This document shows positions 1-64,000 of a stretch of DNA of 64,000 bases, piece after piece (positions within the stretch are counted from its first letter, which is position 1; each line of letters begins with the position of its first letter). A program made the translations under genes and the position numbers. The stretch is from Thiocapsa bogorovii (GTDB lineage: Bacteria; Pseudomonadota; Gammaproteobacteria; Chromatiales; Chromatiaceae): assembly GCF_021228795.1 (NCBI RefSeq), contig NZ_CP089309.1, forward strand, positions 1,178,001 through 1,242,000, in the 5' to 3' direction. Under the pieces are notes generated by a model that was given only the letters and a program-made list of their open reading frames with translations, had not been told where the DNA came from and did no database searches.

Positions 1-1
1 T

Positions 2-196
2 CTTGGCGCTGCGCTGTTGGTCGATGCACTTGACCGTGCCGCGCGATCGGAGATCGCCGCTTTTAGCCTTGTGGTCGATGCAAAGGATGAATCAGCGGTA
101 GCCTTCTACCGGCATCACGGATTCATCGCCTTGCCGGACTCGCCGCTGACGCTCTTTCTGCCGTTGGCGACGTTACGCCAATCCCCCCATGCCTGA
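2..196 (+). CDS. GNAT acetyltransferase, 3' end (TacA-type toxin-like)
   Basis: Only the last 64 codons are in the window. The reading frame starts at base 2 and ends with TGA at 194-196. The translation has the GNAT C-terminal signature of TacA-like toxins: an alanine-rich acetyl-CoA-binding helix, then VVDAKDE, then FYRHHGF, then LFLPLATL. Family members acetylate aminoacyl-tRNA and pair with an upstream ribbon-helix-helix (DUF1778) antitoxin. That antitoxin would lie outside the window, so toxin function is inferred from family resemblance. An ordinary GNAT acetyltransferase is the alternative. Confidence 0.8.
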   Translation, partial: LGAALLVDALDRAARSEIAAFSLVVDAKDESAVAFYRHHGFIALPDSPLTLFLPLATLRQSPHA

Positions 197-472
197 CGGA
201 CGCCTCCTTGTTGGCATCAAGCCAGCTGTGCAACGTCGCAAGTTCCAATTTCGCCTGGTGGCCATCAATGCGAGAGTTCGCCACCATTGGATAGAAAATT
301 GACGAGGGCAGACAGGATGGCAGCCCCGGCCGCTCGCAGTCTCTCCGCCGAGGAGCACCAAGCCCGTCGCATTCGTGCGGCAGCCCATGGCCGTCAGTGC
401 CCCTCTCGGCAGAGGGCAACAGAAACCTTTCCCTGACATTGCCGGCCCGGACCGAGGCGTAGAGCGCTCTCG

Positions 473-1507
473 TCAGGGCTGCATCCGCTCGAGCGCCTTC
501 GAACGGGCGAACCGCTGATAGGTCCACTGCTTCTCGTAGGCGCGCTCCAGGGTGTACATGAGCGCGTTCGTCATGCGTTGGCTCAGGACCAGGGCATCGG
601 TCCGCAGGACCTCCCGGCCGTTCTCGTCGAAAAAGAGTAACGCCGGGAGACGCGACATCCCGGTGACCGCATACCAGTCAGCCGACGTGGTCCGCGTGCC
701 GTCGGGCCCAATGACAGGCGTTTCGGTATCGCGAGCATCGAGACGCACCACCTCGAAGTCCGCCATCAACTTGCGCACCTCGGGCAACGTCAAGACATCG
801 GTGTGAAAGGAGGCGCAATCAGCACAGCCGTCGGTTTCGAAGATCACCAGTAACGGCCGTTGGGCGGGGATGCGGCTGCGATCCAGTGCAAAGGGAGGCG
901 CGCTGAAGAGCGGGTCGGTTGCCATACGGTATGGCGCCGCTGCTGGCTCGGACGAAGTCGCTTGAAGGGCAAGGTAGTCGCGAAAGGATTCCTGCCGATA
1001 GCGGCCGCCCATGAGATAGTCCAACAGCTTACTGAACCGCTCGGAATCGTGATAGCCGACTCCGCGATAAAGCAGCTCGCCGCCCTCGCCGAAGAACAGC
1101 AGGGTGGGTGCGAAGCCTGCACCCTCACGCTCGGCGAAGTCCTTGACCCGCAGCTCGGTCCCGTCCGGGGCGATCATCTCCGCGTCGCTGAAGATTTCAA
1201 GACCGACGGCGTCGAAGCCGGATCTCACGGTTTCGGCAATCGCATCGTCTTCCAAGGTCCTCCGGATGAATTCCGCGCAGTAGGAGCAGCCCTCGGTCGT
1301 GAACAGCACCATGAGACCTCGCTTTCCCTCGGCCTGGGCCTCTGCAAGATCTTCGCGCAGATCCAGGAAGCTGTCCTCGAACCAATCCGGATAGTCGATG
1401 TGGCTCAGGACCCTATCTTCGAAGTCCGCTGCAGATCCCGCCGAAAGACCGGCGAGCCAGAGGAGGATGGCCAAGAGGGCGCGGCGGGGCATGGTAACAA
1501 TCATCAT
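473..1507 (-). CDS. Exported protein with two thioredoxin-fold domains (SoxW-like)
   Basis: About 344 aa. I start it at the ATG at 1507 (1504 and 1492 are also possible) because a hydrophobic signal peptide ending in SAGSAA follows directly and a GGACAG sequence precedes it; the longer upstream frame has no such logic. The mature protein has two thioredoxin-like domains. The first carries CSYC in a TEGCSYC context, the second CADC in a TDGCADC context, and each is followed by the APTLLFF/LPALLFF strand that holds the cis-proline. It is probably periplasmic and thiol-active. It lies downstream of soxYZ, where periplasmic thioredoxins (SoxW/SoxS) often keep the SoxY cysteine reduced; that role is inference. 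A paralogue of the same two-domain design lies at 23892-24941. Confidence 0.85.
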   Translation of the reverse strand: MMIVTMPRRALLAILLWLAGLSAGSAADFEDRVLSHIDYPDWFEDSFLDLREDLAEAQAEGKRGLMVLFTTEGCSYCAEFIRRTLEDDAIAETVRSGFDAVGLEIFSDAEMIAPDGTELRVKDFAEREGAGFAPTLLFFGEGGELLYRGVGYHDSERFSKLLDYLMGGRYRQESFRDYLALQATSSEPAAAPYRMATDPLFSAPPFALDRSRIPAQRPLLVIFETDGCADCASFHTDVLTLPEVRKLMADFEVVRLDARDTETPVIGPDGTRTTSADWYAVTGMSRLPALLFFDENGREVLRTDALVLSQRMTNALMYTLERAYEKQWTYQRFARSKALERMQP

Positions 1508-1665
1508 TGCTGTCCGAAATCGTTGATTTCCGGTCAGTATAGGCGCCACGCGCTCGGTTTCATCCTGCGTCGGAAAACCGTCGTCGAACCGTCGTATTCC
1601 GGCGTCCCTCGTTTCCGCATCGGTGATGGCCAGGGGATCTAAGCTGTCGGACCGGCCGGTTGCGA

Positions 1666-1983
1666 TCAAGTGACGACGGTCTCGAGCACCCCCGTCATCT
1701 GCTGGTTGTCCGTCCAGCGAACGGTCAAGGTATCGCCCGTCGCCCCCTGTTTGACGACGTAGGACAGGAAGGGATTTGCCGAGATGCCCCAGCCCCAGTC
1801 GAGGGCGAGCACCGGCTTACCGTTGTGCTCACAGACCACCTCGCGGATGAAATGGCGCGGGATGAGCTCGCCGGTGGCGGGATCCTTGCGGCTTCCGGTT
1901 TCCATGGGGTGGTTCAAGATCACCTTGACCAGGATCGCGCCGTCCTTGAGTTTTGCTCGAATCTTGCCGAGATCAGCACTCAT
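1666..1983 (-). CDS. soxZ: Thiosulfate-oxidation carrier subunit SoxZ
   Basis: 105 aa with the SoxZ fold sequence: KIRAKL near the N terminus, ILNHPMETG, a region matching the RHFI-REV motif, and a WGWGISANPFLSY segment. SoxZ forms the periplasmic heterodimer with SoxY that carries sulfur intermediates on the SoxY cysteine. It has no signal peptide, as expected, because it is exported with SoxY. The ATG at 1983 is preferred over a longer frame because a GGAGGC ribosome site lies about 8 nt upstream. It follows soxY after 52 nt in the same direction, so they are co-transcribed. In Chromatiaceae soxYZ is usually separate from soxBXAK, which fits this locus. Confidence 0.96.
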   Translation of the reverse strand: MSADLGKIRAKLKDGAILVKVILNHPMETGSRKDPATGELIPRHFIREVVCEHNGKPVLALDWGWGISANPFLSYVVKQGATGDTLTVRWTDNQQMTGVLETVVT

Positions 1984-2035
1984 GACTGTCTGCCTCCATC
2001 GTTCTTTTTCCCATTCGCGGAGTTTGGCGTTTGCC

Positions 2036-2500
2036 CTATCCGCCACATCCGCCCGCGGTGACTTTGACGGCCCGCGTGGCTCGATAGAGTTTTCCGTCGG
2101 ACTCGACCAGCGCGATGAGAGTGGCGCTCTGGCCCATCTTGACTCGAACCGATAGGGTGGGCTCGACATCAGGCGTGAATCGAGCCCGCGCCAACAAGGG
2201 GAATGGATTGCCGTCGGAAAGCAATGTCAGGGTCTTCGGATCGGGGAGATCGATCACGACCTGAACCGGAACCACGCGGCCGTTCTCGGCGATGTCCGGC
2301 GCGGTTACGGCAATCCGATCCGTATCCTCGACGGGAGTATCGGCAAAAAGCAGCTTTTCGGTCTCGGCGAGGTCCTCGAGGTAAAAGGCGGCCTTCGGCC
2401 AAGCCGCCATGACCGCTTTGGGTTGCAGACCGATCGCGGTCATGGCGACCAAGGGGGCGGTCGCCAGACCGCCTGTGATCAGGTTTCGTCGTTGCATCAT
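2036..2500 (-). CDS. soxY: Thiosulfate-oxidation carrier subunit SoxY
   Basis: 154 aa. The N terminus has a twin-arginine signal (RRNLITGG followed by a hydrophobic stretch and a site after VMA), so the protein is exported folded through Tat. It ends in GGCGG, the diagnostic swinging-arm motif whose cysteine covalently carries sulfur during thiosulfate oxidation by SoxXA, SoxB and SoxCD or its substitutes. Two adjacent ATGs (2500 and 2497) could start it; the AGGGG site spaces better to the second. Partner soxZ is immediately downstream. The other Sox enzymes are not in the window. Confidence 0.97.
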   Translation of the reverse strand: MMQRRNLITGGLATAPLVAMTAIGLQPKAVMAAWPKAAFYLEDLAETEKLLFADTPVEDTDRIAVTAPDIAENGRVVPVQVVIDLPDPKTLTLLSDGNPFPLLARARFTPDVEPTLSVRVKMGQSATLIALVESDGKLYRATRAVKVTAGGCGG

Positions 2501-2541
2501 GGCCCCTGTCGAGCTGGGTAAGATCGGGGATTCGGCCTGGT

Positions 2542-2877
2542 TCAGCAGCCATCGTCCTCCGTTTCGAACACACCGGTTTCCGGGTCTTTTACAAGCGCGC
2601 CGGTGTCTTCCGTCTTCCGGGTCCGGATGAACATCATTGACTCGACACGATCGAATTCCTCGTCCATTGCGCGCCGCACGTCGATGTCGCGCAACCCTTC
2701 GTAGATATAGATCCGTCCGCTGGACTCGGCCGCGAGCTCGGTCTCGGTCGGATCAAAGAGGCGTCGTAGCTCGATCTCGGACACGTCTACCGCGGCGCCC
2801 GTCATGGGCGCGAGGCAACAGATTCCGAGGAGTGAATGAACCAGCGCGCGGGCGCTGATCAAGTCGGTTCGCTTCAT
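2542..2877 (-). CDS. Small exported protein of unknown function upstream of soxY
   Basis: 111 aa, with start ATG at 2877 preceded by GGGAG at good spacing. A signal peptide is visible (MKRTDLISARALVHSLLG, then a hydrophobic run to GAA). The mature part is short and charged (SEIELRRLFDP, RIYIYEGL, RRAMDEEFDRVESMMFIRT) and ends in an acidic DDGC. The lone C-terminal cysteine is reminiscent of the SoxY tail but lacks the glycines. I do not recognise a domain. Its position as the first gene of the soxYZ transcription unit, 41 nt before soxY, suggests a periplasmic role linked to sulfur oxidation. Confidence 0.75.
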   Translation of the reverse strand: MKRTDLISARALVHSLLGICCLAPMTGAAVDVSEIELRRLFDPTETELAAESSGRIYIYEGLRDIDVRRAMDEEFDRVESMMFIRTRKTEDTGALVKDPETGVFETEDDGC

Positions 2878-3393
2878 GGCAATCGGCTCCCATTGGTTCG
2901 ATCGGCCTCGACACGGAACGAGTCCGTGATCTTGGCCCATACCCAATGCGGGCGCGTGCAGCGTTGTCGTTTTCGTTTTAGTGCCGAGTAGGCGCTCGCT
3001 TCGAATCCGGGCGCGTTCCGGGGTGGTACTGTGGCGTCCGGAGTCGATTCAGATGCTTCAAGGGGATCCGGCAGTCGCCCTTTCGTGACGATCTTGGTCG
3101 ACTGCCGGATCTTGTTTCAATGACCCGAATCGATGGCCCCGTTCAGTGCCCTTCGAACTAAAGGCTAGTACGTTTCTCGGACTTTTGGCGTGAATATGCC
3201 ACATCGCCACGGTGATGGGTGTCACGTGTCTACGCGGAGGCGCCAACGTCAGGCTGGCTCGACGCACCGATTCCCGTGCACCGATTGAATGGAATGGCGA
3301 GTGGTTCGGTTTCGACCGATCCCGATCAAGGCCGAGGCGCGTCAGACGCGGTCGGGCCTTCATAGGGGCCCTCGGGTGACTCGCAGCGAGCGC
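2878..3393. other. Intergenic region, about 515 bp
   Basis: This lies between the 5' end of the sox transcription unit and the 3' end of the invertase gene. The sox promoter must be in the left part, but I cannot pick a convincing -35/-10 pair. A degenerate GTTGTC-type run (gttgtcgttttcgtttt) lies near 2960. Short frames here have no protein-like composition, and I see no RNA gene. Confidence 0.5.
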
Positions 3394-4776
3394 CTAGCCG
3401 TCCGAGCCTTGGGGGAAAACTTGGAGCAGTCGCTTGTCTTTCAGGAGTTTCTGCGCAAAGAGATAGCCGGCAGCCGTCCAGACTTGCCCGATGTTGGCGC
3501 GCTGCCCGATCGCGCTACCCTGCCGCCCATCGTAATATTCGGGCCATCGGTCCTTCAATAAGGTGGGTCCGGCGGTGTCCAGTGCCCGCCGTGCCAAGTC
3601 CTCGCGGCCGGTCTTCAGAGCGGCCGCGACGAAGGCCCACAGCAATACCGGCCAGTTGCCTCCATTGTGGTAGGACCAGGGCACGTTCTTCGGGTCGCTT
3701 CCGGTGACGAGCATCCATTCATTGCCGCTCACCGGCGGGTAGACGAGCTTGCACGGCATCTCGCCGATGAGATCGGCCCAACGGTCGCTGTACAGGTACA
3801 TGATGCTTGACGCCTCGTCCTGCGTCGTGATTCCGAACAGGATGCTGAGCAGGTTCCCCAAGGCGAAGAAGCGGAAATCCATCCGTCCCGGTCCGAGATT
3901 GCCGACGAGATATCCGGCCCTTTCGGGAAGCCATTCCGCCACCCATTCCGGGATCGAATCCGGATAGATATTGAACATGTTTACACTGCTCGAACCGTAT
4001 TGTTCCGTGTCATAACCGCAGATGGTTTCGAGCTGATTCCTGTCCATCCAGTAGAAGAGTCGCAAATAGCTGCGCAGCGCGGTCGAGCGTTCGGTCGCCA
4101 GTTCCATCCGGGCCCGGTTTTCGGGGCAAACCTCCAGGAGATCGAGCGCAGTGATCATCATCGCGTAGAAGAGCGCCTGAATCTCGAGCGGGTGCCCGTA
4201 AACACCCATGCGACGGTCGATCATGCAGCATCCGTCCGGTACCAAGAGGGTTGGAAAGACCTCGAACCCCTCTCGTAAGCTCAAATCCAGGATGCCGCAT
4301 AGCGCTCGCTGCACCGGCACTTCTTGCGCGAGCGCCCGGTCGCCGCTGAGGCGCTGATAGATGCCGAGAAGGATCACCCACCACATCATGGCATCCACGG
4401 GAGCGACGCGTCCGATAGCCTGATCGCCGAAATCGGCACGGATCGATTCGCCGGTTTCCGAGTCATGCACGACCCGGAAGCTAGCCGGCAGTATCGCCGG
4501 CTCGAGCTCGTGTCCTTGGATACAGATGTGCTGGCCGCGCAGCTCAAGCACCGCCAGGAGAAAATTCCGCACGATCCGATCGTTGCCGTCCGCCATGAAG
4601 ACAAGTGCGGAGGGAATGAAGTCCCGAATGAAACAGTCGTGGTAGTTCACGGTCACGGCGTCGTCAGGATCCATCGCGGCGACCGTTCCGATCGGCTCGC
4701 CGCGGTAGGTCATGACCGAGGTGCTCAAGAGCTCGATGGCGGACTCGATGGCTTCGTTCATGGTTGGTGCATTCAC
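3394..4776 (-). CDS. Glycoside hydrolase family 100 neutral/alkaline invertase
   Basis: About 460 aa, normal for bacterial GH100 enzymes that hydrolyse sucrose to glucose and fructose in the cytoplasm. Family landmarks are present: VNYHDCFIRDF near residue 44, PVDAMMWWVILL with the likely catalytic Asp at residue 128, NLLSILFGI, YHNGGNWPVLLW, and WPEYYDG with the likely catalytic Glu near residue 413. There is no signal peptide. The GTG at 4776 overlaps the recD stop as GTGA; an ATG at 4761 is the alternative start. This makes it the last gene of a recCBD unit, an unusual partnership that may be only read-through. Confidence 0.93.
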   Translation of the reverse strand: MNAPTMNEAIESAIELLSTSVMTYRGEPIGTVAAMDPDDAVTVNYHDCFIRDFIPSALVFMADGNDRIVRNFLLAVLELRGQHICIQGHELEPAILPASFRVVHDSETGESIRADFGDQAIGRVAPVDAMMWWVILLGIYQRLSGDRALAQEVPVQRALCGILDLSLREGFEVFPTLLVPDGCCMIDRRMGVYGHPLEIQALFYAMMITALDLLEVCPENRARMELATERSTALRSYLRLFYWMDRNQLETICGYDTEQYGSSSVNMFNIYPDSIPEWVAEWLPERAGYLVGNLGPGRMDFRFFALGNLLSILFGITTQDEASSIMYLYSDRWADLIGEMPCKLVYPPVSGNEWMLVTGSDPKNVPWSYHNGGNWPVLLWAFVAAALKTGREDLARRALDTAGPTLLKDRWPEYYDGRQGSAIGQRANIGQVWTAAGYLFAQKLLKDKRLLQVFPQGSDG

Positions 4777-6902
4777 CCCATCAACCCGCTCGCCCGCAAC
4801 ACCCGCCGCCGCACCGCTTGTTCCAGCAACTGATCCCGTCCCGGCTGCACCAAGGTCAGGTGGGCGCGTGCGCGAGTGATGCCGGTGTAGAGCAGCTCAC
4901 GCGTGAGGATAGGACTAAGGGTCTCGGGCAAGACCAGTGCGGCGTGCGTGAATTCAGAGCCTTGGGATTTGTGGACGGTGAGCGCGTAGACGGTCTCGAC
5001 CGCTTGGAGGCGGCTGGGGAGGATCCATTTGATGCGGCCTTCGCCGTCACCGGCGGGGAATGCGACGCGCAGCATCCCGTCCCGATCGCCGGGTGTAGGG
5101 CGAATCAAGGTGATGCCGATGTCGCCGTTCATGAGCCCTAGGCCGTAATCGTTACGTGTGATCAGGACGGGGCGCCCGAGATACCAGCCGCTGCTCGCCG
5201 GGATCAGCCCCGCGTCGTGCAGCAGGCCGGCGATTCGCTGGTTGAGTCCCTCGACGCCCCAGGGTCCACGGCGCAGTGCGCAGAGGCATTGGAACCGGCC
5301 ATGAGCCTCGAGGACCGCGCGCGCCCAGGCATCGTATGCGGACGCTTCGGCGTCGCGGGAGGGTTGGCCTTCCCGCAAGGTGTCGAGATAGTGGCGGTAG
5401 CCTTGTGGCGACGGGCCGGCCTCGGTCTGTGCTTTCCGCGCTCCGCCGCCGGGCTGCGGATCGGCCGGCAAGATCGCCGTCCCGTCGATGATCAGCGACC
5501 GGAAGGCCACATCCTCGGTGCCTCGGAGCGCAACGAGGGCGAGGTCGGAATGACCGCGTACCCAGATCTCGCGGACCTGTACGGGATCGCCTGCGTTGAC
5601 CGCCTCGGCGAGTTGGCCGATGCCGCTGTCGGCCGAGAAGCGGTGGCTGTGCCGAAGCATGACGATGGACTGATCGAGCGCCGTGCCCGCGGAATCGACG
5701 AGGTCCGATGGGATGCGCTCGCCGGTCGCGCACTCCAGCCAATCGTGGGTGCCGGGGGTGTAGTGGCCTTCGCGGGCCCGCCCGCAGAGCTCCCCGAGCA
5801 CGGCGCCGGCCTCGACCGAGGCGAGCTGGTCTTTGTCGCCGAGCAGGATGAGACGCGCGTTCGCAGGCAGGGCATCGAGGACGGCGGCCATCATCTCCAG
5901 ATCGACCATGGATGCCTCGTCGATGACCAGGACATCGAGCGCCAGCGGGTTGCCGGCATTGTGGCGCAGCCGGCGGCTGTCCGGGCGACTGCCGAGCAGG
6001 CGGTGGAGCGTGCTCACGTTGACGGGGATGGCGGCGCGCACGGCCTCGCCGTGATCGAGCTCGGCGAGCGGCAGACCGGCGACCGCGGCGGCGATGGATG
6101 CGTTGAGACGTGCGGCGGCCTTGCCCGTGGGCGCCGCCAGACGGATGCGCAGGGCGCGCTGCAGCCGTCCGGGTACCGACTGGTCCGGCGCCGACTCGAC
6201 GAGCGCAAGGGCTTGCAGCAGTGCCAGCAGCCGGACCACGGTCGTGGTCTTCCCGGTGCCGGGACCGCCGGTGATGATGCTGAAGGCGCTGCGTGCGGCA
6301 AGCGCGCAGGCGAGTTTTTGCCAATCGGTCGTCTCGCCGGGTATCGAGGCGGGCGGGAAGAGACGCTCGAGCACCGGGCGCATGGCCGCGATCGGCAGTG
6401 CGGCCTGAAGGGCTTCGGAGCGCGCCGCGCGGTCATCGATGCCCGCGCGCACGGCCTGCTCGTATCGCCAGTAACGGCGCAGATAGAGCCGCGGACCGAC
6501 CAGGACCAGAGGCGTGTCGCCGACGCCGTCGCCAACCAGATCGGGATGGGCGAGCGCCGCCTGCCAGTCTTGCAAGGTCAGTCCCTCCAGCACCTCGGCG
6601 GGGTGCGGCGGGATGTCGGTCTCCGCGGTGTCGGTACCCTCGGGGGGCAGCGACAGAGCAAAGGTCGGATCCTTCAGCGTGGCCTGAAGATCGAGACAGG
6701 CGTGGCCGCGACCGAGCTGATGGCTCGCGAGCGCCGCACCGAGAATCAGCAACGGCGGCGCATCCGGCACCTCCCGACGGAGAAAATCGGCGAAGGCGAC
6801 ATCGAGCGCGCGCAGCCAGTCGTGCTCGGCCCAGCGGACGAGGAGTGTTTCCATGGGCGGCCGCTCAGCCGTTGCGGCTCGCATGTCCCGGTGCGCGTTC
6901 AT
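4773..6902 (-). CDS. recD: Exodeoxyribonuclease V alpha subunit RecD
   Basis: 709 aa from the ATG at 6902, which overlaps the recB stop as ATGA (an ATG at 6908 and further ATGs at 6884 and 6854 are possible). RecD is the fast 5'-3' helicase motor of RecBCD, acting in double-strand-break repair and degradation of foreign linear DNA. Visible motifs are Walker A GGPGTGKT near residue 212, the SF1 Walker B VIDEASMVD, the LGDKDQLASVEAGAVLGEL segment, and the C-terminal VYALTVHKSQGSEF with GITRAR. An open frame runs upstream to 7871 in recB antisense register, but it has shadow composition and is excluded. Confidence 0.96.
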   Translation of the reverse strand: MNAHRDMRAATAERPPMETLLVRWAEHDWLRALDVAFADFLRREVPDAPPLLILGAALASHQLGRGHACLDLQATLKDPTFALSLPPEGTDTAETDIPPHPAEVLEGLTLQDWQAALAHPDLVGDGVGDTPLVLVGPRLYLRRYWRYEQAVRAGIDDRAARSEALQAALPIAAMRPVLERLFPPASIPGETTDWQKLACALAARSAFSIITGGPGTGKTTTVVRLLALLQALALVESAPDQSVPGRLQRALRIRLAAPTGKAAARLNASIAAAVAGLPLAELDHGEAVRAAIPVNVSTLHRLLGSRPDSRRLRHNAGNPLALDVLVIDEASMVDLEMMAAVLDALPANARLILLGDKDQLASVEAGAVLGELCGRAREGHYTPGTHDWLECATGERIPSDLVDSAGTALDQSIVMLRHSHRFSADSGIGQLAEAVNAGDPVQVREIWVRGHSDLALVALRGTEDVAFRSLIIDGTAILPADPQPGGGARKAQTEAGPSPQGYRHYLDTLREGQPSRDAEASAYDAWARAVLEAHGRFQCLCALRRGPWGVEGLNQRIAGLLHDAGLIPASSGWYLGRPVLITRNDYGLGLMNGDIGITLIRPTPGDRDGMLRVAFPAGDGEGRIKWILPSRLQAVETVYALTVHKSQGSEFTHAALVLPETLSPILTRELLYTGITRARAHLTLVQPGRDQLLEQAVRRRVLRASGLMG

Positions 6903-9900
6903 GCGCATGCGCCCTCCTCCACCCTGCGCGCAAAGCAGCGATCCAACGCCTCGATCAGCTCGCGCGGCGGGCGCTCGGCGTGCAGGCCCCGGCTCGACGA
7001 CTCGATGCCGCGCAGGAAGAGATAGACGGCGCCGCCGACGTGGCGGTCGTAGTCGTAGTCCGGCAAGCGCGCCTTCAGCAGCCGATGCAGTGCGAAGAGA
7101 TAGAGGACGTACTGCAGCTCGTAGCGCGCGTGCAGGATCTCGGCGCGCATGGCCTCGGGGGTGTAGGCGGCGGCGTCCGGGCCGAGCCAATTGGATTTGT
7201 AGTCGGCCACGTAATAGCGACCTTCGTGCTCGAAGACCAGGTCCATGAAGCCCTTGAACATGCCGTTGACATGGGCGGGTTGGAGCGCCGGACGGGGCTC
7301 GCGGTCGAGGGTATAGGCACAGACCAGGCGGTCGATCTCGCGGGTATCGGCACGGTGTGCGGCGAGCCAGAACTCCATCTCGGGTACGGCGCCCGTCAGG
7401 TCGACGAGACGAAAGGCGGTCGCCGGCAGCGCGCCCATGGCGGGCACCGGCAACCGCGTCGCCAGGGAGGACCCCAGCCAGGTCGTGAGCGGATCGATCC
7501 ACTGGGACCAACCGCGCACCTGACAGCGTCGGGCGATGGTGTCGCGCAGTCGCACCGGATCGGCGGCGGTCTCGGCGAAACCCGGATTGGCAGCCCATTC
7601 GAGTAAATCGTGAAGAAAGGTGCCCGCCTCCGGCCCGCGCGGGAAGGCGTGAATGGAGCCAGCTGCGGGTGCTCGGTCGCTTGCATCCGTGCCCGACATC
7701 GAGGGGGACAGCTCGGTGCCGGGCGCAGCGGCTTGCTCGACCTGCATCTCCCGGAACCGATCCTCCGTCGGCGTCGCGGCCGGTATCTGACCCGCCGCCC
7801 GGGCCGACGTCGCGACGTACGCGGTGTCGTCGCCGGCGACGGTGCGCAGCGCCGAATAGCTGGCGATCCACCAGGGCTCGTCTACGACGGGGACCGAGGT
7901 CCTCGCGGGCCCGAGGCGGCGTGCCGGACCCGCCGGGACGAAGTGCTCTCGGGATGCATCCGGTGAGGCATCGGGTGAAGGTTCGGGTGCCTCGATCACG
8001 GCGATCGACGCACAGTCCCCGCGCAGGTCCTCGAGTGCCTGCGCCAGGCCATCGGGCGCCAGCGCAGCGTCGCCGCCCAGCAGATACCCGAAGGCGCCGC
8101 GCTCAAGATCGGCCAGCGGCGCGAGACCCACCCAAGTGGCATGGCGGGCACGGGTCAGGGCGACATAGAGCTTGCGCAGATCCTCGCCCAGACGCTCGCG
8201 ATCGGCCCGTTTCAGGATCTCGTCGTCGGCGCAGAGGCCGAGCTGCAGCCGGCCCTGCGCGTCGTGCCACTTGAGCGGAAGGTCGTCTCTCTTGGTCTGT
8301 CGATAATCGGCGGCGAAGGGCAGAAAAACCAAGGGATACTCAAGTCCCTTGGATTTGTGGACCGTCACCACCTGCACCAGATCGGCGTCGCTTTCCAGAC
8401 GGATTTGGCGCGCATCGCCATTCGCGCCGCGGTCCGCATCTCGGCACTGCTCGGCGAGATGGCGGATCAGCGCATGCTCGCCGTCGAGCAGGACGCTGGC
8501 CTGTTGCAGCAGCTCGGCAAGATGGAGCAGATCGGTGAGGATGCGCTCCCCTTCGAACCCCGAGCCCGGCCCCGGCATCGACTCGGATGCGAGCAGCCGC
8601 GCGGGGAGGTCGAAGTCGTTGAGCAGGCGACGCAGCATCGGCAGGACCCCTTGCCGGCGCCAGGCGTCGCGATAGGCGCGGAACTGGAGCACGCGCGACT
8701 CCCAGGCGAGCTCGTCGTGATTGAGACGGTCGAGCTCCGGCCAACTCAAGCCGAGCGTGGCGGTGGCGAGCGCGGCGCGCAGCAGGCGCGCGTCGTCGGG
8801 CTCGGCACAGGCGGCCAGCCAGTGTTGCAGCTCGCCGGCCTGCGGGCTTTGGTAGACGGAGTCCCGATCGGAGAGATAGACGCTGCGCACACCGCGTTGC
8901 GCCAGTGCACGGCGGATAATCGCCGCTTCGGCGCACGTGTTGACCAGCACGGCCAGATCAGCAGGGCGCAGGGCCTTGGGCGCGCCATCGCCGACGAAGG
9001 CCGCCTGCCCGGTCTGCCCCAGATTGAGCAGACGCACCATCTCCGAGGCACAGACCTCGGCGATCCGAGTGCGATAGGCGTCCTTGCTCAACGCCTTGCC
9101 GGCCTCGTTGGGCGGCAGCCAGCAGGCGGTGAGCGCCGGCACCGGTTGGCCGTCGACCTGCAGCGCGTCCTTGCGCCCTTGCGCGTCCGCCGTGATAAAG
9201 GGCACCGGATTGTCGGTCCCGGTCCCGGTGTCTGTTTCGGTCTCGGTGCGGAACAGGAACGCGCCGGCTCCGCTCGCTCGGGTCTCGGCCACCTCGAAGC
9301 TGCGATTGGTGGCAGCGACCATCTCGGGCGTGGAGCGGTAGTTTCGCTTCAGGGTGTAGAGACGGCCCGCGAAGTCTCGGCGGGCGGCGAGATAGGTGTA
9401 GATATCCGCGCCGCGGAAGGCATAGATCGCCTGCTTGGGGTCGCCGATGAGGATGAGCGCGGTCGTGGGGTCGTTCGCCGCGACGCGGTAGACGGCATCG
9501 AAGATGCGGTACTGCACCGGGTCGGTGTCCTGAAACTCGTCGATCAGGGCAACCGGGAACTGGCGGCGGATGATCTCGGCCAGGCGCTCGCCGTTGGGTC
9601 CCTGCAGGGCGGCATCGAGCCGGGTCAGCAGGTCGCTGAAGCCCATCTGGGCGCGGCGGGTTTGCTCGGCGGAGAAGCGGTCCGCGACCCAGCGCGCTGC
9701 GTGGCGCAGGAGCGCGGAGCGTGGCGTGGGTAGATCGGCCAGGTCAGCAGGGAGGCAGGCGATGGCCTCAAGTGCGGGATGACCGGGCGGATCACCCGAT
9801 TTCAATGCATCGGCTAGACCCGCGGGCGTAAGACGCTCCCAGCCTTTCCCCAGATCGAGCGACTCGGCGACGTGGTCGGCGGCCCATCCGCGTAGCGCGG

Positions 9901-10855
9901 TCAACCAGGGTTGATAGTAATGCGCCCGCAGTTTGCGTCCATCGACGCACTTGTCGGTAACGGCCTCATTGAGAAGCGCCTCAAGCTCGTCCGCCCAGCT
10001 CACCCAAGGTGCCTTGAGCTCGGCGAGACGGTCCGCCTTCTCCTTGCGGACAGCCTTGAGCGCGATGGCCGGCTCCGCTGCGGGGTCGAGCCGATCGGCA
10101 TGTTCCACGAGCGGTCGGATGGCCCCTTGCAGCGCCTCCGGACCGGACCACCACCGACGCACCTCGGCGACCGACTCGGCGTCGAGCGGGACCATGAAGG
10201 TCCGCCAATAGTCGCGCACCACCTCGGCGAGCAGCTCGCTCTGATCGGATTCCAGGGTTTGGGTGAAGTGACTGTCGCTGTCGAAGGCGTGCTCGCGAAG
10301 CATCCGATTGCACCAGCCGTGGATGGTCGAGACGGCGGCCTCGTCCATCCACTCGGAGGCGAGCTGCAGCTTGCGCGCGCAGGCCGGCCAGTGCTCGGGC
10401 GGGTATTCCGCACGCAGGTCGTGCAGCGGATCCTCGCCCGGAGGGCGTGCGGCGATGCCGTCCGACTCCGCGCGGAAGGCATTCGCCGCCTCGGCGAGAC
10501 GGACGCGGATGCGGTCGCGCAGCTCGCGCGTGGCGGCATCGGTGAAGGTGACCACCAGGATTTCGGGCGGGGTAAAGGCGCGCGGTGCGATGTCCTGTGC
10601 AGCTTGGGGCGCGGCATCCGGTATGTCGTACGGCGCGACGTGACCGAGCACCAAGCGGACATAGAGTGTCGCGATGGTGAAGGTCTTGCCGGTGCCTGCA
10701 CTGGCCTCGATCAGCCGGCTTCCGCAGAGCGGGAAGCGCAGCGGATCCAGTGAATCGGAGCCTGTGGGTCGGGCTTCAGCCCGACGAGAGACCGCTGCGA
10801 TATCCGCCTGATCGGAAATCTCGGTCGCTGTTGTTCGGCCATTCGCGGGGCTCAT
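6899..10855 (-). CDS. recB: Exodeoxyribonuclease V beta subunit RecB
   Basis: 1318 aa, slightly longer than E. coli RecB. It has the UvrD-type helicase Walker A EASAGTGKTF at residues ~50-59, VALIDEFQDTDP (motif II), LIGDPKQAIYAFRGAD, VTVHKSKGLEYP and LYVALTRARHA, and a C-terminal nuclease domain with the catalytic ADYKSNWLG signature. RecB unwinds 3'-5', cuts DNA and loads RecA. The start ATG overlaps the recC stop as ATGA and its stop overlaps recD the same way, so the three subunits are translationally coupled. A ~30-residue extension precedes the conserved N terminus. Confidence 0.97.
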   Translation of the reverse strand: MSPANGRTTATEISDQADIAAVSRRAEARPTGSDSLDPLRFPLCGSRLIEASAGTGKTFTIATLYVRLVLGHVAPYDIPDAAPQAAQDIAPRAFTPPEILVVTFTDAATRELRDRIRVRLAEAANAFRAESDGIAARPPGEDPLHDLRAEYPPEHWPACARKLQLASEWMDEAAVSTIHGWCNRMLREHAFDSDSHFTQTLESDQSELLAEVVRDYWRTFMVPLDAESVAEVRRWWSGPEALQGAIRPLVEHADRLDPAAEPAIALKAVRKEKADRLAELKAPWVSWADELEALLNEAVTDKCVDGRKLRAHYYQPWLTALRGWAADHVAESLDLGKGWERLTPAGLADALKSGDPPGHPALEAIACLPADLADLPTPRSALLRHAARWVADRFSAEQTRRAQMGFSDLLTRLDAALQGPNGERLAEIIRRQFPVALIDEFQDTDPVQYRIFDAVYRVAANDPTTALILIGDPKQAIYAFRGADIYTYLAARRDFAGRLYTLKRNYRSTPEMVAATNRSFEVAETRASGAGAFLFRTETETDTGTGTDNPVPFITADAQGRKDALQVDGQPVPALTACWLPPNEAGKALSKDAYRTRIAEVCASEMVRLLNLGQTGQAAFVGDGAPKALRPADLAVLVNTCAEAAIIRRALAQRGVRSVYLSDRDSVYQSPQAGELQHWLAACAEPDDARLLRAALATATLGLSWPELDRLNHDELAWESRVLQFRAYRDAWRRQGVLPMLRRLLNDFDLPARLLASESMPGPGSGFEGERILTDLLHLAELLQQASVLLDGEHALIRHLAEQCRDADRGANGDARQIRLESDADLVQVVTVHKSKGLEYPLVFLPFAADYRQTKRDDLPLKWHDAQGRLQLGLCADDEILKRADRERLGEDLRKLYVALTRARHATWVGLAPLADLERGAFGYLLGGDAALAPDGLAQALEDLRGDCASIAVIEAPEPSPDASPDASREHFVPAGPARRLGPARTSVPVVDEPWWIASYSALRTVAGDDTAYVATSARAAGQIPAATPTEDRFREMQVEQAAAPGTELSPSMSGTDASDRAPAAGSIHAFPRGPEAGTFLHDLLEWAANPGFAETAADPVRLRDTIARRCQVRGWSQWIDPLTTWLGSSLATRLPVPAMGALPATAFRLVDLTGAVPEMEFWLAAHRADTREIDRLVCAYTLDREPRPALQPAHVNGMFKGFMDLVFEHEGRYYVADYKSNWLGPDAAAYTPEAMRAEILHARYELQYVLYLFALHRLLKARLPDYDYDRHVGGAVYLFLRGIESSSRGLHAERPPRELIEALDRCFARRVEEGACA

Positions 10856-13800
10856 GCGGCGGCTCCGGTCGCTTGCGGTGCCGAGGGCCGGTCCGGCTTC
10901 TTTTTGTCATCGGCGTAGATCGCGGTGTAGAGCGGGCGCAGCAGGCTCTCGGCCAGCTGGGCGAATTCACCGCTCGCGAAGAGTGCGTCGAAGTCCGGAT
11001 AAGCGCGCGAGAGATAGGGATCGGTCGCGACCTCGCCCGTACGCATGTAGCCACCCTCGTAGGTCGCTCGGGCCTTCGACGTGTCGCCAGCTTTGAGCCA
11101 CTCGAGCGCGGTCTTCGCGGCCAGCGGGAGCGGACGGCACATGCCCTCCTGCCAGGCCGCCAGCAGGGCGGTCAGGTGCGCCCTCGCATGCTCGACAGGC
11201 AGTGGCTTGAGCTCGACATCGCCGGCCTTGCTGAGGACCAGGGTCGTGAGGGGGCCGCCGGCCAGATGCAGGGCCAGATGCGCGATCCAGTGACGGATGA
11301 GCTTCTCGCCGCGGTAGTGGTTGTTCTTGACTAGGTCGCTCGCCTCGATGAGCACCCGTCCACGCAGGCCCTCGGCATCGGTGCGAATGCCGCCGACCCA
11401 ATCCGCCAGCTCGGGCATGGGCTGCGGGAGATCGGCTTGAAACCGGATCTCTTCTTCGTCCTCGAGAGGGTGCGGCCAGCGGATGACTGCCTCTTGATAG
11501 CATGCGAAGAGATCGTCCATCGGTTCAACCAGGTCCGCGGCGACGGCCTCGCCGAAGGCACCCGGGGCAAGATCACCGCGACGGCGAATCCGGTCGAGAC
11601 GGCTCACGCGCGCCGGGGCGATCGGCTCGCCGTGCGCCAGCGCCTGCTCCTGGACCCGGATCAGCTCGTCTTGCAGCTGCCACCGTGCAAGCGGCTCGAG
11701 GGTGAAGGGTTCTTGGTCCTCGCCCGTCGGATCGTCGGACTCGAAGAGGACGCCGAGCCGCTGGCGAAAGAAGGCCTTCACCGGTGATTTGACGAGATCG
11801 ACGAGATCACGGAGCGTAAGCGGCTCGTCGCGGGGCAGCGGCGGCAATGTGGACTCCGTTGCTTGCGGCGCGGCATCCGGGCGATGGAGCCGAGCTGCAT
11901 CGAGTGGGCGCCACTCGCGGGCATAGGTGAAAAACCGGGTCCTGATTGGATCGGGCGCGAAATACTCGGGGCTGAAGGGCTGGAGCGGATGCTCAAGTGT
12001 GAGTGCGTTCAAGAGGGCCTGACCCGGATCGATCGAGCGCGTCTCCTCCGAGATCGCCGTTTCGAGCGCCATCCGCCAGCCCGCGGCGAGGTGATCGCGC
12101 AGCTGTGCGACCAACACGGAGGGCGGTCGCACCGCGTTGTCGGTGATGCTGTGCCCGACCCAGGAGATGTGCAGATGGTCCCGCGCCGAGAGCAGGGCTT
12201 CGAGAAAGAGATAGCGATCGTCCTCGCGCCGCGAGCGGTCGCCGGGCCGATAATCCCGACCCATGAGGTCGAAGTCCATCGGGATTCGGGTGCGCGGGTA
12301 ATCGCCGTCGTTCATGCCGAGCAGGCAGACATGCCGGAAAGGAATAGCCCGCATCGGCATGAGGGTCGCGAAGGTGACCGCGCCGGCGAAAAAGCGTTGG
12401 GACAGGCCGCCGTCGTCGAGCTGTGACAGCCAGTACTCGCCGACGACCGACAGTGGAAGCTGCTCGGCAAGGGCGGCCTCGTCGCAGGCCTCTTGCCAGC
12501 CTTGCAGGACGTGGTCGAGCTGCATGAGGGTGAAGGCCTCGCCGCTGTCGGCGGCGTCGAAGAAATCCGCCATCAGGGCGCGCAGACGCGTGCACCAGTC
12601 GGCGACGGTCGCGGGCTCGCGCAGGGTTCGCCAAGTGGCGTTGAGGCGCTCGATCAATTGAACGAGCGGACCGAGCAGGGCCGCATCGAGACCGCCGATC
12701 TCGTCGAACGGCTCGATCCCCTGCCATGCCCCCTCGTCGTCGCCGGCGCCGACCGCATAGCCGAGCAGCATCCGGCGCAGACCGAACAGCCAGGTGTGTC
12801 GAGCATGCGCATCGAGCTGAGTCGGCAGATCCAGGCTCGCGCGCTGCTCGGCATGTAGACCCCAGCGGATGTTGGCCCCGCGGATCCAGCGGTGGAGCCG
12901 CGGGAGGTCGGTCTCGGCAACGCCGAAACGCCGGCGCAGGGCCGGGGCTTCGAGCAGATCGAGAACGTCGCTGACCGCAAGGCGCGATCGAGGCAACTCG
13001 AGTAGCTTTTCCAGTGCCGCAATCAAGGGCTCGGTCGCACGCTGACCCCGATCCGCGACGCTGTAGGGGATGTAGCGTGGATCGTCGCGATCGATTAGAC
13101 CGAACACCGCCTGGATGTGCGGCGCATAGGTGTCGATATCCGGCACCATGACGATGATGTCGCGCGGGGTCAGGGTCGCATCGGCATTGAAGGCCGCGAG
13201 CAGGACGTCGTGGAGGATCTCGACCTCGCGCTGGGGACTGTGGGCGATATGGAAGCGGATCGAGTCATCGCCCGTGGAAGGCACCTCCAGCCAACGCGTG
13301 CGGGTCTCGGCGAGCGGGCGCAGATCGCGGATATCGTCCTGGAGCTGCTCGAGCAGTGAGCCGGTCTCTCCCGAGGCGTCGAACAGATCGATCCTCTGGC
13401 CGATGGCATTGAAGCGCCCGAGATAGCGCACTCGAGCCGCCTCGTCGTCGTACTCGTCGAGCAAGCCGATGAAGTCGCGTCCTTGCTTCCCCCACGCCGC
13501 GAGCAACGGGTGGGCGTGCAGGTGCATGCGCTCCTCGGAGAGGTCCGCAGGCATGCCGTCGCGGCGACGCTGGCGGGTACGCTCGGCGCGCAGCAGATCC
13601 TTGTCGGCAACGATGTCTGCCCAGTAGTGCTCGCAGGGGTTGTGGACGCACATGAGGACCTGGGTCCAGCGCGCCATCCCGGCCAGAACCTCCAACGACT
13701 GACGCGGCAGACTGGAGATCCCGAAGACCATGACCCGACGCGGCAGACCGTGCGGGTGCACGCCTTCCGGCCAGTCGGATACGCGGCGCAGGAAGGATTC

Positions 13801-14490
13801 GTGGACGCCTGCGCGACCGACCCCGGCGCCCTGCCCACGCCCGTCGCCCTCTTCCTTGACATCCGCCAACAGGGCACGCCAGAGTCCCGACTGCCAGCGC
13901 TGCTCGTCCGGAAGGGGGACGCGACCCCCGCGTGCCTCGATCAACAGGTCTTCGCCGCCGGCCCAGGCGGCTAGCCAGTCGGCGCGGTAGACCTGATACT
14001 GGTCATAGAGATCGGCCAGACGCTCTGCAAGCTGAAAGCGTTTGCGCAGATCGGTATCCGTCTGGAGGAAGCGCCGCAGTGGAGCGTATTCAGACCGAGC
14101 CAACAGCTCGGGCAGGAGCCGCATCAGGCGCCAGACCAGACGCGACTTGTCGAAGGGCGAGATCTCCGGGACCGCATCGGCGCCGAGCACCGCCCGGTAG
14201 ACACGCCAGAGAAAGCGCGCCGGCAGCGAGATCTCGAGTGCCGCGGCGATCCCGAGTCCCCGGTCGCCGGCGGCGAGGCCCCCCGAGCCCGGATCGGCAT
14301 CAGCGGCGAGCGCAAGCTTCAGCCACTGCGCGATGCCGTTGCTCTGGACCAGAACGATCTCATTCTCGAGCGGGGCCAACGGATACCGCGCCATCCATGC
14401 CACCAGAAGATCGCGAAGATCTTCCGGGCGGTTGCCGTGGACAAGCATCAGGCCGGGCGTCAGGGCGCTTGTGGTCACGTCGAGCTCCAT
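10852..14490 (-). CDS. recC: Exodeoxyribonuclease V gamma subunit RecC
   Basis: About 1212 aa starting at the ATG at 14490 (MELDVTTS, then the conserved LMLVHGNRPEDL and VQSNGIAQWLKL). An ATG at 14511 adds seven residues; neither has a strong ribosome site. RecC is the inactivated helicase/nuclease scaffold that recognises Chi and holds RecB and RecD together. Family landmarks include VFGISSLPRQSLEVL, VMVPDIDTYAPHIQAVFG, PFRHVCLLGMNDGDYPR and REDDRYLFLEALLSAR. The open frame continues upstream through a GTTGTC repeat that encodes a poly-Thr tract; this is not coding. Confidence 0.95.
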   Translation of the reverse strand: MELDVTTSALTPGLMLVHGNRPEDLRDLLVAWMARYPLAPLENEIVLVQSNGIAQWLKLALAADADPGSGGLAAGDRGLGIAAALEISLPARFLWRVYRAVLGADAVPEISPFDKSRLVWRLMRLLPELLARSEYAPLRRFLQTDTDLRKRFQLAERLADLYDQYQVYRADWLAAWAGGEDLLIEARGGRVPLPDEQRWQSGLWRALLADVKEEGDGRGQGAGVGRAGVHESFLRRVSDWPEGVHPHGLPRRVMVFGISSLPRQSLEVLAGMARWTQVLMCVHNPCEHYWADIVADKDLLRAERTRQRRRDGMPADLSEERMHLHAHPLLAAWGKQGRDFIGLLDEYDDEAARVRYLGRFNAIGQRIDLFDASGETGSLLEQLQDDIRDLRPLAETRTRWLEVPSTGDDSIRFHIAHSPQREVEILHDVLLAAFNADATLTPRDIIVMVPDIDTYAPHIQAVFGLIDRDDPRYIPYSVADRGQRATEPLIAALEKLLELPRSRLAVSDVLDLLEAPALRRRFGVAETDLPRLHRWIRGANIRWGLHAEQRASLDLPTQLDAHARHTWLFGLRRMLLGYAVGAGDDEGAWQGIEPFDEIGGLDAALLGPLVQLIERLNATWRTLREPATVADWCTRLRALMADFFDAADSGEAFTLMQLDHVLQGWQEACDEAALAEQLPLSVVGEYWLSQLDDGGLSQRFFAGAVTFATLMPMRAIPFRHVCLLGMNDGDYPRTRIPMDFDLMGRDYRPGDRSRREDDRYLFLEALLSARDHLHISWVGHSITDNAVRPPSVLVAQLRDHLAAGWRMALETAISEETRSIDPGQALLNALTLEHPLQPFSPEYFAPDPIRTRFFTYAREWRPLDAARLHRPDAAPQATESTLPPLPRDEPLTLRDLVDLVKSPVKAFFRQRLGVLFESDDPTGEDQEPFTLEPLARWQLQDELIRVQEQALAHGEPIAPARVSRLDRIRRRGDLAPGAFGEAVAADLVEPMDDLFACYQEAVIRWPHPLEDEEEIRFQADLPQPMPELADWVGGIRTDAEGLRGRVLIEASDLVKNNHYRGEKLIRHWIAHLALHLAGGPLTTLVLSKAGDVELKPLPVEHARAHLTALLAAWQEGMCRPLPLAAKTALEWLKAGDTSKARATYEGGYMRTGEVATDPYLSRAYPDFDALFASGEFAQLAESLLRPLYTAIYADDKKKPDRPSAPQATGAAA

Positions 14491-14662
14491 GCAACGGTGA
14501 ACAGCGTGCATTGTGCGCGAAGGACGACGGGAGCGCACCCGCCTGCCGCATCGAGGGCGGTCAGGCCCAATGCGGCCCCCGCGGACCCGGGGCGCGCTCT
14601 GGGCCGAAAAATTCGCGTGTGCTCGGTATACACTAGCGGAACAGTGCAGAGGTTCCCAGGAC

Positions 14663-14689
14663 GTTGTCGTTGTCGTTGTCGTTGTCGTC
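14663..14689. repeat. Short tandem repeat (GTTGTC)n
   Basis: Four perfect copies of the hexamer GTTGTC followed by GTC, lying between the divergent recC and FUN14-like genes. A hexamer keeps the frame, so slippage would alter spacing rather than reading frame. Shorter versions of the same motif occur near 16872 and 2960. Confidence 0.8.
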
Positions 14690-14804
14690 ATGGAGAATCG
14701 ATACGACAACAAACGGTCTCGACTCATCTGCCGTGCGGCAATAGCGCCTCGCCGACGCACGCCGACCCGACCTTCTTCCTTCCGCCTCGTTGCCGACGGA
14801 CCCG

Positions 14805-15152
14805 ATGGATCATCTCGCAGTAGACACCGCACCGCCGGACGCCGCCGGTCTCTTCAACGAGACCTTCTTCCTGAAGCTCGGGTTCTCCTTCATGGTCGGG
14901 CTGGCGCTCGGGTTCGCGCTGAAGGTCGCCTTCAAGCTGATGCTGCTTCTCGCCGGGCTTCTCCTGCTCGGGGTCTTTGCCTTGCAGTATGTCGGCATCC
15001 TGGACGTGAACTGGTCCGGGCTCGAGATCCACTACAACGGCTGGGTCGACTGGCTCGGGGTCAATGCAGGCGCATTCTTCGACTTCATCGGCGGAAACCT
15101 GACGAGTGCGGCATCCTTTACGACCGGCGTGGTCATGGGCCTCAAGCTCTAG
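14805..15152 (+). CDS. FUN14 domain-like membrane protein
   Basis: 115 aa from the ATG at 14805; an in-frame TTG at 14790 is a weaker start. The protein has a hydrophobic segment FMVGLALGFALKVAFKLMLL, a second one around LLLGVFALQYVGIL, and a C-terminal GxxxG-like helix ending in VVMGLKL, which is the FUN14 layout. Bacterial members are small inner-membrane proteins of unknown function. It is divergent from recC and convergent with the ABC ATPase downstream. Confidence 0.75.
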   Translation: MDHLAVDTAPPDAAGLFNETFFLKLGFSFMVGLALGFALKVAFKLMLLLAGLLLLGVFALQYVGILDVNWSGLEIHYNGWVDWLGVNAGAFFDFIGGNLTSAASFTTGVVMGLKL

Positions 15153-15156
15153 CGAT

Positions 15157-15237
15157 GTAGGGTGTGGTGACGAAGGAACCGCACCGATGTGCGGCCCGGT
15201 CGTCGCACGGTGCGGTTCCTACCTCACTGCACCCTAC
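15157..15237. repeat. 81-bp inverted repeat between convergent genes
   Basis: The arms at 15157-15186 and 15208-15237 are each 30 nt and match with about five mismatches. Each arm begins GTAGGGTG and contains AGGAACCGCACC on the strand read inward. The repeat begins five bases after the FUN14-like stop and lies 57 bases before the end of the oppositely oriented ATPase gene. It could act as a bidirectional terminator or be a REP/MITE-like element. Confidence 0.75.
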
Positions 15238-15293
15238 CCGTGAGCGGACAGGCTTGGTGACGGGCCCCAAGCCCAACCCGAGGCTCGGATCGC

Positions 15294-16052
15294 TCAGTCG
15301 CCGAGCGGCTTCGAGCCAAGGGCGCGATTGATCTCGGCGAGGCGCACCGTTCGATCGAACAAGGGCTCGAGGGCCGCATCGTGACTCACGAAGATCAAGC
15401 TCATCCGGGTCTCGGCACATTCCCGAAACAAGAGTCGAATGAAGGCTTCGCGGCGATCCGAATCGAGCGCGGAGGTCGGCTCGTCGGCGATCAGGATCTC
15501 GGGAGAGCCCATGAGGGCGCGCGCCGCGGCGACACGTTGCTGCTGCCCCACCGAGAGCTCCGTGACGGACCGCTTCGAGCGCGCGGGCCCGGCCATGTCG
15601 AGATGATCGAGCAAACGCAACGCCTCCTCCTCCAGACACCGCACAGAGCGGCCGGCGCCGGCGGCGCGCTCGAGCACGCGCGCGCGACGCAGACGCGAGA
15701 AGCGACAGGGCAAGGTCACGTTCTCGACCAGCGATAGATAAGGGATCAGATTGAACATCTGAAAGACATAGCCGACATGGTCGGCCCGGAAATGATCGCG
15801 CTTGACGGCGCCCATCTGCTCCATGGGCTGCCCGAGAATGCGCAAACTCCCCTGCTCGGGCTTGACCACTCCGGCCAGCAGACTCAACAGGGTAGTCTTG
15901 CCGCTGCCGCTCGGTCCCTCGATGAAGACGCGCTCGCCATGAGCGATCTCGAGGTGGTCGATGGCGAGAACGACCGGCGCCCCGCGTCGCCATCGGAAGG
16001 CCAGGTCGCGGATCGCGATGACTGCGGATGAATCGCCGCCTCGGCTGCTCAT
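15294..16052 (-). CDS. ABC transporter ATP-binding protein (LolD/MacB type)
   Basis: 252 aa from the ATG at 16052 (MSSRGGDSS); the frame upstream of it is Arg-rich and unlikely. It has Walker A GPSGSGKTT, Q-loop YVFQMFNLIPYLS, signature LSVGQQQR and Walker B ILIADEPTSALD, with a switch His in VSHD. The Q-loop and signature region are those of LolD/MacB-type ATPases that energise FtsX-fold permeases. Elsewhere such an ATPase and an FtsX-like permease accompany ZrgA-type proteins. Here the ZrgA-like gene is upstream, but no permease gene lies nearby, so the unit is incomplete or the partner is elsewhere. Confidence 0.9.
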   Translation of the reverse strand: MSSRGGDSSAVIAIRDLAFRWRRGAPVVLAIDHLEIAHGERVFIEGPSGSGKTTLLSLLAGVVKPEQGSLRILGQPMEQMGAVKRDHFRADHVGYVFQMFNLIPYLSLVENVTLPCRFSRLRRARVLERAAGAGRSVRCLEEEALRLLDHLDMAGPARSKRSVTELSVGQQQRVAAARALMGSPEILIADEPTSALDSDRREAFIRLLFRECAETRMSLIFVSHDAALEPLFDRTVRLAEINRALGSKPLGD

Positions 16053-16166
16053 CCGAAACCGCATCCGACGGAGGCCCTCTCGCCGCCGATTTTGCCCGAA
16101 CACCGAATCCCGGGAGCCGACGTCGCACGAAAAAGCTTGGCTCTCTGATTAAAAATCTCTTTCACC

Positions 16167-16249
16167 TAAACCGCGGCAACCCAAGCAGCGTTTGTCGCGC
16201 AGCGCTCGCAACCCCTACAGCCGTCCGGCCCAACAGCGGGCGCGGTTTA
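16167..16249. repeat. TAAACCGCG element, copy A
   Basis: This 83-bp segment starts TAAACCGCG and ends CGCGGTTTA. It is one of several such segments in the window (others at 33369, 34020 and 38300). Its right terminus supplies the TAA stop codon of the ZrgA-like gene. Confidence 0.75.
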
Positions 16250-16807
16250 GAGCGGCACAAAGGTCACGACGGGCGCACGCGGGGTGAGCTCGGCCCCGCC
16301 CTGCCCCTCCGCGGTCACGTATTGAAAGAGGACGCGCTCCAGGGCCGGAAAACCGGAGAAGAGGCCGAGCGCGGCCGAACCCAGGGCTTCGGGTCGATCA
16401 CAAACAAAGCTGTAGCGTACGACGAAGTCTGCGTGCGCGTGCTCCGCCGCGCGGCTTTGCCCGGGCTCGGCAAACGCGGCGTCGATCTCCGCGGTTTCCA
16501 GCCGGCAAGCGGCCTCGAGGTTGAGGCGGATCATGGCATCCCCGGCCTCGAGGTTCTCCTTGGCGAGCGCAAGTGTCGCGCGCTCCTCGTCGGTTTGGGG
16601 TGCCCGTTCGAACCCGATGAGGCTCGCCGCGGGGCTCGTCAGCTCGATGAGAACCTTGTCGCCCTCGGCGGCAAGGGTCATGTGGGCAATCCCGTGGACA
16701 TGCGCGCCCTGTCGACGATGTCCGGTGTCGTCGGCCTGGGCACTCGAGACAGCGAGACACATCGTGATCGCCGCAAATGCGACGGCGTGGGTGCGAATTC
16801 GATTCAT
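16247..16807 (-). CDS. zrgA: ZrgA-like zinc-uptake protein (DUF2796)
   Basis: 186 aa with a signal peptide (MNRIRTHAVAFAAITMCLAVSSAQA). The mature part opens with a histidine-rich RRQGAHVHGIAHMTLA motif typical of DUF2796 proteins, then LIELTSPAASLIGFERAP and a C-terminal FPALERVLFQYVT. Vibrio ZrgA is a periplasmic zinc-uptake component. Location next to zur and znuABC supports a zinc role. Its stop codon lies inside the TAAACCGCG repeat at 16167-16249. It sits just downstream of zur in the same direction. Confidence 0.85.
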   Translation of the reverse strand: MNRIRTHAVAFAAITMCLAVSSAQADDTGHRRQGAHVHGIAHMTLAAEGDKVLIELTSPAASLIGFERAPQTDEERATLALAKENLEAGDAMIRLNLEAACRLETAEIDAAFAEPGQSRAAEHAHADFVVRYSFVCDRPEALGSAALGLFSGFPALERVLFQYVTAEGQGGAELTPRAPVVTFVPL

Positions 16808-16909
16808 AGTGTCTCCTTGAGAGCCATCAACGGTTCACGAACGCGTTAAACGCGTCCATCGACGCGTTCAGCACTGTCGTTGTCGTTCAACTTGCTTTCG
16901 ACTCGTGAC

Positions 16910-17362
16910 TCAACGCCCTTTCTGCGTACAACCCGCGCAGGTCCCGATGACTTCCACGACCCGCCGCTGCGGTTGGAAACCGCTCACGCTCGCCGCGCAG
17001 CCGAGACTGCGAGCGATCGCCTCGTCCTCGATCTCGGTGACCTCGCCACAGCTGTTGCAGATCAGAAACTGACTCGAGTGCGGATGCTCCGGATGGTTGC
17101 AGCCGACGAAGGCGTGCAGGCTCTCGAGCTTATGCACGAGACCCTGCTCGAGAAGAAAGTCGAGTGCGCGATAGACGGTCGGCGGGGCCAGCGTCCGCGA
17201 GCCCTCGCGCATGGCATCGAGGATCTCGTAAGCACCCAATGGGCGAGCCGATGCGCACAGGATCGCGAGGACTCGGCGACGCTGGGCGGTGAGCCTTACA
17301 CCTCGGGCCCGACAGAGGGCATCGGCGCGGTCGAGCACTGTTTTCTCGGATATCGATGCCAT
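16910..17362 (-). CDS. zur: Zinc uptake regulator Zur (Fur family)
   Basis: 150 aa. The N-terminal winged helix has RLTAQRRRVLAIL and APPTVYRALDFL (recognition helix). The C-terminal half has the metal-binding HPEHPHSSQFLICNSCGEV and a final GTCAGC, giving the two CxxC structural zinc pairs of Fur-family proteins. With zinc bound it represses znu-type genes. It is the last gene of znuA-znuC-znuB-zur, 4 nt after znuB, so it is under its own operon's control. Context decides Zur over Fur. Confidence 0.95.
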   Translation of the reverse strand: MASISEKTVLDRADALCRARGVRLTAQRRRVLAILCASARPLGAYEILDAMREGSRTLAPPTVYRALDFLLEQGLVHKLESLHAFVGCNHPEHPHSSQFLICNSCGEVTEIEDEAIARSLGCAASVSGFQPQRRVVEVIGTCAGCTQKGR

Positions 17363-17366
17363 CCGT

Positions 17367-18227
17367 TCATCCTCCCGCTTCGGTCACGAACCCACGTCGC
17401 CGCACTCGGCGCCGTGCAAGAAAGCGGCTGAGAACGGCAGAGACGACATAAACGCTCCCGGCCAGCAAGATCATGGTCGGCCCTGCCGGCAGATCCGGCC
17501 CGTAGGAAAGCGCTAGGCCCGCGGATGTGAAGAAGCCTCCGAGCAGCGTCGCGATCAGCATCATACCGCCGAGCGAGTGGATGTAATGCCCGGCGATGGC
17601 CGCAGGAAGGGTCAGCAGCGCAATCACCAGGATCAGGCCGACGACCTGAATCAGCAGGACCACCGTCACCGCGACCAAACAGAGCAGCAGGAGATAGAAG
17701 AAGGCGACGGGCACGCCTCGGAGTCGGGCGAACTCCTCGTCGAAGGTCACGGCGAGCAACTGTCGGTAGAAGAGCATGACCGTGACCAGCAGAACCAGAT
17801 CCAGGCCGGCCATGAACCAGAGCTCGCGACGCGGAACCAGGAGGATGTTGCCGAACAGAAAGCTCATGAGATCGGTCGTGTAGCCGGGCGTCTTGGCGAT
17901 GAAGAGGATGCCGATCGCCATGCCGATCGCCCAGAGCGCACCGATCAGGGTGTCCTCCTGGGCATTCCACGCGAGCCGCACCAGACCGATCAGCAGGGCC
18001 GAGAGCACGGCGGCGGCGAGCGCGCCGAGCAAGGGATCGAAGCCGAAATAGAGCGCAGCACCCATGCCGCCCAACACCGAATGGGCGATTCCGCCGGCCA
18101 TGAAGGCGATGCGTTTGACCACCACGAAGGTCCCGATCACGCCGCAGCCGAGGCTGGCGAGGAGTCCTGCAAGCAGGGCAGTTTGCAGGAAGGCGTGTTG
18201 GCCGAGTGCCTGAAAAAAGTCCTGCAT
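17367..18227 (-). CDS. znuB: Zinc ABC transporter permease ZnuB
   Basis: 286 aa from the ATG at 18227 (MQDFFQALGQ). The protein is almost entirely hydrophobic, with about eight membrane segments, and has the ABC-3 family motifs VVVKRIAFMAGGIAHSVLGG (coupling region) and GLILVIALLTLPAAIAG. It forms the membrane channel of the high-affinity zinc importer with ZnuC and ZnuA. Four nucleotides separate it from the znuC stop. The C terminus is Arg-rich (FLARRRVRRRG), which fits a cytoplasmic end. Confidence 0.96.
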   Translation of the reverse strand: MQDFFQALGQHAFLQTALLAGLLASLGCGVIGTFVVVKRIAFMAGGIAHSVLGGMGAALYFGFDPLLGALAAAVLSALLIGLVRLAWNAQEDTLIGALWAIGMAIGILFIAKTPGYTTDLMSFLFGNILLVPRRELWFMAGLDLVLLVTVMLFYRQLLAVTFDEEFARLRGVPVAFFYLLLLCLVAVTVVLLIQVVGLILVIALLTLPAAIAGHYIHSLGGMMLIATLLGGFFTSAGLALSYGPDLPAGPTMILLAGSVYVVSAVLSRFLARRRVRRRGFVTEAGG

Positions 18228-18231
18228 CGGA

Positions 18232-19038
18232 TCAGTGCCCCTGGTGACCGAGGTGGTGAGCGTGTCCGTGGCCGGATCCCGCGTGCGCGACTTGCCGGAC
18301 ATTGTCGCCGTAGAGTTGATGGATCAGATCGCCGTCGACGCGTTCGGTCGTATGGCAGACCAGGGTGCGGTTGAGACAGGCGACGCGATCGACGTAGCCG
18401 GAGATGAAGGCGATATCGTGAGAGACCACCAGGATGGTCAGGCGCGCGTTGAGTCGTGCGAGCAAGTCGAAAATGTCGCCCTCCATGCGTTGGTCGATGT
18501 TCGCCGTGGGCTCGTCCAGGATCAGGATCAGCGGCTCGGCGACCAGCGCGCGGGCCAGCAGGACACGTTGGAGCTGGCCACCCGAGAGGGTTCCGATACG
18601 CCGACTCGCCAGATCCAGCGCCTCGACCTCGGCCAACGCTTCGCGCGCGGCGGTGCGGTCGCTCGAGCGGTACCAACCGAGCATCGGCCCGAAACCGAGC
18701 CGTCCGGTCAGGACCACCTGCTCGACCGAGATCGGAAAGTCCCGCGGAAAGGTCGGAAACTGGGGCACATAGCCGACGCGACGCACCGCTTGGCTCGGCG
18801 CCTGCCCGAGCACCTGAATGCTCCCCTGCTGCGGCTCGAGGAGTCCGAGCACGAGTTTCAGGAGCGTGCTCTTGCCGCCGGCATTGGGGCCGACCAAACC
18901 CACGAACTCGCCGTCGAGGATCTCCAGATCGACGCCCTCGAGGACAGGCGACTCGCCATAGGAGAAGCCGAGATCCCGGATTGAGATAACGGGTTGTTTG
19001 GACGATGCCGCCTGCGGCTCGCCGCTGCCGGGGATCAT
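18232..19038 (-). CDS. znuC: Zinc ABC transporter ATP-binding protein ZnuC
   Basis: 268 aa from the ATG at 19038, which overlaps the znuA stop as ATGA. Walker A is GPNAGGKST, the Q-loop YVPQFPTFPRDFP, the signature LSGGQLQR, and Walker B LILILDEPTANID followed by VVSHD. The C-terminal tail is His-rich (GSGHGHAHHLGHQGH), as in some zinc-importer ATPases, and may bind metal. The long upstream open frame to 19842 is antisense-register noise. Confidence 0.96.
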   Translation of the reverse strand: MIPGSGEPQAASSKQPVISIRDLGFSYGESPVLEGVDLEILDGEFVGLVGPNAGGKSTLLKLVLGLLEPQQGSIQVLGQAPSQAVRRVGYVPQFPTFPRDFPISVEQVVLTGRLGFGPMLGWYRSSDRTAAREALAEVEALDLASRRIGTLSGGQLQRVLLARALVAEPLILILDEPTANIDQRMEGDIFDLLARLNARLTILVVSHDIAFISGYVDRVACLNRTLVCHTTERVDGDLIHQLYGDNVRQVAHAGSGHGHAHHLGHQGH

Positions 19039-19889
19039 GGCGCGCCGGCCCCCGCGATAAGCTCGGCAACCCGACGCAAATTCTCGAAATAATCGCCCGA
19101 CAGGGGGTCGATCACGGCAACCTGTCCCCCGATCGATCGCGCGACCTGCTCGGCGGACGCCGGGTTGAGCTGAGGCTGCACGAAGATGACCCGTATACCC
19201 TCCCGCCGAGCCTGCTCGATCATGGCGGTCAAGGCACGCGCACCCGGCTCCTTGCCCTCGCGCTCGATCGCGACCTGCTCCAGACCGTAGTCCTCGGCGA
19301 AGTAGCCCCAGGCCGGGTGGTAAACCATGAATCGACGGTTCTCCACACCCGAGAGTCGCTCGCGAATCTCGGTATCGAGCGCATCCAAGTCGGCCGCAAA
19401 GCGATCGTAGTTGGCGACGAAGTCCGCAGCATATTCCGGGGCCAGATCGGCCAGCGCATCGTGGATCCGGGTGCCCATGATCTTCACGCGAGCGGGACTC
19501 GTCCAGACATGGGGGTCGAAGTCGCCATGAGCATGGTCGTCGTGGTCGTGCCCCGTGGCCTTGCTGCGCACCTCGAGGCCGTCTCGGGCGTCGAGCACGC
19601 GCATGTGCGGATTGGCCGCCAGCAGGCGCGGCATCCAGGCATCCTCGAAGCCGACACCGACACGCACGTAGAGATCGGCATCGGCCAGAGCGGCGATCTG
19701 ACGCGCGGTCGGCTCGTAGGCATGCGGGTCCTGCCCAGGCCGCACCAAGGCGTTGACGCGGACATGCTCGCCGCCGATGCGCGACACGAAGGTCTCCTGC
19801 GGGGCGACGGTGACGAAAACCGTGAGCGGATCGGCCGCGCACGCGAGGGCGGGGAGCACGAGAAGAGCGAACAGGAGGCGACGCAGCAT
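19035..19889 (-). CDS. znuA: Zinc-binding periplasmic protein ZnuA
   Basis: 284 aa from the ATG at 19889, which gives a clean signal peptide (LLFALLVLPALACA). Cluster-9 solute-binding-protein landmarks: GQDPHAYEPT (His ligand at residue 56), a short charged His/Asp loop HDHDDHAHGDFDPHVW, VYHPAWGYFAEDYGL and IFVQPQLNPASAEQVA. It captures periplasmic zinc for ZnuBC. It is the first gene of the operon, and a Zur-box-like sequence lies about 43 bp upstream of the start. Confidence 0.95.
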   Translation of the reverse strand: MLRRLLFALLVLPALACAADPLTVFVTVAPQETFVSRIGGEHVRVNALVRPGQDPHAYEPTARQIAALADADLYVRVGVGFEDAWMPRLLAANPHMRVLDARDGLEVRSKATGHDHDDHAHGDFDPHVWTSPARVKIMGTRIHDALADLAPEYAADFVANYDRFAADLDALDTEIRERLSGVENRRFMVYHPAWGYFAEDYGLEQVAIEREGKEPGARALTAMIEQARREGIRVIFVQPQLNPASAEQVARSIGGQVAVIDPLSGDYFENLRRVAELIAGAGAP

Positions 19890-19931
19890 CGGTGGATTGC
19901 CCTCGTTGGATCGGCCATCGTCAAGCCGTTG

Positions 19932-19944
19932 GATACAATATAAC
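19932..19944. promoter_or_regulatory. Candidate Zur box upstream of znuA
   Basis: The 13-mer GATACAATATAAC has one perfect half-site (TATAAC) and one imperfect half (GATACA against GTTATA) of the gammaproteobacterial Zur palindrome. It is AT-rich in a GC-rich region and sits just upstream of the zinc operon, where repression would be expected. Confidence 0.5.
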
Positions 19945-20053
19945 GTCTCGTGCTGCCTGACTAGAGACTCCACACAGGGACTCGGCGCCTCCCGCTTTCA
20001 TGCCGACCTCGGATACACTGTCGGCACGATCGGTCGACGGAAGGAAGCCCGCC

Positions 20054-20746
20054 ATGAGCTCTGTTGTCGAGCTTTACGAATTGCTCTGGGCCGCCGGCCT
20101 CAGCCTCTACGTCCTCGCGGTCCTCTTCGTGACCCGGATTCCCTACCGGGCCATGGTCGCACGCGGAATGGAGCCCATCCGCGCGGTCTACTACAACCGC
20201 AAGATCGTTCACATGCTGGCCGGCGGCGTTGGCTCCTTGATGGTCCCCTTGGTCTTCGACAGCCCCTGGTATCCGTTGATCTGCGGACTCCTGCTGACAC
20301 TGCTGACGTACGGGGCACATGCCACCGGTTTGCGGTTCTACTGGTTCCAAACCGACGAGAACCGCAACGATGTCAAGTTCGCCCTCATGTGGGCCCTTTC
20401 GGTCGCGCTCCTGTGGTGGCTGCTCGACAATCCCTGGCTCGCCATCCTCCCGGCGCTCTATATGGCCTTCGGCGACGGGGTCACGGGGATCGCGCGCAAC
20501 CTGCTGGTACGCCGTCGCTCCAAGAGTCCGATCGGCAATCTGTTCATGCTGATCGTCTGCGCGCCGATGGGATGGATCATCGGCGGGCTTGCCGAGCCCG
20601 CCATTCCGGTCTGGGGTCTGATCTCCGCGATCGTGGCGACCTGGATCGAGCGCTATGAGATCGGCGCAATCGACGACAACGTGCTGATCACGGTTGCAGC
20701 ATCGGCGGTCCTTCTCCTCGGGACCTACGTGGGTCCTCTGGTGTAA
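20054..20746 (+). CDS. Polytopic membrane protein, dolichol/phytol-kinase-like
   Basis: 230 aa from the ATG at 20054, preceded by AAGGAAG at good spacing; the longer frame start is discarded. It has about six membrane segments. YYNRKIVHMLAGG resembles the N-terminal RK-H motif of CTP-dependent polyprenol kinases (SEC59/VTE5-type), and YMAFGDGVTGIARNLL with RRRSKSPIGNLFM resembles their C-terminal nucleotide-binding signature (GD-A--G, then K--EG). It may phosphorylate a polyprenol or phytol. This is inference from motifs only. It is transcribed divergently from znuA. Confidence 0.6.
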   Translation: MSSVVELYELLWAAGLSLYVLAVLFVTRIPYRAMVARGMEPIRAVYYNRKIVHMLAGGVGSLMVPLVFDSPWYPLICGLLLTLLTYGAHATGLRFYWFQTDENRNDVKFALMWALSVALLWWLLDNPWLAILPALYMAFGDGVTGIARNLLVRRRSKSPIGNLFMLIVCAPMGWIIGGLAEPAIPVWGLISAIVATWIERYEIGAIDDNVLITVAASAVLLLGTYVGPLV

Positions 20747-20776
20747 TCACCCGGCACGCCCGAGCGCATCTGCCGA

Positions 20777-21373
20777 TCAGAACACGCGCGTCAACGCAAG
20801 CCCGGCGAGAACCAGGAACACCACGCCGCTCAGCTGATGGAGTCGATGCAGCGGCATGACCTGCAGCAGTCTGCATCCGATCCAAACGCCGAGCGCAGAG
20901 GTCAATGCCAACGCCAGGGTTGCACCGGCCCAAACCGCGACGGGCGGCAAGGTGACGGCCAAGCCGGCGACCGCCATTTGGGTCTTGTCGCCCATCTCCG
21001 CAAGAAAGATCATCGAAAAGGTCGCCACGACGATGCCGTGATGGCTCCAGCTGCGCTCCGGCGCGTCCTCGTCGGCCTCTTCGGTACGCAACGCGAGCAC
21101 CCCGAAGAGCGCGAACAGGATGGCGACGACACCCGCCAAGACACGCTCCGGAATCCACTGCGCGAGCCCCACGCCGAAAACGACGGCAAGGCTGTTCAAG
21201 ACGACGAAGGCCGCCACAGCCCCGATCAGAACCGGCCATCGACGATGGCGGGCCGCCAAGGTCATACAGACCAACTGCGATTTGTCGCCCAACTCGGCAA
21301 GAAAGATCACGCCGAAGGTCGTGATCGTGGCCCAAATCCACCCGGCGAACCCGGACAGGGCAAGATCGCTCAT
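20777..21373 (-). CDS. GDT1/UPF0016 family cation transporter (Mn/Ca type)
   Basis: 198 aa from the ATG at 21373. Two homologous halves each carry the family motif E-x-G-D-K-(S/T): FLAELGDKSQL in the first and FLAEMGDKTQM in the second, each in a membrane helix. These acidic motifs form the cation path in GDT1/TMEM165/MntX relatives that export Mn2+ or exchange Ca2+/H+. It is convergent with the kinase-like gene. IS1380 copy 1 lies about 150 bp upstream and may have separated it from its original promoter. Confidence 0.88.
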   Translation of the reverse strand: MSDLALSGFAGWIWATITTFGVIFLAELGDKSQLVCMTLAARHRRWPVLIGAVAAFVVLNSLAVVFGVGLAQWIPERVLAGVVAILFALFGVLALRTEEADEDAPERSWSHHGIVVATFSMIFLAEMGDKTQMAVAGLAVTLPPVAVWAGATLALALTSALGVWIGCRLLQVMPLHRLHQLSGVVFLVLAGLALTRVF

Positions 21374-21526
21374 CGCGATGCCCCTCGCGTGCAGCGAATC
21401 TCGCCGCACACAGGTCGATGCGCGGCGAAAGGCATGGCCGCGGCGCAAAGGGCTCTGAACGCGGCAACGAGACGGCTCGGGCGGGAAAAGGGCGCGGAAA
21501 GGTGACGCATGAGGTCGTGTCTCTAG

Positions 21527-23260
21527 CCCGGATGTTTCATAAACCGACACAGCCGACACTGGCCTCGCGGATTTGCGCGGCGCTGGGCGTCACCGAGGGC
21601 GATGACCGGGACGCCGCGGGGGTTGAATGGTGGAAATACCGAGCGGCAACGGGCTTGATCAACGGGGCACGAGTAGTTTTGTCGCCGCGCAGGCGTACGA
21701 TGCCCTGCCCGAGGTGGGCATAGTCGTCGTGCGCGTGCTGAAATCCCCGTGCGGGGATGTATGTGCGTCTAGGCGGGCGCCGCCCGGGCTGCGCGTTGAA
21801 GAGCCTCTCGGTGACCTGCTGCAACAGCGTCTTGACCGGACAGCTCGAGGGCAGGTGCAGGCGCACGCGGTCTTTGTACTGCACCACGCGCACGGCGAGC
21901 TTGAACAGTTTGATGATCACGGTGGCAGGCTGGGCGTTGGCCAGTTCCGTGCCGACGAGGACCTCGGTGCGCAGCGTTTGGTGCAAGACGTAAGCGGCGC
22001 AGGAGAAGAACAAGCGCATCTGATTGGCCAAGAAGGTGCTGTCGGAAGTGCGATCGCTGGCCAGATCGTTCTTGATCATTTTGATGAAGTTCTCGTCCTG
22101 GCCGCGCGCGCAGTACAGATCGCGGTAGACGCACTCGGGACTGGGCAAGTCCAAGGAGGTGACGACGAAGCGGAGGTTGTCGCCGCGCGCCGTCACCTCG
22201 ACTTTGAGGATGGTCCGACACGCGCCGGGCCAGGAACCGGCACGGTAGTCAACCTCGTGGTAGGTGCGGGTCCGCTCGGGTACGTCGGCGTCGGCGCGCC
22301 GGGCGTTCTCGATGCGCAGCGCATGGAGCTTGCGGGCGTCGGCCAAGAACGGCTCGGCCCGTGGCGTGAGAGCCCGGTTACCCGCCAGGCCGAAGATGAA
22401 ATCCGTCAACGGATCGGCCATCGCCAAGGCCATCAACTCGGGGTTGGAGAAGTGTCCGTCGCCGCGCAGGATGATGCGTGTGCGTGGCCACGCGGCCCGC
22501 AGCCGCTTGAGCACGCGCTTGAGGATCATCGCGTTCTCGGCGCCGGTGGGGCGCTTGCCGGGACGCAGCACCGCGGTGATGAACTTCCCCGAGAGGCCCT
22601 CGAAGAGAAACAGCGGCAAGTAGCAATGGTTGCCGTAGTGATGATTGTAGAACGCGAACTCCTGCTGGCCATGGGTGGCGTCTTCGGAGTGGTCCATATC
22701 GAGCACGATCACCTGCGGCGCCTTCGGGTAGCTGGCGATGAAGGCCTCGACGAAGGCCTGCGCCATGCGGTAGAGGTCGCGCGCGCCGACCCCATTCTCC
22801 AAACGCGAGAAGGTCGGCCCGCTGGCCAGGTCCGTCGTCGCATCCAGCGGCTTGCGCTCCAGCCCCAGCTTGAACAGCGCATCACGGCGCAGCGCATTGG
22901 CGTCGTTGCCGTCTTCGTAAGCACAGGCGATCTGGTAGACCCGTTGCGCGATCAGCTCACGCATCGGATGGGTGGTGTAGGACGGATGGCGCCAATCATC
23001 GATCGCTGCGCTCAACCGCTCGGTCAGGCCGATCTGCCGATCAACCCCGCGCAGAATCATGGGGCCAAAGTCAGACGACATGGCGCCGCCGTCGAAGTCG
23101 CCGCGGACCGTGAAACCGGCGACCGGGGGAAAACGCAGCTGTTCCGGGGTAGACTCGGGCATGGGCGACCTCGTTTAGCTTCTTCCGAAGCGTTCTTGGC
23201 GGAACAGCCATTTTATCAATGGGTTGAACGAGAGTCGCCCTTTTTTATGAAATATTCGGG
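21527..23260 (-). mobile_element. IS1380-family insertion sequence, copy 1
   Basis: 1734 bp. The ends are imperfect inverted repeats: the left begins CCCGGATGTTTCATAAA and the right, read inward, begins CCCGAATATTTCATAAA. It is flanked by a 4-bp target duplication CTAG at 21523-21526 and 23261-23264, as IS1380 elements produce. It is nearly identical to the element at 54561-56295, in opposite orientation. Its right edge abuts the 270-bp nested inverted-repeat element. Confidence 0.95.
21537..23162 (-). CDS. IS1380-family transposase, long form
   Basis: 541 aa DDE-type transposase. Likely catalytic acidic residues are in VIVLDMDHSED (residues ~151-161) and RGDGHF (Asp ~235). Compared with the second copy it has one C fewer in a CCC/CCCC run near 21786, which shifts the frame and adds about 80 C-terminal residues reading nearly to the IS end. 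There is also a Val/Ala difference in LK(V/A)EVTARGD. Which copy has the ancestral C terminus cannot be told from two copies; the catalytic core is intact in both. Confidence 0.92.
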   Translation of the reverse strand: MPESTPEQLRFPPVAGFTVRGDFDGGAMSSDFGPMILRGVDRQIGLTERLSAAIDDWRHPSYTTHPMRELIAQRVYQIACAYEDGNDANALRRDALFKLGLERKPLDATTDLASGPTFSRLENGVGARDLYRMAQAFVEAFIASYPKAPQVIVLDMDHSEDATHGQQEFAFYNHHYGNHCYLPLFLFEGLSGKFITAVLRPGKRPTGAENAMILKRVLKRLRAAWPRTRIILRGDGHFSNPELMALAMADPLTDFIFGLAGNRALTPRAEPFLADARKLHALRIENARRADADVPERTRTYHEVDYRAGSWPGACRTILKVEVTARGDNLRFVVTSLDLPSPECVYRDLYCARGQDENFIKMIKNDLASDRTSDSTFLANQMRLFFSCAAYVLHQTLRTEVLVGTELANAQPATVIIKLFKLAVRVVQYKDRVRLHLPSSCPVKTLLQQVTERLFNAQPGRRPPRRTYIPARGFQHAHDDYAHLGQGIVRLRGDKTTRAPLIKPVAARYFHHSTPAASRSSPSVTPSAAQIREASVGCVGL

Positions 23261-23261
23261 C

Positions 23262-23531
23262 TAGTACCCCGTTCCACCCTATTTTGCGTGCTCAGCAAGG
23301 CGAGAAGCGTTCGGCGGCTAGGCGCGCGAGTGAAGGAAGAGTGGTCCTCTTTCAAGCTCGCGCAACAACGGCGCCGAACGCTTCTCGCCTTGCCCTTCGG
23401 GAGCCCCCCAAAGGCGCCGGGGCGGCGTTACAGCCCTTGGAAATAGGATCCACTATTCCCCGCGGACTGTGCCTTGCCCCGGCGCCTTTGGGGGGCTCTG
23501 AGCATGCAAAATAGGGTGGAACGGGGTACTA
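23262..23531. repeat. 270-bp nested inverted-repeat element (MITE-like)
   Basis: Outer arms of 34 nt (23262-23295 and 23498-23531) match with a single mismatch and begin TAGTACCCCGTTCCACCC. Inside are two further perfect inverted repeats: 20 nt (23297-23316 with 23372-23391, starting AAGGCGAGAAGCG) and 23 nt (23401-23423 with 23476-23498, containing CCCCCCAAAGGCGCC). The sequence can fold into a stem carrying two hairpins, a four-way-junction shape. There is no convincing ORF. It looks like a non-autonomous mobile element or a structured DNA/RNA site. Confidence 0.8.
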
Positions 23532-23891
23532 GGGGTCGGGCGAGAACACCGAGGACGCGACATCACACGCCCGACCCCTCGCCGGACGTGACGCCGCACC
23601 CAAGGTCTCGTCAAGCCGACCGGCCGCGCGTGCCATGGCGTCACCGCCAAGTGTGTTGACACGAGCCCCTTGCTCATGACTTGGGTCACGATACAAGGGC
23701 GACTACTCCCCTCAAGAGAGCGCGACGTTAGCGAGCTGCCGCGGTCCTGTCAACGGCTCCTGGGCGTCGGCAGCATCGTAGGAGATGTGTCCTCGGAATA
23801 AACCACCATTATCCCGTGACCGCGCCTTTCCCGGCGACCGCCCTCCCGGTTAGGATCCGCAACCAACCGCACCTTACAGGAGACATTTTCA
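23532..23891. other. Intergenic region with a 12-bp inverted repeat
   Basis: It begins with AGGGGTCGGGCG (23531-23542), repeated inverted at 23569-23580, directly after the nested element. The rest, up to the thioredoxin gene, has no coding signal. AGGAGA at 23878-23883 is the ribosome site of the next gene. Confidence 0.5.
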
Positions 23892-24941
23892 ATGTTCGGC
23901 ACGACACCGAAATCCCCGACAAGGCTTCTTTCCCTTTGCTCGCTGCTTGCTGCGCTCTGCGCAGTTCCCGCCGCCGCGCAGGACCAGACGCCGACCGGCG
24001 AGGTCACGGGCGCCAAGATGCTCAGCCATCCGAGCTGGTTCAAAGAGAGTTTTCTCGACATCCCCGAGGACGTGAGCGAGGCCGCCGAATCCGGCAAGCA
24101 CGTCATTCTCATCATGGAGATGAACGGCTGCCCCTACTGCTACAAGCTGATCCAGGAGAACTTCGCCACGTCGCCGTACCGAGACTTTATCCAAGAGCAT
24201 TTCGACGTGATTGCTCTCAATACGAAGGGCGATCGGGAAGTGGCCGTGACCGAGGACATGTCGATGTCTGAAAAGGAACTCGCGGAGCTCTACCAGGTGC
24301 GCTTCACCCCGACAGTCGTCTTTCTGGACGCATCCAATCGACCGGTCGCGCGTGTCAGCGGCTATCGCAACCTCGATGACTTCAAGGTCGTGCTCGACTA
24401 TGTGCAGGAACGGGCCTACCAGCAACAGACCCTGAACGACTATGCCGCGGCGAAACGCTCGAGCGAGGTGTACAGCTTCCGAGAGCATCCGCAGATCCAG
24501 ACGATCGACGACCTCGCCGCGGTCGCCGACCGCCCCCTCGCGCTCTTGTTCGAGAACGTCGCCTGCGTGGCCTGCGACGCCCTGCACGACGGCCACTTGG
24601 CCGATCCGGAGATCCGCGAAATCCTGAAGGGTCTGACTCTCGTGCGTCTCGACACCCGATCGGAGACACCCATCATCGACCCCATGGGCAACGCGACCAC
24701 ACCGAAGGCACTCGCCGAGTCCTTGGGCATTCAATACACCCCGAGCATCGTACTGTTCGATCGGGGACGCGAGATCGTCCGCATCGAAAGCATGCTCTAC
24801 CGCTACCACTTCGCCGGCATCTTGGAGTATGTCGCCGACCGCCACTACGAGCGCTATCCCGACAGCCCCTTCGACTATATCGACGTGAAGACCGCCGAGC
24901 TCACGGCAGCAGGCAAGGACGTCTCAATCGCCGACGAGTGA
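23892..24941 (+). CDS. Exported protein with two thioredoxin-fold domains, paralogue of 473-1507
   Basis: 349 aa with start ATG at 23892 after AGGAGA. There is a signal peptide ending AAAQ. The first domain has NGCPYCYK and later FTPTVVFLD; the second has ENVACVACDALH and YTPSIVLFD. The order and spacing (signal, HPSWFKESFLDIPED, Cxx C domain, linker with YVQERAYQQQTLNDY, second domain) mirror the protein at 473-1507, which has YPDWFEDSFLDLRED in the same place. It is probably a periplasmic thiol reductase or a thioredoxin-fold carrier. It is a single-gene unit. The duplication of a two-domain thioredoxin in one 25-kb stretch is notable. Confidence 0.88.
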   Translation: MFGTTPKSPTRLLSLCSLLAALCAVPAAAQDQTPTGEVTGAKMLSHPSWFKESFLDIPEDVSEAAESGKHVILIMEMNGCPYCYKLIQENFATSPYRDFIQEHFDVIALNTKGDREVAVTEDMSMSEKELAELYQVRFTPTVVFLDASNRPVARVSGYRNLDDFKVVLDYVQERAYQQQTLNDYAAAKRSSEVYSFREHPQIQTIDDLAAVADRPLALLFENVACVACDALHDGHLADPEIREILKGLTLVRLDTRSETPIIDPMGNATTPKALAESLGIQYTPSIVLFDRGREIVRIESMLYRYHFAGILEYVADRHYERYPDSPFDYIDVKTAELTAAGKDVSIADE

Positions 24942-25300
24942 GGCATCCGGCACGCCGCCGGCGGGGCCGAGCCGGATCTCGGGCGCGACGCGCGACAATG
25001 ACCATTCGGGTCACATTGGCACGATCCATGTCGGGCGATCCCGTCCTGTGATTCGACGGCGACGGGATATTTTTCGCGGGTTCGAATAGTTGGCCGCGAA
25101 TTTTGGTTTGGCTCGCAGAATGCTTCCTCAGGGCCGAAACCACCGCTTGCACGAACACGGCGACCGGCGGCGGACACGGAAGATTCGAGCACCGGATCCT
25201 CGACGCAGGTGGCCCGAGACCGGGGCGACGCCCCGGTCTTGGATCGAGGCGACCATCGTCGCTCGCCGCGAGCGATCCGCACCATTGAGGAGCGATAGCC
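24942..25300. other. Intergenic region with a GC-rich hairpin
   Basis: This 359-bp region contains a perfect hairpin at 25218-25238 (GACCGGGGC, 3-nt loop, GCCCCGGTC). No T-run follows, so it is a weak terminator candidate. GAGGAG near 25286 is the ribosome site of the next gene. I see no other gene. Confidence 0.5.
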
Positions 25301-25549
25301 ATGCTCTCCGTTTTGGAGGAGAGGTTCCCACATGTCATCAAACGCCTCCTTCTCGTTTGGGGAGACCCCGACGCGTTTGACGAGATATTCTCCGATCTCA
25401 TGCTCGACAAACGCGGAGACCGGACCGGATGGCCCCTCGACGCCTGGGCGGAGCTAATTTTTCTTCAGTCCGTGCATCATTTGGCGTACGGTGTCGCGAA
25501 ATATCGAGCGTTTCAGCCCGACTCATTCGACACGGGCTGGATTCGATAA
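25301..25549 (+). CDS. Small protein of unknown function, 82 aa
   Basis: ATG at 25301 preceded by GAGGAG at 9-nt spacing. Composition is protein-like (LEERFPHVIKRLLLVWGDPDAF, LMLDKRGDRTGWPLDAWAEL), with a tryptophan-containing amphipathic middle and no signal peptide or membrane segment. I do not recognise a family. The lipoprotein gene begins 25 bp downstream, so the two may be co-transcribed. Confidence 0.65.
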   Translation: MLSVLEERFPHVIKRLLLVWGDPDAFDEIFSDLMLDKRGDRTGWPLDAWAELIFLQSVHHLAYGVAKYRAFQPDSFDTGWIR

Positions 25550-25573
25550 GTGTCAACCCGAGGAAAACGAACC

Positions 25574-25951
25574 ATGCAAGCACTCAAGCGCACTCGCGTG
25601 CGGAACACCCTGGCCGTGACCGGTGTGGTCATGCTGGCGCTATCCGGCTGCGGCGGCGACCTCGTCGCGCCGGATAGCCTGATCGAAAAGCCCGGCGTCG
25701 AGGGTTTCTACGATCAGATCGCGAATGCCTGCGGGCATCTTTCGCTCGGAAATCAGCCGCTGAATTACATCATCAACGTGAGCAACGGCGACGACAACGA
25801 CTATTTCCTCGACGAGACCAGCAAGCTGTATTACGGCCGCATCGACCGAACAACCTACGCGACCGACATCAATGGCTTCTTCCCGACCGACAAGAACACG
25901 CCCGCGTTGAACTGCATCTATGCGCAGCTCGACCAAGCACCGTCGCCTTAA
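25574..25951 (+). CDS. Small lipoprotein of unknown function
   Basis: 125 aa from the ATG at 25574, with GAGGAAAA upstream. The N terminus is a lipoprotein signal (MQALKRTRVRN, hydrophobic stretch, lipobox LSGC), followed by GGDLVAPDSLIEKPG. The mature domain contains FYDQIANACGHL and IINVSNGDDNDYFLDETSKLYYGR. It is likely lipidated and outer-membrane or periplasm-anchored. No family recognised. In the same direction as the 82-aa gene just upstream. Confidence 0.7.
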   Translation: MQALKRTRVRNTLAVTGVVMLALSGCGGDLVAPDSLIEKPGVEGFYDQIANACGHLSLGNQPLNYIINVSNGDDNDYFLDETSKLYYGRIDRTTYATDINGFFPTDKNTPALNCIYAQLDQAPSP

Positions 25952-26024
25952 GCCCGTTCGCATTCATGTCGGTGTGCTGTAACCTCGCGCCGGGATTCCG
26001 ATCGCCCGCACGTGCGAGGGCGTG

Positions 26025-26522
26025 ATGAGCGAGGCACATCCAGAGCGCCGATCGCGATACGCCAGCCATCGCTACGACGACGACGTGCTCCTGAAGGTCC
26101 CGATCCTGCTTTGGCTGACACTGGTCTTCCAAGTGCGTCATCTGCTGCTTCTTGGGATGACCTTTCTACCGACAACCGGCGAGGAGATCGAGGTCCTGCG
26201 CAATCTCGTTCGGCCCGAGCTCACCGTGGCCGATCTCCCGGCGGCGCTCGTCATGGCAGCAGGATTCCGACGGCGCCGGCCCTGTCCGCGCTGGGTGCGT
26301 CGGATATGGCGACGTGCACGAGAGATTCTCACGCTGTCGATCCTCATCTATCTCGGCCTCCTATTCGCGACCTTGGCAGGCTCGGGGCTGTCCCTGCGGG
26401 ACGCAATTGACGAGCCGCTCTTGGCCTCGCTGCTGCTGAGTCTCGCAGTGCCATTCTATCTTTGGCGCTCGCGCCTCGTCGCGGATGTCGCTCGTGACTG
26501 TCCGGAGTCCTGGGACGCGTGA
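26025..26522 (+). CDS. DUF2919-like inner-membrane protein
   Basis: About 165 aa; GTG at 26022 or ATG at 26025 could start it. The opening YDDDVLLKVPILLWLTLVFQVRHLLLL matches the DUF2919 (YfeZ-like) start, followed by three more hydrophobic segments and a cytoplasmic Arg-rich loop. Function is unknown for the family. The stop overlaps the start of the MFS gene as GTGA, so the two are translationally coupled. Confidence 0.75.
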   Translation: MSEAHPERRSRYASHRYDDDVLLKVPILLWLTLVFQVRHLLLLGMTFLPTTGEEIEVLRNLVRPELTVADLPAALVMAAGFRRRRPCPRWVRRIWRRAREILTLSILIYLGLLFATLAGSGLSLRDAIDEPLLASLLLSLAVPFYLWRSRLVADVARDCPESWDA

Positions 26523-27730
26523 AACATCCCGACCATCAACCGAGCCATTGGAGCGTTCTGGGGTCCGGGATCTGCGCCCTGATCCTGACCTTGGGTATCG
26601 CGCGCTTCGCCTACACCCCCATGATCCCGGTTCTGCAAAGCGAGACCGGCATGGGCGAGGCCCTCGCCGGCTGGCTGGCCGGCTGGAACTATCTCGGCTA
26701 CCTCTCCGGGGTCTTGATCGTCAGTCGACTCAAAGATCTTCGCATCAAGGACCGGCTCTATCGCGCCGGTCTGGTCTTGGCCGTGCTGACGACCCTCATG
26801 ATGGCGATGGGCGAATCGCCGATCCTCTGGGGCATTAGCCGCTATCTCGCCGGGTTGAGCAGCGCCGCGGGGCTGATGCTGGGCTCGGGCCTGATCCTCA
26901 ACTGGCTGATCCGACATGATCATCGCAGCGAGCTCGGGGTGCATTTCAGCGGACTTGGGTTGGGGATCGTGGTCGGCGTTCTGGTGGTCGCGGGCGCGGG
27001 TCTGGTCTGGTCCTGGCAAGGTCAGTGGCTCGCCTTGACGCTGGTCGGGGCCGTTCTGTTCATCCCGGCTTGGATGGGGTTGCCTACGCCCGATCGCGGG
27101 CAGCCGCTCACACCCCGCCATCTCGGCGCCTCGCCCGAACCGAGCGCGTCCTGGTTGTGGCTGCTCCAGGGCGCCTATGTCTGCGCCGGATTCGGCTACG
27201 TCATCAATGCGACCTTCACGGTGTTGATCACTGAGCAGCAGCCGCTCCTGCAGGGCATGGGCGATTGGATGTGGCTCCTGGTGGGCGTGGCTGCGATCCC
27301 GGCGCCGATCCTCTGGGACCGTGTCGCCCGCCGTTTGGGGTATCTGCGCACGCTCCAAGTCGCCTTCGGTTTGCAGATCGTCGGGATCGTGCTGCCGGTC
27401 GTGAGCGGGTCGCTCCTCGCCGCGATCATCAGCGCCTTCCTGTTCGGCTTCACATTCATCGGCATCGTCTCCTTGGTCCTGACCATGGTCGGGGTACGCT
27501 ATCCTGCACATCCGGCGCAGGTCATGGCGCGCTTGACGCTCGGTTACGGGATCGCCCAGATCGTCGGTCCCGTCCTCGCCGGCGAGGTCGCCGAGATCAA
27601 CGGCACCTTCGACGGATCCCTGCTGGTGGTGGCCGGATTGATGGTTCTGGGGCTCGTTTGTCTGCAGATCATGACCCGTCTCACGCGGAGTCCACCCTCG
27701 AGAACATCCACACATCAAGGGCCGACATGA
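26519..27730 (+). CDS. YbfB/YjiJ-family MFS transporter
   Basis: 403 aa, GTG start overlapping the previous stop. Twelve hydrophobic segments are apparent. The first, GICALILTLGIARFAYTPMIPVLQ, and the following AGWLAGWNYLGYLSG are hallmarks of the YbfB/YjiJ group of the major facilitator superfamily. The substrate is unknown. Its stop overlaps the next transporter's ATG (ATGA at 27727-27730), giving a coupled DUF2919-MFS-MFS unit. Confidence 0.88.
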   Translation: MKHPDHQPSHWSVLGSGICALILTLGIARFAYTPMIPVLQSETGMGEALAGWLAGWNYLGYLSGVLIVSRLKDLRIKDRLYRAGLVLAVLTTLMMAMGESPILWGISRYLAGLSSAAGLMLGSGLILNWLIRHDHRSELGVHFSGLGLGIVVGVLVVAGAGLVWSWQGQWLALTLVGAVLFIPAWMGLPTPDRGQPLTPRHLGASPEPSASWLWLLQGAYVCAGFGYVINATFTVLITEQQPLLQGMGDWMWLLVGVAAIPAPILWDRVARRLGYLRTLQVAFGLQIVGIVLPVVSGSLLAAIISAFLFGFTFIGIVSLVLTMVGVRYPAHPAQVMARLTLGYGIAQIVGPVLAGEVAEINGTFDGSLLVVAGLMVLGLVCLQIMTRLTRSPPSRTSTHQGPT

Positions 27731-29067
27731 CGACACGCATCCGCGCATCGAAACGCGAGATCTTCGGCTGGGCGATGTTCGATTTCGCCAACCAAGCTTA
27801 CACCCTACTCATCATCACGGTTGTCTTCGGCGACCTCTTCACGCGGGTCATCGTCGGGGACGGGCCGGATTATCGTCTCGGCAATCTGCTTTGGAGCCTG
27901 GCACTTTCGACGAGCTATCTGTTGGTGGTGGTCTGCTCCCCGGTGGCCGGCGCCATCATGGATTACACGGCAAGCAAGAAGCGCTTTCTCTTTGCGAGCT
28001 ATCTGCTGACCGTCGTCGCGACGGCTGCACTCTATTTCGTCGCGCCCGGCTATGCCCTGCTCGGCGTGCTCCTCCTGATCATCTCCAACTTTGCCTACTC
28101 GATCGGCGAGGCGTTCATCGCGAGCTTCCTTCCCGACCTCGGTCCGCCCGAGGATCTCGGCAAGATCTCCGGGTTCGGTTGGGCGTTGGGCTATGTCGGC
28201 GGCATGGTCTCGGCGGTCTTCGTGCTCCTCGTCCTCGGCGATGTCAGCGCGGAGAACTTCGAGCGTATCCGTTGGGTCGGTCCCTGGGCCGCCGTCTTCT
28301 TCCTGATCGCCGCCATTCCGACCTTTCTTTGGGTCCAGGAGCGCGGACGAGCCCGCGTCTTGCTGCCCGGAATCGGCTATGTGGGTATGGGGATGGCACG
28401 GGTCCGCGAGACGCTGACGCGTCTGCGCACCCACCGCGACCTGGGCGTGCTCTTCGTATCGGTCTTCTTCTCGATGAGCGGCATCTACATCATCATCGCC
28501 TATGCCTTCATCTACGGGGCGCAGGTGATCGGGTGGGATGCGTCGGTGCGCACGCTGATGTTCGTCCTGGTACAGATCACCGCGGCCGTCGGGGCGCTTG
28601 GATTCGGCTTCATCCAAGACCGACTCGGGGCATTGCGGACCTATGCCATCACCTTGGTCATGTGGATGCTGGCGATTGCGCTCATCTATCTCACGCCGCT
28701 CCTGAGCGAGGTGGCGCGCGACGTCCTGGGGCGGGATTGGCCGGCACAGTACATCTTCCTGGTCGTGGGCTGTGTGGCGGGCCTGAGTCTCGGCGCCTGT
28801 CAGTCCGCGACGCGAACCCTGGTCGGACTCTTCTCCCCGCTGTCGCGCTCGGGCGAGCTTTTCGGCTTCTGGGGCCTCTCCATGAAGCTGGCGGGCATGT
28901 TCGGTCTACTCGCGATCGGACTTCTGCAGGTCCTGGTGGGCCTGCAGAACGCGATCCTCTTCTGTGTGCTCTTGTTTGCCGTCGCGCTGGCCGTCGCCTT
29001 GCGCATCGACGAGGCCCGAGGTCGCGCGATTGCGGCGGCGCATGATGCCGGGGAGATCGTCTGGTAG
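27727..29067 (+). CDS. UMF1-family MFS transporter (Atg22-like)
   Basis: 446 aa from the ATG at 27727. The N terminus REIFGWAMFDFANQAYTLLIITVVFGDLF is the UMF1/Atg22-like signature, and about twelve membrane helices follow. Other landmarks are MDYTASKKRFLF after the second helix and GYVGGMVSAVFVLL. Bacterial members are uncharacterised; the yeast relative exports amino acids from the vacuole. It is translationally coupled to the YbfB-type transporter. Confidence 0.88.
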   Translation: MTTRIRASKREIFGWAMFDFANQAYTLLIITVVFGDLFTRVIVGDGPDYRLGNLLWSLALSTSYLLVVVCSPVAGAIMDYTASKKRFLFASYLLTVVATAALYFVAPGYALLGVLLLIISNFAYSIGEAFIASFLPDLGPPEDLGKISGFGWALGYVGGMVSAVFVLLVLGDVSAENFERIRWVGPWAAVFFLIAAIPTFLWVQERGRARVLLPGIGYVGMGMARVRETLTRLRTHRDLGVLFVSVFFSMSGIYIIIAYAFIYGAQVIGWDASVRTLMFVLVQITAAVGALGFGFIQDRLGALRTYAITLVMWMLAIALIYLTPLLSEVARDVLGRDWPAQYIFLVVGCVAGLSLGACQSATRTLVGLFSPLSRSGELFGFWGLSMKLAGMFGLLAIGLLQVLVGLQNAILFCVLLFAVALAVALRIDEARGRAIAAAHDAGEIVW

Positions 29068-29156
29068 ACCCGTGTCTCTGCGCGAGACGACTCGATCGGA
29101 GCGCTCCGTCGGGCACCCCAAGGCAACGCTCGCGGAGGAAAACGTTTCGATCACCT

Positions 29157-30980
29157 TTAAGCGCCGCTGATCTCGAGTAAGACCTCGTCCGGATTCACGG
29201 CGTCCCCCTTGCCGACGAAAATCCCGGTCACGGTTCCAGCGATCGGCGCTTGGATCTCGGTCTCCATCTTCATCGCCTCGGTCACCAAGACCGGCTGACC
29301 GGCCGTCACCGTCTCGCCTTCCTTGACCAACACATCGACGATGTTGCCCGGCATCGAAGTGGTCACATGGCCCGGCTGGGTCGGTTTGGGCCGCTTGCCG
29401 GCGATCGCCTTCTTCACCGCACCGTCCGCACCTCCGGTCAGGACGACCTCGTCCAGGGTCTCGACCAGCACCTCCTCCGGGATACCGTCGATGTCCAGAT
29501 AGAAGTGACGCTCGGCAAGCCCTTTATGGCCGGCGCCCGTGACCTTGACGTGGTAGGTCTCGCCATGCACGGCGATATTGAACTCTGTCGGTGCGGCCTG
29601 GGAACCGACGGCACTCGGCGGCGGCTCCAGCGGCTCGGGATGCAGGGTCCCTGCGGCCCGGTGCTCGAGAAAGGCACGGCCGATCTCGGGGAACATGGCA
29701 TAGGTGAGCGTATCTTCATCCGAGGTCGCCACCGCGCCGATCTCCTCGACGAGGCGTTTGAGCTCGGGCTTCAGGAGGTCTGCCGGTCGACACTCGATCA
29801 GCTCTTCGTTGCCGATCGCTTGCTGCTGCAGGGTCGGATTCACGGGCGCCGGGGCCCGCCCATAGCGGCCCTGAAGGTAGAGCTTCACCTCGTTGGTAAT
29901 GGTCTGGTAGCGCTTCTCGGTCAGCACGTTGAGCACCGCCTGGGTGCCGACGATCTGGGAGGTCGGCGTCACCAGCGGCGGATAGCCCAGATCCTCGCGC
30001 ACGCGCGGGATCTCCTCGAGCACCGCGCTCATCCGATCCAGTGCGTTTTGCTCCTTCAACTGGTTGGCCAGGTTGGAGATCATGCCGCCGGGCACCTGAT
30101 TGACCTGGACCCGGGTGTCCACACCCGTGTAGTCGCTTTCAAACTGGTGATATTTCTTGCGGACCTGATAGAAGTACATGCCGACCTCCTGGATGGCTTC
30201 CAGATCCAGGCCGGTGTCGTACGGGGTGCCCCGAAGCGCGGCAACCATGCTCTCGGTCGGTGGATGGGAGGTCCCGCCGGCCATGGACGAGATCGCGGTA
30301 TCGATGGTATCGCAGCCGTTCTCGATCGCCTTGAGATGGCACATGTCGGCCAGGCCGGAGGTAGCGTGCGAATGCAGGTGCAGCGGCAAATCAACGCTGT
30401 CCTTCAGTGCCTTGACCAGGTCGGCGGCGACGAAGGGCGTCAGCAATCCGGCCATGTCTTTGACGGCGATCGAGTCGCATCCCATCGCCGCCAGCTCCTT
30501 GCCCATGCGCACGAAACCGGGCACGTCGTGGACCGGACTGACCGTATAGCAGATGGTGCCCTGCGCATGCTTGCCGGCGGCCTTGGTCGCCTCGATCGCG
30601 GTCTTGAGGTTCCGCAGATCGTTCAGGGCATCGAAGATGCGAAAGACATCCATGCCGTTCTCGGCCGAGCGCTTGACGAAGGCGCGCACGACGTCGTCGG
30701 AATAATGCCGGTAACCGAGCAGGTTTTGACCCCGCAGCAGCATCTGCAAGCGCGTCTTCGGCAGCGCCTCGCGGAGCTTGCGCAAGCGCTCCCAGGGATC
30801 CTCCTTGAGAAAGCGCACACAGGCATCGAAGGTCGCGCCGCCCCAGCACTCCAGCGACCAATAGCCGATCGTATCCAACTTCGGACAGATCGGCAGCATG
30901 TCCTCGGTGCGCATGCGCGTGGCGATCAGGGACTGGTGGGCATCGCGCAGAATGACGTCTGTGATGTTGATCTTGGGCAT
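29157..30980 (-). CDS. pycB: Pyruvate carboxylase subunit B (OadA-like, biotinylated)
   Basis: 607 aa. Residues ~1-280 are an HMGL-like carboxyltransferase barrel (VILRDAHQSLIATRMRTEDM, ATFDACVRFL, VKDMAGLL, HLHSHATSG). Next comes the PYC/OADA conserved region, and the C terminus is a biotinyl domain with TEAMKMETEIQAP, where the Lys is biotinylated. The upstream neighbour encodes the biotin carboxylase subunit. No sodium-pump (oadB/oadG) genes are present, so a two-subunit pyruvate carboxylase making oxaloacetate fits better than oxaloacetate decarboxylase. Confidence 0.92.
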   Translation of the reverse strand: MPKINITDVILRDAHQSLIATRMRTEDMLPICPKLDTIGYWSLECWGGATFDACVRFLKEDPWERLRKLREALPKTRLQMLLRGQNLLGYRHYSDDVVRAFVKRSAENGMDVFRIFDALNDLRNLKTAIEATKAAGKHAQGTICYTVSPVHDVPGFVRMGKELAAMGCDSIAVKDMAGLLTPFVAADLVKALKDSVDLPLHLHSHATSGLADMCHLKAIENGCDTIDTAISSMAGGTSHPPTESMVAALRGTPYDTGLDLEAIQEVGMYFYQVRKKYHQFESDYTGVDTRVQVNQVPGGMISNLANQLKEQNALDRMSAVLEEIPRVREDLGYPPLVTPTSQIVGTQAVLNVLTEKRYQTITNEVKLYLQGRYGRAPAPVNPTLQQQAIGNEELIECRPADLLKPELKRLVEEIGAVATSDEDTLTYAMFPEIGRAFLEHRAAGTLHPEPLEPPPSAVGSQAAPTEFNIAVHGETYHVKVTGAGHKGLAERHFYLDIDGIPEEVLVETLDEVVLTGGADGAVKKAIAGKRPKPTQPGHVTTSMPGNIVDVLVKEGETVTAGQPVLVTEAMKMETEIQAPIAGTVTGIFVGKGDAVNPDEVLLEISGA

Positions 30981-31029
30981 GTGTCGATCTCAGTTCAGGA
31001 CGGGCGATTGATCTGCATCGCGAAAGCCG

Positions 31030-32448
31030 TTAAAGGCCCGCGTGCGCCGCGACGGCGGCGGCGAGGGCGGCGGCGATGTCTTCGCGGCGGCGCTTGGTGG
31101 AGTAGTTCAGGAGCTCCGGGTGGGCGTCGAGGAACCCCGTGTTGAACTGCCCGGAGCGAAAATCCGGATGACGCAGGATCTCCTGATAAAACGGGATCGT
31201 CGTTCGCACACCGTAGAGCCCCATGTCGCGCAGCGCGCGGTGACTGCGGTTGACCACGTCGTCCCAGTTGAGCGCCCAGACGATGACCTTGGCCAACATC
31301 GAATCATAATGCGGCGGGACGGTATAGCCGGTGTAGATGGCCCCGTCGGTCCGCACGCCCGGACCGCCCGGCGCGTAGTAGCGCGAGATGCGCCCGAAAC
31401 TGGGCAGGAAGTTGTTTTTCGGGTCTTCGGCGTTGACGCGAAATTGAATCGCGTAACCGCGCCGACCGATCTCGTGCTGCTTGAAGCGCAGCGGCAAACC
31501 GGCCGCGACACGGATCTGCTCCTCGACCAAGTCCACGCCCGTGATCGTCTCGGTGATGGTGTGCTCGACCTGGATACGGGTGTTCATCTCCATAAAGTAG
31601 AAACGCCCGTCGTCGTCCAGCAAGAACTCGACGGTGCCCGCATTGGTGTAACCCACGGCTCGCGCCGCGATCACCGCCAGCCCGTTGACGTACTGGCGCT
31701 GCGCCTCGTCGAGCTGCGGAGAGGGTGCGATCTCGATCAGCTTCTGGTTGCGCCGTTGAATGGAGCAGTCGCGCTCGAACAGATGCACGCAGTTGCCGTG
31801 ATGATCCCCGAGGATCTGCACCTCGATGTGCCGCGGGTTGACCACGCAGCGCTCGAGGAAGACCTCGGCACGTCCGAACGCCTTGGTGGCCTCCGAGATC
31901 ACCCGCTCGAAGTTGTTGCGCAACGCCTTGGGATCGTCGCAACGGCGGATCCCGCGCCCGCCGCCGCCCGAGGTCGCCTTGAGCATCACCGGATAGCCGA
32001 TCTCTTCGGCACAGCGCAACGCCGCATCCAGGTTTTCGAGATTGCCGGGGCTGCCGGGCGTCACCGGGACACCGGCCTTCTGCATCGCGAGGCGCGCCTC
32101 GGTCTTGTCGCCCATGCGGGCGATCACCTCGGCAGTCGGTCCGATGAAGGTCAGGCCACGTCGCACGCAGGCCCGCGCAAGCTCCGGATTCTCGGACAGA
32201 AAGCCGTAGCCCGGATGGACGGCGTCGCAACCGGTCGCGACGGCCAGATTCACGATGTTGTGGACGTTGAGATAGCCAGCCAGCGGATCGCTGCCGAGGC
32301 TGTAAGCCTCGTCGGCCTTCTTCACATGGAGCGAATGACGGTCGGCGTCCGAATAGATGGCCGCCGAGCGGATGCCCATCTCGGCACAAGCGCGAATCAC
32401 GCGCACCGCGATCTCGCCGCGATTGGCGATCAGGATCTTTCGAAGCAT
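31030..32448 (-). CDS. pycA: Pyruvate carboxylase subunit A (biotin carboxylase)
   Basis: 472 aa. It starts MLRKILIANRGEIAVRVIRA, with AGAGGC upstream. The ATP-grasp motif is KATSGGGGRGIR, then ERDCSIQRRNQKLIEIAPSP, MEMNTRIQVEH (biotin carboxylase signature; Asn-Arg and Glu active-site residues) and GHAINFR-type YAIQFRVNAEDP. It carboxylates biotin on PycB using bicarbonate and ATP. It could in principle serve acetyl-CoA carboxylase, but linkage to pycB 49 bp downstream argues for pyruvate carboxylase. Confidence 0.92.
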   Translation of the reverse strand: MLRKILIANRGEIAVRVIRACAEMGIRSAAIYSDADRHSLHVKKADEAYSLGSDPLAGYLNVHNIVNLAVATGCDAVHPGYGFLSENPELARACVRRGLTFIGPTAEVIARMGDKTEARLAMQKAGVPVTPGSPGNLENLDAALRCAEEIGYPVMLKATSGGGGRGIRRCDDPKALRNNFERVISEATKAFGRAEVFLERCVVNPRHIEVQILGDHHGNCVHLFERDCSIQRRNQKLIEIAPSPQLDEAQRQYVNGLAVIAARAVGYTNAGTVEFLLDDDGRFYFMEMNTRIQVEHTITETITGVDLVEEQIRVAAGLPLRFKQHEIGRRGYAIQFRVNAEDPKNNFLPSFGRISRYYAPGGPGVRTDGAIYTGYTVPPHYDSMLAKVIVWALNWDDVVNRSHRALRDMGLYGVRTTIPFYQEILRHPDFRSGQFNTGFLDAHPELLNYSTKRRREDIAAALAAAVAAHAGL

Positions 32449-32558
32449 CGGTTTGCCTCTGGAGCGGCCGGCAAAGCGGCCAAGGAAACGGGGCGAGATC
32501 GGCTCGCGTCTATGCTGCTGCGCAGCAATATAACGAATGCGGGGGATTCTGCAAGGGA

Positions 32559-33083
32559 TTCGACGAGGGCGCCGTGGCCCTGAAGGATCGGCTCTACCAA
32601 CTCACCTACATCTCCAACACGGGCTTCGGCTACCGTCCCCACGGCCTCTCGCCGATCGAAAGGTTCCATTACCCGCGCCAAGGATGGGGCATGACCACGG
32701 ACGGCGAGCATCTGATCGTCAGCGACGGCTCTGCAGGCGTGGATTTCTCTGATCCGGAAACATTCGAGGCCGAACGCCAGATCGTGGTCCGTGATGGCTA
32801 TGGCGAGGTCGGCTTTCTCAATGAGCTCGAATACGTCGACGGCGATATCGGTGCCAATGTGTGGCAGACCGACTACCTGGTGCGCTTTTCAGCCGAGACG
32901 GGCGCCGTCAACGGATGGGGCGACCTCTCTGGCCTGAACCCCAACCCGACGCGGCTCGTCTATCCGCACGTGCTCAACGGCGTGGCCTACACCGGCGAGC
33001 CGGGCACGCTCCTGGTGACCGGAAAGAATTGGCCGAGCCTCTGGCAGATCAAGCTCGTCGAGGCCTCGAGGACGACGGACTGA
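32559..33083 (+). pseudogene. Glutaminyl-peptide cyclotransferase, 5'-truncated
   Basis: About 175 codons with clear glutamine-cyclotransferase repeats: FDEGAVALKDRLYQLTY, GWGMTTDGEHLIVSDGSA, FLNELEYVDGDIGANVWQTD, LNGVAYTGEPGTLLVTGKNWPSLWQI. Family proteins are about 250 residues and start with a signal peptide. Here the N-terminal ~80 residues are missing; homology begins mid-protein near 32559, directly after pycA's 5' region. A GTG at 32574 could start translation but would yield a fragment. It is most likely a remnant. Confidence 0.75.
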
Positions 33084-33264
33084 GATGGCCGATCCATCGG
33101 CCCCGGAGAGTGGCTCCCGCGCCGCAAAACATCTGCGCTGACGCCGGAAAGGACAGCATCCGCGGGCGGTCGGTTGAACCTCGCACGGCCCGGCACGCTC
33201 GACGGCCCGCTTCGGGTAGAGCACTCCGGGCCGAAACGTGGGATGACGGCTTACGGAATCCGCC

Positions 33265-33350
33265 TAAACCGCGTCCAGAGCGAGATGGTCACTTTCGCGA
33301 GAGCTCGACGTTGGGTACATCCACGGCCTTAGCGGGGGCGGTTGCGAATT
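33265..33350. repeat. TAAACCGCG element, degenerate copy
   Basis: It begins with a clear TAAACCGCG (33265-33273). About 75-85 bp downstream only a weak counterpart of the right end remains (GGCGGTTGCGAATT). The internal sequence does not clearly match the full copies. It may be a half or decayed element just upstream of copy D. Confidence 0.4.
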
Positions 33351-33368
33351 GTAAGTTTTTTAATTCCT

Positions 33369-33454
33369 TAAACCGCACCGGCTCCGACAATGATCGGAGC
33401 CGGCATGGCCAAGCCAATCGAACAAACGACGCATACCGCGCTGGGCGCGATTTA
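33369..33454. repeat. TAAACCGCG element, copy D
   Basis: 86 bp from TAAACCGCA to CGCGATTTA, each end differing at one position from the other copies. It contains an internal hairpin (CCGGCTCCGA and TCGGAGCCGG around 33377-33403). Its right end supplies the TAA stop of the DUF29 gene. Confidence 0.7.
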
Positions 33455-33928
33455 AGTCTCCGGCCAAAAGGCATCGTCGAGCAGTTGGTCGATCGCGTAG
33501 CGACGATCCTGCGGAAACGTCGCCTCGGGAAGCCCGGTTTCGGCGATCGCATTTCGACGGGCAAGCGGGTAAGCCTTGTCGACGAGATCCTGTAACGCCG
33601 GGCGCAGACTCGAGCTATCTTCGAGGATCTCGGCGGCCGCCGCTCGGGCATTGTTGACCGAGATCCGCCAACTTGGGCCACGTAACCCAGTCTGAAACTG
33701 CCATTTCAGAAGATGCAGCATCAGAGTGCCCAGATGGCTCGTCAGGGACCGACGCTCGCTCTTTCCCAAATCCTCCAACTCCTCGGCTAGGTGCAAGGCA
33801 TCCACCTGCGCAAGACGACCTGCCCGAAGCAAGGCGGCATTCGCCGCGGCCCACCCGACCAGGTCGTCGTCGTAGGCGGGATAGGACACGCGATCATCCT
33901 CCCGCACGGAGGGTTGCGGTCTCGACAT
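33452..33928 (-). CDS. DUF29 domain-containing protein
   Basis: About 158 aa from the ATG at 33928 (further in-frame starts at 33946 and 33976). It has the DUF29 pattern: YDDDLVGWAAANAALLRAG, VDALHLAEELEDLGKSERR, LTSHLGTLMLHLLKWQFQ, GPSWRISVNNARAAAAEIL, and a C-terminal FPQDRRYAIDQLLDDAFWP. The function is unknown; the family is common in cyanobacteria and purple bacteria, often in many copies and near mobile DNA. The stop codon lies within a TAAACCGCG element. Confidence 0.9.
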   Translation of the reverse strand: MSRPQPSVREDDRVSYPAYDDDLVGWAAANAALLRAGRLAQVDALHLAEELEDLGKSERRSLTSHLGTLMLHLLKWQFQTGLRGPSWRISVNNARAAAAEILEDSSSLRPALQDLVDKAYPLARRNAIAETGLPEATFPQDRRYAIDQLLDDAFWPET

Positions 33929-34019
33929 CGGTTGACCCCGGATCATCGTGGTGACGCCAACGAGTATGGTCGGCACCGATACAGCCCGTCAAACCAACAC
34001 AAATTCAGTCTTAATCCTC

Positions 34020-34104
34020 TAAACCGCGTCGGCGCCGGGGTCCGGAAGTCGCTCCGAGCGCGCAACCCTGCGAGCACATCGTGGGTCACGTCGGACGCGG
34101 TTTA
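34020..34104. repeat. TAAACCGCG element, copy B
   Basis: 85 bp from TAAACCGCGTC to GACGCGGTTTA. Its right part overlaps the last codons of the acid sugar kinase gene, which reads through the repeat end as PKPRPT and stops inside it at 34086-34088. Confidence 0.75.
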
Positions 34105-35429
34105 GGGTTTGCGAGAATCCGGTACGCCTCCGCCAGCGCCTCATCCCCGCCCACATTGCCGGGGAAGATCACCACCGGCAGATCCGGATAGCGCGGATGA
34201 TCCTGCGGACAGCGCACCACCGAGCAGCCGGGGCGAATCTGCCCGAGCACACGCGCGGTCCGCAGTGCCAGGCCCTGGCTCAGGGTGTCGTTGGAGGTGA
34301 TGCCGCCCTTGCTGATCAGGAAGCCGATCCTCTGCGGCAGATTCCGCACGATCTTGACCAGAAAGCCGGAGACTCGCTCGCCGAAGGCGAGCCGCTCGGC
34401 CGTGCTCGGGAATTGTCTCTCGCCTCTGCTGGTAAAGAGGACGACGCCGCGCCCCTCCTGCTGTGCTGTCTCGAGGCGACCGAGGAGATCCCTCAACAGG
34501 GCATCCTCGTCGGCGAGCAAACGGTCCAGGTCGATCTCGACCGGGATGACATCGGTGTGATCGATGAGATGGCGAAGCTGTCGAGTCGACTTCTCGACAT
34601 GCGATCCCATCAGGACCACGCCCGGCCGCCCGTCTCGGACATAGGTCGACATGGCCGACGGGGCGACCGGCTGGGGCGGCACTGCGGCCAGCGCGGTGAG
34701 CAGGCTGGCGGCGCTGCGAAACAGGAAGCGCTTGCCCTCGCCCGCCGCCGTCAAGACTTGACGGGCGAAGCCGTCGAGATCCGACTGGCGCTCGGCGTCC
34801 ACCACGCCGCAGACGTTCCCGGTCAAGCCACGCAGCCGCTGGCCCACGTCGCCGCGGACATCCTCTAGACCGAAACGCTCGACGTCCCCGGCCGCGATCC
34901 GCCCGCCGGTCTTCTCTTCCACATAATCGGGCAGGAAGGCATGGCTGAACCCGAACACCGAGTCTCGCGCGAACTCGGTCTCGTTGACCGGCACCGGCAC
35001 CCCGTCGACCATCAGATAGTGGACCCCATCGCGCGTGATCCGTCCGCCCTCGAAGAAGGCCGGCACCAGGAAGTGGGCGTCGAAGGGGCCAAGCTCCTCG
35101 GCGATGACGTCCGTCTCCACCGGATAATGACCCCGCAGCGTGGAGTCCGAGCGGCTGACGATCAGCGGCTGGATCGGCCGACCGTCCGCGGCGAGCCGAT
35201 CCATCGCCGTGCGCAGGTTCACGCAGATCTCGCGCGTCACCCGCGCGGCCTCCGCGGCGTCCATGCCGCGGGTGTTGCTCAGGACGAAGAACAGCGGCGC
35301 GGCATCGCGGAACGCCTCGATCAGGGTCTCCGGATCCCAGCGCGTCAGCAGCAGACAGCCGTGGACGGTCTGGGACCCGGTCGGGTCGTCGTCGATGACG
35401 ATGATCTTGGTGTTGGGTTGGTGGCTCAT
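34086..35429 (-). CDS. Four-carbon acid sugar kinase family protein
   Basis: 447 aa of the OtnK/DUF1537 family, ATP-dependent kinases of sugar acids such as erythronate or threonate. Landmarks: IIVIDDDPTGSQTVHGC at the N terminus, VLSNTRGMD, VSRSDSTLRGHYPVE, FLVPAFFEGGRIT, and a C-terminal nucleotide-binding GGITSNDTLSQGL. It is in the same direction as, and downstream of, the phosphoketolase-like gene, suggesting a shared sugar or sugar-acid route. A perfect 25-bp palindrome lies 18 bp before its start. The final six codons derive from a TAAACCGCG element. Confidence 0.88.
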   Translation of the reverse strand: MSHQPNTKIIVIDDDPTGSQTVHGCLLLTRWDPETLIEAFRDAAPLFFVLSNTRGMDAAEAARVTREICVNLRTAMDRLAADGRPIQPLIVSRSDSTLRGHYPVETDVIAEELGPFDAHFLVPAFFEGGRITRDGVHYLMVDGVPVPVNETEFARDSVFGFSHAFLPDYVEEKTGGRIAAGDVERFGLEDVRGDVGQRLRGLTGNVCGVVDAERQSDLDGFARQVLTAAGEGKRFLFRSAASLLTALAAVPPQPVAPSAMSTYVRDGRPGVVLMGSHVEKSTRQLRHLIDHTDVIPVEIDLDRLLADEDALLRDLLGRLETAQQEGRGVVLFTSRGERQFPSTAERLAFGERVSGFLVKIVRNLPQRIGFLISKGGITSNDTLSQGLALRTARVLGQIRPGCSVVRCPQDHPRYPDLPVVIFPGNVGGDEALAEAYRILANPKPRPT

Positions 35430-35446
35430 GACACGGGGTACCCGAG

Positions 35447-35471
35447 TTAAACCGCGCGCGGCGCGGTTTAA
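35447..35471. repeat. Short palindrome with the TAAACCGCG ends
   Basis: Two 10-nt arms TTAAACCGCG and CGCGGTTTAA separated by 5 nt, so the ends of the longer element are joined with almost no interior. It is placed between the phosphoketolase-like gene and the kinase gene. It could be a deletion derivative of the ~85-bp element or a terminator/attenuator hairpin. Confidence 0.75.
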
Positions 35472-35641
35472 GAGATTAAAAGATCAGCTATTTTGAACTT
35501 CGAAGGCGCAAAGGGCGTGAAGGGCTTGGGTGATTGGGATCGGCCTTCGGGGATGGCACCGACAGCCGCTTTGGTGCCGGTATACCCCCGATCTCTCTTT
35601 GCGCCCTTCGCGCCTTTGCGGTTCGACTCGTCGCGATTCCC

Positions 35642-37870
35642 TCAGGCGGCGCCGGCGATCAAGTCGCGGGCGCGGCGGTCGAGCGACTCGGCGGTGATGC
35701 CGTTGAAGGCCATGATCTCGGCCGGGCTTGCCGTGGTCTCGCCACGCTGCCAACCGAACAGATCACGCGCGGCGGCTCGGCTGCGCAGAAGCACCGGCTC
35801 CAAGGCCACCGTCCCGCCGCCGCTCACGCCGATCAGGGCGTCGCCGTCGAAGAGCGTCTGGAAATCGGCATCGGACATGAAGTGGTCGTCCGGCTCGGCC
35901 GAATGGCGCCAGGCCACGTCGCTCGGACGATAGAGCCGACGCGGGTTGACCACGGCGACGACGCGCACCCGATAGCCCGCGGCTTCCAGGGTCTCCTTCG
36001 CCGCGAAGACCGGCAGCGCGACCATGTCCCCGGTCAGCGCGAAGACCACCGTGCCGACCACACCATGCCCCGTATCGGCCAGACAGACGGCACCCTCCTC
36101 GATCGCCTCGCGCGCCTGCTCCGGGTTCGAATAGACCGGCAGCGCCGACTTGGACGCGATGATGCTGATGCACTTGTTGAACTGCTCGGTCGCCCAGCCG
36201 TAGGCGGCCTGCATCTGGTTGGCGTCCGCCGGATAGAGAAGATAGACGTTGCCGTTGCGCATCTGGCCGCCGATGTAGTTCTCGATCTCGGGGCGCTGAT
36301 GGGTCCAGCCGTTGCGGCCCTGCTCCAATGCGCCGGCCGTGAACATGGTCACCAGGGCCGGGGTCTTGCGCCGCAGCTCCGCCATCGCCTGGCCGACGGT
36401 CTGCACGATCGGCCAACCGTTTATCGCGAAGCTCTCGTAGCTTAGCCAGAGCGAGCGCCCGCCGAACAGCGCCAGCCCCGCGGCGAAGCCGGCACAGGCG
36501 TCCTCGCTCAGCGGCTCGTAGACCTGACCGGTCGGGGACTGGTTGTAGAGACCGTCCTCGGTGGGATGACGGATCTTCAGCGCCTCGTTGATCGCCTTCA
36601 TGTTCGAAGCCTCGTTGCCGTCGGCGTTGGTTACCACGAACAGCGGGTCGCGCCGACCCAGCTCGGCCACCATCTCCGCCATGGCGCTGGCCGGCACCGC
36701 CTTCTCGCCCACCGCGAAGGCGCGCGTCGGCAAGGTCCCGATGTCGCTCGGCACCCGCTCGAACTCGGTCACCGCGGTCTCGCCGGCCGGGCCGCCGCCG
36801 GCGCGCTGCATGTTGGTCCGCACCAAGGCCCAGGCCTCGGGGGCCAGCGCGCCGCGCTCGAGTGCGGCGGCGATGTTCGGCTTGGTCGCATTGTCGCCCG
36901 GATAGAGATTGTGCGACTTCGCACCCGTGGCATGGACACCCGCACCCTTGAGCTGCTTGACGATAAAGCAGGTCATGGTGCCGCCCAGCGCGGAGGCCTC
37001 GGCCTCCCGCATGCCGTCGAGCACGGCGCGGGTAAAGGCCGAACGGGCGGCGTCGCCGAAGCGCGTGCTGTCGACATAGTCGCCCTCCTGCCCGGCATCG
37101 TCGTAGTCCTTCGCATCGATCAGGATCACCCGCCCGAAGTCGTGCGCACGCCAGAAAGCCAGCATCCGTTCGTTGTCCATCAGCGAGACCATCGAGTGAT
37201 GCTCCTGACTGAACCCGTTCCAGACCAGCACCGGCAGGAAATTCGTCACCTCCGGATACGCGGTGTGGAAGTGCTTGAAGGCCGACAGGATATAAGGCTC
37301 GCCCAGGCCACCGTCGCCGATGGTCACCGGGAACAGTGTCTCGCGGTGCAGATAGGCCGCAGCCATCGCAAAGTGCTGGCCCTGACCCAGCGGACCGGCC
37401 GGAGCAAGCAGGCCCGGGATCGCGCCCGAGAGATGGCCGAGCAGCCCGTCGCGCTCGCGGAAGCGCGCTTGGAGCTGGTGCATATCGCTGATGCCCATCG
37501 CCTCCAGCGAGCCGTCCAGGAACATGGCGCTGTAGAAGCCAGGCGCATGGTGACCGACCTCGGTCAGAATATTGGTATGCCCAAGCATCACAAGTGCGGC
37601 GTAGGCATCGGCGGAGCTGGCGAAACCACCCGGATGACCGGACTCCTTGGATGAGCAGAGCTGGAGCGTGGTGTAGCGCAGGGCATCAGCCATGAGCCGG
37701 GTCTGATAGACCGCCGCGTCGTCGATCTCCTCGATCCGATGGGCGCCCTCGGCGATCGCCGGGCGGGCGCCGAGGCACTCGAAGTCGGGCGGCAGGTTGG
37801 CGAAATGCAGCACGCCGTTGCAGAAGTCGGGTGTCGTCGTCTCGGGGGCAGTCGTGGCGGATGCGGTCAT
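35642..37870 (-). CDS. Thiamine-diphosphate enzyme, phosphoketolase/transketolase-like
   Basis: 742 aa. It has a TPP-binding signature GDGGLGEP followed about 26 residues later by N, an upstream SGHPGG motif (SSKESGHPGGF), and a central and C-terminal transketolase-type arrangement (NADGNEASNMKAINEAL, YESFAINGWPIV, TAGALEQGRNGWTHQ). Some databases label close relatives xylulose 5-phosphate 3-epimerase; I cannot confirm the reaction. The start at 37870 has GAGGAAAG upstream. Probably co-transcribed with the acid sugar kinase. Candidate operators lie just upstream at 37968-38100. Confidence 0.8.
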   Translation of the reverse strand: MTASATTAPETTTPDFCNGVLHFANLPPDFECLGARPAIAEGAHRIEEIDDAAVYQTRLMADALRYTTLQLCSSKESGHPGGFASSADAYAALVMLGHTNILTEVGHHAPGFYSAMFLDGSLEAMGISDMHQLQARFRERDGLLGHLSGAIPGLLAPAGPLGQGQHFAMAAAYLHRETLFPVTIGDGGLGEPYILSAFKHFHTAYPEVTNFLPVLVWNGFSQEHHSMVSLMDNERMLAFWRAHDFGRVILIDAKDYDDAGQEGDYVDSTRFGDAARSAFTRAVLDGMREAEASALGGTMTCFIVKQLKGAGVHATGAKSHNLYPGDNATKPNIAAALERGALAPEAWALVRTNMQRAGGGPAGETAVTEFERVPSDIGTLPTRAFAVGEKAVPASAMAEMVAELGRRDPLFVVTNADGNEASNMKAINEALKIRHPTEDGLYNQSPTGQVYEPLSEDACAGFAAGLALFGGRSLWLSYESFAINGWPIVQTVGQAMAELRRKTPALVTMFTAGALEQGRNGWTHQRPEIENYIGGQMRNGNVYLLYPADANQMQAAYGWATEQFNKCISIIASKSALPVYSNPEQAREAIEEGAVCLADTGHGVVGTVVFALTGDMVALPVFAAKETLEAAGYRVRVVAVVNPRRLYRPSDVAWRHSAEPDDHFMSDADFQTLFDGDALIGVSGGGTVALEPVLLRSRAAARDLFGWQRGETTASPAEIMAFNGITAESLDRRARDLIAGAA

Positions 37871-37967
37871 GGTGTCTTTCCTCGTTTCTGGTCGTTTCTA
37901 GTCGGTTGTCGCGTCGGCCGGGATCACATGCGCCGCGGCGTTGGTTGCACACTAGAAACGAGGACGG

Positions 37968-38100
37968 GATTCCGCAATAGGTAACGTATTTCACAATGCG
38001 GAATCTTTCTTGTTAACGAGAAAACTTAAACTAAAATCAAATATTTAATATGAATTGGCCGGGAAAAAATCTGCCGATATTTGATTTCACAATGCAGAAT
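37968..38100. promoter_or_regulatory. Putative operator cluster upstream of the phosphoketolase-like gene
   Basis: Three related sequences in an AT-rich stretch: GATTCCGCAAT (37968-37978), ATTTCACAATGCGGAATC (37988-38005) and ATTTCACAATGCAGAAT (38084-38100). The first is an inverted partner of the second (TTCCGCA...TGCGGAA), and the third is a direct repeat 96 bp away. The pattern fits a dimeric regulator with an auxiliary site; the TTCCGCA half-site resembles IclR-type operators. Confidence 0.4.
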
Positions 38101-38299
38101 ATTGGTTCTACGAGGACTCGGCTCGTCCTACGGATACCAGACGAACAGCCGATTCCGTCAATTCCTGCAAGCCCCATCACCCCCTTGGAGTTACCATCCG
38201 AAACGCGTTCGGCAGAAGCCAAGTCGAGTCGAGTCGACCCGGCGATCGTCTCACCCAACAACCTCGGCGCAACGCGTTTCGGACAAAAACCTCAGAATC

Positions 38300-38385
38300 T
38301 AAACCGCGTCACCGACAGAGGCCGCAGGATGCTGCGACACCACACCCAACCGCGAACTAACCCATATCCCGCATGACGCGGTTTA
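38300..38385. repeat. TAAACCGCG element, copy C
   Basis: 86 bp from TAAACCGCGTC to GACGCGGTTTA. Its right end is separated by one base from the ATG of the nucleoside-recognition gene, so the element occupies the place of a normal ribosome site. Confidence 0.75.
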
Positions 38386-38386
38386 C

Positions 38387-39688
38387 ATGAACGGGATCTT
38401 CTTCGGCATCGTCCTGATCGGCTTTCTCGCCACGGCCTGGCGAGAGCTGACCCTACCCGTCGTGGAGGGCGCACAAACGCCGATGGCGGTGCTGTCGAGC
38501 GAAATGCTGGCGGCGGCGAGCGGTGCGGTGGAGTTGGCCATCGGCCTGGTCGGGGTGATGACCCTCTTTCTCGGACTGATGAAGGTTGCGGAGGCCGGCG
38601 GCATGCTCGTCGTGATCGCGCGCCTGATCCGCCCGCTGATGACGCGCCTCTTTCCGGCGGTCCCGCCCGACCATCCGGCGATGGGTGCCATGATCCTGAA
38701 CATGTCGGCCAACGCCCTCGGGTTGGGCAACGCCGCCACGCCCTTCGGCATTCGCGCGATGCAGGAGCTCGACAAGCTCAATACGCGACCCGGCACGGCG
38801 ACCAACTCGATGGCGCTCTTCCTCGCCATCAACACCTCGAGCGTCACGCTGCTGCCGACCGGGGTGATCGCGCTGCGTGCCTCCGCGGGGTCGAGCGATC
38901 CGGCCGGGATCCTGCCGACGACACTCTTCGCGACCCTGTGCGCGACCATCGCCGCCATCCTCGCCGCCCGCGTGTATCAGCGCTTCGCACCGCTCGGACC
39001 GGTTGAGCCAAACGCGCCGATCCCGGCAGGCGCAACGGTCGAAAGCACCCCGGCCGGCGTCGATCTACCCGCCGACTCCGGCGCCTATCCGATGTGGGTC
39101 TCGATCCTGGCCCTGGGCGGCGTGGTCGCGCTCATCCCGGCCGCGATCCTCTGGGGCGACCGCGTCTCGCCCTGGATCGTGCCTTCGCTGATGCTGGGAT
39201 TTCTGCTGTTCGGCGTGATGCGCGGCGTGCGCGTCTACGAGGTCTTCGTGGAAGGGGCCCAAGAGGGTTTTCAAGTCGCGCTGCGGATCATTCCCTACCT
39301 GGTCGCCATCCTGGTTGCGGTCGCCATGTTCCGCGCGAGCGGTGCAATGGACGTCCTGGTCGACCTGATCGGCGGCTTCACCTCCCGAGTCGGCCTGCCG
39401 GCCGAGGCCCTGCCGATGGCCCTGCTCCGCCCGCTGTCGGGCTCCGGCGCTTACGGCGTCATGGCCTCCATCATCAACGATCCCGCCATCGGCCCGGACA
39501 GCTATGTCGGCTATCTGGTCTCGACCCTACAGGGCTCGACCGAAACCACCTTCTACGTGCTCGCGGTCTATTTCGGCGCCGTGCGGATCCGGCGGATTCG
39601 CCACACCCTGGCCGCGGCACTCACCGCCGATCTGGTTGCGGTGGTTGCAGCTGTCGCCGCCTGTTGGTTCCTTTTCGCTGGGATCTGA
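38387..39688 (+). CDS. Nucleoside-recognition (Gate) domain membrane protein, SpmA-SpmB fusion
   Basis: 433 aa with many membrane segments. The first half resembles SpmA (LLAAASGAVELAIGLVGVMTLFLGLMKVAE, NMSANALGLGNAATPFGIRAM) and the second SpmB (ALRIIPYLVAILVAVAMFRASGAMD, RPLSGSGAYGVM, LQGSTETTFYVLAVYFGAV). Such fused proteins occur widely in non-spore-formers with unknown substrate. The start ATG is directly after a TAAACCGCG element with no visible Shine-Dalgarno sequence, so leaderless or weak initiation is possible. Confidence 0.9.
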   Translation: MNGIFFGIVLIGFLATAWRELTLPVVEGAQTPMAVLSSEMLAAASGAVELAIGLVGVMTLFLGLMKVAEAGGMLVVIARLIRPLMTRLFPAVPPDHPAMGAMILNMSANALGLGNAATPFGIRAMQELDKLNTRPGTATNSMALFLAINTSSVTLLPTGVIALRASAGSSDPAGILPTTLFATLCATIAAILAARVYQRFAPLGPVEPNAPIPAGATVESTPAGVDLPADSGAYPMWVSILALGGVVALIPAAILWGDRVSPWIVPSLMLGFLLFGVMRGVRVYEVFVEGAQEGFQVALRIIPYLVAILVAVAMFRASGAMDVLVDLIGGFTSRVGLPAEALPMALLRPLSGSGAYGVMASIINDPAIGPDSYVGYLVSTLQGSTETTFYVLAVYFGAVRIRRIRHTLAAALTADLVAVVAAVAACWFLFAGI

Positions 39689-40148
39689 TACCGGTAGAGG
39701 TTACCTTGCCGTTCATCGAAAACTGCTGTCTCGCCGACGGTGCGATGTTCTTTCCAACGCTATCTCGTCACAGAATTCTTAGATTCGCTCACCTGCATTC
39801 CGCCGATCTTTCCTCACTGCGGCACCGGTGGAGAGGTAGCGGAAGGGTCCGTCCTCGACCCAAGGCGGTCAGCGGCCTTAGCGACGCGAGCGACCGCTGT
39901 AGCGCGATCACCAGACGACGGTATCTGGCTCCTTCTGCGACGGGCGCTTAAAGCAAGACCAAACCCCGACGCGTGCCAAGTATTTCAGAAACTTAATCGT
40001 ATGTCATACCGATCTTAACTGATTCAGGATGTGCCTGTTTCATGCTGATTTTACTCAACGCTCCGTAGTTTTCTCGTACTTCAGATTGCATTCGGATTCT
40101 CCTGGGCTCGGCGGCGGTGCTGATCAGGGCGTAGGAGGCGGATGAACC
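39689..40148. other. Intergenic region, left edge of the BREX island
   Basis: 460 bp between the Spm-like gene and brxL, which are convergent. No coding frame with protein-like composition and no strong hairpin are seen. Base composition drops in the middle (39700-40090), which may mark the island junction. Confidence 0.45.
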
Positions 40149-42194
40149 TCACTCAACCAACGCCTTCAGCAGGGCGTCGCGGGCATCCTGGTAAAACTGG
40201 GTATCCACCTTTGTCGCCATGTCATCGGACAGGTCGAACAGCTGGCGCCGGCTGGTGACCGGCATCAGTACGGCCTGCGCGCCCTTCTCGACGGCCAGCT
40301 CGACCAGCGTCACGGCATTGTGAATCGGCTCGATGGACCCGCCCAGGTTGATCTCGCCAATTATGACCAGGCCGCCGCGAAGTGGCTTCTTGAGCAGGCT
40401 GCTGCAAAGTGCGATCAGGGCAGCGACACCGACCTGACTGCCGGTCTTGGCGGCATCGAAGCTCCTGAGCTGGACCGAGAACTCGTGCGCCCTGGGGTCG
40501 CGGTCGCCGACGAGTTGCGCGGCGCGGGCGTAAAGGTTCTGCTGCGCGTAGCGCACCGATTCCTGAAATGCCGATGGTGCGGGCTTGTTCAGGATGCGCA
40601 GCCCACTGCCCGGCCCCTCGTTGACCTCAATGCGGTAGAGACCGGGGTGCTCGTCCATGCCGCCGGGGCTCAGTGTCCAAGCCTGCCCAGGTTCGAGGGG
40701 GTCGGCACCGATGCTGTTCTCGCTCGAAAGCTCCGGCGTCACGACGAACTTCTCGACGCCTTCTTCGCCAAGTAAGTAGCTGAAGTGGGTATTCCGGAAC
40801 TCCGCTGAGCCGATCCGCTTCTGTTGCTCCTTCACCCTTCGGCGGACCTCCAGCGCGAGGCGCACGGCCCATTCCAGATCCTCGTCCGCAACCCGCATCT
40901 CGGCCGAGGGATAGAGCAGCTTCAGCAGGCCGCTCGCGGTCTTGTTGGTAGCGTTGATGTCGCGCCCACTGAGCGCGCCGCCCAAGTGCACCCGGCCTTG
41001 CAGTTGCGGCAACCGGCTCTCCATGCGCAGCCGGCTGAAACACTCGGACAGAAAATCGCTGACCAGCCCGAAGTGATCGGTGAACAGGGTCGGCTGCATC
41101 TTGGGCACGTCCCAGCCCGGCAGGTAGGCGTGGATGCGGTCCATGAAGGCCGTGTCGTCGCGCATCTCCGGCGGCAGCGGACCGAACAGATGACCGATGC
41201 GCTGCTGGTGCTCCACGTCCACCTCAAAGTTGCCGACCAGGACGATGGAGCCGTCGGCCCGAATGCTCTCCTTGCCGCGGCTGAACTCGCCCGACTCCAT
41301 GTAGCCCTTCATGATGTTGACGCCGTCCTTCTGGTCGAAGGAGACGCCCGAGACCTCGTCGAAGCAGACCACGTCGTACTGGCAGACCAAGCCGCGCTGG
41401 CCGTTGGCGTTGTTGACGAACATCTTCGCCACCGTCGCCTTGCCGCCCGAGATCAGGTGGGCGTAGGGCGAGACCTGCTGGAACAGATGGCTCTTACCGG
41501 TGCCACGCGGCCCCAGCTCCACCAGGTTGTAGTTGCGCTCGACGAAGGGGACCATGCGCAGCAGCAGGGCGTCTTTGGCCCGCTCGCTGAACTGGTCAGG
41601 CTCCAGCCCGACGCTGCGCAGCAGGAAGTCTTTCCATTCGGCGGTGGTCAGATCCTCGCGCGCCTTGGCCAGCACCTCCAGCACGTCGCGCTTGGAGAGC
41701 TGGATGGCCCGCAGGGCCTCAACGCCAAAGGGCCGCCCATGGGCCTCCTGAGCGATGGAGGAGTCATAGCTCAGTGTCACCTCGGCATAGAAACCGCCGG
41801 TCAAGAGCCGTTCGTGCTCGCGGACCATCTCCGGGGCGATGCGCACGTCCTTGAGCTGCAGGCTCGGCAGGTTGGCCAGATAGGCGTCGGTCTTGGCGTC
41901 CAGGCGGGCGCTCACCAGGTCGATGAGCTTGACGGTACCCTGCTCGCGGGCGCGGGCCTTGAACAGCTCCTGCTCACCGGCCTTGACCGTGCGCGAGGCG
42001 AGCTGGCGCTGCACGATGTCCAGCCCCTCGTTGATCTCTTCCTCATCGGTCGTTGCGCAATAGCGCCCGAGCAAGAACTCGACCACATAGGTCGGCACCG
42101 GGAACTGGCGGCTGAATTGGCGCACCAGGTCCTTGCGCACGACATAGCCCTCGAAGTGCTCGGCGGCCTTTCGGTCCAGTTCGTCTAGCTGCAT
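40149..42194 (-). CDS. brxL: BREX protein BrxL (Lon-like AAA protein)
   Basis: 681 aa. It has the BrxL N-terminal domain, then an AAA core with LGPRGTGKSHLFQ and VVCFDEVSGVSF (Walker A and B), and a C-terminal Lon-protease-like domain (SQVGVAALIALCSSLLKKPLRGGLVIIGEINLGGSIEPIHN). In type 1 BREX it is the last gene and is needed for phage defence; it assembles into hexamer-type rings on DNA. It starts 4 nt after the pglZ stop. The frame is intact. Confidence 0.95.
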   Translation of the reverse strand: MQLDELDRKAAEHFEGYVVRKDLVRQFSRQFPVPTYVVEFLLGRYCATTDEEEINEGLDIVQRQLASRTVKAGEQELFKARAREQGTVKLIDLVSARLDAKTDAYLANLPSLQLKDVRIAPEMVREHERLLTGGFYAEVTLSYDSSIAQEAHGRPFGVEALRAIQLSKRDVLEVLAKAREDLTTAEWKDFLLRSVGLEPDQFSERAKDALLLRMVPFVERNYNLVELGPRGTGKSHLFQQVSPYAHLISGGKATVAKMFVNNANGQRGLVCQYDVVCFDEVSGVSFDQKDGVNIMKGYMESGEFSRGKESIRADGSIVLVGNFEVDVEHQQRIGHLFGPLPPEMRDDTAFMDRIHAYLPGWDVPKMQPTLFTDHFGLVSDFLSECFSRLRMESRLPQLQGRVHLGGALSGRDINATNKTASGLLKLLYPSAEMRVADEDLEWAVRLALEVRRRVKEQQKRIGSAEFRNTHFSYLLGEEGVEKFVVTPELSSENSIGADPLEPGQAWTLSPGGMDEHPGLYRIEVNEGPGSGLRILNKPAPSAFQESVRYAQQNLYARAAQLVGDRDPRAHEFSVQLRSFDAAKTGSQVGVAALIALCSSLLKKPLRGGLVIIGEINLGGSIEPIHNAVTLVELAVEKGAQAVLMPVTSRRQLFDLSDDMATKVDTQFYQDARDALLKALVE

Positions 42195-42198
42195 CTGC

Positions 42199-44535
42199 TC
42201 AGTCCCCGCCGATTACCGTCGCCACCCGCGCGACCGCCTGGCCGTTGCCGTCCAGGACGACCAGCGAGATGGCCTCGCCTTCCAGTTCATCGTTCTCGAC
42301 CACCAGCGACGCCTTTCCAGCCTTGATCGGCTTGCCGCCGTCGGCCTGGCTTGTCTTCGGGTCGTTCGCCTTCTGCCGTAGGTCCACCGCGTAGCCCGGC
42401 TGCGCGCCATCGAGGACAACGCGGCAGCGCAATCCGGTCCACTTGATCTCCGTGACCGTCACGGAAACCGCGTCGGCGACGCCGGCCGGCAGTGTGACGC
42501 TGACCCTGGGGATGATGCTCTCCTGCAGGCTCAGGCCGCCGTGCCCGTACTCCTGGCCGGCGATGAAGCTGGAAATACCCGACGCCATGGCGACGCGCAC
42601 ATCCGGGCACCAGCTCCAGGTCAAGGTCAGCTCGGTGGGCTTGGCCGTATCGGTCAGGGCCGCGCAGCGACCCCAGCGAGTGGCGGTGAGGAACTTCGCC
42701 AGCTCGGTCTTGGGCATACCGCCCGGCACCAGCAGCCAGCCGTGGTCGGTGACGATGCGGATCTGCTTCCAGCCCGCATCGATCAAGAAACGGATCTGCT
42801 CGACGATCGCATCCAGCATCGACGGCACCTCACGCGCCAGCCGCAGGCCGTGCTCGTGGCCGTAGTGGTCCAGATCACCGAATTCCGTCCAGCCGCGCCC
42901 TGTTGGATCGCCGGTCTCGCTGCCGCCCAGCACCTGCCAGCCCGCGTCCTTGAGCGTCTTGCGCAGCAGGGCGGCGTTGAACGGCTTGTCCTGTGTCCCG
43001 TGGCTTGGGACGAAGTCCTGGTCGGTGCTCCGGCCTTGCGCGACCTGGGCCATGGGCGAGCAGGCGACCTTGCCGGAGGCGGTCACCGACGGTACCGGCG
43101 CCCAGGCCGAATCGATCGTCGCCTCCAGCCCCTCTGCCTGCACAGCCACCGCGAGTTCCTGCGCGACATCGAAGCGCAGCCCGTCGACGAACAGCCAGCA
43201 CCGCCCGCCGGCCTGATAGCCGGCGTCCGGCTCTTTCACCACGCTGGAGCCGGGGTAGCCATCGTTGCGTACCAGATCCTGGAAGTGCCGGTTGGTCACA
43301 TCCAGCCAGCGGACATAGACAGCCTGCAGCGTGGCGCTCACCGCCTCGGTGTCGGCCTTGGTGCGCAGTCCCGCGAGGGCCTGCCGGGCCGCTGCATCCG
43401 CCTGCCAGAACTCGCCCCGGTAGGCGTCGGCCATGTCATCCAGGTGTTGTCCGCCGAACGGCTTCTCCGTCAGCGCGGCCAACCGGGACAGGGGCTCCAG
43501 CGCCTGGGCCAGCGGTGCTTGGCCCATCTCCGCCCACAGCCAACGCCGGCGTTGCCCGTGCTCCTGCTCCAGCGCCTTCAGCCTTGCGATAGCCTCGGTT
43601 TGACTAGCACCCGCAAGCCCAGCCAGTGCCGAGCGGAGCTTGTCCTCAGCCTCCTCGTTGGCCCTGGGGTAACGGCTGAGATCGGTGAACAGGTCCCGGT
43701 GCACAGGGAGCGACGCCAATCGGAGCTGCTCGATCACCTTCGGAAAAGGCCGCCAGCCGCTCTGATACCGTTCCCAAACGGCATCCCACTCCGGGCGCCC
43801 CTCACTGATGCGCTCCGCCGCGACCAGCACGCCGTCGGTCTTCGGGTCGAGCTTCCAGTCCGCCTTGCAGCGGCTGCGAAAGGCATCCCAGCGGGCACCC
43901 TGCCATTCCTCAGCGGTGCCCTCGGGGTTGCTCATCCAGGACAGCAGGTCGCGGATGGGGTCGCTGCTCAACAAGGCGTCGAAGTCCGCCGCCTCCAGAG
44001 GCCGGCCCTTGAGAGCGTCCACCGGTGTGTCGACCAGCACATCGAGCGCCCGGTGCATGGCCTGCTGGGTGGCCTGATCCGCGGACAGGTCGAGGTTTAG
44101 CCCGCCGCGACTGCTTGAGAGGAACGCGTTCAGCGTCCAATCCCGGCCATTGAGCTGGCTCCAGAACAGACCCCGGTATTGCAGCTCGGCCAGCGGCTGC
44201 AACTGCCGCGGGCAGGTCTCGATGGCGCGCAGGTCGGCGCGCGACACACCGGGCAGATAGAGGATCGGCACCGCGCTCGCGGGCCAGTCTGCCTCCTCGA
44301 GGGTGCGCGCCAGCATGCACTTGATCCAGATGGCCGGACCGCGGCGCTCCGCCGGCGCGTGGTCACCGAACACCAGCAACTCCGGGATCATCTCCCGCAG
44401 CCGTTCGTCGACCGCTCGCCACTGCGCCTCATGATCCTTCCAGAGCACGGCGGCGGGCCGCGCCTGCTCGGCGCGGCTGACGTTCGCGGCGCTGCGCAGG
44501 GAGTCGAGCAGACGGTCGAAGACGGTCTCAGTCAT
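42199..44535 (-). CDS. pglZ: BREX protein PglZ (alkaline-phosphatase-like)
   Basis: 778 aa with the PglZ domain in the second half: WLFVDGLRFDVAQELAV (metal-binding Asp), PVPSVTASGKVACSP (nucleophile region), FGDLDHYGHEHGLRLA and IRIVTDHGWLLVPGGMPK, as in the alkaline phosphatase superfamily. PglZ is the defining core protein of all BREX systems. The N-terminal half is helical and diverged. It is intact, followed directly by brxL. The toxin-antitoxin pair yefM-yoeB lies between it and the rest of the operon. Confidence 0.95.
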   Translation of the reverse strand: MTETVFDRLLDSLRSAANVSRAEQARPAAVLWKDHEAQWRAVDERLREMIPELLVFGDHAPAERRGPAIWIKCMLARTLEEADWPASAVPILYLPGVSRADLRAIETCPRQLQPLAELQYRGLFWSQLNGRDWTLNAFLSSSRGGLNLDLSADQATQQAMHRALDVLVDTPVDALKGRPLEAADFDALLSSDPIRDLLSWMSNPEGTAEEWQGARWDAFRSRCKADWKLDPKTDGVLVAAERISEGRPEWDAVWERYQSGWRPFPKVIEQLRLASLPVHRDLFTDLSRYPRANEEAEDKLRSALAGLAGASQTEAIARLKALEQEHGQRRRWLWAEMGQAPLAQALEPLSRLAALTEKPFGGQHLDDMADAYRGEFWQADAAARQALAGLRTKADTEAVSATLQAVYVRWLDVTNRHFQDLVRNDGYPGSSVVKEPDAGYQAGGRCWLFVDGLRFDVAQELAVAVQAEGLEATIDSAWAPVPSVTASGKVACSPMAQVAQGRSTDQDFVPSHGTQDKPFNAALLRKTLKDAGWQVLGGSETGDPTGRGWTEFGDLDHYGHEHGLRLAREVPSMLDAIVEQIRFLIDAGWKQIRIVTDHGWLLVPGGMPKTELAKFLTATRWGRCAALTDTAKPTELTLTWSWCPDVRVAMASGISSFIAGQEYGHGGLSLQESIIPRVSVTLPAGVADAVSVTVTEIKWTGLRCRVVLDGAQPGYAVDLRQKANDPKTSQADGGKPIKAGKASLVVENDELEGEAISLVVLDGNGQAVARVATVIGGD

Positions 44536-44623
44536 CGGTGTCGCACCGCCACGCCTTTGAAGTTAGGAACAGTCGCCGCGTTCAACTGGATACTCACCTT
44601 CGTTTGCTCATTCCGTGCTCAAA

Positions 44624-44884
44624 TCAATAGTGATAATGGCAGGAAATGATGGTGATCTGCTCCGTATCGACGGCGTAGACCAGGCGATTCGCTTGGTCGA
44701 TGCGACGCGACCAGAATCCGCTCAGGTTTTCCCGCAAGGCCTCGGGTTTGCCGATACCTTCGAACGGCGTCCGCAGCACGTCGGCGATGAGCGCGTTGAT
44801 GCGCTTCAGGGTCTTGCGGTCTTGGCTTTGCCAGTAGACGTGGTCTGCCCAGGCCTCTTCGGTCCAAGCGAGCCGTCTAGTCAT
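44624..44884 (-). CDS. yoeB: YoeB-type ribosome-dependent mRNA endonuclease toxin
   Basis: 86 aa from the ATG at 44884, overlapping the antitoxin gene by 8 nt. Family motifs: LAWTEEAWADHVYWQSQDRKTLKRIN, GIGKPEALRENLSGFWSRRID, and the C-terminal RLVYAVDTEQITIISCHYHY with the catalytic Glu, Arg, His and terminal Tyr. YoeB cuts mRNA in the ribosomal A site. The partner YefM gene is directly upstream. Confidence 0.95.
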   Translation of the reverse strand: MTRRLAWTEEAWADHVYWQSQDRKTLKRINALIADVLRTPFEGIGKPEALRENLSGFWSRRIDQANRLVYAVDTEQITIISCHYHY

Positions 44885-45131
44885 GCTGCAACGGATGCTC
44901 GGCGGTCTGTCCCTGGCGGTATTGGGCAATGGAGCGGGCGAGATGCTCGGCGTTGGCCGGTGAGCGAAGCAGGTGGACCGTCTCCATCAGACTATTGAAG
45001 CTGTCGAGGGACATCACGACCGCGTCTTCAGCATCTCGACGGGTGATGACCGTGTAGTCCGCGTCGTCTGCTACGCGATCAAGCACTTGCTTCAGTTGAT
45101 TGCGGGCATCGGAGAAGGTGATGGTTTGCAT
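44877..45131 (-). CDS. yefM: YefM/Phd-type antitoxin
   Basis: 84 aa. N-terminal TFSDARNQLKQVLDRVADDADYTVITRRDAEDAVVMSLDSFNSLMET is the Phd/YefM DNA-binding and dimerisation fold; the C-terminal tail neutralises YoeB. It overlaps yoeB, the usual antitoxin-first order. Probably self-repressing through sites just upstream of 45131. Confidence 0.95.
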   Translation of the reverse strand: MQTITFSDARNQLKQVLDRVADDADYTVITRRDAEDAVVMSLDSFNSLMETVHLLRSPANAEHLARSIAQYRQGQTAEHPLQHD

Positions 45132-45189
45132 GGCGGCCGTCGAACTTGTGCGATATGTCGTACAAGTATGCTGTGCTATCTGGCTTCAG

Positions 45190-45492
45190 TCAATCACGAC
45201 CACGCGGCAAGGGCTCGATCTCGCTGAGTACGTCGGCCATACTTTCCTTGGCAAGGGCAATGTCATAGTCGGCCTGCAGGCGCAGCCACCAGCCTTCCGA
45301 CAGGCCGAAGAAGCGGCACAGACGCAGGTCGGTATCCGCCGTCACCGCACGCTTGCCGTGCACGATCTCGTTGATCCGCCGCGGCGGCACATGCACCGCC
45401 CGAGCCAACGCATACTGCGACAGCGCCAGCGGCTTGAGGAACTCCTCCATCAGCATCTCGCCGGGAGAAACCGGCGCCAGCTCCCGAGTCAT
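45190..45492 (-). CDS. higA: HigA-type antitoxin (XRE family)
   Basis: 100 aa from the ATG at 45492; AGAGGTG at 6-nt spacing decides this over the GTG at 45501. Helix-turn-helix HigA signature: SPGEMLMEEFLKPLALSQYALARAVHVPPRRINEIVHGKRAVTADTDLRLCRFFGLSEGWW. It neutralises HigB and represses the operon. Toxin-first order with higB upstream is normal for higBA. Confidence 0.95.
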   Translation of the reverse strand: MTRELAPVSPGEMLMEEFLKPLALSQYALARAVHVPPRRINEIVHGKRAVTADTDLRLCRFFGLSEGWWLRLQADYDIALAKESMADVLSEIEPLPRGRD

Positions 45493-45504
45493 CTGTTTCA
45501 CCTC

Positions 45505-45783
45505 TCAGTGGTAGTCGACGATTTCGACATCCAGGGCGTCGCCGTCCGAAAAGCGGAAACACAGCCGCCACTGCGCATTGATCCGAACGCTCCACTGTCC
45601 GGCGCGATCACCCTTCAAGGACTCCAGCCGGTTGCCAGGAGGCGCGCGCATGTCGTCGATGACACGCGCCAGATTGAGCTGGACGAGCTTGCGCAACGCC
45701 GCGCGTTCAATATGGGCGAACCGCGCAACGCGCCGTGCCGAGAACAACGCCTCCGTGTCTCGACAGCGGAACGTCTTGATCAT
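45505..45783 (-). CDS. higB: HigB-type toxin (RelE superfamily)
   Basis: 92 aa from the ATG at 45783. Motifs: MIKTFRCRDTEALFSARRVARF, LPGNRLESL-type PPGNRLESLKGDRAGQWSVRINAQWRLCFRF, and the C-terminal DVEIVDYH. HigB is a ribosome-associated mRNA endonuclease. Twelve nucleotides separate it from higA's start. The pair is inserted between the DUF4276 gene and yefM-yoeB. Confidence 0.95.
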   Translation of the reverse strand: MIKTFRCRDTEALFSARRVARFAHIERAALRKLVQLNLARVIDDMRAPPGNRLESLKGDRAGQWSVRINAQWRLCFRFSDGDALDVEIVDYH

Positions 45784-45808
45784 CGCAGAAGCATAACGCG
45801 ATGCGTTA

Positions 45809-46462
45809 CTATACGCCAAGCCCCTCAAGTTTCATTACCCAAGCATCGAAATGTGGACACTGGGCACGCATGCAGTCCAACCCGATGTCCATGGCGATCA
45901 ACGAACCGTGAACCGGTTTCTGGTAGCCCAGCCTGCCCAGGCTCGACTCGATACGTTTGGACGGCGCTGTTTGCGCACCGTCGTTGATGTGTTCCGGGTT
46001 TTGAAAGCCCGTCGCGACTGCGTTGAGCTGCTGCAGCGGACCCGGTTCGTCGAACCAGTTTGCGAACCGTGTCGCGTCCGAGAACAGCAGGCCCTCGAAC
46101 TCATGCACCGACAGGTAAGGAACGAAGTTTCCGCAACCGATGTCACTCGCGAACGCCTGCTCCAGACAATCGACCCGCGAATAGAGCTGTGCGGCCGCAC
46201 AAGCCTGCTTCCCGGGAAAGTCCTTCGGGAGCCGAAAAAGGTCGATCATCGTTGTGACCTTGGCGCCGGCATCGCTCAGGCACTGGCGCAAAACCTGAGA
46301 ACGGACCTTGCCATAGGACACAACACCACCCTTGCCTCCGGCGCTCGTGCGCAGCAGGATCGGATTCAGGAAGACGCCGCGATTCACCAATGGGTCGTAC
46401 AAGAGCTCGCGCACGAAAGTCTCTTCCGTTTGCCCCTCCACCATCACGTGCACGCGCGTCAT
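45809..46462 (-). CDS. DUF4276 protein (TOPRIM-like), partner of the AAA ATPase
   Basis: 217 aa from the ATG at 46462, overlapping the ATPase stop as ATGA. The opening VHVMVEGQTEETFVRELL carries the Glu of a TOPRIM-like fold (EGxTE), and TMIDLFRLPKDFPG and LSVHEFEGLLFSD match DUF4276. DUF4276/DUF4435-type proteins pair with AAA_15/AAA_21 ATPases in defence modules such as PARIS-like systems, where the partner is the effector. Effector nuclease activity here is inference. Location inside the BREX operon supports a defence role. Confidence 0.88.
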   Translation of the reverse strand: MTRVHVMVEGQTEETFVRELLYDPLVNRGVFLNPILLRTSAGGKGGVVSYGKVRSQVLRQCLSDAGAKVTTMIDLFRLPKDFPGKQACAAAQLYSRVDCLEQAFASDIGCGNFVPYLSVHEFEGLLFSDATRFANWFDEPGPLQQLNAVATGFQNPEHINDGAQTAPSKRIESSLGRLGYQKPVHGSLIAMDIGLDCMRAQCPHFDAWVMKLEGLGV

Positions 46463-47553
46463 CGGGTCGGTCTCCCGCCGATGACGTTCTTCTTCCAAAG
46501 CTCGCCAAGGCTGTACTCCTCCAGCCAATCCTGTAAGCCCGATGCATCCAAGCGTTGGAATGTCGACCGGCCTTGATCTCGATCCACGACGATCAAGTCC
46601 TCGGCATCGAGCTCGTTTACCAATTCGACAGACTGGGTAGAGACGATAATCTGGTTCTTCTTGGCTGCCGACTTGAACAGCGATGCCAGGACAGTAATCG
46701 CGTATGGGTGCAGCCCAAGCTCGGGCTCATCAACAAGGATGCTGTCAGGTCGGTTCTGCTCCGGTTGCAAGAGCAGGGTCGCAAGACAGATGAAGCGTAG
46801 GGTACCGTCGGATAAGACATGGGCCTTGAACGGGAAGTCCTGACCACGCTCAACCCATTCCAACTCGATGAACTCCTTGTTCGCGGGGCTTGGCCGTAAG
46901 TAAAAATTGCCAAAGAAAGGCGCCGCCAGTTGGATGGTCCGAACGATGCGGTCGTAATGGGCTCTCTCGGTCTGATACAGGCGGTAGAGATACGCCGCCA
47001 GGTTTCGCGCATCCGGGCGCAGGTAGTCGTTGTCGTTGATCGCGTGGGGCTGTTTGACTCGCGCCTCGTCGCTGGTGTCGTGGAAGTGATAGACCGACCA
47101 GCTCTGCATGGCCGGCAGCACGTATTCATCGATTCCGGTGCGGGTGCCTTCGTTGCACTTGCTCTCGAAATGACCCGCGCCGATCTGACGGGGACCAGAC
47201 ACGTCCCACCAGAAGGCTTCATAGGAGAACATCAATCGGTTGTCGAGCGTGGGCTCCAGCGTCGCCTGGTAGCCATTGTGACCGAAGTACAGCTCAAAGC
47301 GCAGCGACTCGCTGACCTTGCGCCCGAAGTGCAGCAGCGCATCCGGCCCGCCCGCCTTGGCAACATGCCGCTGCAGGTTCCCATCCGTCATCTCGCGGAT
47401 CAGCTTGAAGAAGCCGATCAGGTTCGACTTTCCCGCCCCATTGGCGCCAACCAGAACGTTGAGCGCGCCAAGCTCCAGGTCACATGCCTGGATGGATTTG
47501 TAGCCTTCAAGCACGAGCCGGGTAAGCTGCGTCCGGGCAGTCACTGGTTTCAT
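46459..47553 (-). CDS. AAA_21-type ATPase (RecF/OLD-like) of a defence pair
   Basis: 364 aa. ABC-type ATPase of the RecF/OLD/AAA_21 group: LVLEGYKSIQACDLELGALNVLVGANGAGKSNLI (Walker A GANGAGKS), VLSDGTLRFICLATLLL (signature) and SILVDEPELGLHPYA (Walker B), with an IIVSTQSVELVN switch. The start overlaps the pglX stop (ATGA) and the stop overlaps the DUF4276 gene (ATGA), so three genes are translationally chained. The probable role is sensing an invader and controlling the DUF4276 partner. Confidence 0.9.
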   Translation of the reverse strand: MKPVTARTQLTRLVLEGYKSIQACDLELGALNVLVGANGAGKSNLIGFFKLIREMTDGNLQRHVAKAGGPDALLHFGRKVSESLRFELYFGHNGYQATLEPTLDNRLMFSYEAFWWDVSGPRQIGAGHFESKCNEGTRTGIDEYVLPAMQSWSVYHFHDTSDEARVKQPHAINDNDYLRPDARNLAAYLYRLYQTERAHYDRIVRTIQLAAPFFGNFYLRPSPANKEFIELEWVERGQDFPFKAHVLSDGTLRFICLATLLLQPEQNRPDSILVDEPELGLHPYAITVLASLFKSAAKKNQIIVSTQSVELVNELDAEDLIVVDRDQGRSTFQRLDASGLQDWLEEYSLGELWKKNVIGGRPTR

Positions 47554-48375
47554 GCCGCCGCTCCAGCCTCGGCTGCTTCCCGCGCGGCGCGCTTCTCGGC
47601 CAAGGTCAGGTGATGATCGTTGATACGGTCGCCCTGGAACCGGTGAAACCAGGGGGCGCTCTCGACGTCCTTGCCGCGGTCTTTCTTCCAGTGGATGTTG
47701 GGCTTGGCGCGCAGGATGCCGGCGCCCGACCTGCCGACGTCGCCGGCGAGCAGGAAGGGGCGGATGTTCAGGCGCACGCCGTCGTTGAGGTCCGGCTCCC
47801 AGCCGATGGGCTGCGCCTCGATGGGCTTCCAGCGCACGAAGATGTCGAGCGGGGCCTCGCCCTCCAGGATGGCCTCAAGCCGGGTCTTGAGGGCCTTGGC
47901 GGCGGCCAGGCGCTCGTCGGCGCCTTGCGCTCCGTCGGCGGCGGCGCGCTCCTGCATCCGAATCCAGTCGCCGAGGTAGGTGTAGATCAGCCGCTCCAGG
48001 TTGGCGCGGTCGAGCTTGTGGTAGTTGACCAGCGCCGCGAAGCCGTCCTTGAGGCCGTCCCAGATGTGCCAGATGAAGGGGCGGTGACGGAACAGCTTGC
48101 AGTGCTGCTCGAAGAAGGCGTCCCGCAACCAGACATCCAGGCCCTTGCCCTTGGCGCCAGACTCGGTCAGAAGCTTGGTCAGGGTGCCGGCGGTCCAGTC
48201 GTCACCGTAGGCCGCTTCCAGCAGGCGGAACAGGCGCTCGTGGGCGGCGGGCTCGCCACGGATGGCGGGCAAGCAGCAGATGCCGTCGTCGTCGCTGAAG
48301 GCGTCGAGCTTGCCGGCCTCGGCGACCAGGGCGCGGGACTCGTCCGACAGCTCCAGCTGTGCGCCCGGGGCCGGA

Positions 48376-48478
48376 ACTGTAGCCAGGCCATCTTGGCCTG
48401 GTGAGTCGGGGCTGGGAGTGTTGAGTATGAATCCAGGGCTGGAAGCCCTGGCTACAGTGGAGGCTCTGGCTACAGTGG
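48376..48478. repeat. REP-like palindromes, left of the transposase
   Basis: Two palindromic units with a shared CTGTAGCCAGG/CCTGGCTACAG edge: one with core AGGCCATCTTGGCCT near 48386, one with AGGGCTGGAAGCCCT near 48436, plus partial copies of GGCTACAGTGG. They match the units right of the transposase and are read through in the pglX frame. Confidence 0.85.
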
Positions 48479-48482
48479 CGGC

Positions 48483-49052
48483 TTGGCGCCAGGGCCAGTC
48501 CGGAATGCCGGCTTTGTCGGGGTTGTGCCAGACGTAGCGGATCTGAAAGTCGTATTCCTTTTCGTTGCGGATGATGTGGTTGTAGGCGTCTTCCTGCCAG
48601 AAGGTGCCGGTGCGGTTCAGGTGTTTGTTGATGGCATTGGCGGTGAAGGATTTCCAGCTGTGGATGATCTTGGACAGGTCATGGCCGGGCAGCGGTTCGA
48701 CAATGACATGGACGTGGTTGGGCATGACGCACCAGGCATGCAGTCGGTAGCGCTGGCCGTCGAAGTGCTTGAGGGCGTTGGCGAAGATCTCGGCGCATTC
48801 GGGCTTGGCGAGGTGGCAGTCGCCATGGCGGGCGTCCAGATAGGTCTCGATCCGTTCCCGGTATTGGTTCGTGATTTGTCTGCGTGCGGCATCGGTGGAT
48901 TGGCAGCCGTCGCGTTCTGCCACCCGCGCTTGGGCGTCGCGTACCGCGGCCCAGGCTTGGAGCTTGGTCTTGGGGATGGAGTCGGCGAGACGGAAAACGA
49001 TGTGGTAAACGGCGTTCTCGCAGGTCCAATGGGGCAGGTTTTCGCCGTGGGT
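48483..49052 (-). mobile_element. REP-associated tyrosine transposase (RAYT) domain
   Basis: About 190 codons of Y1/HUH transposase within the pglX frame. It has NLPHWTCENAVYHIVFRLADSIP at the start, RIETYLDARHGDC, the HUH motif in VMPNHVHVIVEPLPGH (residues ~446-460 of the composite frame), SWKSFTANAINKHL, FWQEDAYNHIIRNEKEYDFQIRYVWHNPDKAG with the candidate catalytic Tyr at ~493. RAYTs mobilise REP palindromes through single-strand cleavage. All key residues appear present, so the transposase part may still be active, expressed from the pglX start. Confidence 0.9.
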
Positions 49053-49093
49053 TATTTTGAGCGTGCTTTCGTCTAGGCCTTGTGCTGTCGCCG

Positions 49094-49252
49094 GTACTGT
49101 AGCCAGGGCTGTAGCCAGGCCATCTTGGCCTGGGAAATCAGGGCTGGAAGCCCTGGCTACAGTTGATCCAGGGCTAGAAGCCCTGGCTACAGTAGAAGCG
49201 CTGGCTACAGTGGAAGCGCTGGCTACGGTGGAAGCGCTGGGTGCAGTTGGAG
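49094..49252. repeat. REP-like palindromes, right of the transposase
   Basis: At least four units with the same TGTAGCCAGG / CCTGGCTACAG edges, including cores GGGCTGGAAGCCC and GGGCTAGAAGCCC, followed by a short array of GCGCTGGCTACAGTGGAA. In the pglX frame they encode the repeated Ala-Ser-Thr-Val/Ala-Arg-Ala-Ser-Ser-Pro runs. Confidence 0.85.
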
Positions 49253-50110
49253 GGCGGACGAAGCGGAGGTATTCGAGGGCGACGCCGGGGATTGCGGCCT
49301 TTCGGCGCAGCTCATCCTCGGTCTCGGCGGTGCGCAGATCGTCCTCGCTCAAGCGCCGGGTGGCCCACCAGGCGCCGAGACTGTTGTCCAGCAGGAAGGC
49401 GACCATGTAGGGCTCGGTGAAGAGCTGGGTGACGGCGGGCAGCTCGTCGGCGCCGATCTTGACCTCGGAGGCGTTGACCTGGTCCTTCCGCTTGGTCTGC
49501 CAGAACTGATAGACCCAGCCCAGGCTGTCGGATGCCTGGAAGGTGTCCGGGTGCAGCGCGGCCAGCCGGTTCTCCAAGGCGCGCTGGTGCTCCGGGGCGA
49601 GCTTGAGGGCCAGCACCGGGCTATCGGGTCGGAAGATCTGCGGCAGCATGCGCGAGGCATAGCGCCCGGCCAGCTCCCAGCCGTCCGCGGCGCCCTCGTC
49701 ATGGGCCAGCTCGTTGCATTCGTCCAGGGTCAGCGGCACGCCGTCAGGGTGGATCAGCAGACCGTTCTCGGCCAGGAAGCGCGCGAAGAGCATGCGGTGC
49801 CAGTGCTCGTAGGCGGCCTCCTGCACCAGCTTGTCGATGGCCTGATGTCCATCCGCTTGTCGCTGATCCCCGAGCTGCCGTCCGGGGGCGCGCAGCCGTC
49901 GGCGCAGGGCGCGCTCGGCGTCGGTCAGATGCCTAGGGAGGTCCGCGTCGCCGACACCCAGGTGCATCAGGGCAGCACGGGCGGCCCCTTCTGCGATGTC
50001 GCGGGCGGCGACGATGGCGTCTTCCAGTTGCTTGCGCAGGGTTTTGGCGAGGGCTTCCATCTTGTTTGCTGTCCTAGGGTTTGGTTCCGTCGGCTCTCCT
50101 GATACGCGAA

Positions 50111-50485
50111 TCAGGCGTCCGGCTCCGGGTGGGCCAGGCCCAATTGTTCCGCGGTCGCCCGCAGGCGTCTGTCGCGGGTCCAAAGCCTGGCCCGGGCATG
50201 CAGCGAAACGGATGCGAGCAGGTGCACGCCGTTATAGCCGATGCCACGCCCCAACAGGCGGTTGCGTACCAAAAAGAACAGGGCCTCGGCATCGGTGGCC
50301 GCCGGAAGCTGCGGCAGGTTGCGCCACAGGGCGAGGAGGGTTTGGCGGTCCTTGAGATTCCCGCAGACCAGTTCGCCGAGCACCATCGGGCGCATGGCGA
50401 CGCTCGCGGCTTCGAGCCTTGCCGCCAGCGGGGCATCGCCGCTGCGCAGGTGATCGACCCAAACGGAGGTATCGACCGGGATCAC
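50111..50485 (-). CDS. vapC: VapC-type PIN-domain ribonuclease toxin
   Basis: 124 aa, GTG start at 50485 overlapping the vapB stop as GTGA. PIN landmarks: VDTSVWVDHL (first Asp), VLGELVCGNL (Glu), and LWTRDRRLRATAEQLGL (late Asp). VapC toxins cut tRNA or rRNA. It is encoded just upstream of the pglX remnant in the same direction. Confidence 0.95.
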   Translation of the reverse strand: MIPVDTSVWVDHLRSGDAPLAARLEAASVAMRPMVLGELVCGNLKDRQTLLALWRNLPQLPAATDAEALFFLVRNRLLGRGIGYNGVHLLASVSLHARARLWTRDRRLRATAEQLGLAHPEPDA

Positions 50486-50682
50486 CCGCCAGTCTCGACG
50501 CGTCGTCGGGGGATGGGTTCCAACCCGGGCTCGGAGCCCCCGAGCCTGGCGAGGCGGCGGGCGCTCTCCCGCTCGATCAGGGCCTTGAGTCCTTCGCGGA
50601 TCAGGGCGGTCTTCTCCTGCATGCCGGAGAGGTCCCGGGCGCGCTGGAGCAGGTCGTCGTCGATGTTGAGGGTGGTACGCAT
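50482..50682 (-). CDS. vapB: VapB-type antitoxin (MetJ/Arc-like)
   Basis: 66 aa. MRTTLNIDDDLLQRARDLSGMQEKTALIREGLKALIERESARRLARLGG is the VapB ribbon-helix-helix domain, with a short tail that would occupy the VapC active site. Overlaps vapC. Confidence 0.95.
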   Translation of the reverse strand: MRTTLNIDDDLLQRARDLSGMQEKTALIREGLKALIERESARRLARLGGSEPGLEPIPRRRVETGG

Positions 50683-50846
50683 GGGCTTGGCGATGCAGAT
50701 GAGATGTCTGTACTGATCTGTATCATTTTAGTCAGTTGCGGCGATGGGGGCCAACGGGCTCAGGGCCCGCTGAGTCGTCCATAGGACCAGGGCGTCGGGC
50801 TCGCCGAGCAAGCAGCGCGGTTAGGGGCATGGTATCGACCGGCAGC

Positions 50847-51026
50847 TCAATCGAAGCAGCCATGCGCGTTGTAGCCGAGGATTTCGTCTTCGCCGCGTTG
50901 GTCGAGGACGGGGAGGAACCAGACCTCGCTCCGCAGCCAGTCCAGGGTTTCCTCCAGCGGAGCCTTCGGCCGCGGCTCTCCGGACACCTCCGGCGTTGGT
51001 GCCTTTGCAATTTGCAAGTTGATCAT
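50847..51026 (-). CDS. 59-aa ORF translationally coupled to mazF
   Basis: ATG at 51026 overlaps the mazF stop as ATGA. The product is acidic (PLEETLDWLRSEVWF, DQRGEDEILGYNAHG). The LDWLRSEVWFLPVLDQRGEDEILGY part resembles C-terminal tails of small type II antitoxins as I remember them, but I cannot name a family. It could be a modulator of MazF, or the C terminus of a displaced antitoxin. Confidence 0.5.
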   Translation of the reverse strand: MINLQIAKAPTPEVSGEPRPKAPLEETLDWLRSEVWFLPVLDQRGEDEILGYNAHGCFD

Positions 51027-51349
51027 TTGGCTATGCCCAAGAACACGGCCAGGGCGCGCTCGATCTCCACCAGCTTGTCGAGATCGATCCGCCCGAACAC
51101 CGGGCCGACTTTGTCCCGCTTAACGGTCATCGCTTTGTCCACCATGACCTGAGATGGCTTCGTTAGGCCATTTTCCCCGCTGGGCTCGAGTGTGATGCGG
51201 AACAGCGGCGCCGCCACCAGTGTGCTGGTCACCGGCAGCACGGTGCGGGTGGCATGCTCATGGAACTGATCGGCCTGGATCACCAACGCCGGCCGCGGCT
51301 TGCCGAAATCACCGGGTATGACGATGGTCACCAGGTCGCCACGTGTCAT
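51023..51349 (-). CDS. mazF: MazF/PemK-type endoribonuclease toxin
   Basis: 108 aa from the ATG at 51349, overlapping mazE's stop as ATGA. MTRGDLVTIVIPGDFGKPRPALVIQAD is the PemK start, with the catalytic Arg in KPRPALVI. LPVTSTL and PSQVMVDKAMTVKRDKVG, with GRIDLDKLVEIERALAVFLG at the end, complete the family pattern. It cleaves mRNA at short motifs. Confidence 0.95.
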   Translation of the reverse strand: MTRGDLVTIVIPGDFGKPRPALVIQADQFHEHATRTVLPVTSTLVAAPLFRITLEPSGENGLTKPSQVMVDKAMTVKRDKVGPVFGRIDLDKLVEIERALAVFLGIAK

Positions 51350-51570
51350 GCGGACCAGCCATCCAGGTCGGTCAGGGCTTCGTCCATCCATTGCTGCATG
51401 TCGCTGTCCGCGGCATCGGCTTGGGCGGCGAGTCGAGACTGTCGCCGACATTCCTCCGCAAAGCCTGCCCGACGCGTATCGGGTACCCAAATCTGCACCG
51501 GACGCAGCCCAGCCCTGCGCAGCGCAGCGCGGTGTTTTTGGACGCGTGTGTTGACGTGCGTGGATGCCAT
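51346..51570 (-). CDS. mazE: MazE-family antitoxin (DUF3018)
   Basis: 74 aa from the ATG at 51570, with a strong GGGAGGGAGAG ribosome site. VQKHRAALRRAGLRPVQIWVPDTRRAGFAEECRRQS matches DUF3018-type antitoxins, and the acidic DMQQWMDEALTDLDGWSA tail is the probable toxin-binding part. Pairs with the overlapping mazF. Confidence 0.9.
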   Translation of the reverse strand: MASTHVNTRVQKHRAALRRAGLRPVQIWVPDTRRAGFAEECRRQSRLAAQADAADSDMQQWMDEALTDLDGWSA

Positions 51571-51672
51571 CTCTCCCTCCCCCGGTGGTTGCGTTACATG
51601 CAACAGTTTAGGTGGCAGGGTCGCTACACGCAACAGCAGGAAGAGCAGGGGCCGGGCGAGCGCCTTATGGGG

Positions 51673-51819
51673 ACCTTGAAAATTGCCGTCCTGGCAATTC
51701 TTCAAGACGCGAAGCGAAAACGCGGTTTCCGCTTCACTCCATTTTTCAAGCGCTTAGGCGCTTGAAAAATGGCGGGGCATCCTGCCCCGTACGGGCACCT
51801 CGAATTCTTCGAGGTACCC
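51673..51819. repeat. Cluster of consecutive hairpins between brxC and mazE
   Basis: At least four inverted repeats in 150 bp: CTTGAAAATTGCC...GGCAATTCTTCAAG (51675-51706), GAAGCGAAAACGC...TTTCCGCTTC (about 51711-51735), a perfect 15-bp arm pair CCATTTTTCAAGCGC / GCGCTTGAAAAATGG (51739-51772), and GGGCACCTCGAA / TTCGAGGTACCC (51793-51819) directly after the brxC stop. The last could terminate brxC transcription; together they look like a structured intergenic element. Confidence 0.75.
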
Positions 51820-54556
51820 TTAAATCATCACTGGCCCCTCGCTGAGCTTGTCGCGGATGCGCTGCTCGGCCTCCTTCAGCCAGGCGGCAAGGTCGGTCTC
51901 ATCGGTGAGTGTTCGGCGCGGCAGGTCCACGCGCTGCACCTTGGGCTCCAGCAGCTTCGCGGCCTCCAGGCGGGCCTGCTCGAAGCGGCCCTTGAGCGCT
52001 TGGGTGCGGTCGGCCCATTGGGACAGCGCGCAGCGTTCCAGCTCGTCGAGGATGCGCTCCGGTGTAGACACGTCGACCGAGACGGTCTCGTTCAGGCCAT
52101 GCTTGGCGAGGATTGATTGGCACTGCTCGGCCGTGAGCGACTGCCAGTTGCTGTCCTGCTCCAGCGCGGCCAACTCGGCGTCGTAAGTGGTCCGATATGC
52201 CGCGACGTGGTGGTTGAGGCTGGTGCGCAGCAGGTCCACGGTCTTGTCCAACAGGGCCTGGACCGGGTCGTGGCCGGCGAGCAACGCCCGTTGTTTCTGG
52301 ATCTCCGCGGCCTCGCCTTGCAGCTCCTTGCAGGGTCCGAGGTCCTTGGCGTGGTCGAGCAGGTCCTGAAGCAGCGTCCAGACGGGCCAGCGTTTGGCGA
52401 TCTGCTGGCCGGTGGTCTGCCAATCCGCGCTGCCCTGGATCAAGGCATCGCGCTGGCTGAACAATTCGGCGAGGAGCGCGTTGCCGGCCAGGGCTTGCAG
52501 GTCGTCGATGCCTTTCTGATCGGGAAGCGCGGGCTTGGGGGCCTCGCCGCCGGCCTTTGCCACCAGCTCCCGCAGCACGCGCAGCAGCTCCGGCGCCCGC
52601 TCGATCTCGGTGCCGGGCTGACAGGTGACGCCGGCGGCCTGGAAGACCTTGCGGATCTGGATCTTCTGCACCGGGCTGATGGTGACGGTCTCGGGCTTGA
52701 AGGTGCTTTGGGTGATCTGGCGGCGCTCCAGCCCCTTGGCATCGACGGGTTTGGACAGGTTGTTCAGCGCGAGCACATGGCCGCTGGCGATCAGGGCATA
52801 GAGGGCGCCGTCGACGGCGTCTTGAGGCCAGCCGTAGGGCGGCGCCTTGAAGTGGTCGCGAACGTCGCTGCCCTTCTTGCCGGCGCCGAGTTGCTTGAGG
52901 ATGGCGGCGCAGACCGGGTGCTGATCGGTATCCGCGCTGTGCTTGATGGGCTGCAGGGGCTGGGTCTCGCCCTTGCGCGCGCGCTCGATGACCTTGTCCC
53001 AGCCGAGCTGATCGGCGGTGTCGAAGTCGCCGTACAAACGCACGATGGAGGCGCCGCCCGCGGCCTGGAGCTTGTCGGTGAGCTCGCTGCCATCGACGGT
53101 CTGCCCCCCGCCCTGGTAGACCTGGGCGCCGCGGACCACGGCCTTGACGATCTGGGCGATGCGCCGGGCCGCGTCGTTGCGGCGCGTCTCCATCGCGGAG
53201 CGGGCATCCTGGCCCTCGGGGGTGGCCGGAATGCCGCGGGTCTCCAGCGTGAGCTGGGCGGCCTTGTGCTCGATGATGGCGGAGCGCAGCTCATTGCGGC
53301 TCTGGGCCGGCAGGAAGACGAAGATCGACGAGCTGGTGGGGCCGGCGTTGCGGGCATCGCCCTTGATCTCGGCCTCGGAGCTGCTCCAGTCGTCGCGGAA
53401 CCAGGCATAGATCTGCTTGTCGGCGTCCGCCGGCAGGATGTCGTCGTAGCAAGGGGTGAGGGTGCGGGCCTCTTTGGTCTGCCCCTGGGTCAGGTGCACG
53501 CCCTTGAGCGCATCCCGGTAGGCGGCCTTGAACAGGTCGATGCGCTCCATCTCCAGGCGCTGGGTGTTGGCGGACAGCTCGGAGACCTGCTTGCGGTACT
53601 CGTCGTGCCAGGCGCTGCTCTCGGCGGTCTGCAGGCGGTACTCGGTGCCCGCCGGGGTGGCGATGGCCATGACCAGCCCGTCCTTGTCGTGCAGCGCGTC
53701 GAGCAGGGCCGGGATGCGTTTGCGCAGCGCACTGGAGCCGCCGGCGAGGTCCGTGACCAAGAGGTCCGCCAGGCTGTCCTCGGTGGCGCGCAGGCCGATG
53801 TCCGCCATCGGGTCGGTGGGCAATTTGCCGATCAAATAGACGAGCTTGAGCAGGCTGGCCTTGAGCCGAGCGTCATCGTCACCGGCGGCGAGCTTGCCGA
53901 TGCGGTCGTAGACCTCGCGCGACAGCAGCCCGGTCTGAAGCAGGTCGGTGCTGAGCTGGTCGTAGATGAAGTCGCCGGACACGACTTGGCCCAGCGGTTG
54001 CTCGGCCGTGGCGCAGGCGGCCTCGTGGACGATGCGCAGCTGGTTGCGCAGCTGCGAGATGGTGCCGGACTCGTCGAGCTTGTGCAGGACCTTCTCCCAG
54101 AACCGCCGGCGCACCGGCAGCAGCGGGTAGTCCGCGACCATGATCTGCTCGTCGTCGGTGGTGTGCTCGAGCTTGGTGCCGCGCAGGTGGCGTGAGACCT
54201 CGCCGAGGTTGTCGGTGAGCGCCTTCTGGATGGCGGGCACGGCGCTCTGCTGCTTCTGCAGGATGATCTTTCGGATGACGGCCTCGACGTCGGTGTCCGA
54301 GAGCTGCACCGGCACCGTGAACCGGCCCTTGATCTTTTGCAACGAGGGGGTGCCGGACATGGCGGTCTGGCCGGTGCCCACGAAAAGTAGACGGCCGCCG
54401 AAGTGCTTGCTGCAGGACTCGACCACCTCCTGAATGCTGTAGGCGCGGTCGCCGCTGTCGCCGATGAACTGCTGCACCTCGTCGAGGACGATGAGGGTGA
54501 GTGGAAAGACGTCTTCGTTGGTCAGCGCATCCTTGACGGCGCGGATCATCTCGTCG
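51820..54556 (-). pseudogene. brxC: brxC, 3' portion, separated by IS1380
   Basis: About 910 codons of BrxC downstream of the insertion: LTLIVLDEVQQFIGDSGDRAYSIQEVV (Walker B), LLFVGTGQTAMSGTP and LQKIKGRFTVPVQLSDTDVEAVIRKIIL, then a long helical region to the C terminus. Removing the IS and one TTAG copy joins it in frame to the 5' portion (reading VQDVSNDEMIRAV), giving about 1154 aa, normal for BrxC. An internal ATG at 54549 could give a fragment without Walker A. BrxC is the large AAA+ core ATPase of BREX. Confidence 0.93.
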
Positions 54557-54560
54557 TTAG

Positions 54561-56295
54561 CCCGAATATTTCATAAAAAAGGGCGACTCTCGTTCAACCC
54601 ATTGATAAAATGGCTGTTCCGCCAAGAACGCTTCGGAAGAAGCTAAACGAGGTCGCCCATGCCCGAGTCTACCCCGGAACAGCTGCGTTTTCCCCCGGTC
54701 GCCGGTTTCACGGTCCGCGGCGACTTCGACGGCGGCGCCATGTCGTCTGACTTTGGCCCCATGATTCTGCGCGGGGTTGATCGGCAGATCGGCCTGACCG
54801 AGCGGTTGAGCGCAGCGATCGATGATTGGCGCCATCCGTCCTACACCACCCATCCGATGCGTGAGCTGATCGCGCAACGGGTCTACCAGATCGCCTGTGC
54901 TTACGAAGACGGCAACGACGCCAATGCGCTGCGCCGTGATGCGCTGTTCAAGCTGGGGCTGGAGCGCAAGCCGCTGGATGCGACGACGGACCTGGCCAGC
55001 GGGCCGACCTTCTCGCGTTTGGAGAATGGGGTCGGCGCGCGCGACCTCTACCGCATGGCGCAGGCCTTCGTCGAGGCCTTCATCGCCAGCTACCCGAAGG
55101 CGCCGCAGGTGATCGTGCTCGATATGGACCACTCCGAAGACGCCACCCATGGCCAGCAGGAGTTCGCGTTCTACAATCATCACTACGGCAACCATTGCTA
55201 CTTGCCGCTGTTTCTCTTCGAGGGCCTCTCGGGGAAGTTCATCACCGCGGTGCTGCGTCCCGGCAAGCGCCCCACCGGCGCCGAGAACGCGATGATCCTC
55301 AAGCGCGTGCTCAAGCGGCTGCGGGCCGCGTGGCCACGCACACGCATCATCCTGCGCGGCGACGGACACTTCTCCAACCCCGAGTTGATGGCCTTGGCGA
55401 TGGCCGATCCGTTGACGGATTTCATCTTCGGCCTGGCGGGTAACCGGGCTCTCACGCCACGGGCCGAGCCGTTCTTGGCCGACGCCCGCAAGCTCCATGC
55501 GCTGCGCATCGAGAACGCCCGGCGCGCCGACGCCGACGTACCCGAGCGGACCCGCACCTACCACGAGGTTGACTACCGTGCCGGTTCCTGGCCCGGCGCG
55601 TGTCGGACCATCCTCAAAGCCGAGGTGACGGCGCGCGGCGACAACCTCCGCTTCGTCGTCACCTCCTTGGACTTGCCCAGTCCCGAGTGCGTCTACCGCG
55701 ATCTGTACTGCGCGCGCGGCCAGGACGAGAACTTCATCAAAATGATCAAGAACGATCTGGCCAGCGATCGCACTTCCGACAGCACCTTCTTGGCCAATCA
55801 GATGCGCTTGTTCTTCTCCTGCGCCGCTTACGTCTTGCACCAAACGCTGCGCACCGAGGTCCTCGTCGGCACGGAACTGGCCAACGCCCAGCCTGCCACC
55901 GTGATCATCAAACTGTTCAAGCTCGCCGTGCGCGTGGTGCAGTACAAAGACCGCGTGCGCCTGCACCTGCCCTCGAGCTGTCCGGTCAAGACGCTGTTGC
56001 AGCAGGTCACCGAGAGGCTCTTCAACGCGCAGCCCCGGGCGGCGCCCGCCTAGACGCACATACATCCCCGCACGGGGATTTCAGCACGCGCACGACGACT
56101 ATGCCCACCTCGGGCAGGGCATCGTACGCCTGCGCGGCGACAAAACTACTCGTGCCCCGTTGATCAAGCCCGTTGCCGCTCGGTATTTCCACCATTCAAC
56201 CCCCGCGGCGTCCCGGTCATCGCCCTCGGTGACGCCCAGCGCCGCGCAAATCCGCGAGGCCAGTGTCGGCTGTGTCGGTTTATGAAACATCCGGG
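54561..56295 (+). mobile_element. IS1380-family insertion sequence, copy 2 (inside brxC)
   Basis: 1735 bp, with the same ends as copy 1 (left CCCGAATATTTCATAAA, right end reading inward CCCGGATGTTTCATAAA) and a 4-bp duplication TTAG at 54557-54560 and 56296-56299. It is opposite in orientation to copy 1, about 33 kb apart. One extra C and at least one substitution distinguish it from copy 1. Confidence 0.97.
54659..56053 (+). CDS. IS1380-family transposase, 464-aa form
   Basis: Identical to the copy-1 transposase through residue ~457 except for Val to Ala in LKAEVTARGD. An extra C near 56034 (CCCC against CCC) ends the protein at RAAPA. The DDE-type core (LDMDHSED, RGDGHF) is complete. Its length is within the usual range for IS1380 transposases, so this may be the functional form and the extended copy-1 protein the variant. 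Confidence 0.93.
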   Translation: MPESTPEQLRFPPVAGFTVRGDFDGGAMSSDFGPMILRGVDRQIGLTERLSAAIDDWRHPSYTTHPMRELIAQRVYQIACAYEDGNDANALRRDALFKLGLERKPLDATTDLASGPTFSRLENGVGARDLYRMAQAFVEAFIASYPKAPQVIVLDMDHSEDATHGQQEFAFYNHHYGNHCYLPLFLFEGLSGKFITAVLRPGKRPTGAENAMILKRVLKRLRAAWPRTRIILRGDGHFSNPELMALAMADPLTDFIFGLAGNRALTPRAEPFLADARKLHALRIENARRADADVPERTRTYHEVDYRAGSWPGACRTILKAEVTARGDNLRFVVTSLDLPSPECVYRDLYCARGQDENFIKMIKNDLASDRTSDSTFLANQMRLFFSCAAYVLHQTLRTEVLVGTELANAQPATVIIKLFKLAVRVVQYKDRVRLHLPSSCPVKTLLQQVTERLFNAQPRAAPA

Positions 56296-57023
56296 TTAGA
56301 GACGTCCTGGACCTCGGGGTACTGGGCGATGAGGCGGTCGCCGACGTGTAGGACGTCCGGCGCCAGCTCGGGCTTGGCCGCCAACAGGGCGGCGTGCAGG
56401 TCGTCAGAGACAAAAAGCTCCGGCAGCTCCCGCTCCAAGCTCGTGCCATTCTTCGCAAGGGTCGCCTCGACCGCTTCGAGCATTCCCTCCCGCTTGAGCC
56501 AGAGGACTAGGCGCGCCTGGTTGTATTTCTCCGGCAGGCCGGCGGACTTGAAGACGATGCCGAGCAGGGCGAGGCGGACATTGTTGCCGGCGCCGGAGCC
56601 CAGCTTGCCGGAGGCGGCGTGCAGGCCGCCGTAGCGCTTGCTCTGGTTGTTCAGCTCCCGGAGGTGGTCCTTGATGTCGGTCGGCAGTCTGGCGATGCTG
56701 CGCGCCGTGGCGCCATCGTCGAAGACGCCGTCCACCCACAGGGCGCGCAGCATCTTGGCCAGGTGCGACTTGCCGCTGCCGTAGAAGCCGCTGATCCAGA
56801 CGCCGGGCTGCTCGGGGGCTTGCCCGAGATTGCCGAGATAGATCTCCAGGATCTTCTGCAGGCCCTTGGCGTATTCGCCGTCGCAGACGAAGGTGTCCAG
56901 TTCGTAGCGGAGGATCTCCAGCGCGGCCTGGGAGCGATCCTCCGAGACCTCGGCGACGCCGTTGTTGATCAGCCGATTGGCGAGGGGGTCCTTGCTGTAG
57001 ATGTCGCGATTGTGCATGGTCAT
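56296..57023 (-). pseudogene. brxC: brxC, 5' portion, separated by IS1380
   Basis: About 242 codons from the ATG at 57023 (MTMHNRDIYSKDP). It contains the BrxC N-terminal LINNGVAEVSEDRSQAALEILRYELDTFVCDGEYAKGL and Walker A in VWISGFYGSGKSHLAK (residues ~76-90). The frame runs into the IS and stops after six foreign codons. It follows brxB after 9 nt. Confidence 0.93.
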
Positions 57024-57032
57024 CTCCCTGAT

Positions 57033-57581
57033 TCAGTCCGTCGTGATGGCATGCGCCAGATAGCCCCAGCCATCGCGTGCGTCCAACAGCCGGTAGGTCT
57101 TGTCCTCCACCTCGCCGGGAAAAAAGACGACTAACCGGCCATTGATGGCGGAGGCGGCCTGGTCGACGACAGTCGAGACGCTGGAGACGCCAAACAGGGC
57201 TCCGACCCCAGCCATCGCAACGACGTCATTCGCTGAAGCCTGCTCGATGTGCGCGCTGGTCCTCTCGACCAGGTGTTTGGTGAACTCGGTCAGCCGGCCC
57301 TCGGGGTACCCGGCCAGCAGCTCCGGGCGGCGGAAGTATTTGTCGCGGTAACGCTGGGCGGCCATCCACTGCGGGAAGGCGTCGGTCAGATCGAGCAGGC
57401 TCCAGCCGTGGCCGGCGTCGCGTGTGCGAAGCTCGAACTCGTCGATGTAGACCCGAAATTTCAGCTCGTCCGCCGGCGGGTAGACGACGAAGATCACGCG
57501 TTCGATGCCGGACAGACCCTCGGGCCAAGGCGTGGCGATGTGCTCCGCGTAGCGTTCGACGAGACGGTCAAGCCTGCTCAC
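57033..57581 (-). CDS. brxB: BREX protein BrxB (DUF1788)
   Basis: 182 aa, GTG start at 57581 overlapping brxA by 14 nt. BrxB landmarks: VIFVVYPPADELKFRVYIDEFELRT, SLLDLTDAFPQWM, VVAMAGVGALFGVSSVSTVVDQ and GRLVVFFPGEVEDKTYRLLDARDGWGYLA. It is a small core component of type 1 BREX of uncertain activity. Intact. Confidence 0.95.
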   Translation of the reverse strand: MSRLDRLVERYAEHIATPWPEGLSGIERVIFVVYPPADELKFRVYIDEFELRTRDAGHGWSLLDLTDAFPQWMAAQRYRDKYFRRPELLAGYPEGRLTEFTKHLVERTSAHIEQASANDVVAMAGVGALFGVSSVSTVVDQAASAINGRLVVFFPGEVEDKTYRLLDARDGWGYLAHAITTD

Positions 57582-58335
57582 TGAGCCACTCCTGTTCCTG
57601 CTCGGTCAGATAGTCCGGGAAGCGGACCTCCATGACGCTGCCGGTGCGGCGAAACACCAACAGGCCGCGCTGCGCCGCGGCCTGCGTTAGCTCGATCAGC
57701 CGTTCCTCGGGGAGATCGAGCACGCGGACCCAGTCGCTGGTGAAAAGGCGGCGTGCGAGACGACCCTCTAGATAGCCTAGGAACAGCGCAAAGGTCACGT
57801 TCGCCGGGGTGATCACCGGGTGCGACCTGGTCTTGTTGACGTGTCCAGTCAGGTAGCCGGCTCGGGTCCAGGTGCCGTTGATATTCTGGGCGAACGACTT
57901 CAGCGATGCAGCTGTGAAACGCCCCTCATCCGATTCAGACAGCAACCGCTCAATCGCCTCGCGCTCGAAACGCTGTCCCTCTGGCGTCGCAAGAACCGAT
58001 GACACACTGTCGCGCAGCAGTGCGTCGCGGGTGAGAGCCATTTGCAGGGCGAAGACGGGCTGTCCGTCCCGATCCTGAGCCCACAGCTCACGAAAGATCC
58101 GGAACAGGCAGGTTCCAGGGTCCAGGATGTACAGGTTGCGCAGGTGTCGGAAGGTGAACTTGCGCGCATTGAGCGTCGGCTTGTCGAGCACGTTCTCCTC
58201 GACGACAGCCGTGCGGTAGTCGTCCCGCACCCATTCATCTTTTGCGACTTCGAGAAGACGCTGAAGCTCGGACAGCATCATCGTCCGCGCCGCGTGGGCG
58301 CCGCCCTTGCCGAACTTGAAACCGAACCGAATCAT
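57568..58335 (-). CDS. brxA: BREX protein BrxA (DUF1819-like)
   Basis: 255 aa from the ATG at 58335 (MIRFGFKFGKGGAHAARTMML); a TTG at 58362 is the only longer start. It has YRTAVVEENVLDKPTLNARKFTFRHLRNLYILDP, ALQMALTRDALLRDSV and LTGHVNKTRSHPVITPANVTFALFLGYLEGR, followed by a C-terminal winged-helix-like region. BrxA binds DNA in characterised type 1 systems. First gene of the BREX operon. Intact. Confidence 0.93.
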   Translation of the reverse strand: MIRFGFKFGKGGAHAARTMMLSELQRLLEVAKDEWVRDDYRTAVVEENVLDKPTLNARKFTFRHLRNLYILDPGTCLFRIFRELWAQDRDGQPVFALQMALTRDALLRDSVSSVLATPEGQRFEREAIERLLSESDEGRFTAASLKSFAQNINGTWTRAGYLTGHVNKTRSHPVITPANVTFALFLGYLEGRLARRLFTSDWVRVLDLPEERLIELTQAAAQRGLLVFRRTGSVMEVRFPDYLTEQEQEWLSEQA

Positions 58336-58349
58336 CTGTTCGGGGTGGT

Positions 58350-58673
58350 CTACCGAAAACAATCGTACACTCCGTCAGAACTGCCGCCAGGCCGTTTTCG
58401 CTGTCGCAAGCCTTGCAACAGGTCCTCCGGAACATAGGCATCCCGCTGTGCAGCCCAGTCTGCGCATTGGAATCTGCAACTGACACCGACAATGACCAGA
58501 CGAGCCCGGTTGGTGGGGAGCAACATCTGCTCGGCGAGGTTGCCGTCCGACCCCTTGAAGTAGACGGTGAGCGCATCGGTGCCGACCGGCTCGACACTGA
58601 CGACGCGGACGATATCGTTGGGGTCGAGCCCGGCGAGCTGCGCGTCCTTTGTGATGGCTTCCAGCTGGAGCAT
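58350..58673 (-). pseudogene. Remnant of a helicase N terminus upstream of brxA
   Basis: From the ATG at 58673 about 60 codons look like the start of a large Snf2-type/DEAD helicase found in defence loci (MLQLEAITKDAQLAGLDPND, VVSVEPVGTDALTVYFKGSDG, AEQMLLPTNRARLVIV). The sequence then loses resemblance and stops at 58350, with no helicase motifs. It ends 15 bp before the brxA start. It is a deletion scar; the exact helicase family is uncertain. Confidence 0.6.
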
Positions 58674-58739
58674 GGATGGTAGGTCCCGATTCCGTTGGGT
58701 CGTCTTGAGCACAGTGACAGTTCGCGGAGCGATCATACT

Positions 58740-59247
58740 CGCACCGTGCCGAGTCCGTCGGGATGCGTTTGCAACGCCGCGTGTTCCTTGGACCGGATTC
58801 TCCGGTTCAGCCGAGGCATAGCGGCGCCTCGTGCTTGATCCGCGATGCTGGCGGCGCCCTCGTTATCGTTCATCCGCCAAGCCCTAGCTGGACCGCAGGT
58901 TGCTGCAAAAGTGGTGGACGAATCCGGTAGGGGCAGCGCGGATTGCTCTGATGAATTCTCGTGGAATAACAGTGAACGACAACCACAGGTCGTCGGGATT
59001 CGTGCTCCTGGGCAGCCGGTTTACTCGCACAGGCAGCGGGGTGCGCATCGGCTCCAAAATTTTTTCCGTCAATGGACCCGCAGGCCAGACCAGATAATGG
59101 AAGACGCCGCAACCTATTGCTTTAAATCACTTCTTTTCATTCCGTCTCGCCACTATCCAGCGGCAACGATAATGGAGTCTTCGCGCAGGCGCTGCTGCCG
59201 GGACGGCTTTCCAGTACGCCGCGGGGCACGTGCCGCGAGATGCGCCC
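58740..59247. other. Intergenic region upstream of the BREX operon
   Basis: 508 bp between the helicase remnant and the hepT-like gene. It must include the promoter of the BREX unit if the remnant is transcribed with it. Short frames have no recognisable product, no clear hairpin was found, and no BrxR-type regulator gene is present. Confidence 0.5.
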
Positions 59248-59727
59248 CTATCGCAACTCATCCAATCCATCCAGGAAGGCCAAAACCTGCTCTCGGACCA
59301 AACTCAGCGTCGTCTCGAAGCGGAGCGCCACCAGCCGCTCGCGCTCCCAATCCAGCTCGAACGAGTAGGGGTTGCGGAACACATGACGAAAGCCGCGAAA
59401 ATCCTGTAAGAGCCGGTACAGCTCATCATCGATGACCGCCGGTCGGTAGCCCTCGACACTCAGCTTCATGCGGCGCAGCAGCTCGGCATGCCACGTGTCC
59501 GTGCCGATGTCGTTCTCGAAGAAGGCCGCGATGCGCCGAAACATGTTCTCGCAGCCGCTGTAGAAATTGTGCAGCAAGTAGCCGATGGCGCCTCGGTCGT
59601 AGACGGAGATCTCGGCGGGCTGCAGGTCGAGCTTTTCGCGGACCGTGGCGAAGACCCGCGCCAACGCTTCGAGCTTGGCCAACTCGTCTTCGATGTCGGC
59701 GCGCAGCAGTGCGATGTTATGCGGCAT
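59248..59727 (-). CDS. HepT-like HEPN toxin
   Basis: 159 aa, all-helical. It has YDRGAIGYLLHNFYSGCENMFRRIAAFFENDIG and the HEPN core LLQDFRGFRHVFRNPYSFELDWERERL. In relatives the latter reads RHxFRHxY; here the second His is Asn, so the RNase motif may be altered. Pairs with the nucleotidyltransferase gene upstream, which it overlaps by 11 nt. Confidence 0.85.
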   Translation of the reverse strand: MPHNIALLRADIEDELAKLEALARVFATVREKLDLQPAEISVYDRGAIGYLLHNFYSGCENMFRRIAAFFENDIGTDTWHAELLRRMKLSVEGYRPAVIDDELYRLLQDFRGFRHVFRNPYSFELDWERERLVALRFETTLSLVREQVLAFLDGLDELR

Positions 59728-60130
59728 AGATCAGCTTGCCCCGCGCAATGGCCTTGGAGACAAAACGAGCGTCATCGGACTCGGTGTGGAGATCGATCGG
59801 GCGCCCGAAGGTCTCTTCCAGATCGCGCCGCAACGCCCAGTAGTCGGCAGGGTCCGTTCCCAACACGACCAAATCGATGTCCGAGCGCGCGTGAGCCCGG
59901 CCTTCGACCAATGAACCGAACGCGATGGCTCTAGTCGCGCGGTAGCGGCGAAATACCGCTGCACCCTCGCGTTCGACCTGCTCCCGCAATCGTGCGGACA
60001 GACTCGCGGACTCATTGCGCTGCGCGTCCCGACGCGCCTTGAGTGCGCTGTAGTCGAAGCGGCGCGGGGTAACTGTTCGTCCGCGTGAGGCGCGATCCGA
60101 TGCTGGCGGGTGCGGGTGTGTCATGTGCAT
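59717..60130 (-). CDS. MntA-like nucleotidyltransferase antitoxin
   Basis: 137 aa from the ATG at 60130 (60124 also possible). It has the minimal nucleotidyltransferase motif G-S-x10-D-x-D exactly (GSLVEGRAHARSDIDLVVLG). In HepT/MntA pairs it AMPylates the toxin. An IS3-type element begins 43 bp upstream and may have displaced its promoter. Confidence 0.9.
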   Translation of the reverse strand: MHMTHPHPPASDRASRGRTVTPRRFDYSALKARRDAQRNESASLSARLREQVEREGAAVFRRYRATRAIAFGSLVEGRAHARSDIDLVVLGTDPADYWALRRDLEETFGRPIDLHTESDDARFVSKAIARGKLIYAA

Positions 60131-60172
60131 TGACAATGGGTTGGTTTGAGCGACGCTTCCAATGGCGGTAAG

Positions 60173-61930
60173 TGTCAAGGTAGTTGTCGCATCAATCATG
60201 TCATGTTCGTGTCGGCCTTCTCCTGTTCACGAGGGGGTTTTCCCGGGTTGAGCAAGACCGAAGCGGGCGGCGTCCAATTGCGGGTGGGTCCGGACCAGCG
60301 CGTCGGGTTGTCGTCTCTGGCGGCTTGATAGAGCGCGTCGCGCCGTGCCAGCAGGTCGACATCCTCGCCGCGATGGCGCTGTGCCGGGGTGACGAACTTC
60401 AGCGCGCTGTGCAGGTGGATGGTGTTGTACCAGGCGGTGAATGTCGTCATCCAGCGGCGTGCCGCCTCGACGCCGTCGAAGGGATCGGAGGGAAGTCCGG
60501 GCGACCCTTGACGGTGTTGAACAGCGACTCCGAGTAGGGGTTGTCGTTGCTCACGGCCGGGCGACTGAAGGACGGCACGACCCCGAGGCGCTGGAGCATC
60601 ACCAGCATGGTGGCGCCTTTCATCGGCGAGCCGTTGTCCGAGTGCAGGACCAGTGTGCCCGGGTGCACGCCTTCGCGCAGGTAGGCCTTGTGCAGGACGC
60701 TGGCGGCGTGCGCGGCGGACTCCTGCGGGTAGACCTCCCAGCCGACGATCTTGCGGCTGTAGACATCCATGATCAGGTACAGATAGAAGAACATCCCCTG
60801 CACGGTACTGGCCAGGTAGGTGATGTCCCAGCTCCAAACCCGATTCGGCCCGGTCGCCTCCAGCGGCTGCGGGCGCACCCGTGTCGGCGCCTTGGCGCGA
60901 CCGCGGCGGGCGAGCTGCCCGGCGTCGCGCAGCACGCGGTAGAAGGTCGACTCGGATCCCAGGTAGCAGCCCTCGTCGGCCAGCGCCGGGACGATCTGAT
61001 GCGGACTCAAGCTCGCGAACCTGGGCGCGTTGGCGGCTGTGAGGACGGCTTGTCGCTCGTGGGGCGAGAGCCGATTGGCCGGGGTGCGTACCGCGCCTTC
61101 GGTCCGGTGCTCGCGCGTGCGCCCGTCGCCGCCGATCGCCCCGTCGCGACGCCAGCGCTGCAGGGTGCGCTCGGACAGCCCCACGGCGGCGCAGGCGCGA
61201 CTCAGGCGGGCGCCCTCGGCACAGGCTTGGGCGATGTACTCGCTCACTTGTACGCGCCGCTCATAGGCGAGCGAGCGTCCTCTGGCTCCTCCCAGATCGC
61301 CCGGACTTTTTTGGAGCACCAGCAACGTGGCGGCTTCGGCCAAGGCCCGGTCCTTGCGCTGCAACTCCCGACCCAGGCGCACGATCTCCGCCTGCTCGGC
61401 GCGCCGCTCGGCCCGCTCGGTCGTGCTCGTCAGCGGCGCATTGGCCTGCTGGCAGGTCGTGCGCCACGCGCTGATCTGCTCGGCGAACAGGCCCTTGCGC
61501 CGACAGTACGCGCCCAGCTCCAACTCATTGAGGGTGGCGGTCTCCATCACCACGGCAAACTTCTCCTCGCTGCCGAGCGTCCCGGCAGGCACCGTCGATG
61601 CCCGTGGTCGACGCGCCCGACCCAACGCCTCGCGCCGCCAGCCGTAGAGGGTGTCGCGCGGGATGCCGGTTTGCGCGGCCAACTGCGGGACGCCGACGTT
61701 GTTGGGCGGCAGTAGCTTCGTCAGGATGCTGTCTTTCAGTTCGCTCGAATAGGTTGTCATGTCGCTCGCCTTCTCATGCCTCGGGGCGCTTGCGCCGCGC
61801 CCTCCGGGGTCAGCCGTCAGTCGCCCTTCGGGCTCCTTCCCGGCTGACCCCGGAGGGCGCAAAGCCCCGGGTCGGTGATGCCCCATCCTCCCACACATTC
61901 TCCCAAAGGGAGGCGACATCTATCCTGACA
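60173..61930 (-). mobile_element. IS3-family-like insertion sequence, degenerate
   Basis: About 1758 bp. The ends are imperfect inverted repeats: TGTCAAGGTAGTTGTCGC at the left and, read inward, TGTCAGGATAGATGTCGC at the right, 17 of 21 positions matching over the longer alignment. The TG...CA ends are usual for IS3-type elements. No target duplication is evident. Confidence 0.85.
60196..61760 (-). pseudogene. IS3-type transposase, frameshifted
   Basis: Starts at the ATG at 61760 (MTTYSSELKDSILTKLLPP, helix-turn-helix, then a coiled segment). The rve/DDE domain has VWSWDITYL, LHSDNGSPM and NPYSESLF. A one-base deletion near 60490, after GRPDFP, moves the frame. The true C terminus (SDPFDGVEAARRWMTTFTAWYN, LHSALKFVTP) continues in another frame to 60196. 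No slippery site explains this, so the gene is probably dead. Confidence 0.88.
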
Positions 61931-62122
61931 CCTGGGGATGGAAGCAATGCCGGATCAAACCGGACACCGGCAGCTTAGCAGTTGCGACGTCGCCTGGCCG
62001 GGTTCCTTCCCGCGCCCCGTCTACCGGAAACGCGGGTTTCGTCCAGCCCCCGCGCCTACGGGAAGATTGAGTTCGAGCCGCGCCGACCTCGCGTCGGCGC
62101 CGTGGTCACGCGCCCGATCGAG

Positions 62123-63292
62123 TCAATCGCAGAGCCGTGCCGGATGATCTGACGGAGCGAGCGATCGAGACGTATGCTTCCTCGTCGCGAGCCTCCGGAG
62201 CCGCCCGAGCCACCGCCAAGGCACCCACACGAAGGCCCCGAGCGCGACCAAGAGGTACAACACCCAATCGGGCACATTGACGAACAGACGCGCAAAGACC
62301 TGAATAACATTGCCTTTATAGACCATTTTGCTCCCACGGGCGGTGAATTTCGCAAACTTCAGTGCACCGACCTTGTCGAGGACCTGCAGCCCGCCTTTGC
62401 CGTAGGTCGCCGCGACCTTGATGCTGTCGACACCCAGATCACCCGCGCGCTGCGCGGTTCGCACGAAGCTGGTGCCGCCGATCCGGTAGAGGGTCGCAGT
62501 TTGATCGCCGAAGATATCGGCCAGCTTCGCCATGCGGCGCAGCGAGGCAGCGTCCGTGGTCTTGCTCAACAGGGTCAGGCCACCACGGGTCTTGGCAAGC
62601 CGATAGACGTCGCCGAAGAGATCCGTGACCGCGTCGAGCTTTTTGGTCTGCTTGACCGTCTTGGCGCCTTTGATCAAAGCCTTGCCGAGCCAGGGCGGAA
62701 GCTTGCCGAGCTTGCGTGCAGTCTTGAGGATGATGACGCTGCCCTTGGCCGTGGTGCTCGCCGCGACGGTCGGGGCCGCCGCCCCGGCGGTGCCGACCGT
62801 CGCCGCGCCGCTCCCGAGCTGCGCCGCGGTGGCGACCAGGCCGATGGACGCGAGCGCGGTGACGACCTCGTCGACGTCCTCGCCTTGAGCGTAGTTTATC
62901 CCCTGTTTCGCGAGATCGCGGATGTCGCCGATGACGAAGAAGTCCGTGGCGACGCTCGCCAGATTGCCGATGGTCTCGTCGCTGGTGCCGTCGAAAAGAC
63001 CCTCGGCCAATTTACCGGCCTGATAACTGACGCTGTCGCGCACGGCCTCGATCTCGGCGCGCAGCGCACGAGCGGCCGGATCCTGATTGACGTAGTCATA
63101 GGCCATGAAGAAGTCGAGATAGTCGGCCGCGTCCGCATAGCGTTCCTCGGCCACCATCGCCCGTGTCTCGGGCACGGGGTCGATGCGGCTCAAGGCCAGG
63201 ACGTTCAATTGCGCCTGTTGCCAAAGCACGCCTGCCGCGATGGCCGACAGGAGCAACAAGGTCAATTTAACGGGCAGCTTGAAGAGGATCAT
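62123..63292 (-). CDS. Membrane-anchored protein of unknown function
   Basis: 389 aa. An N-terminal membrane anchor (LPVKLTLLLLSAIAAGVLW) precedes a soluble region (ERYADAADYLDFFMAYDYVNQDPAARALRAEIEAVR), an Ala/Gly-rich hydrophobic segment around residues 145-185, a Lys-rich middle, and a C-terminal membrane helix (VPDWVLYLLVALGAFVWVPWRWL) with an Arg-rich tail. The overall look, hydrophobic hairpin between amphipathic parts, is vaguely pore-forming-like, but I do not recognise a family. Transcribed alone. Confidence 0.75.
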   Translation of the reverse strand: MILFKLPVKLTLLLLSAIAAGVLWQQAQLNVLALSRIDPVPETRAMVAEERYADAADYLDFFMAYDYVNQDPAARALRAEIEAVRDSVSYQAGKLAEGLFDGTSDETIGNLASVATDFFVIGDIRDLAKQGINYAQGEDVDEVVTALASIGLVATAAQLGSGAATVGTAGAAAPTVAASTTAKGSVIILKTARKLGKLPPWLGKALIKGAKTVKQTKKLDAVTDLFGDVYRLAKTRGGLTLLSKTTDAASLRRMAKLADIFGDQTATLYRIGGTSFVRTAQRAGDLGVDSIKVAATYGKGGLQVLDKVGALKFAKFTARGSKMVYKGNVIQVFARLFVNVPDWVLYLLVALGAFVWVPWRWLGRLRRLATRKHTSRSLAPSDHPARLCD

Positions 63293-63527
63293 GGGTATCG
63301 TCCTTGGGTGATGATCGAGGGGCTCGAGCGCGGTAGGCGCTGCGCGTCGGGAGAAGGCGCATTGGATCGCCGAGCATAGTGCACCGGATCTCGTTTCGTG
63401 AACCCCGAGGCAGCCGCGCAGGCGGGCCCATCAGCCGACACCATCGGCGTTTCCGTCCGTCGGGTTCGCCGCGCGCTCGCCGAGGTCTACAATCACGCCA
63501 TGCCATCTCGCCGTTCAGACCCATTCT

Positions 63528-63614
63528 ATGACCCGGAAGATCCTGCCCATCGGCATCCAAACGTTTCGCGAACGCCGACAGGTGGTGGGCTTCGCGGTCG
63601 AGACACTGGACTGA
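63528..63614 (+). pseudogene. 28-codon remnant resembling the start of an AAA-ATPase/DUF1703 protein
   Basis: MTRKILPIGIQTFRERR matches the conserved N terminus of the AAA-ATPase-like/PD-(D/E)XK family (typically RKLPIGIQSFREIR), then the frame diverges and stops at 63612-63614. No more of that family follows. Probably a truncation left by rearrangement. Confidence 0.45.
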
Positions 63615-63621
63615 GCCGATC

Positions 63622-64000
63622 ATGTCCGAACAAGGCATCGCACCGCATATTCAGGTCATCGACCGGGCCGCCGCCCTGCTCGACGCCATCGCCCGTTATT
63701 CCGATCCCGTGAGTCTGAAGATCCTGGCCGCCGAGACGGGGCTGCATGCCTCGACCGCGCATCGTATCCTCGCCTCGCTGATCCAGAACCGGTTCGTCGA
63801 GAAGGACTCGGTCGGGCGTTACCGTCTCGGGCTGCGGTTGCTGCAATTGGGTGTCAGACTGCACGCCAACGTCGATGTCCGCGCCATCGCCCGACCCGTG
63901 ATGGAGTCGCTGCGCGACCGGCTGGGGGAGACGGTAAACCTGACCATCCGCGAGGGCGACGCGGTCGTCTACATCGAGAAGGCGACGCCGAATCGGATGA
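63622..64000 (+). CDS. IclR-family transcriptional regulator, 5' part
   Basis: 126 codons to the window edge, ATG at 63622. The N-terminal winged helix has VIDRAAALLDAIARYSDPVSLKILAAETGLHASTAHRILASLIQNRFVEKD, then YRLGLRLLQLGVRLHANVDVRAIARPVMESLRDRLGETVNLTIREGDAVVYIEKA, which is the start of the IclR effector domain. IclR proteins usually control nearby catabolic genes, which would lie to the right of the window. Confidence 0.95.
   Translation, partial: MSEQGIAPHIQVIDRAAALLDAIARYSDPVSLKILAAETGLHASTAHRILASLIQNRFVEKDSVGRYRLGLRLLQLGVRLHANVDVRAIARPVMESLRDRLGETVNLTIREGDAVVYIEKATPNRM

Follow-up and report, generated by a model that had tools for sequence, protein, structure and literature searches.

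An in-frame RAYT transposase with translated REPs inside a pglX gene of Thiocapsa bogorovii that lacks its methylase core, and related RAYTs embedded in other genes

The 64,000-nucleotide stretch of the Thiocapsa bogorovii genome analysed here (the window) contains an open frame of 836 codons, running from ATG to stop at 50060..47550 on the minus strand. It encodes the two ends of PglX, N terminus first, and between them a complete HUH/Y1 REP-associated tyrosine transposase (RAYT) that has translated GTAG REPs on either side. It is likely that the RAYT and its REPs first entered this pglX gene in frame, ahead of the methylase core, and that the core was lost later. In several bacterial phyla, relatives of the RAYT lie in frame inside defence genes or housekeeping genes, and this pattern suggests a mobile element living as a guest domain. 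The parts of the chimeric frame are as follows.

49254..50060, minus strand: pglX 5' part, residues 1-269, the N-terminal region to YLRFV, just ahead of motif I of the methylase (67% identity to L046)
49065..49253, minus strand: 5' linker of translated REPs (VARASSPG.../...PGQDGLAT; from the sequence)
48489..49064, minus strand: RAYT (HUH/Y1 transposase) domain, residues 333-524 (RAYT HMM; Pfam Y1_Tnp)
48708..48716, minus strand: HUH motif (HVH; A2 invariant columns H121/H123)
48534..48536, minus strand: candidate catalytic tyrosine (RYVWHNP; A2 invariant column Y181, aligned with 4er8)
48363..48488, minus strand: 3' linker of translated REPs, place of the putative REP–REP deletion (from the sequence)
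47550..48362, minus strand: pglX 3' part, C-terminal region and stop codon (67% identity to L046 residues 878-1131)
48379..48401, plus strand: GTAG REP GTAGCCAGGCCATCTTGGCCTGG (this and the next four by sequence search)
48433..48455, minus strand: GTAG REP GTAGCCAGGGCTTCCAGCCCTGG
49111..49133, plus strand: GTAG REP GTAGCCAGGCCATCTTGGCCTGG
49138..49160, minus strand: GTAG REP, one mismatch to GTAGCCAGGGCTTCCAGCCCTGG
49168..49190, minus strand: GTAG REP, one mismatch to GTAGCCAGGGCTTCCAGCCCTGG

The frame matched the NCBIfam profile of BREX-1 PglX (NF033452) in two stretches only, one of them at residues 138-239 within the 5' part, with 132 bits against a cut-off of 500. In an alignment to the PglX of L046, a RAYT-less reference, residues 1-273 of the latter corresponded to window positions 50063-49254 and residues 878-1131 to 48362-47601, both at 67% identity. 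The intervening residues 274-877 (about 604, including motif I and TNVPY) have no counterpart and define the deleted span. A motif search of the whole frame found neither motif I nor TNVPY/TNPPY, and the frame therefore lacks the combination of motif I and an NPPY-type catalytic motif that marks a BREX-1 PglX methylase. The in-frame chimera and the loss of the SAM-binding and NPPY region, both proposed in the preliminary description, are thus borne out by the frame, the profile matches and the alignment.

The RAYT domain scored 40.1 bits with Pfam Y1_Tnp (gathering threshold 23) and, at frame residues 417-519, 73.6 bits with the RAYT family NF047646 (cut-off 80). Its score with the IS200/IS605 transposase profile NF033573 is below the cut-off (29.6 bits against 55). 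An AF2 model of the domain alone had a mean pLDDT of 89.8, and its best fold match was 4er8, TnpA_REP. The tyrosine of RYVWHNP is presumably catalytic, as in TnpA_REP. This RAYT is not a stand-alone gene: it lies inside the pglX frame, and no ATG, GTG or TTG is found near its start. GTAG-tagged REPs flank it on both sides, GTAGCCAGGGCTTCCAGCCCTGG with three copies at up to one mismatch (chance expectation 0.00) and GTAGCCAGGCCATCTTGGCCTGG with two exact copies. No genome-wide REP population accompanies them; searches of the 5.65 Mb at up to three mismatches gave 3 and 4 matches, all but 2 of them within the chimeric pglX.

A genome search for the same PglX–RAYT insertion found an in-frame RAYT at the same site before motif I in six other genomes (L088-L092 and L103), five from the family of the window genome and one a MAG labelled Kuenenia; L092 is Lamprocystis purpurea DSM 4197. 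By motif search, motif I and TNVPY/TNPPY follow the RAYT in all six. Insertion of the RAYT and loss of the core are therefore two events, and the earlier proposal that the RAYT replaced the methyltransferase core is ruled out. The closest comparison is L089, whose RAYT is nearest to that of the window and whose PglX is sister to the window's in its N-terminal half. L089 carries a REP where the window has its second junction, and near-identical REPs follow its RAYT; the two REPs and the core are thus seen together in L089 and not in the window genome. With this REP at the matching place, the sequences suggest that the core was lost after the RAYT insertion, probably by REP–REP recombination.

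The surrounding locus is of the BREX-1 type, with brxC (split), pglZ and brxL at the same place:

40149..42194, minus strand: brxL (TIGR02653, 665.8 bits)
42199..44535, minus strand: pglZ, BREX-1 type B (NF033450, 900.9 bits)
51820..54549, minus strand: brxC 3' part, open frame (NF033441 positions 237-1172)
54561..56295, plus strand: insertion sequence within brxC, with a DDE transposase ORF at 54659-56053 (PF13701, 502 bits)
56280..57023, minus strand: brxC 5' part, open frame extending a few codons into the insertion sequence (sequence comparison)

TTAG stands at both sides of the insertion sequence, whose ends were read by eye from the sequence. The locus has been damaged twice, by loss of the pglX core and by splitting of brxC. 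In all six genomes with the same-site RAYT, brxC gave a single unbroken alignment across the portion available. No second PglX over the family cut-off is present in the window genome; besides the two halves, the sole match scored 24.4 bits.

Among 80 related RAYTs from public genomes, at least 34 are flanked on each side by host sequence and lie in the frame of a host gene that can be recognised. The hosts include ValRS, AlaRS, CarB, MetH, IspG, a FabA-like protein, Sua5, XseA, a DinG-type protein, HsdR, Eco57I methylases and DUF1156 methylases, with others beyond those named; the ValRS insert has a carrier among the Phycisphaerales. The search for these cases covered long open frames and would overlook any out-of-frame insertion in a dispensable gene. 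Host sequence was found in L109, L114, L116, L120, L122, L152, L162, L165, L178 and L181, the last being counted as one-sided owing to a weak 3' side. Three candidates were set aside: L096 (Lamprocystis), taken on a resemblance for a RAYT in brxC, was left uncounted because brxC queries matched neither it nor L171; no host was found for L175; and L095 (frame 677) resembled a chance frame. A plasmid collection gave no match at 1e-20, 2 loci were confirmed from 63 stretches of viral contigs, and in a class sample the one genome of 369 matching at 1e-50 was the window's own.

All 44 embedded copies, made up of the 34 and a further 10 from the window's family, keep the HUH motif and the tyrosine. 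The same residues are kept in 45 of the 47 remaining RAYTs, the two exceptions being incomplete, and so do not set embedded copies apart. NG86 dN/dS of the RAYT part was 0.16-0.32 for the 10 pairs among five PglX copies and 0.08 for one HsdR pair. Absence of a start codon near the RAYT is not general (11/44 embedded copies versus 5/38 not shown to be embedded). Mapped on the RAYT tree with 9 uncertain rows left out, the embedded label changes 14 times, at least 5 of these being forced.

Decay alone, in which the BREX gene was dead before a RAYT landed in it and its frame stayed open by luck, would fit a locus that is dead or dying, with brxC split and the core missing, and the core deletion itself may be recent and neutral. 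As a full account it is contradicted by the same-site in-frame RAYTs in PglX proteins with both methylase motifs. RAYTs are moreover found in genes with no second copy over the cut-off: the insert-bearing copy is the only IspG in 2/2 genomes, and the insert-bearing frame is the valS match over the cut-off in four of five. Finally, stops in the linkers are confined to the other two frames (0 in the host frame versus 101 and 130, in 42 frames that include L096 and L175 and are biased by having been chosen as open). Decay as the whole story is accordingly improbable; the accident raised in the preliminary description holds for the core deletion and fails for the remainder of the history.

That description had also proposed a domesticated fusion placing a single-strand nuclease under BREX control. 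Six other PglX proteins do carry a RAYT at the one site, and comparison of the RAYT and PglX trees suggests partly shared descent. Nevertheless, RAYT-bearing and RAYT-less copies are interspersed on the PglX tree, with 5 changes of state of which at least 4 are forced, and the RAYT of L088 comes from another branch of the RAYT tree. Housekeeping genes and many other unrelated genes contain members of the same RAYT clade in frame, and the window BREX itself is broken. BREX control is thus not supported as a general idea, and we give a BREX-specific domestication little credence.

Needed enzymes would tolerate the insert most readily if it were removed after transcription or translation, by an intron, an intein or ribosome bypass, the host protein being made without it. 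The PglX site, common to RAYT-less and RAYT-bearing copies, would agree with this. Inteins with homing endonucleases place a nuclease in frame in conserved, often essential genes, and the embedded RAYTs resemble them in the in-frame nuclease, the repeated sites and the scattered presence. Unlike inteins, the RAYTs have translated REPs as linkers and give no sign of splicing; Pfam searches of 40 frames (E up to 1e-5 or 1e-4) matched no Hint family. The host frame is kept open, which removal from the RNA would not need, although open frames were the search target, and the Sua5 insert lies at a domain junction. We doubt strongly that the insert is removed.

An assembly artefact is very unlikely: REP repeats can mislead assembly and many embedded loci are MAG contigs, but the window genome is a single contig of 5,649,927 bases (99.99% complete), L088 lies within a 6.8 Mb contig, and separately assembled genomes have inserts at the same sites, again in frame.

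The history favoured above, insertion followed by loss of the core, can be set in a more general scheme. In the window pglX the RAYT would have entered a variable loop just ahead of the methylase core. Insertions appear to recur, and to be tolerated, in the loop that precedes motif I in adenine methylases. The insert of L111 is flanked by residues corresponding to 205 and 209 of ValRS 1gax. A RAYT and its flanking REPs may enter genes at such insertion-tolerant loops or at domain junctions; in needed genes, only in-frame events would survive. The REPs would then be translated as linkers, and the RAYT, produced chiefly within the host protein, would fold as a guest domain. With its HUH nuclease kept, the guest could persist by riding on a gene that the cell retains. 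In the window genome, the core would have been removed, with the frame left intact, when an in-frame REP behind the RAYT recombined with another behind the specificity region. Several MetH copies have linkers without recognisable REPs, and insertion by way of REPs may thus not apply to every copy. Translation, activity and mobility of the embedded RAYTs are inferred.

We lean, by a little over even chances, towards regarding one RAYT clade, spread over several phyla, as a distinct mobile element. As REP–RAYT–REP it would insert into coding genes without breaking the frame, in many cases at loops of housekeeping or defence genes that are used recurrently. It would be expressed through the host gene with an active HUH nuclease, its REPs being at once signals for transposition and linkers in the protein, like an intein without splicing. 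With the guest expressed through its host gene, crude deletion would kill that gene.

The window RAYT shares NHVH, WQ, YxxxNP, GTAG REPs on both sides and the nearest fold (4er8) with known RAYT/TnpA_REP proteins. It differs in lying inside the frame of another protein, with REPs almost confined to that gene. By motifs alone, rather than tree placement, it is nearest to subclass 2.4 (RAYT group 4) as given in PMC6006769, where RAYTs of this subclass have REPs inside their own gene with the frame unbroken. The window PglX shares both ends and the locus context with BREX-1 PglX but lacks the methylase core and carries a RAYT. Intragenic GTAG REPs are already published, according to PMC3733652, in frame in coding genes including replication, repair and tRNA synthetase genes; those inserts consist of REPs only, many being 20-30 residues long, whereas here a whole transposase is inside. 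The Rickettsia palindromic elements cited there, which add palindromic repeats to the frame of functional proteins, likewise have no internal transposase. Among open-licence PMC papers, the literature search found none on a whole RAYT embedded in frame, and a word search of PMC2817692 and PMC8049555 returned nothing relevant.

In the current view, a RAYT is a gene of its own and spreads REPs that are extragenic. If the guest-domain reading of the clade is true, its presence inside ValRS, AlaRS, CarB, IspG, MetH and defence methylases explains its persistence by dependence on a kept gene, and "extragenic" is not a defining trait. Long proteins that PMC6006769 left aside as "gene fusions or annotation errors" may then be real, and a transposase would be tolerated as a domain of essential enzymes.

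The minus-strand frame 50060-47550 runs for 836 codons from ATG to stop, and NCBIfam matched BREX-1 PglX in its two end stretches, below cut-off, with the RAYT (REP-associated HUH/Y1 tyrosine transposase) between them. This confirmed the single open frame with PglX ends and a RAYT that the preliminary description had proposed. The SAM-binding and NPPY regions, described there as missing, are indeed not present: a motif search of the frame found neither motif I nor TNVPY/TNPPY. Alignment to a RAYT-less PglX from a relative (locus L046) defined the deleted span: residues 1-273 and 878-1131 were aligned, each at 67% identity, and residues 274-877 have no counterpart. No PglX above the family cut-off was found in the same genome, a single contig of 5.65 Mb.

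The RAYT scored 40.1 with Pfam Y1_Tnp (gathering 23) and 73.6 with NF047646 (cut-off 80), and both HUH and Tyr are retained. Its only PDB sequence relative at E 0.01 was 4er8 (TnpA_REP), which was again the top Foldseek match (E 1.7e-08, TM 0.52/0.62, rmsd 6.7) of an AlphaFold2 model calculated from an alignment of 30 rows (mean pLDDT 89.8). GTAG-tagged palindromic repeats (REPs) lie in both linkers and are translated as VARASSPG...PGQDGLAT. With up to 3 mismatches across the whole genome, these REPs are almost limited to the pglX-RAYT gene, which holds 3/3 matches of one and 2/4 of the other. In this particular gene, production of the RAYT other than as a fusion would be unlikely, because no ATG, GTG or TTG was found from 30 codons upstream to 12 downstream of its start.

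A search of 194 genomes of the window's family (taken to be Chromatiaceae) with this RAYT, scoring at most 17 candidates per genome, gave matches at 1e-20 in 29. By our own count of the listing, 32 matches reached 1e-50 or better; ten lie in frame within a recognizable host gene, and the remaining 22 were not assigned as embedded.

Host genes with an in-frame RAYT in the family (G numbers, genomes; G000, genome of the window)
PglX: G000 (window gene), G135, G127, G154, G065, G168
HsdR: G000, G119
Adenosine-deaminase-like gene: G185
DUF1156 methylase: G179 (frame stops shortly past the RAYT)

In the five other family PglX genes (L088-L092), the RAYT follows YLRFV/YLRFI and precedes a stretch leading into motif I (PAAGTF in most). 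Motif I and TNVPY lie downstream of it in all five, of which L090 later runs off its contig. Both methylase motifs are also present in a seventh PglX with the insert, L103, from a MAG labelled Ca. Kuenenia. The earlier reading of the RAYT as a replacement of the methylase core is contradicted by these genes, which keep both motifs behind the insert. For each of the six, the alignment of the adjoining brxC gene is continuous throughout the part covered. L088 (frame 3686-8056) carries additional in-frame REP-like inserts near the PglX C-terminal region. In L051 and L052, RAYT-less PglX relatives, this site ahead of motif I is occupied by a different repeat-like linker (PSPTPLDGEG...), as if the loop were a hot spot.

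The closest relative of the window gene is L089, both by RAYT (70% identity) and by PglX N half (80%). In L089, translated REPs of near-identical DNA occur after the RAYT and again immediately upstream of GMELSDESR; the second junction of the window gene, preceding ELSDESR, coincides with this second REP position. If direct REPs of this kind, separated by about 600 codons and sharing one frame, recombined, the core and the specificity region would be lost and the gene would stay open. From this one relative, we infer a REP–REP deletion of the PglX core. The BREX locus of the window contains pglZ and brxL, together with the following features:

54561-56295, insertion sequence of 1,735 bases splitting brxC, with a DDE transposase (PF13701, DDE_Tnp_1_4) and TTAG at both sides
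46459-47553, AAA_21 ATPase between pglX and pglZ
45809-46528, DUF4276 protein between pglX and pglZ

The pglX–pglZ interval (44624-47553) also holds small genes resembling toxin–antitoxin pairs. On the best reading, the window gene comes from a pglX that already carried the RAYT and secondarily suffered a deletion, within a BREX locus that is itself broken; taken alone, it is a curiosity.

The insertion is not confined to PglX. In the window's own genome, a second in-frame RAYT sits in HsdR (L014:4839-8531, 1231-aa frame) between the N-terminal and helicase parts. In the nearby HsdM (L014:13158-14999), the motif DPCCGSGG is directly followed by roughly three tandem repeats in frame (KCEIAMEERERGLSSPQDQTGGRNAPAPL). 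Public genomes were scanned with 12 RAYTs and the best 80 of 426 confirmed loci were taken. The 40 longest frames among them were searched with Pfam and some frames were compared pairwise, which covered 42/80 in all. At least 34 of the best 80 have host sequence on both sides of the RAYT in the same frame; RAYT embedding extends beyond defence genes.

Hosts of the 34 embedded public-genome RAYTs
By Pfam, NCBIfam or PglX tree (22/34): PglX, L103; Eco57I type, L174; SNF2, L179; CarB, L169, L168; ValRS, L111, L106, L118; MetH, L164, L144, L148, L138, L124; HsdR, L163; AlaRS, L128; GH38, L107; DinG type, L115, L117; IspG, L130, L153; XseA, L162; Sua5, L109
By homology between independent species (12/34): Eco57I type, L123, L182, L142; DUF1156, L131, L133, L136, L155; deaminase, L152; FabA-like, L120, L116, L114; ValRS, L137 (by valS search of its genome)

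According to submitters' titles, among the 34 are members of Verrucomicrobiota, Planctomycetota, Bacteroidota, Chloroflexota, Ignavibacteriota and Pseudomonadota. Six further loci (L104, L141, L165, L122, L178, L181) show host sequence on a single flank, or their second flank was masked, cut off by a contig end or outside the tests; around the RAYTs of L175 and L151 no host gene was recognized. Only two viral contigs, L185 and L186, were confirmed to carry a relative of the window RAYT.

ValRS residues 205 and 209 (1gax) flank the insert of L111, that of L109 lies between the two Sua5 domains, and that of L153 follows an IspG part matching 3noy up to residue 255, the C-terminal part continuing behind it. 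A recurrent site was seen by eye in MetH, ValRS, IspG, DinG-type, CarB, HsdR, DUF1156 and FabA-like genes. In four Eco57I-type methylases the insert lies slightly upstream of motif I, as in PglX (motif I in view for L182 and L142). The insert-bearing frame is the valS above cut-off in 4/5 genomes (L111, L106, L118, L137; completeness unstated), with weaker matches elsewhere below cut-off; the genome of L181 has none above cut-off, just parts on two contigs. The only IspG carries the insert in 2/2 genomes searched (completeness unstated).

A tree of 103 RAYTs was built by a quick method with SH-aLRT only. Embedded (44 rows) versus not shown embedded (50 rows) required 14 changes, at least 5 of them forced, and was far more clustered than in shuffles (mean 31 changes, 0/500 as low). 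For the PglX copies two changes were needed, and strongly supported branches force both of them: the window copy groups with L089-L092 and L103 (six, support 86, not starred), and L088 stands apart. On a tree of 13 PglX N halves, where L103 is a long branch, RAYT-bearing and RAYT-less genes alternate, with 5 changes of which no fewer than 4 are forced, and RAYT presence was not more clustered than in shuffles (428/500 as low). This alternation implies frequent gain and loss, or exchange, at the PglX site.

HUH and Tyr are retained in 44/44 embedded copies and in 45/47 of the rest, two being cut short. Their retention does not distinguish embedded copies, because the rest keep both equally well, but it shows an absence of decay. 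For the RAYT part, NG86 dN/dS was 0.16-0.32 over the 10 pairwise comparisons among 5 PglX copies, whose host halves gave 0.24-0.56. A single HsdR pair and a single Eco57I pair, the latter close to saturation, each gave 0.08; dS was saturated for MetH and ValRS. Linker stops by frame numbered 0, 101 and 130 in 42 frames, all picked as open and two lacking a shown host. A start codon near the RAYT start is absent in 11/44 embedded copies versus 5/38 not shown embedded, and most embedded copies may therefore be translated independently. Three Verrucomicrobiota MetH genes (L144, L148, L138) have short linkers without recognizable REPs; their RAYTs are perhaps long-resident copies.

REPs in frame within coding genes are reported in passages of PMC3733652; no paper describing a whole RAYT embedded in frame was found among open-licence PMC papers. 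Translation, nuclease activity and mobility of the embedded RAYTs are predicted. Together, the data point to one clade of RAYTs that would live as in-frame guest domains, in both housekeeping and defence genes and across several phyla; this lifestyle is absent from the searchable papers and is testable.
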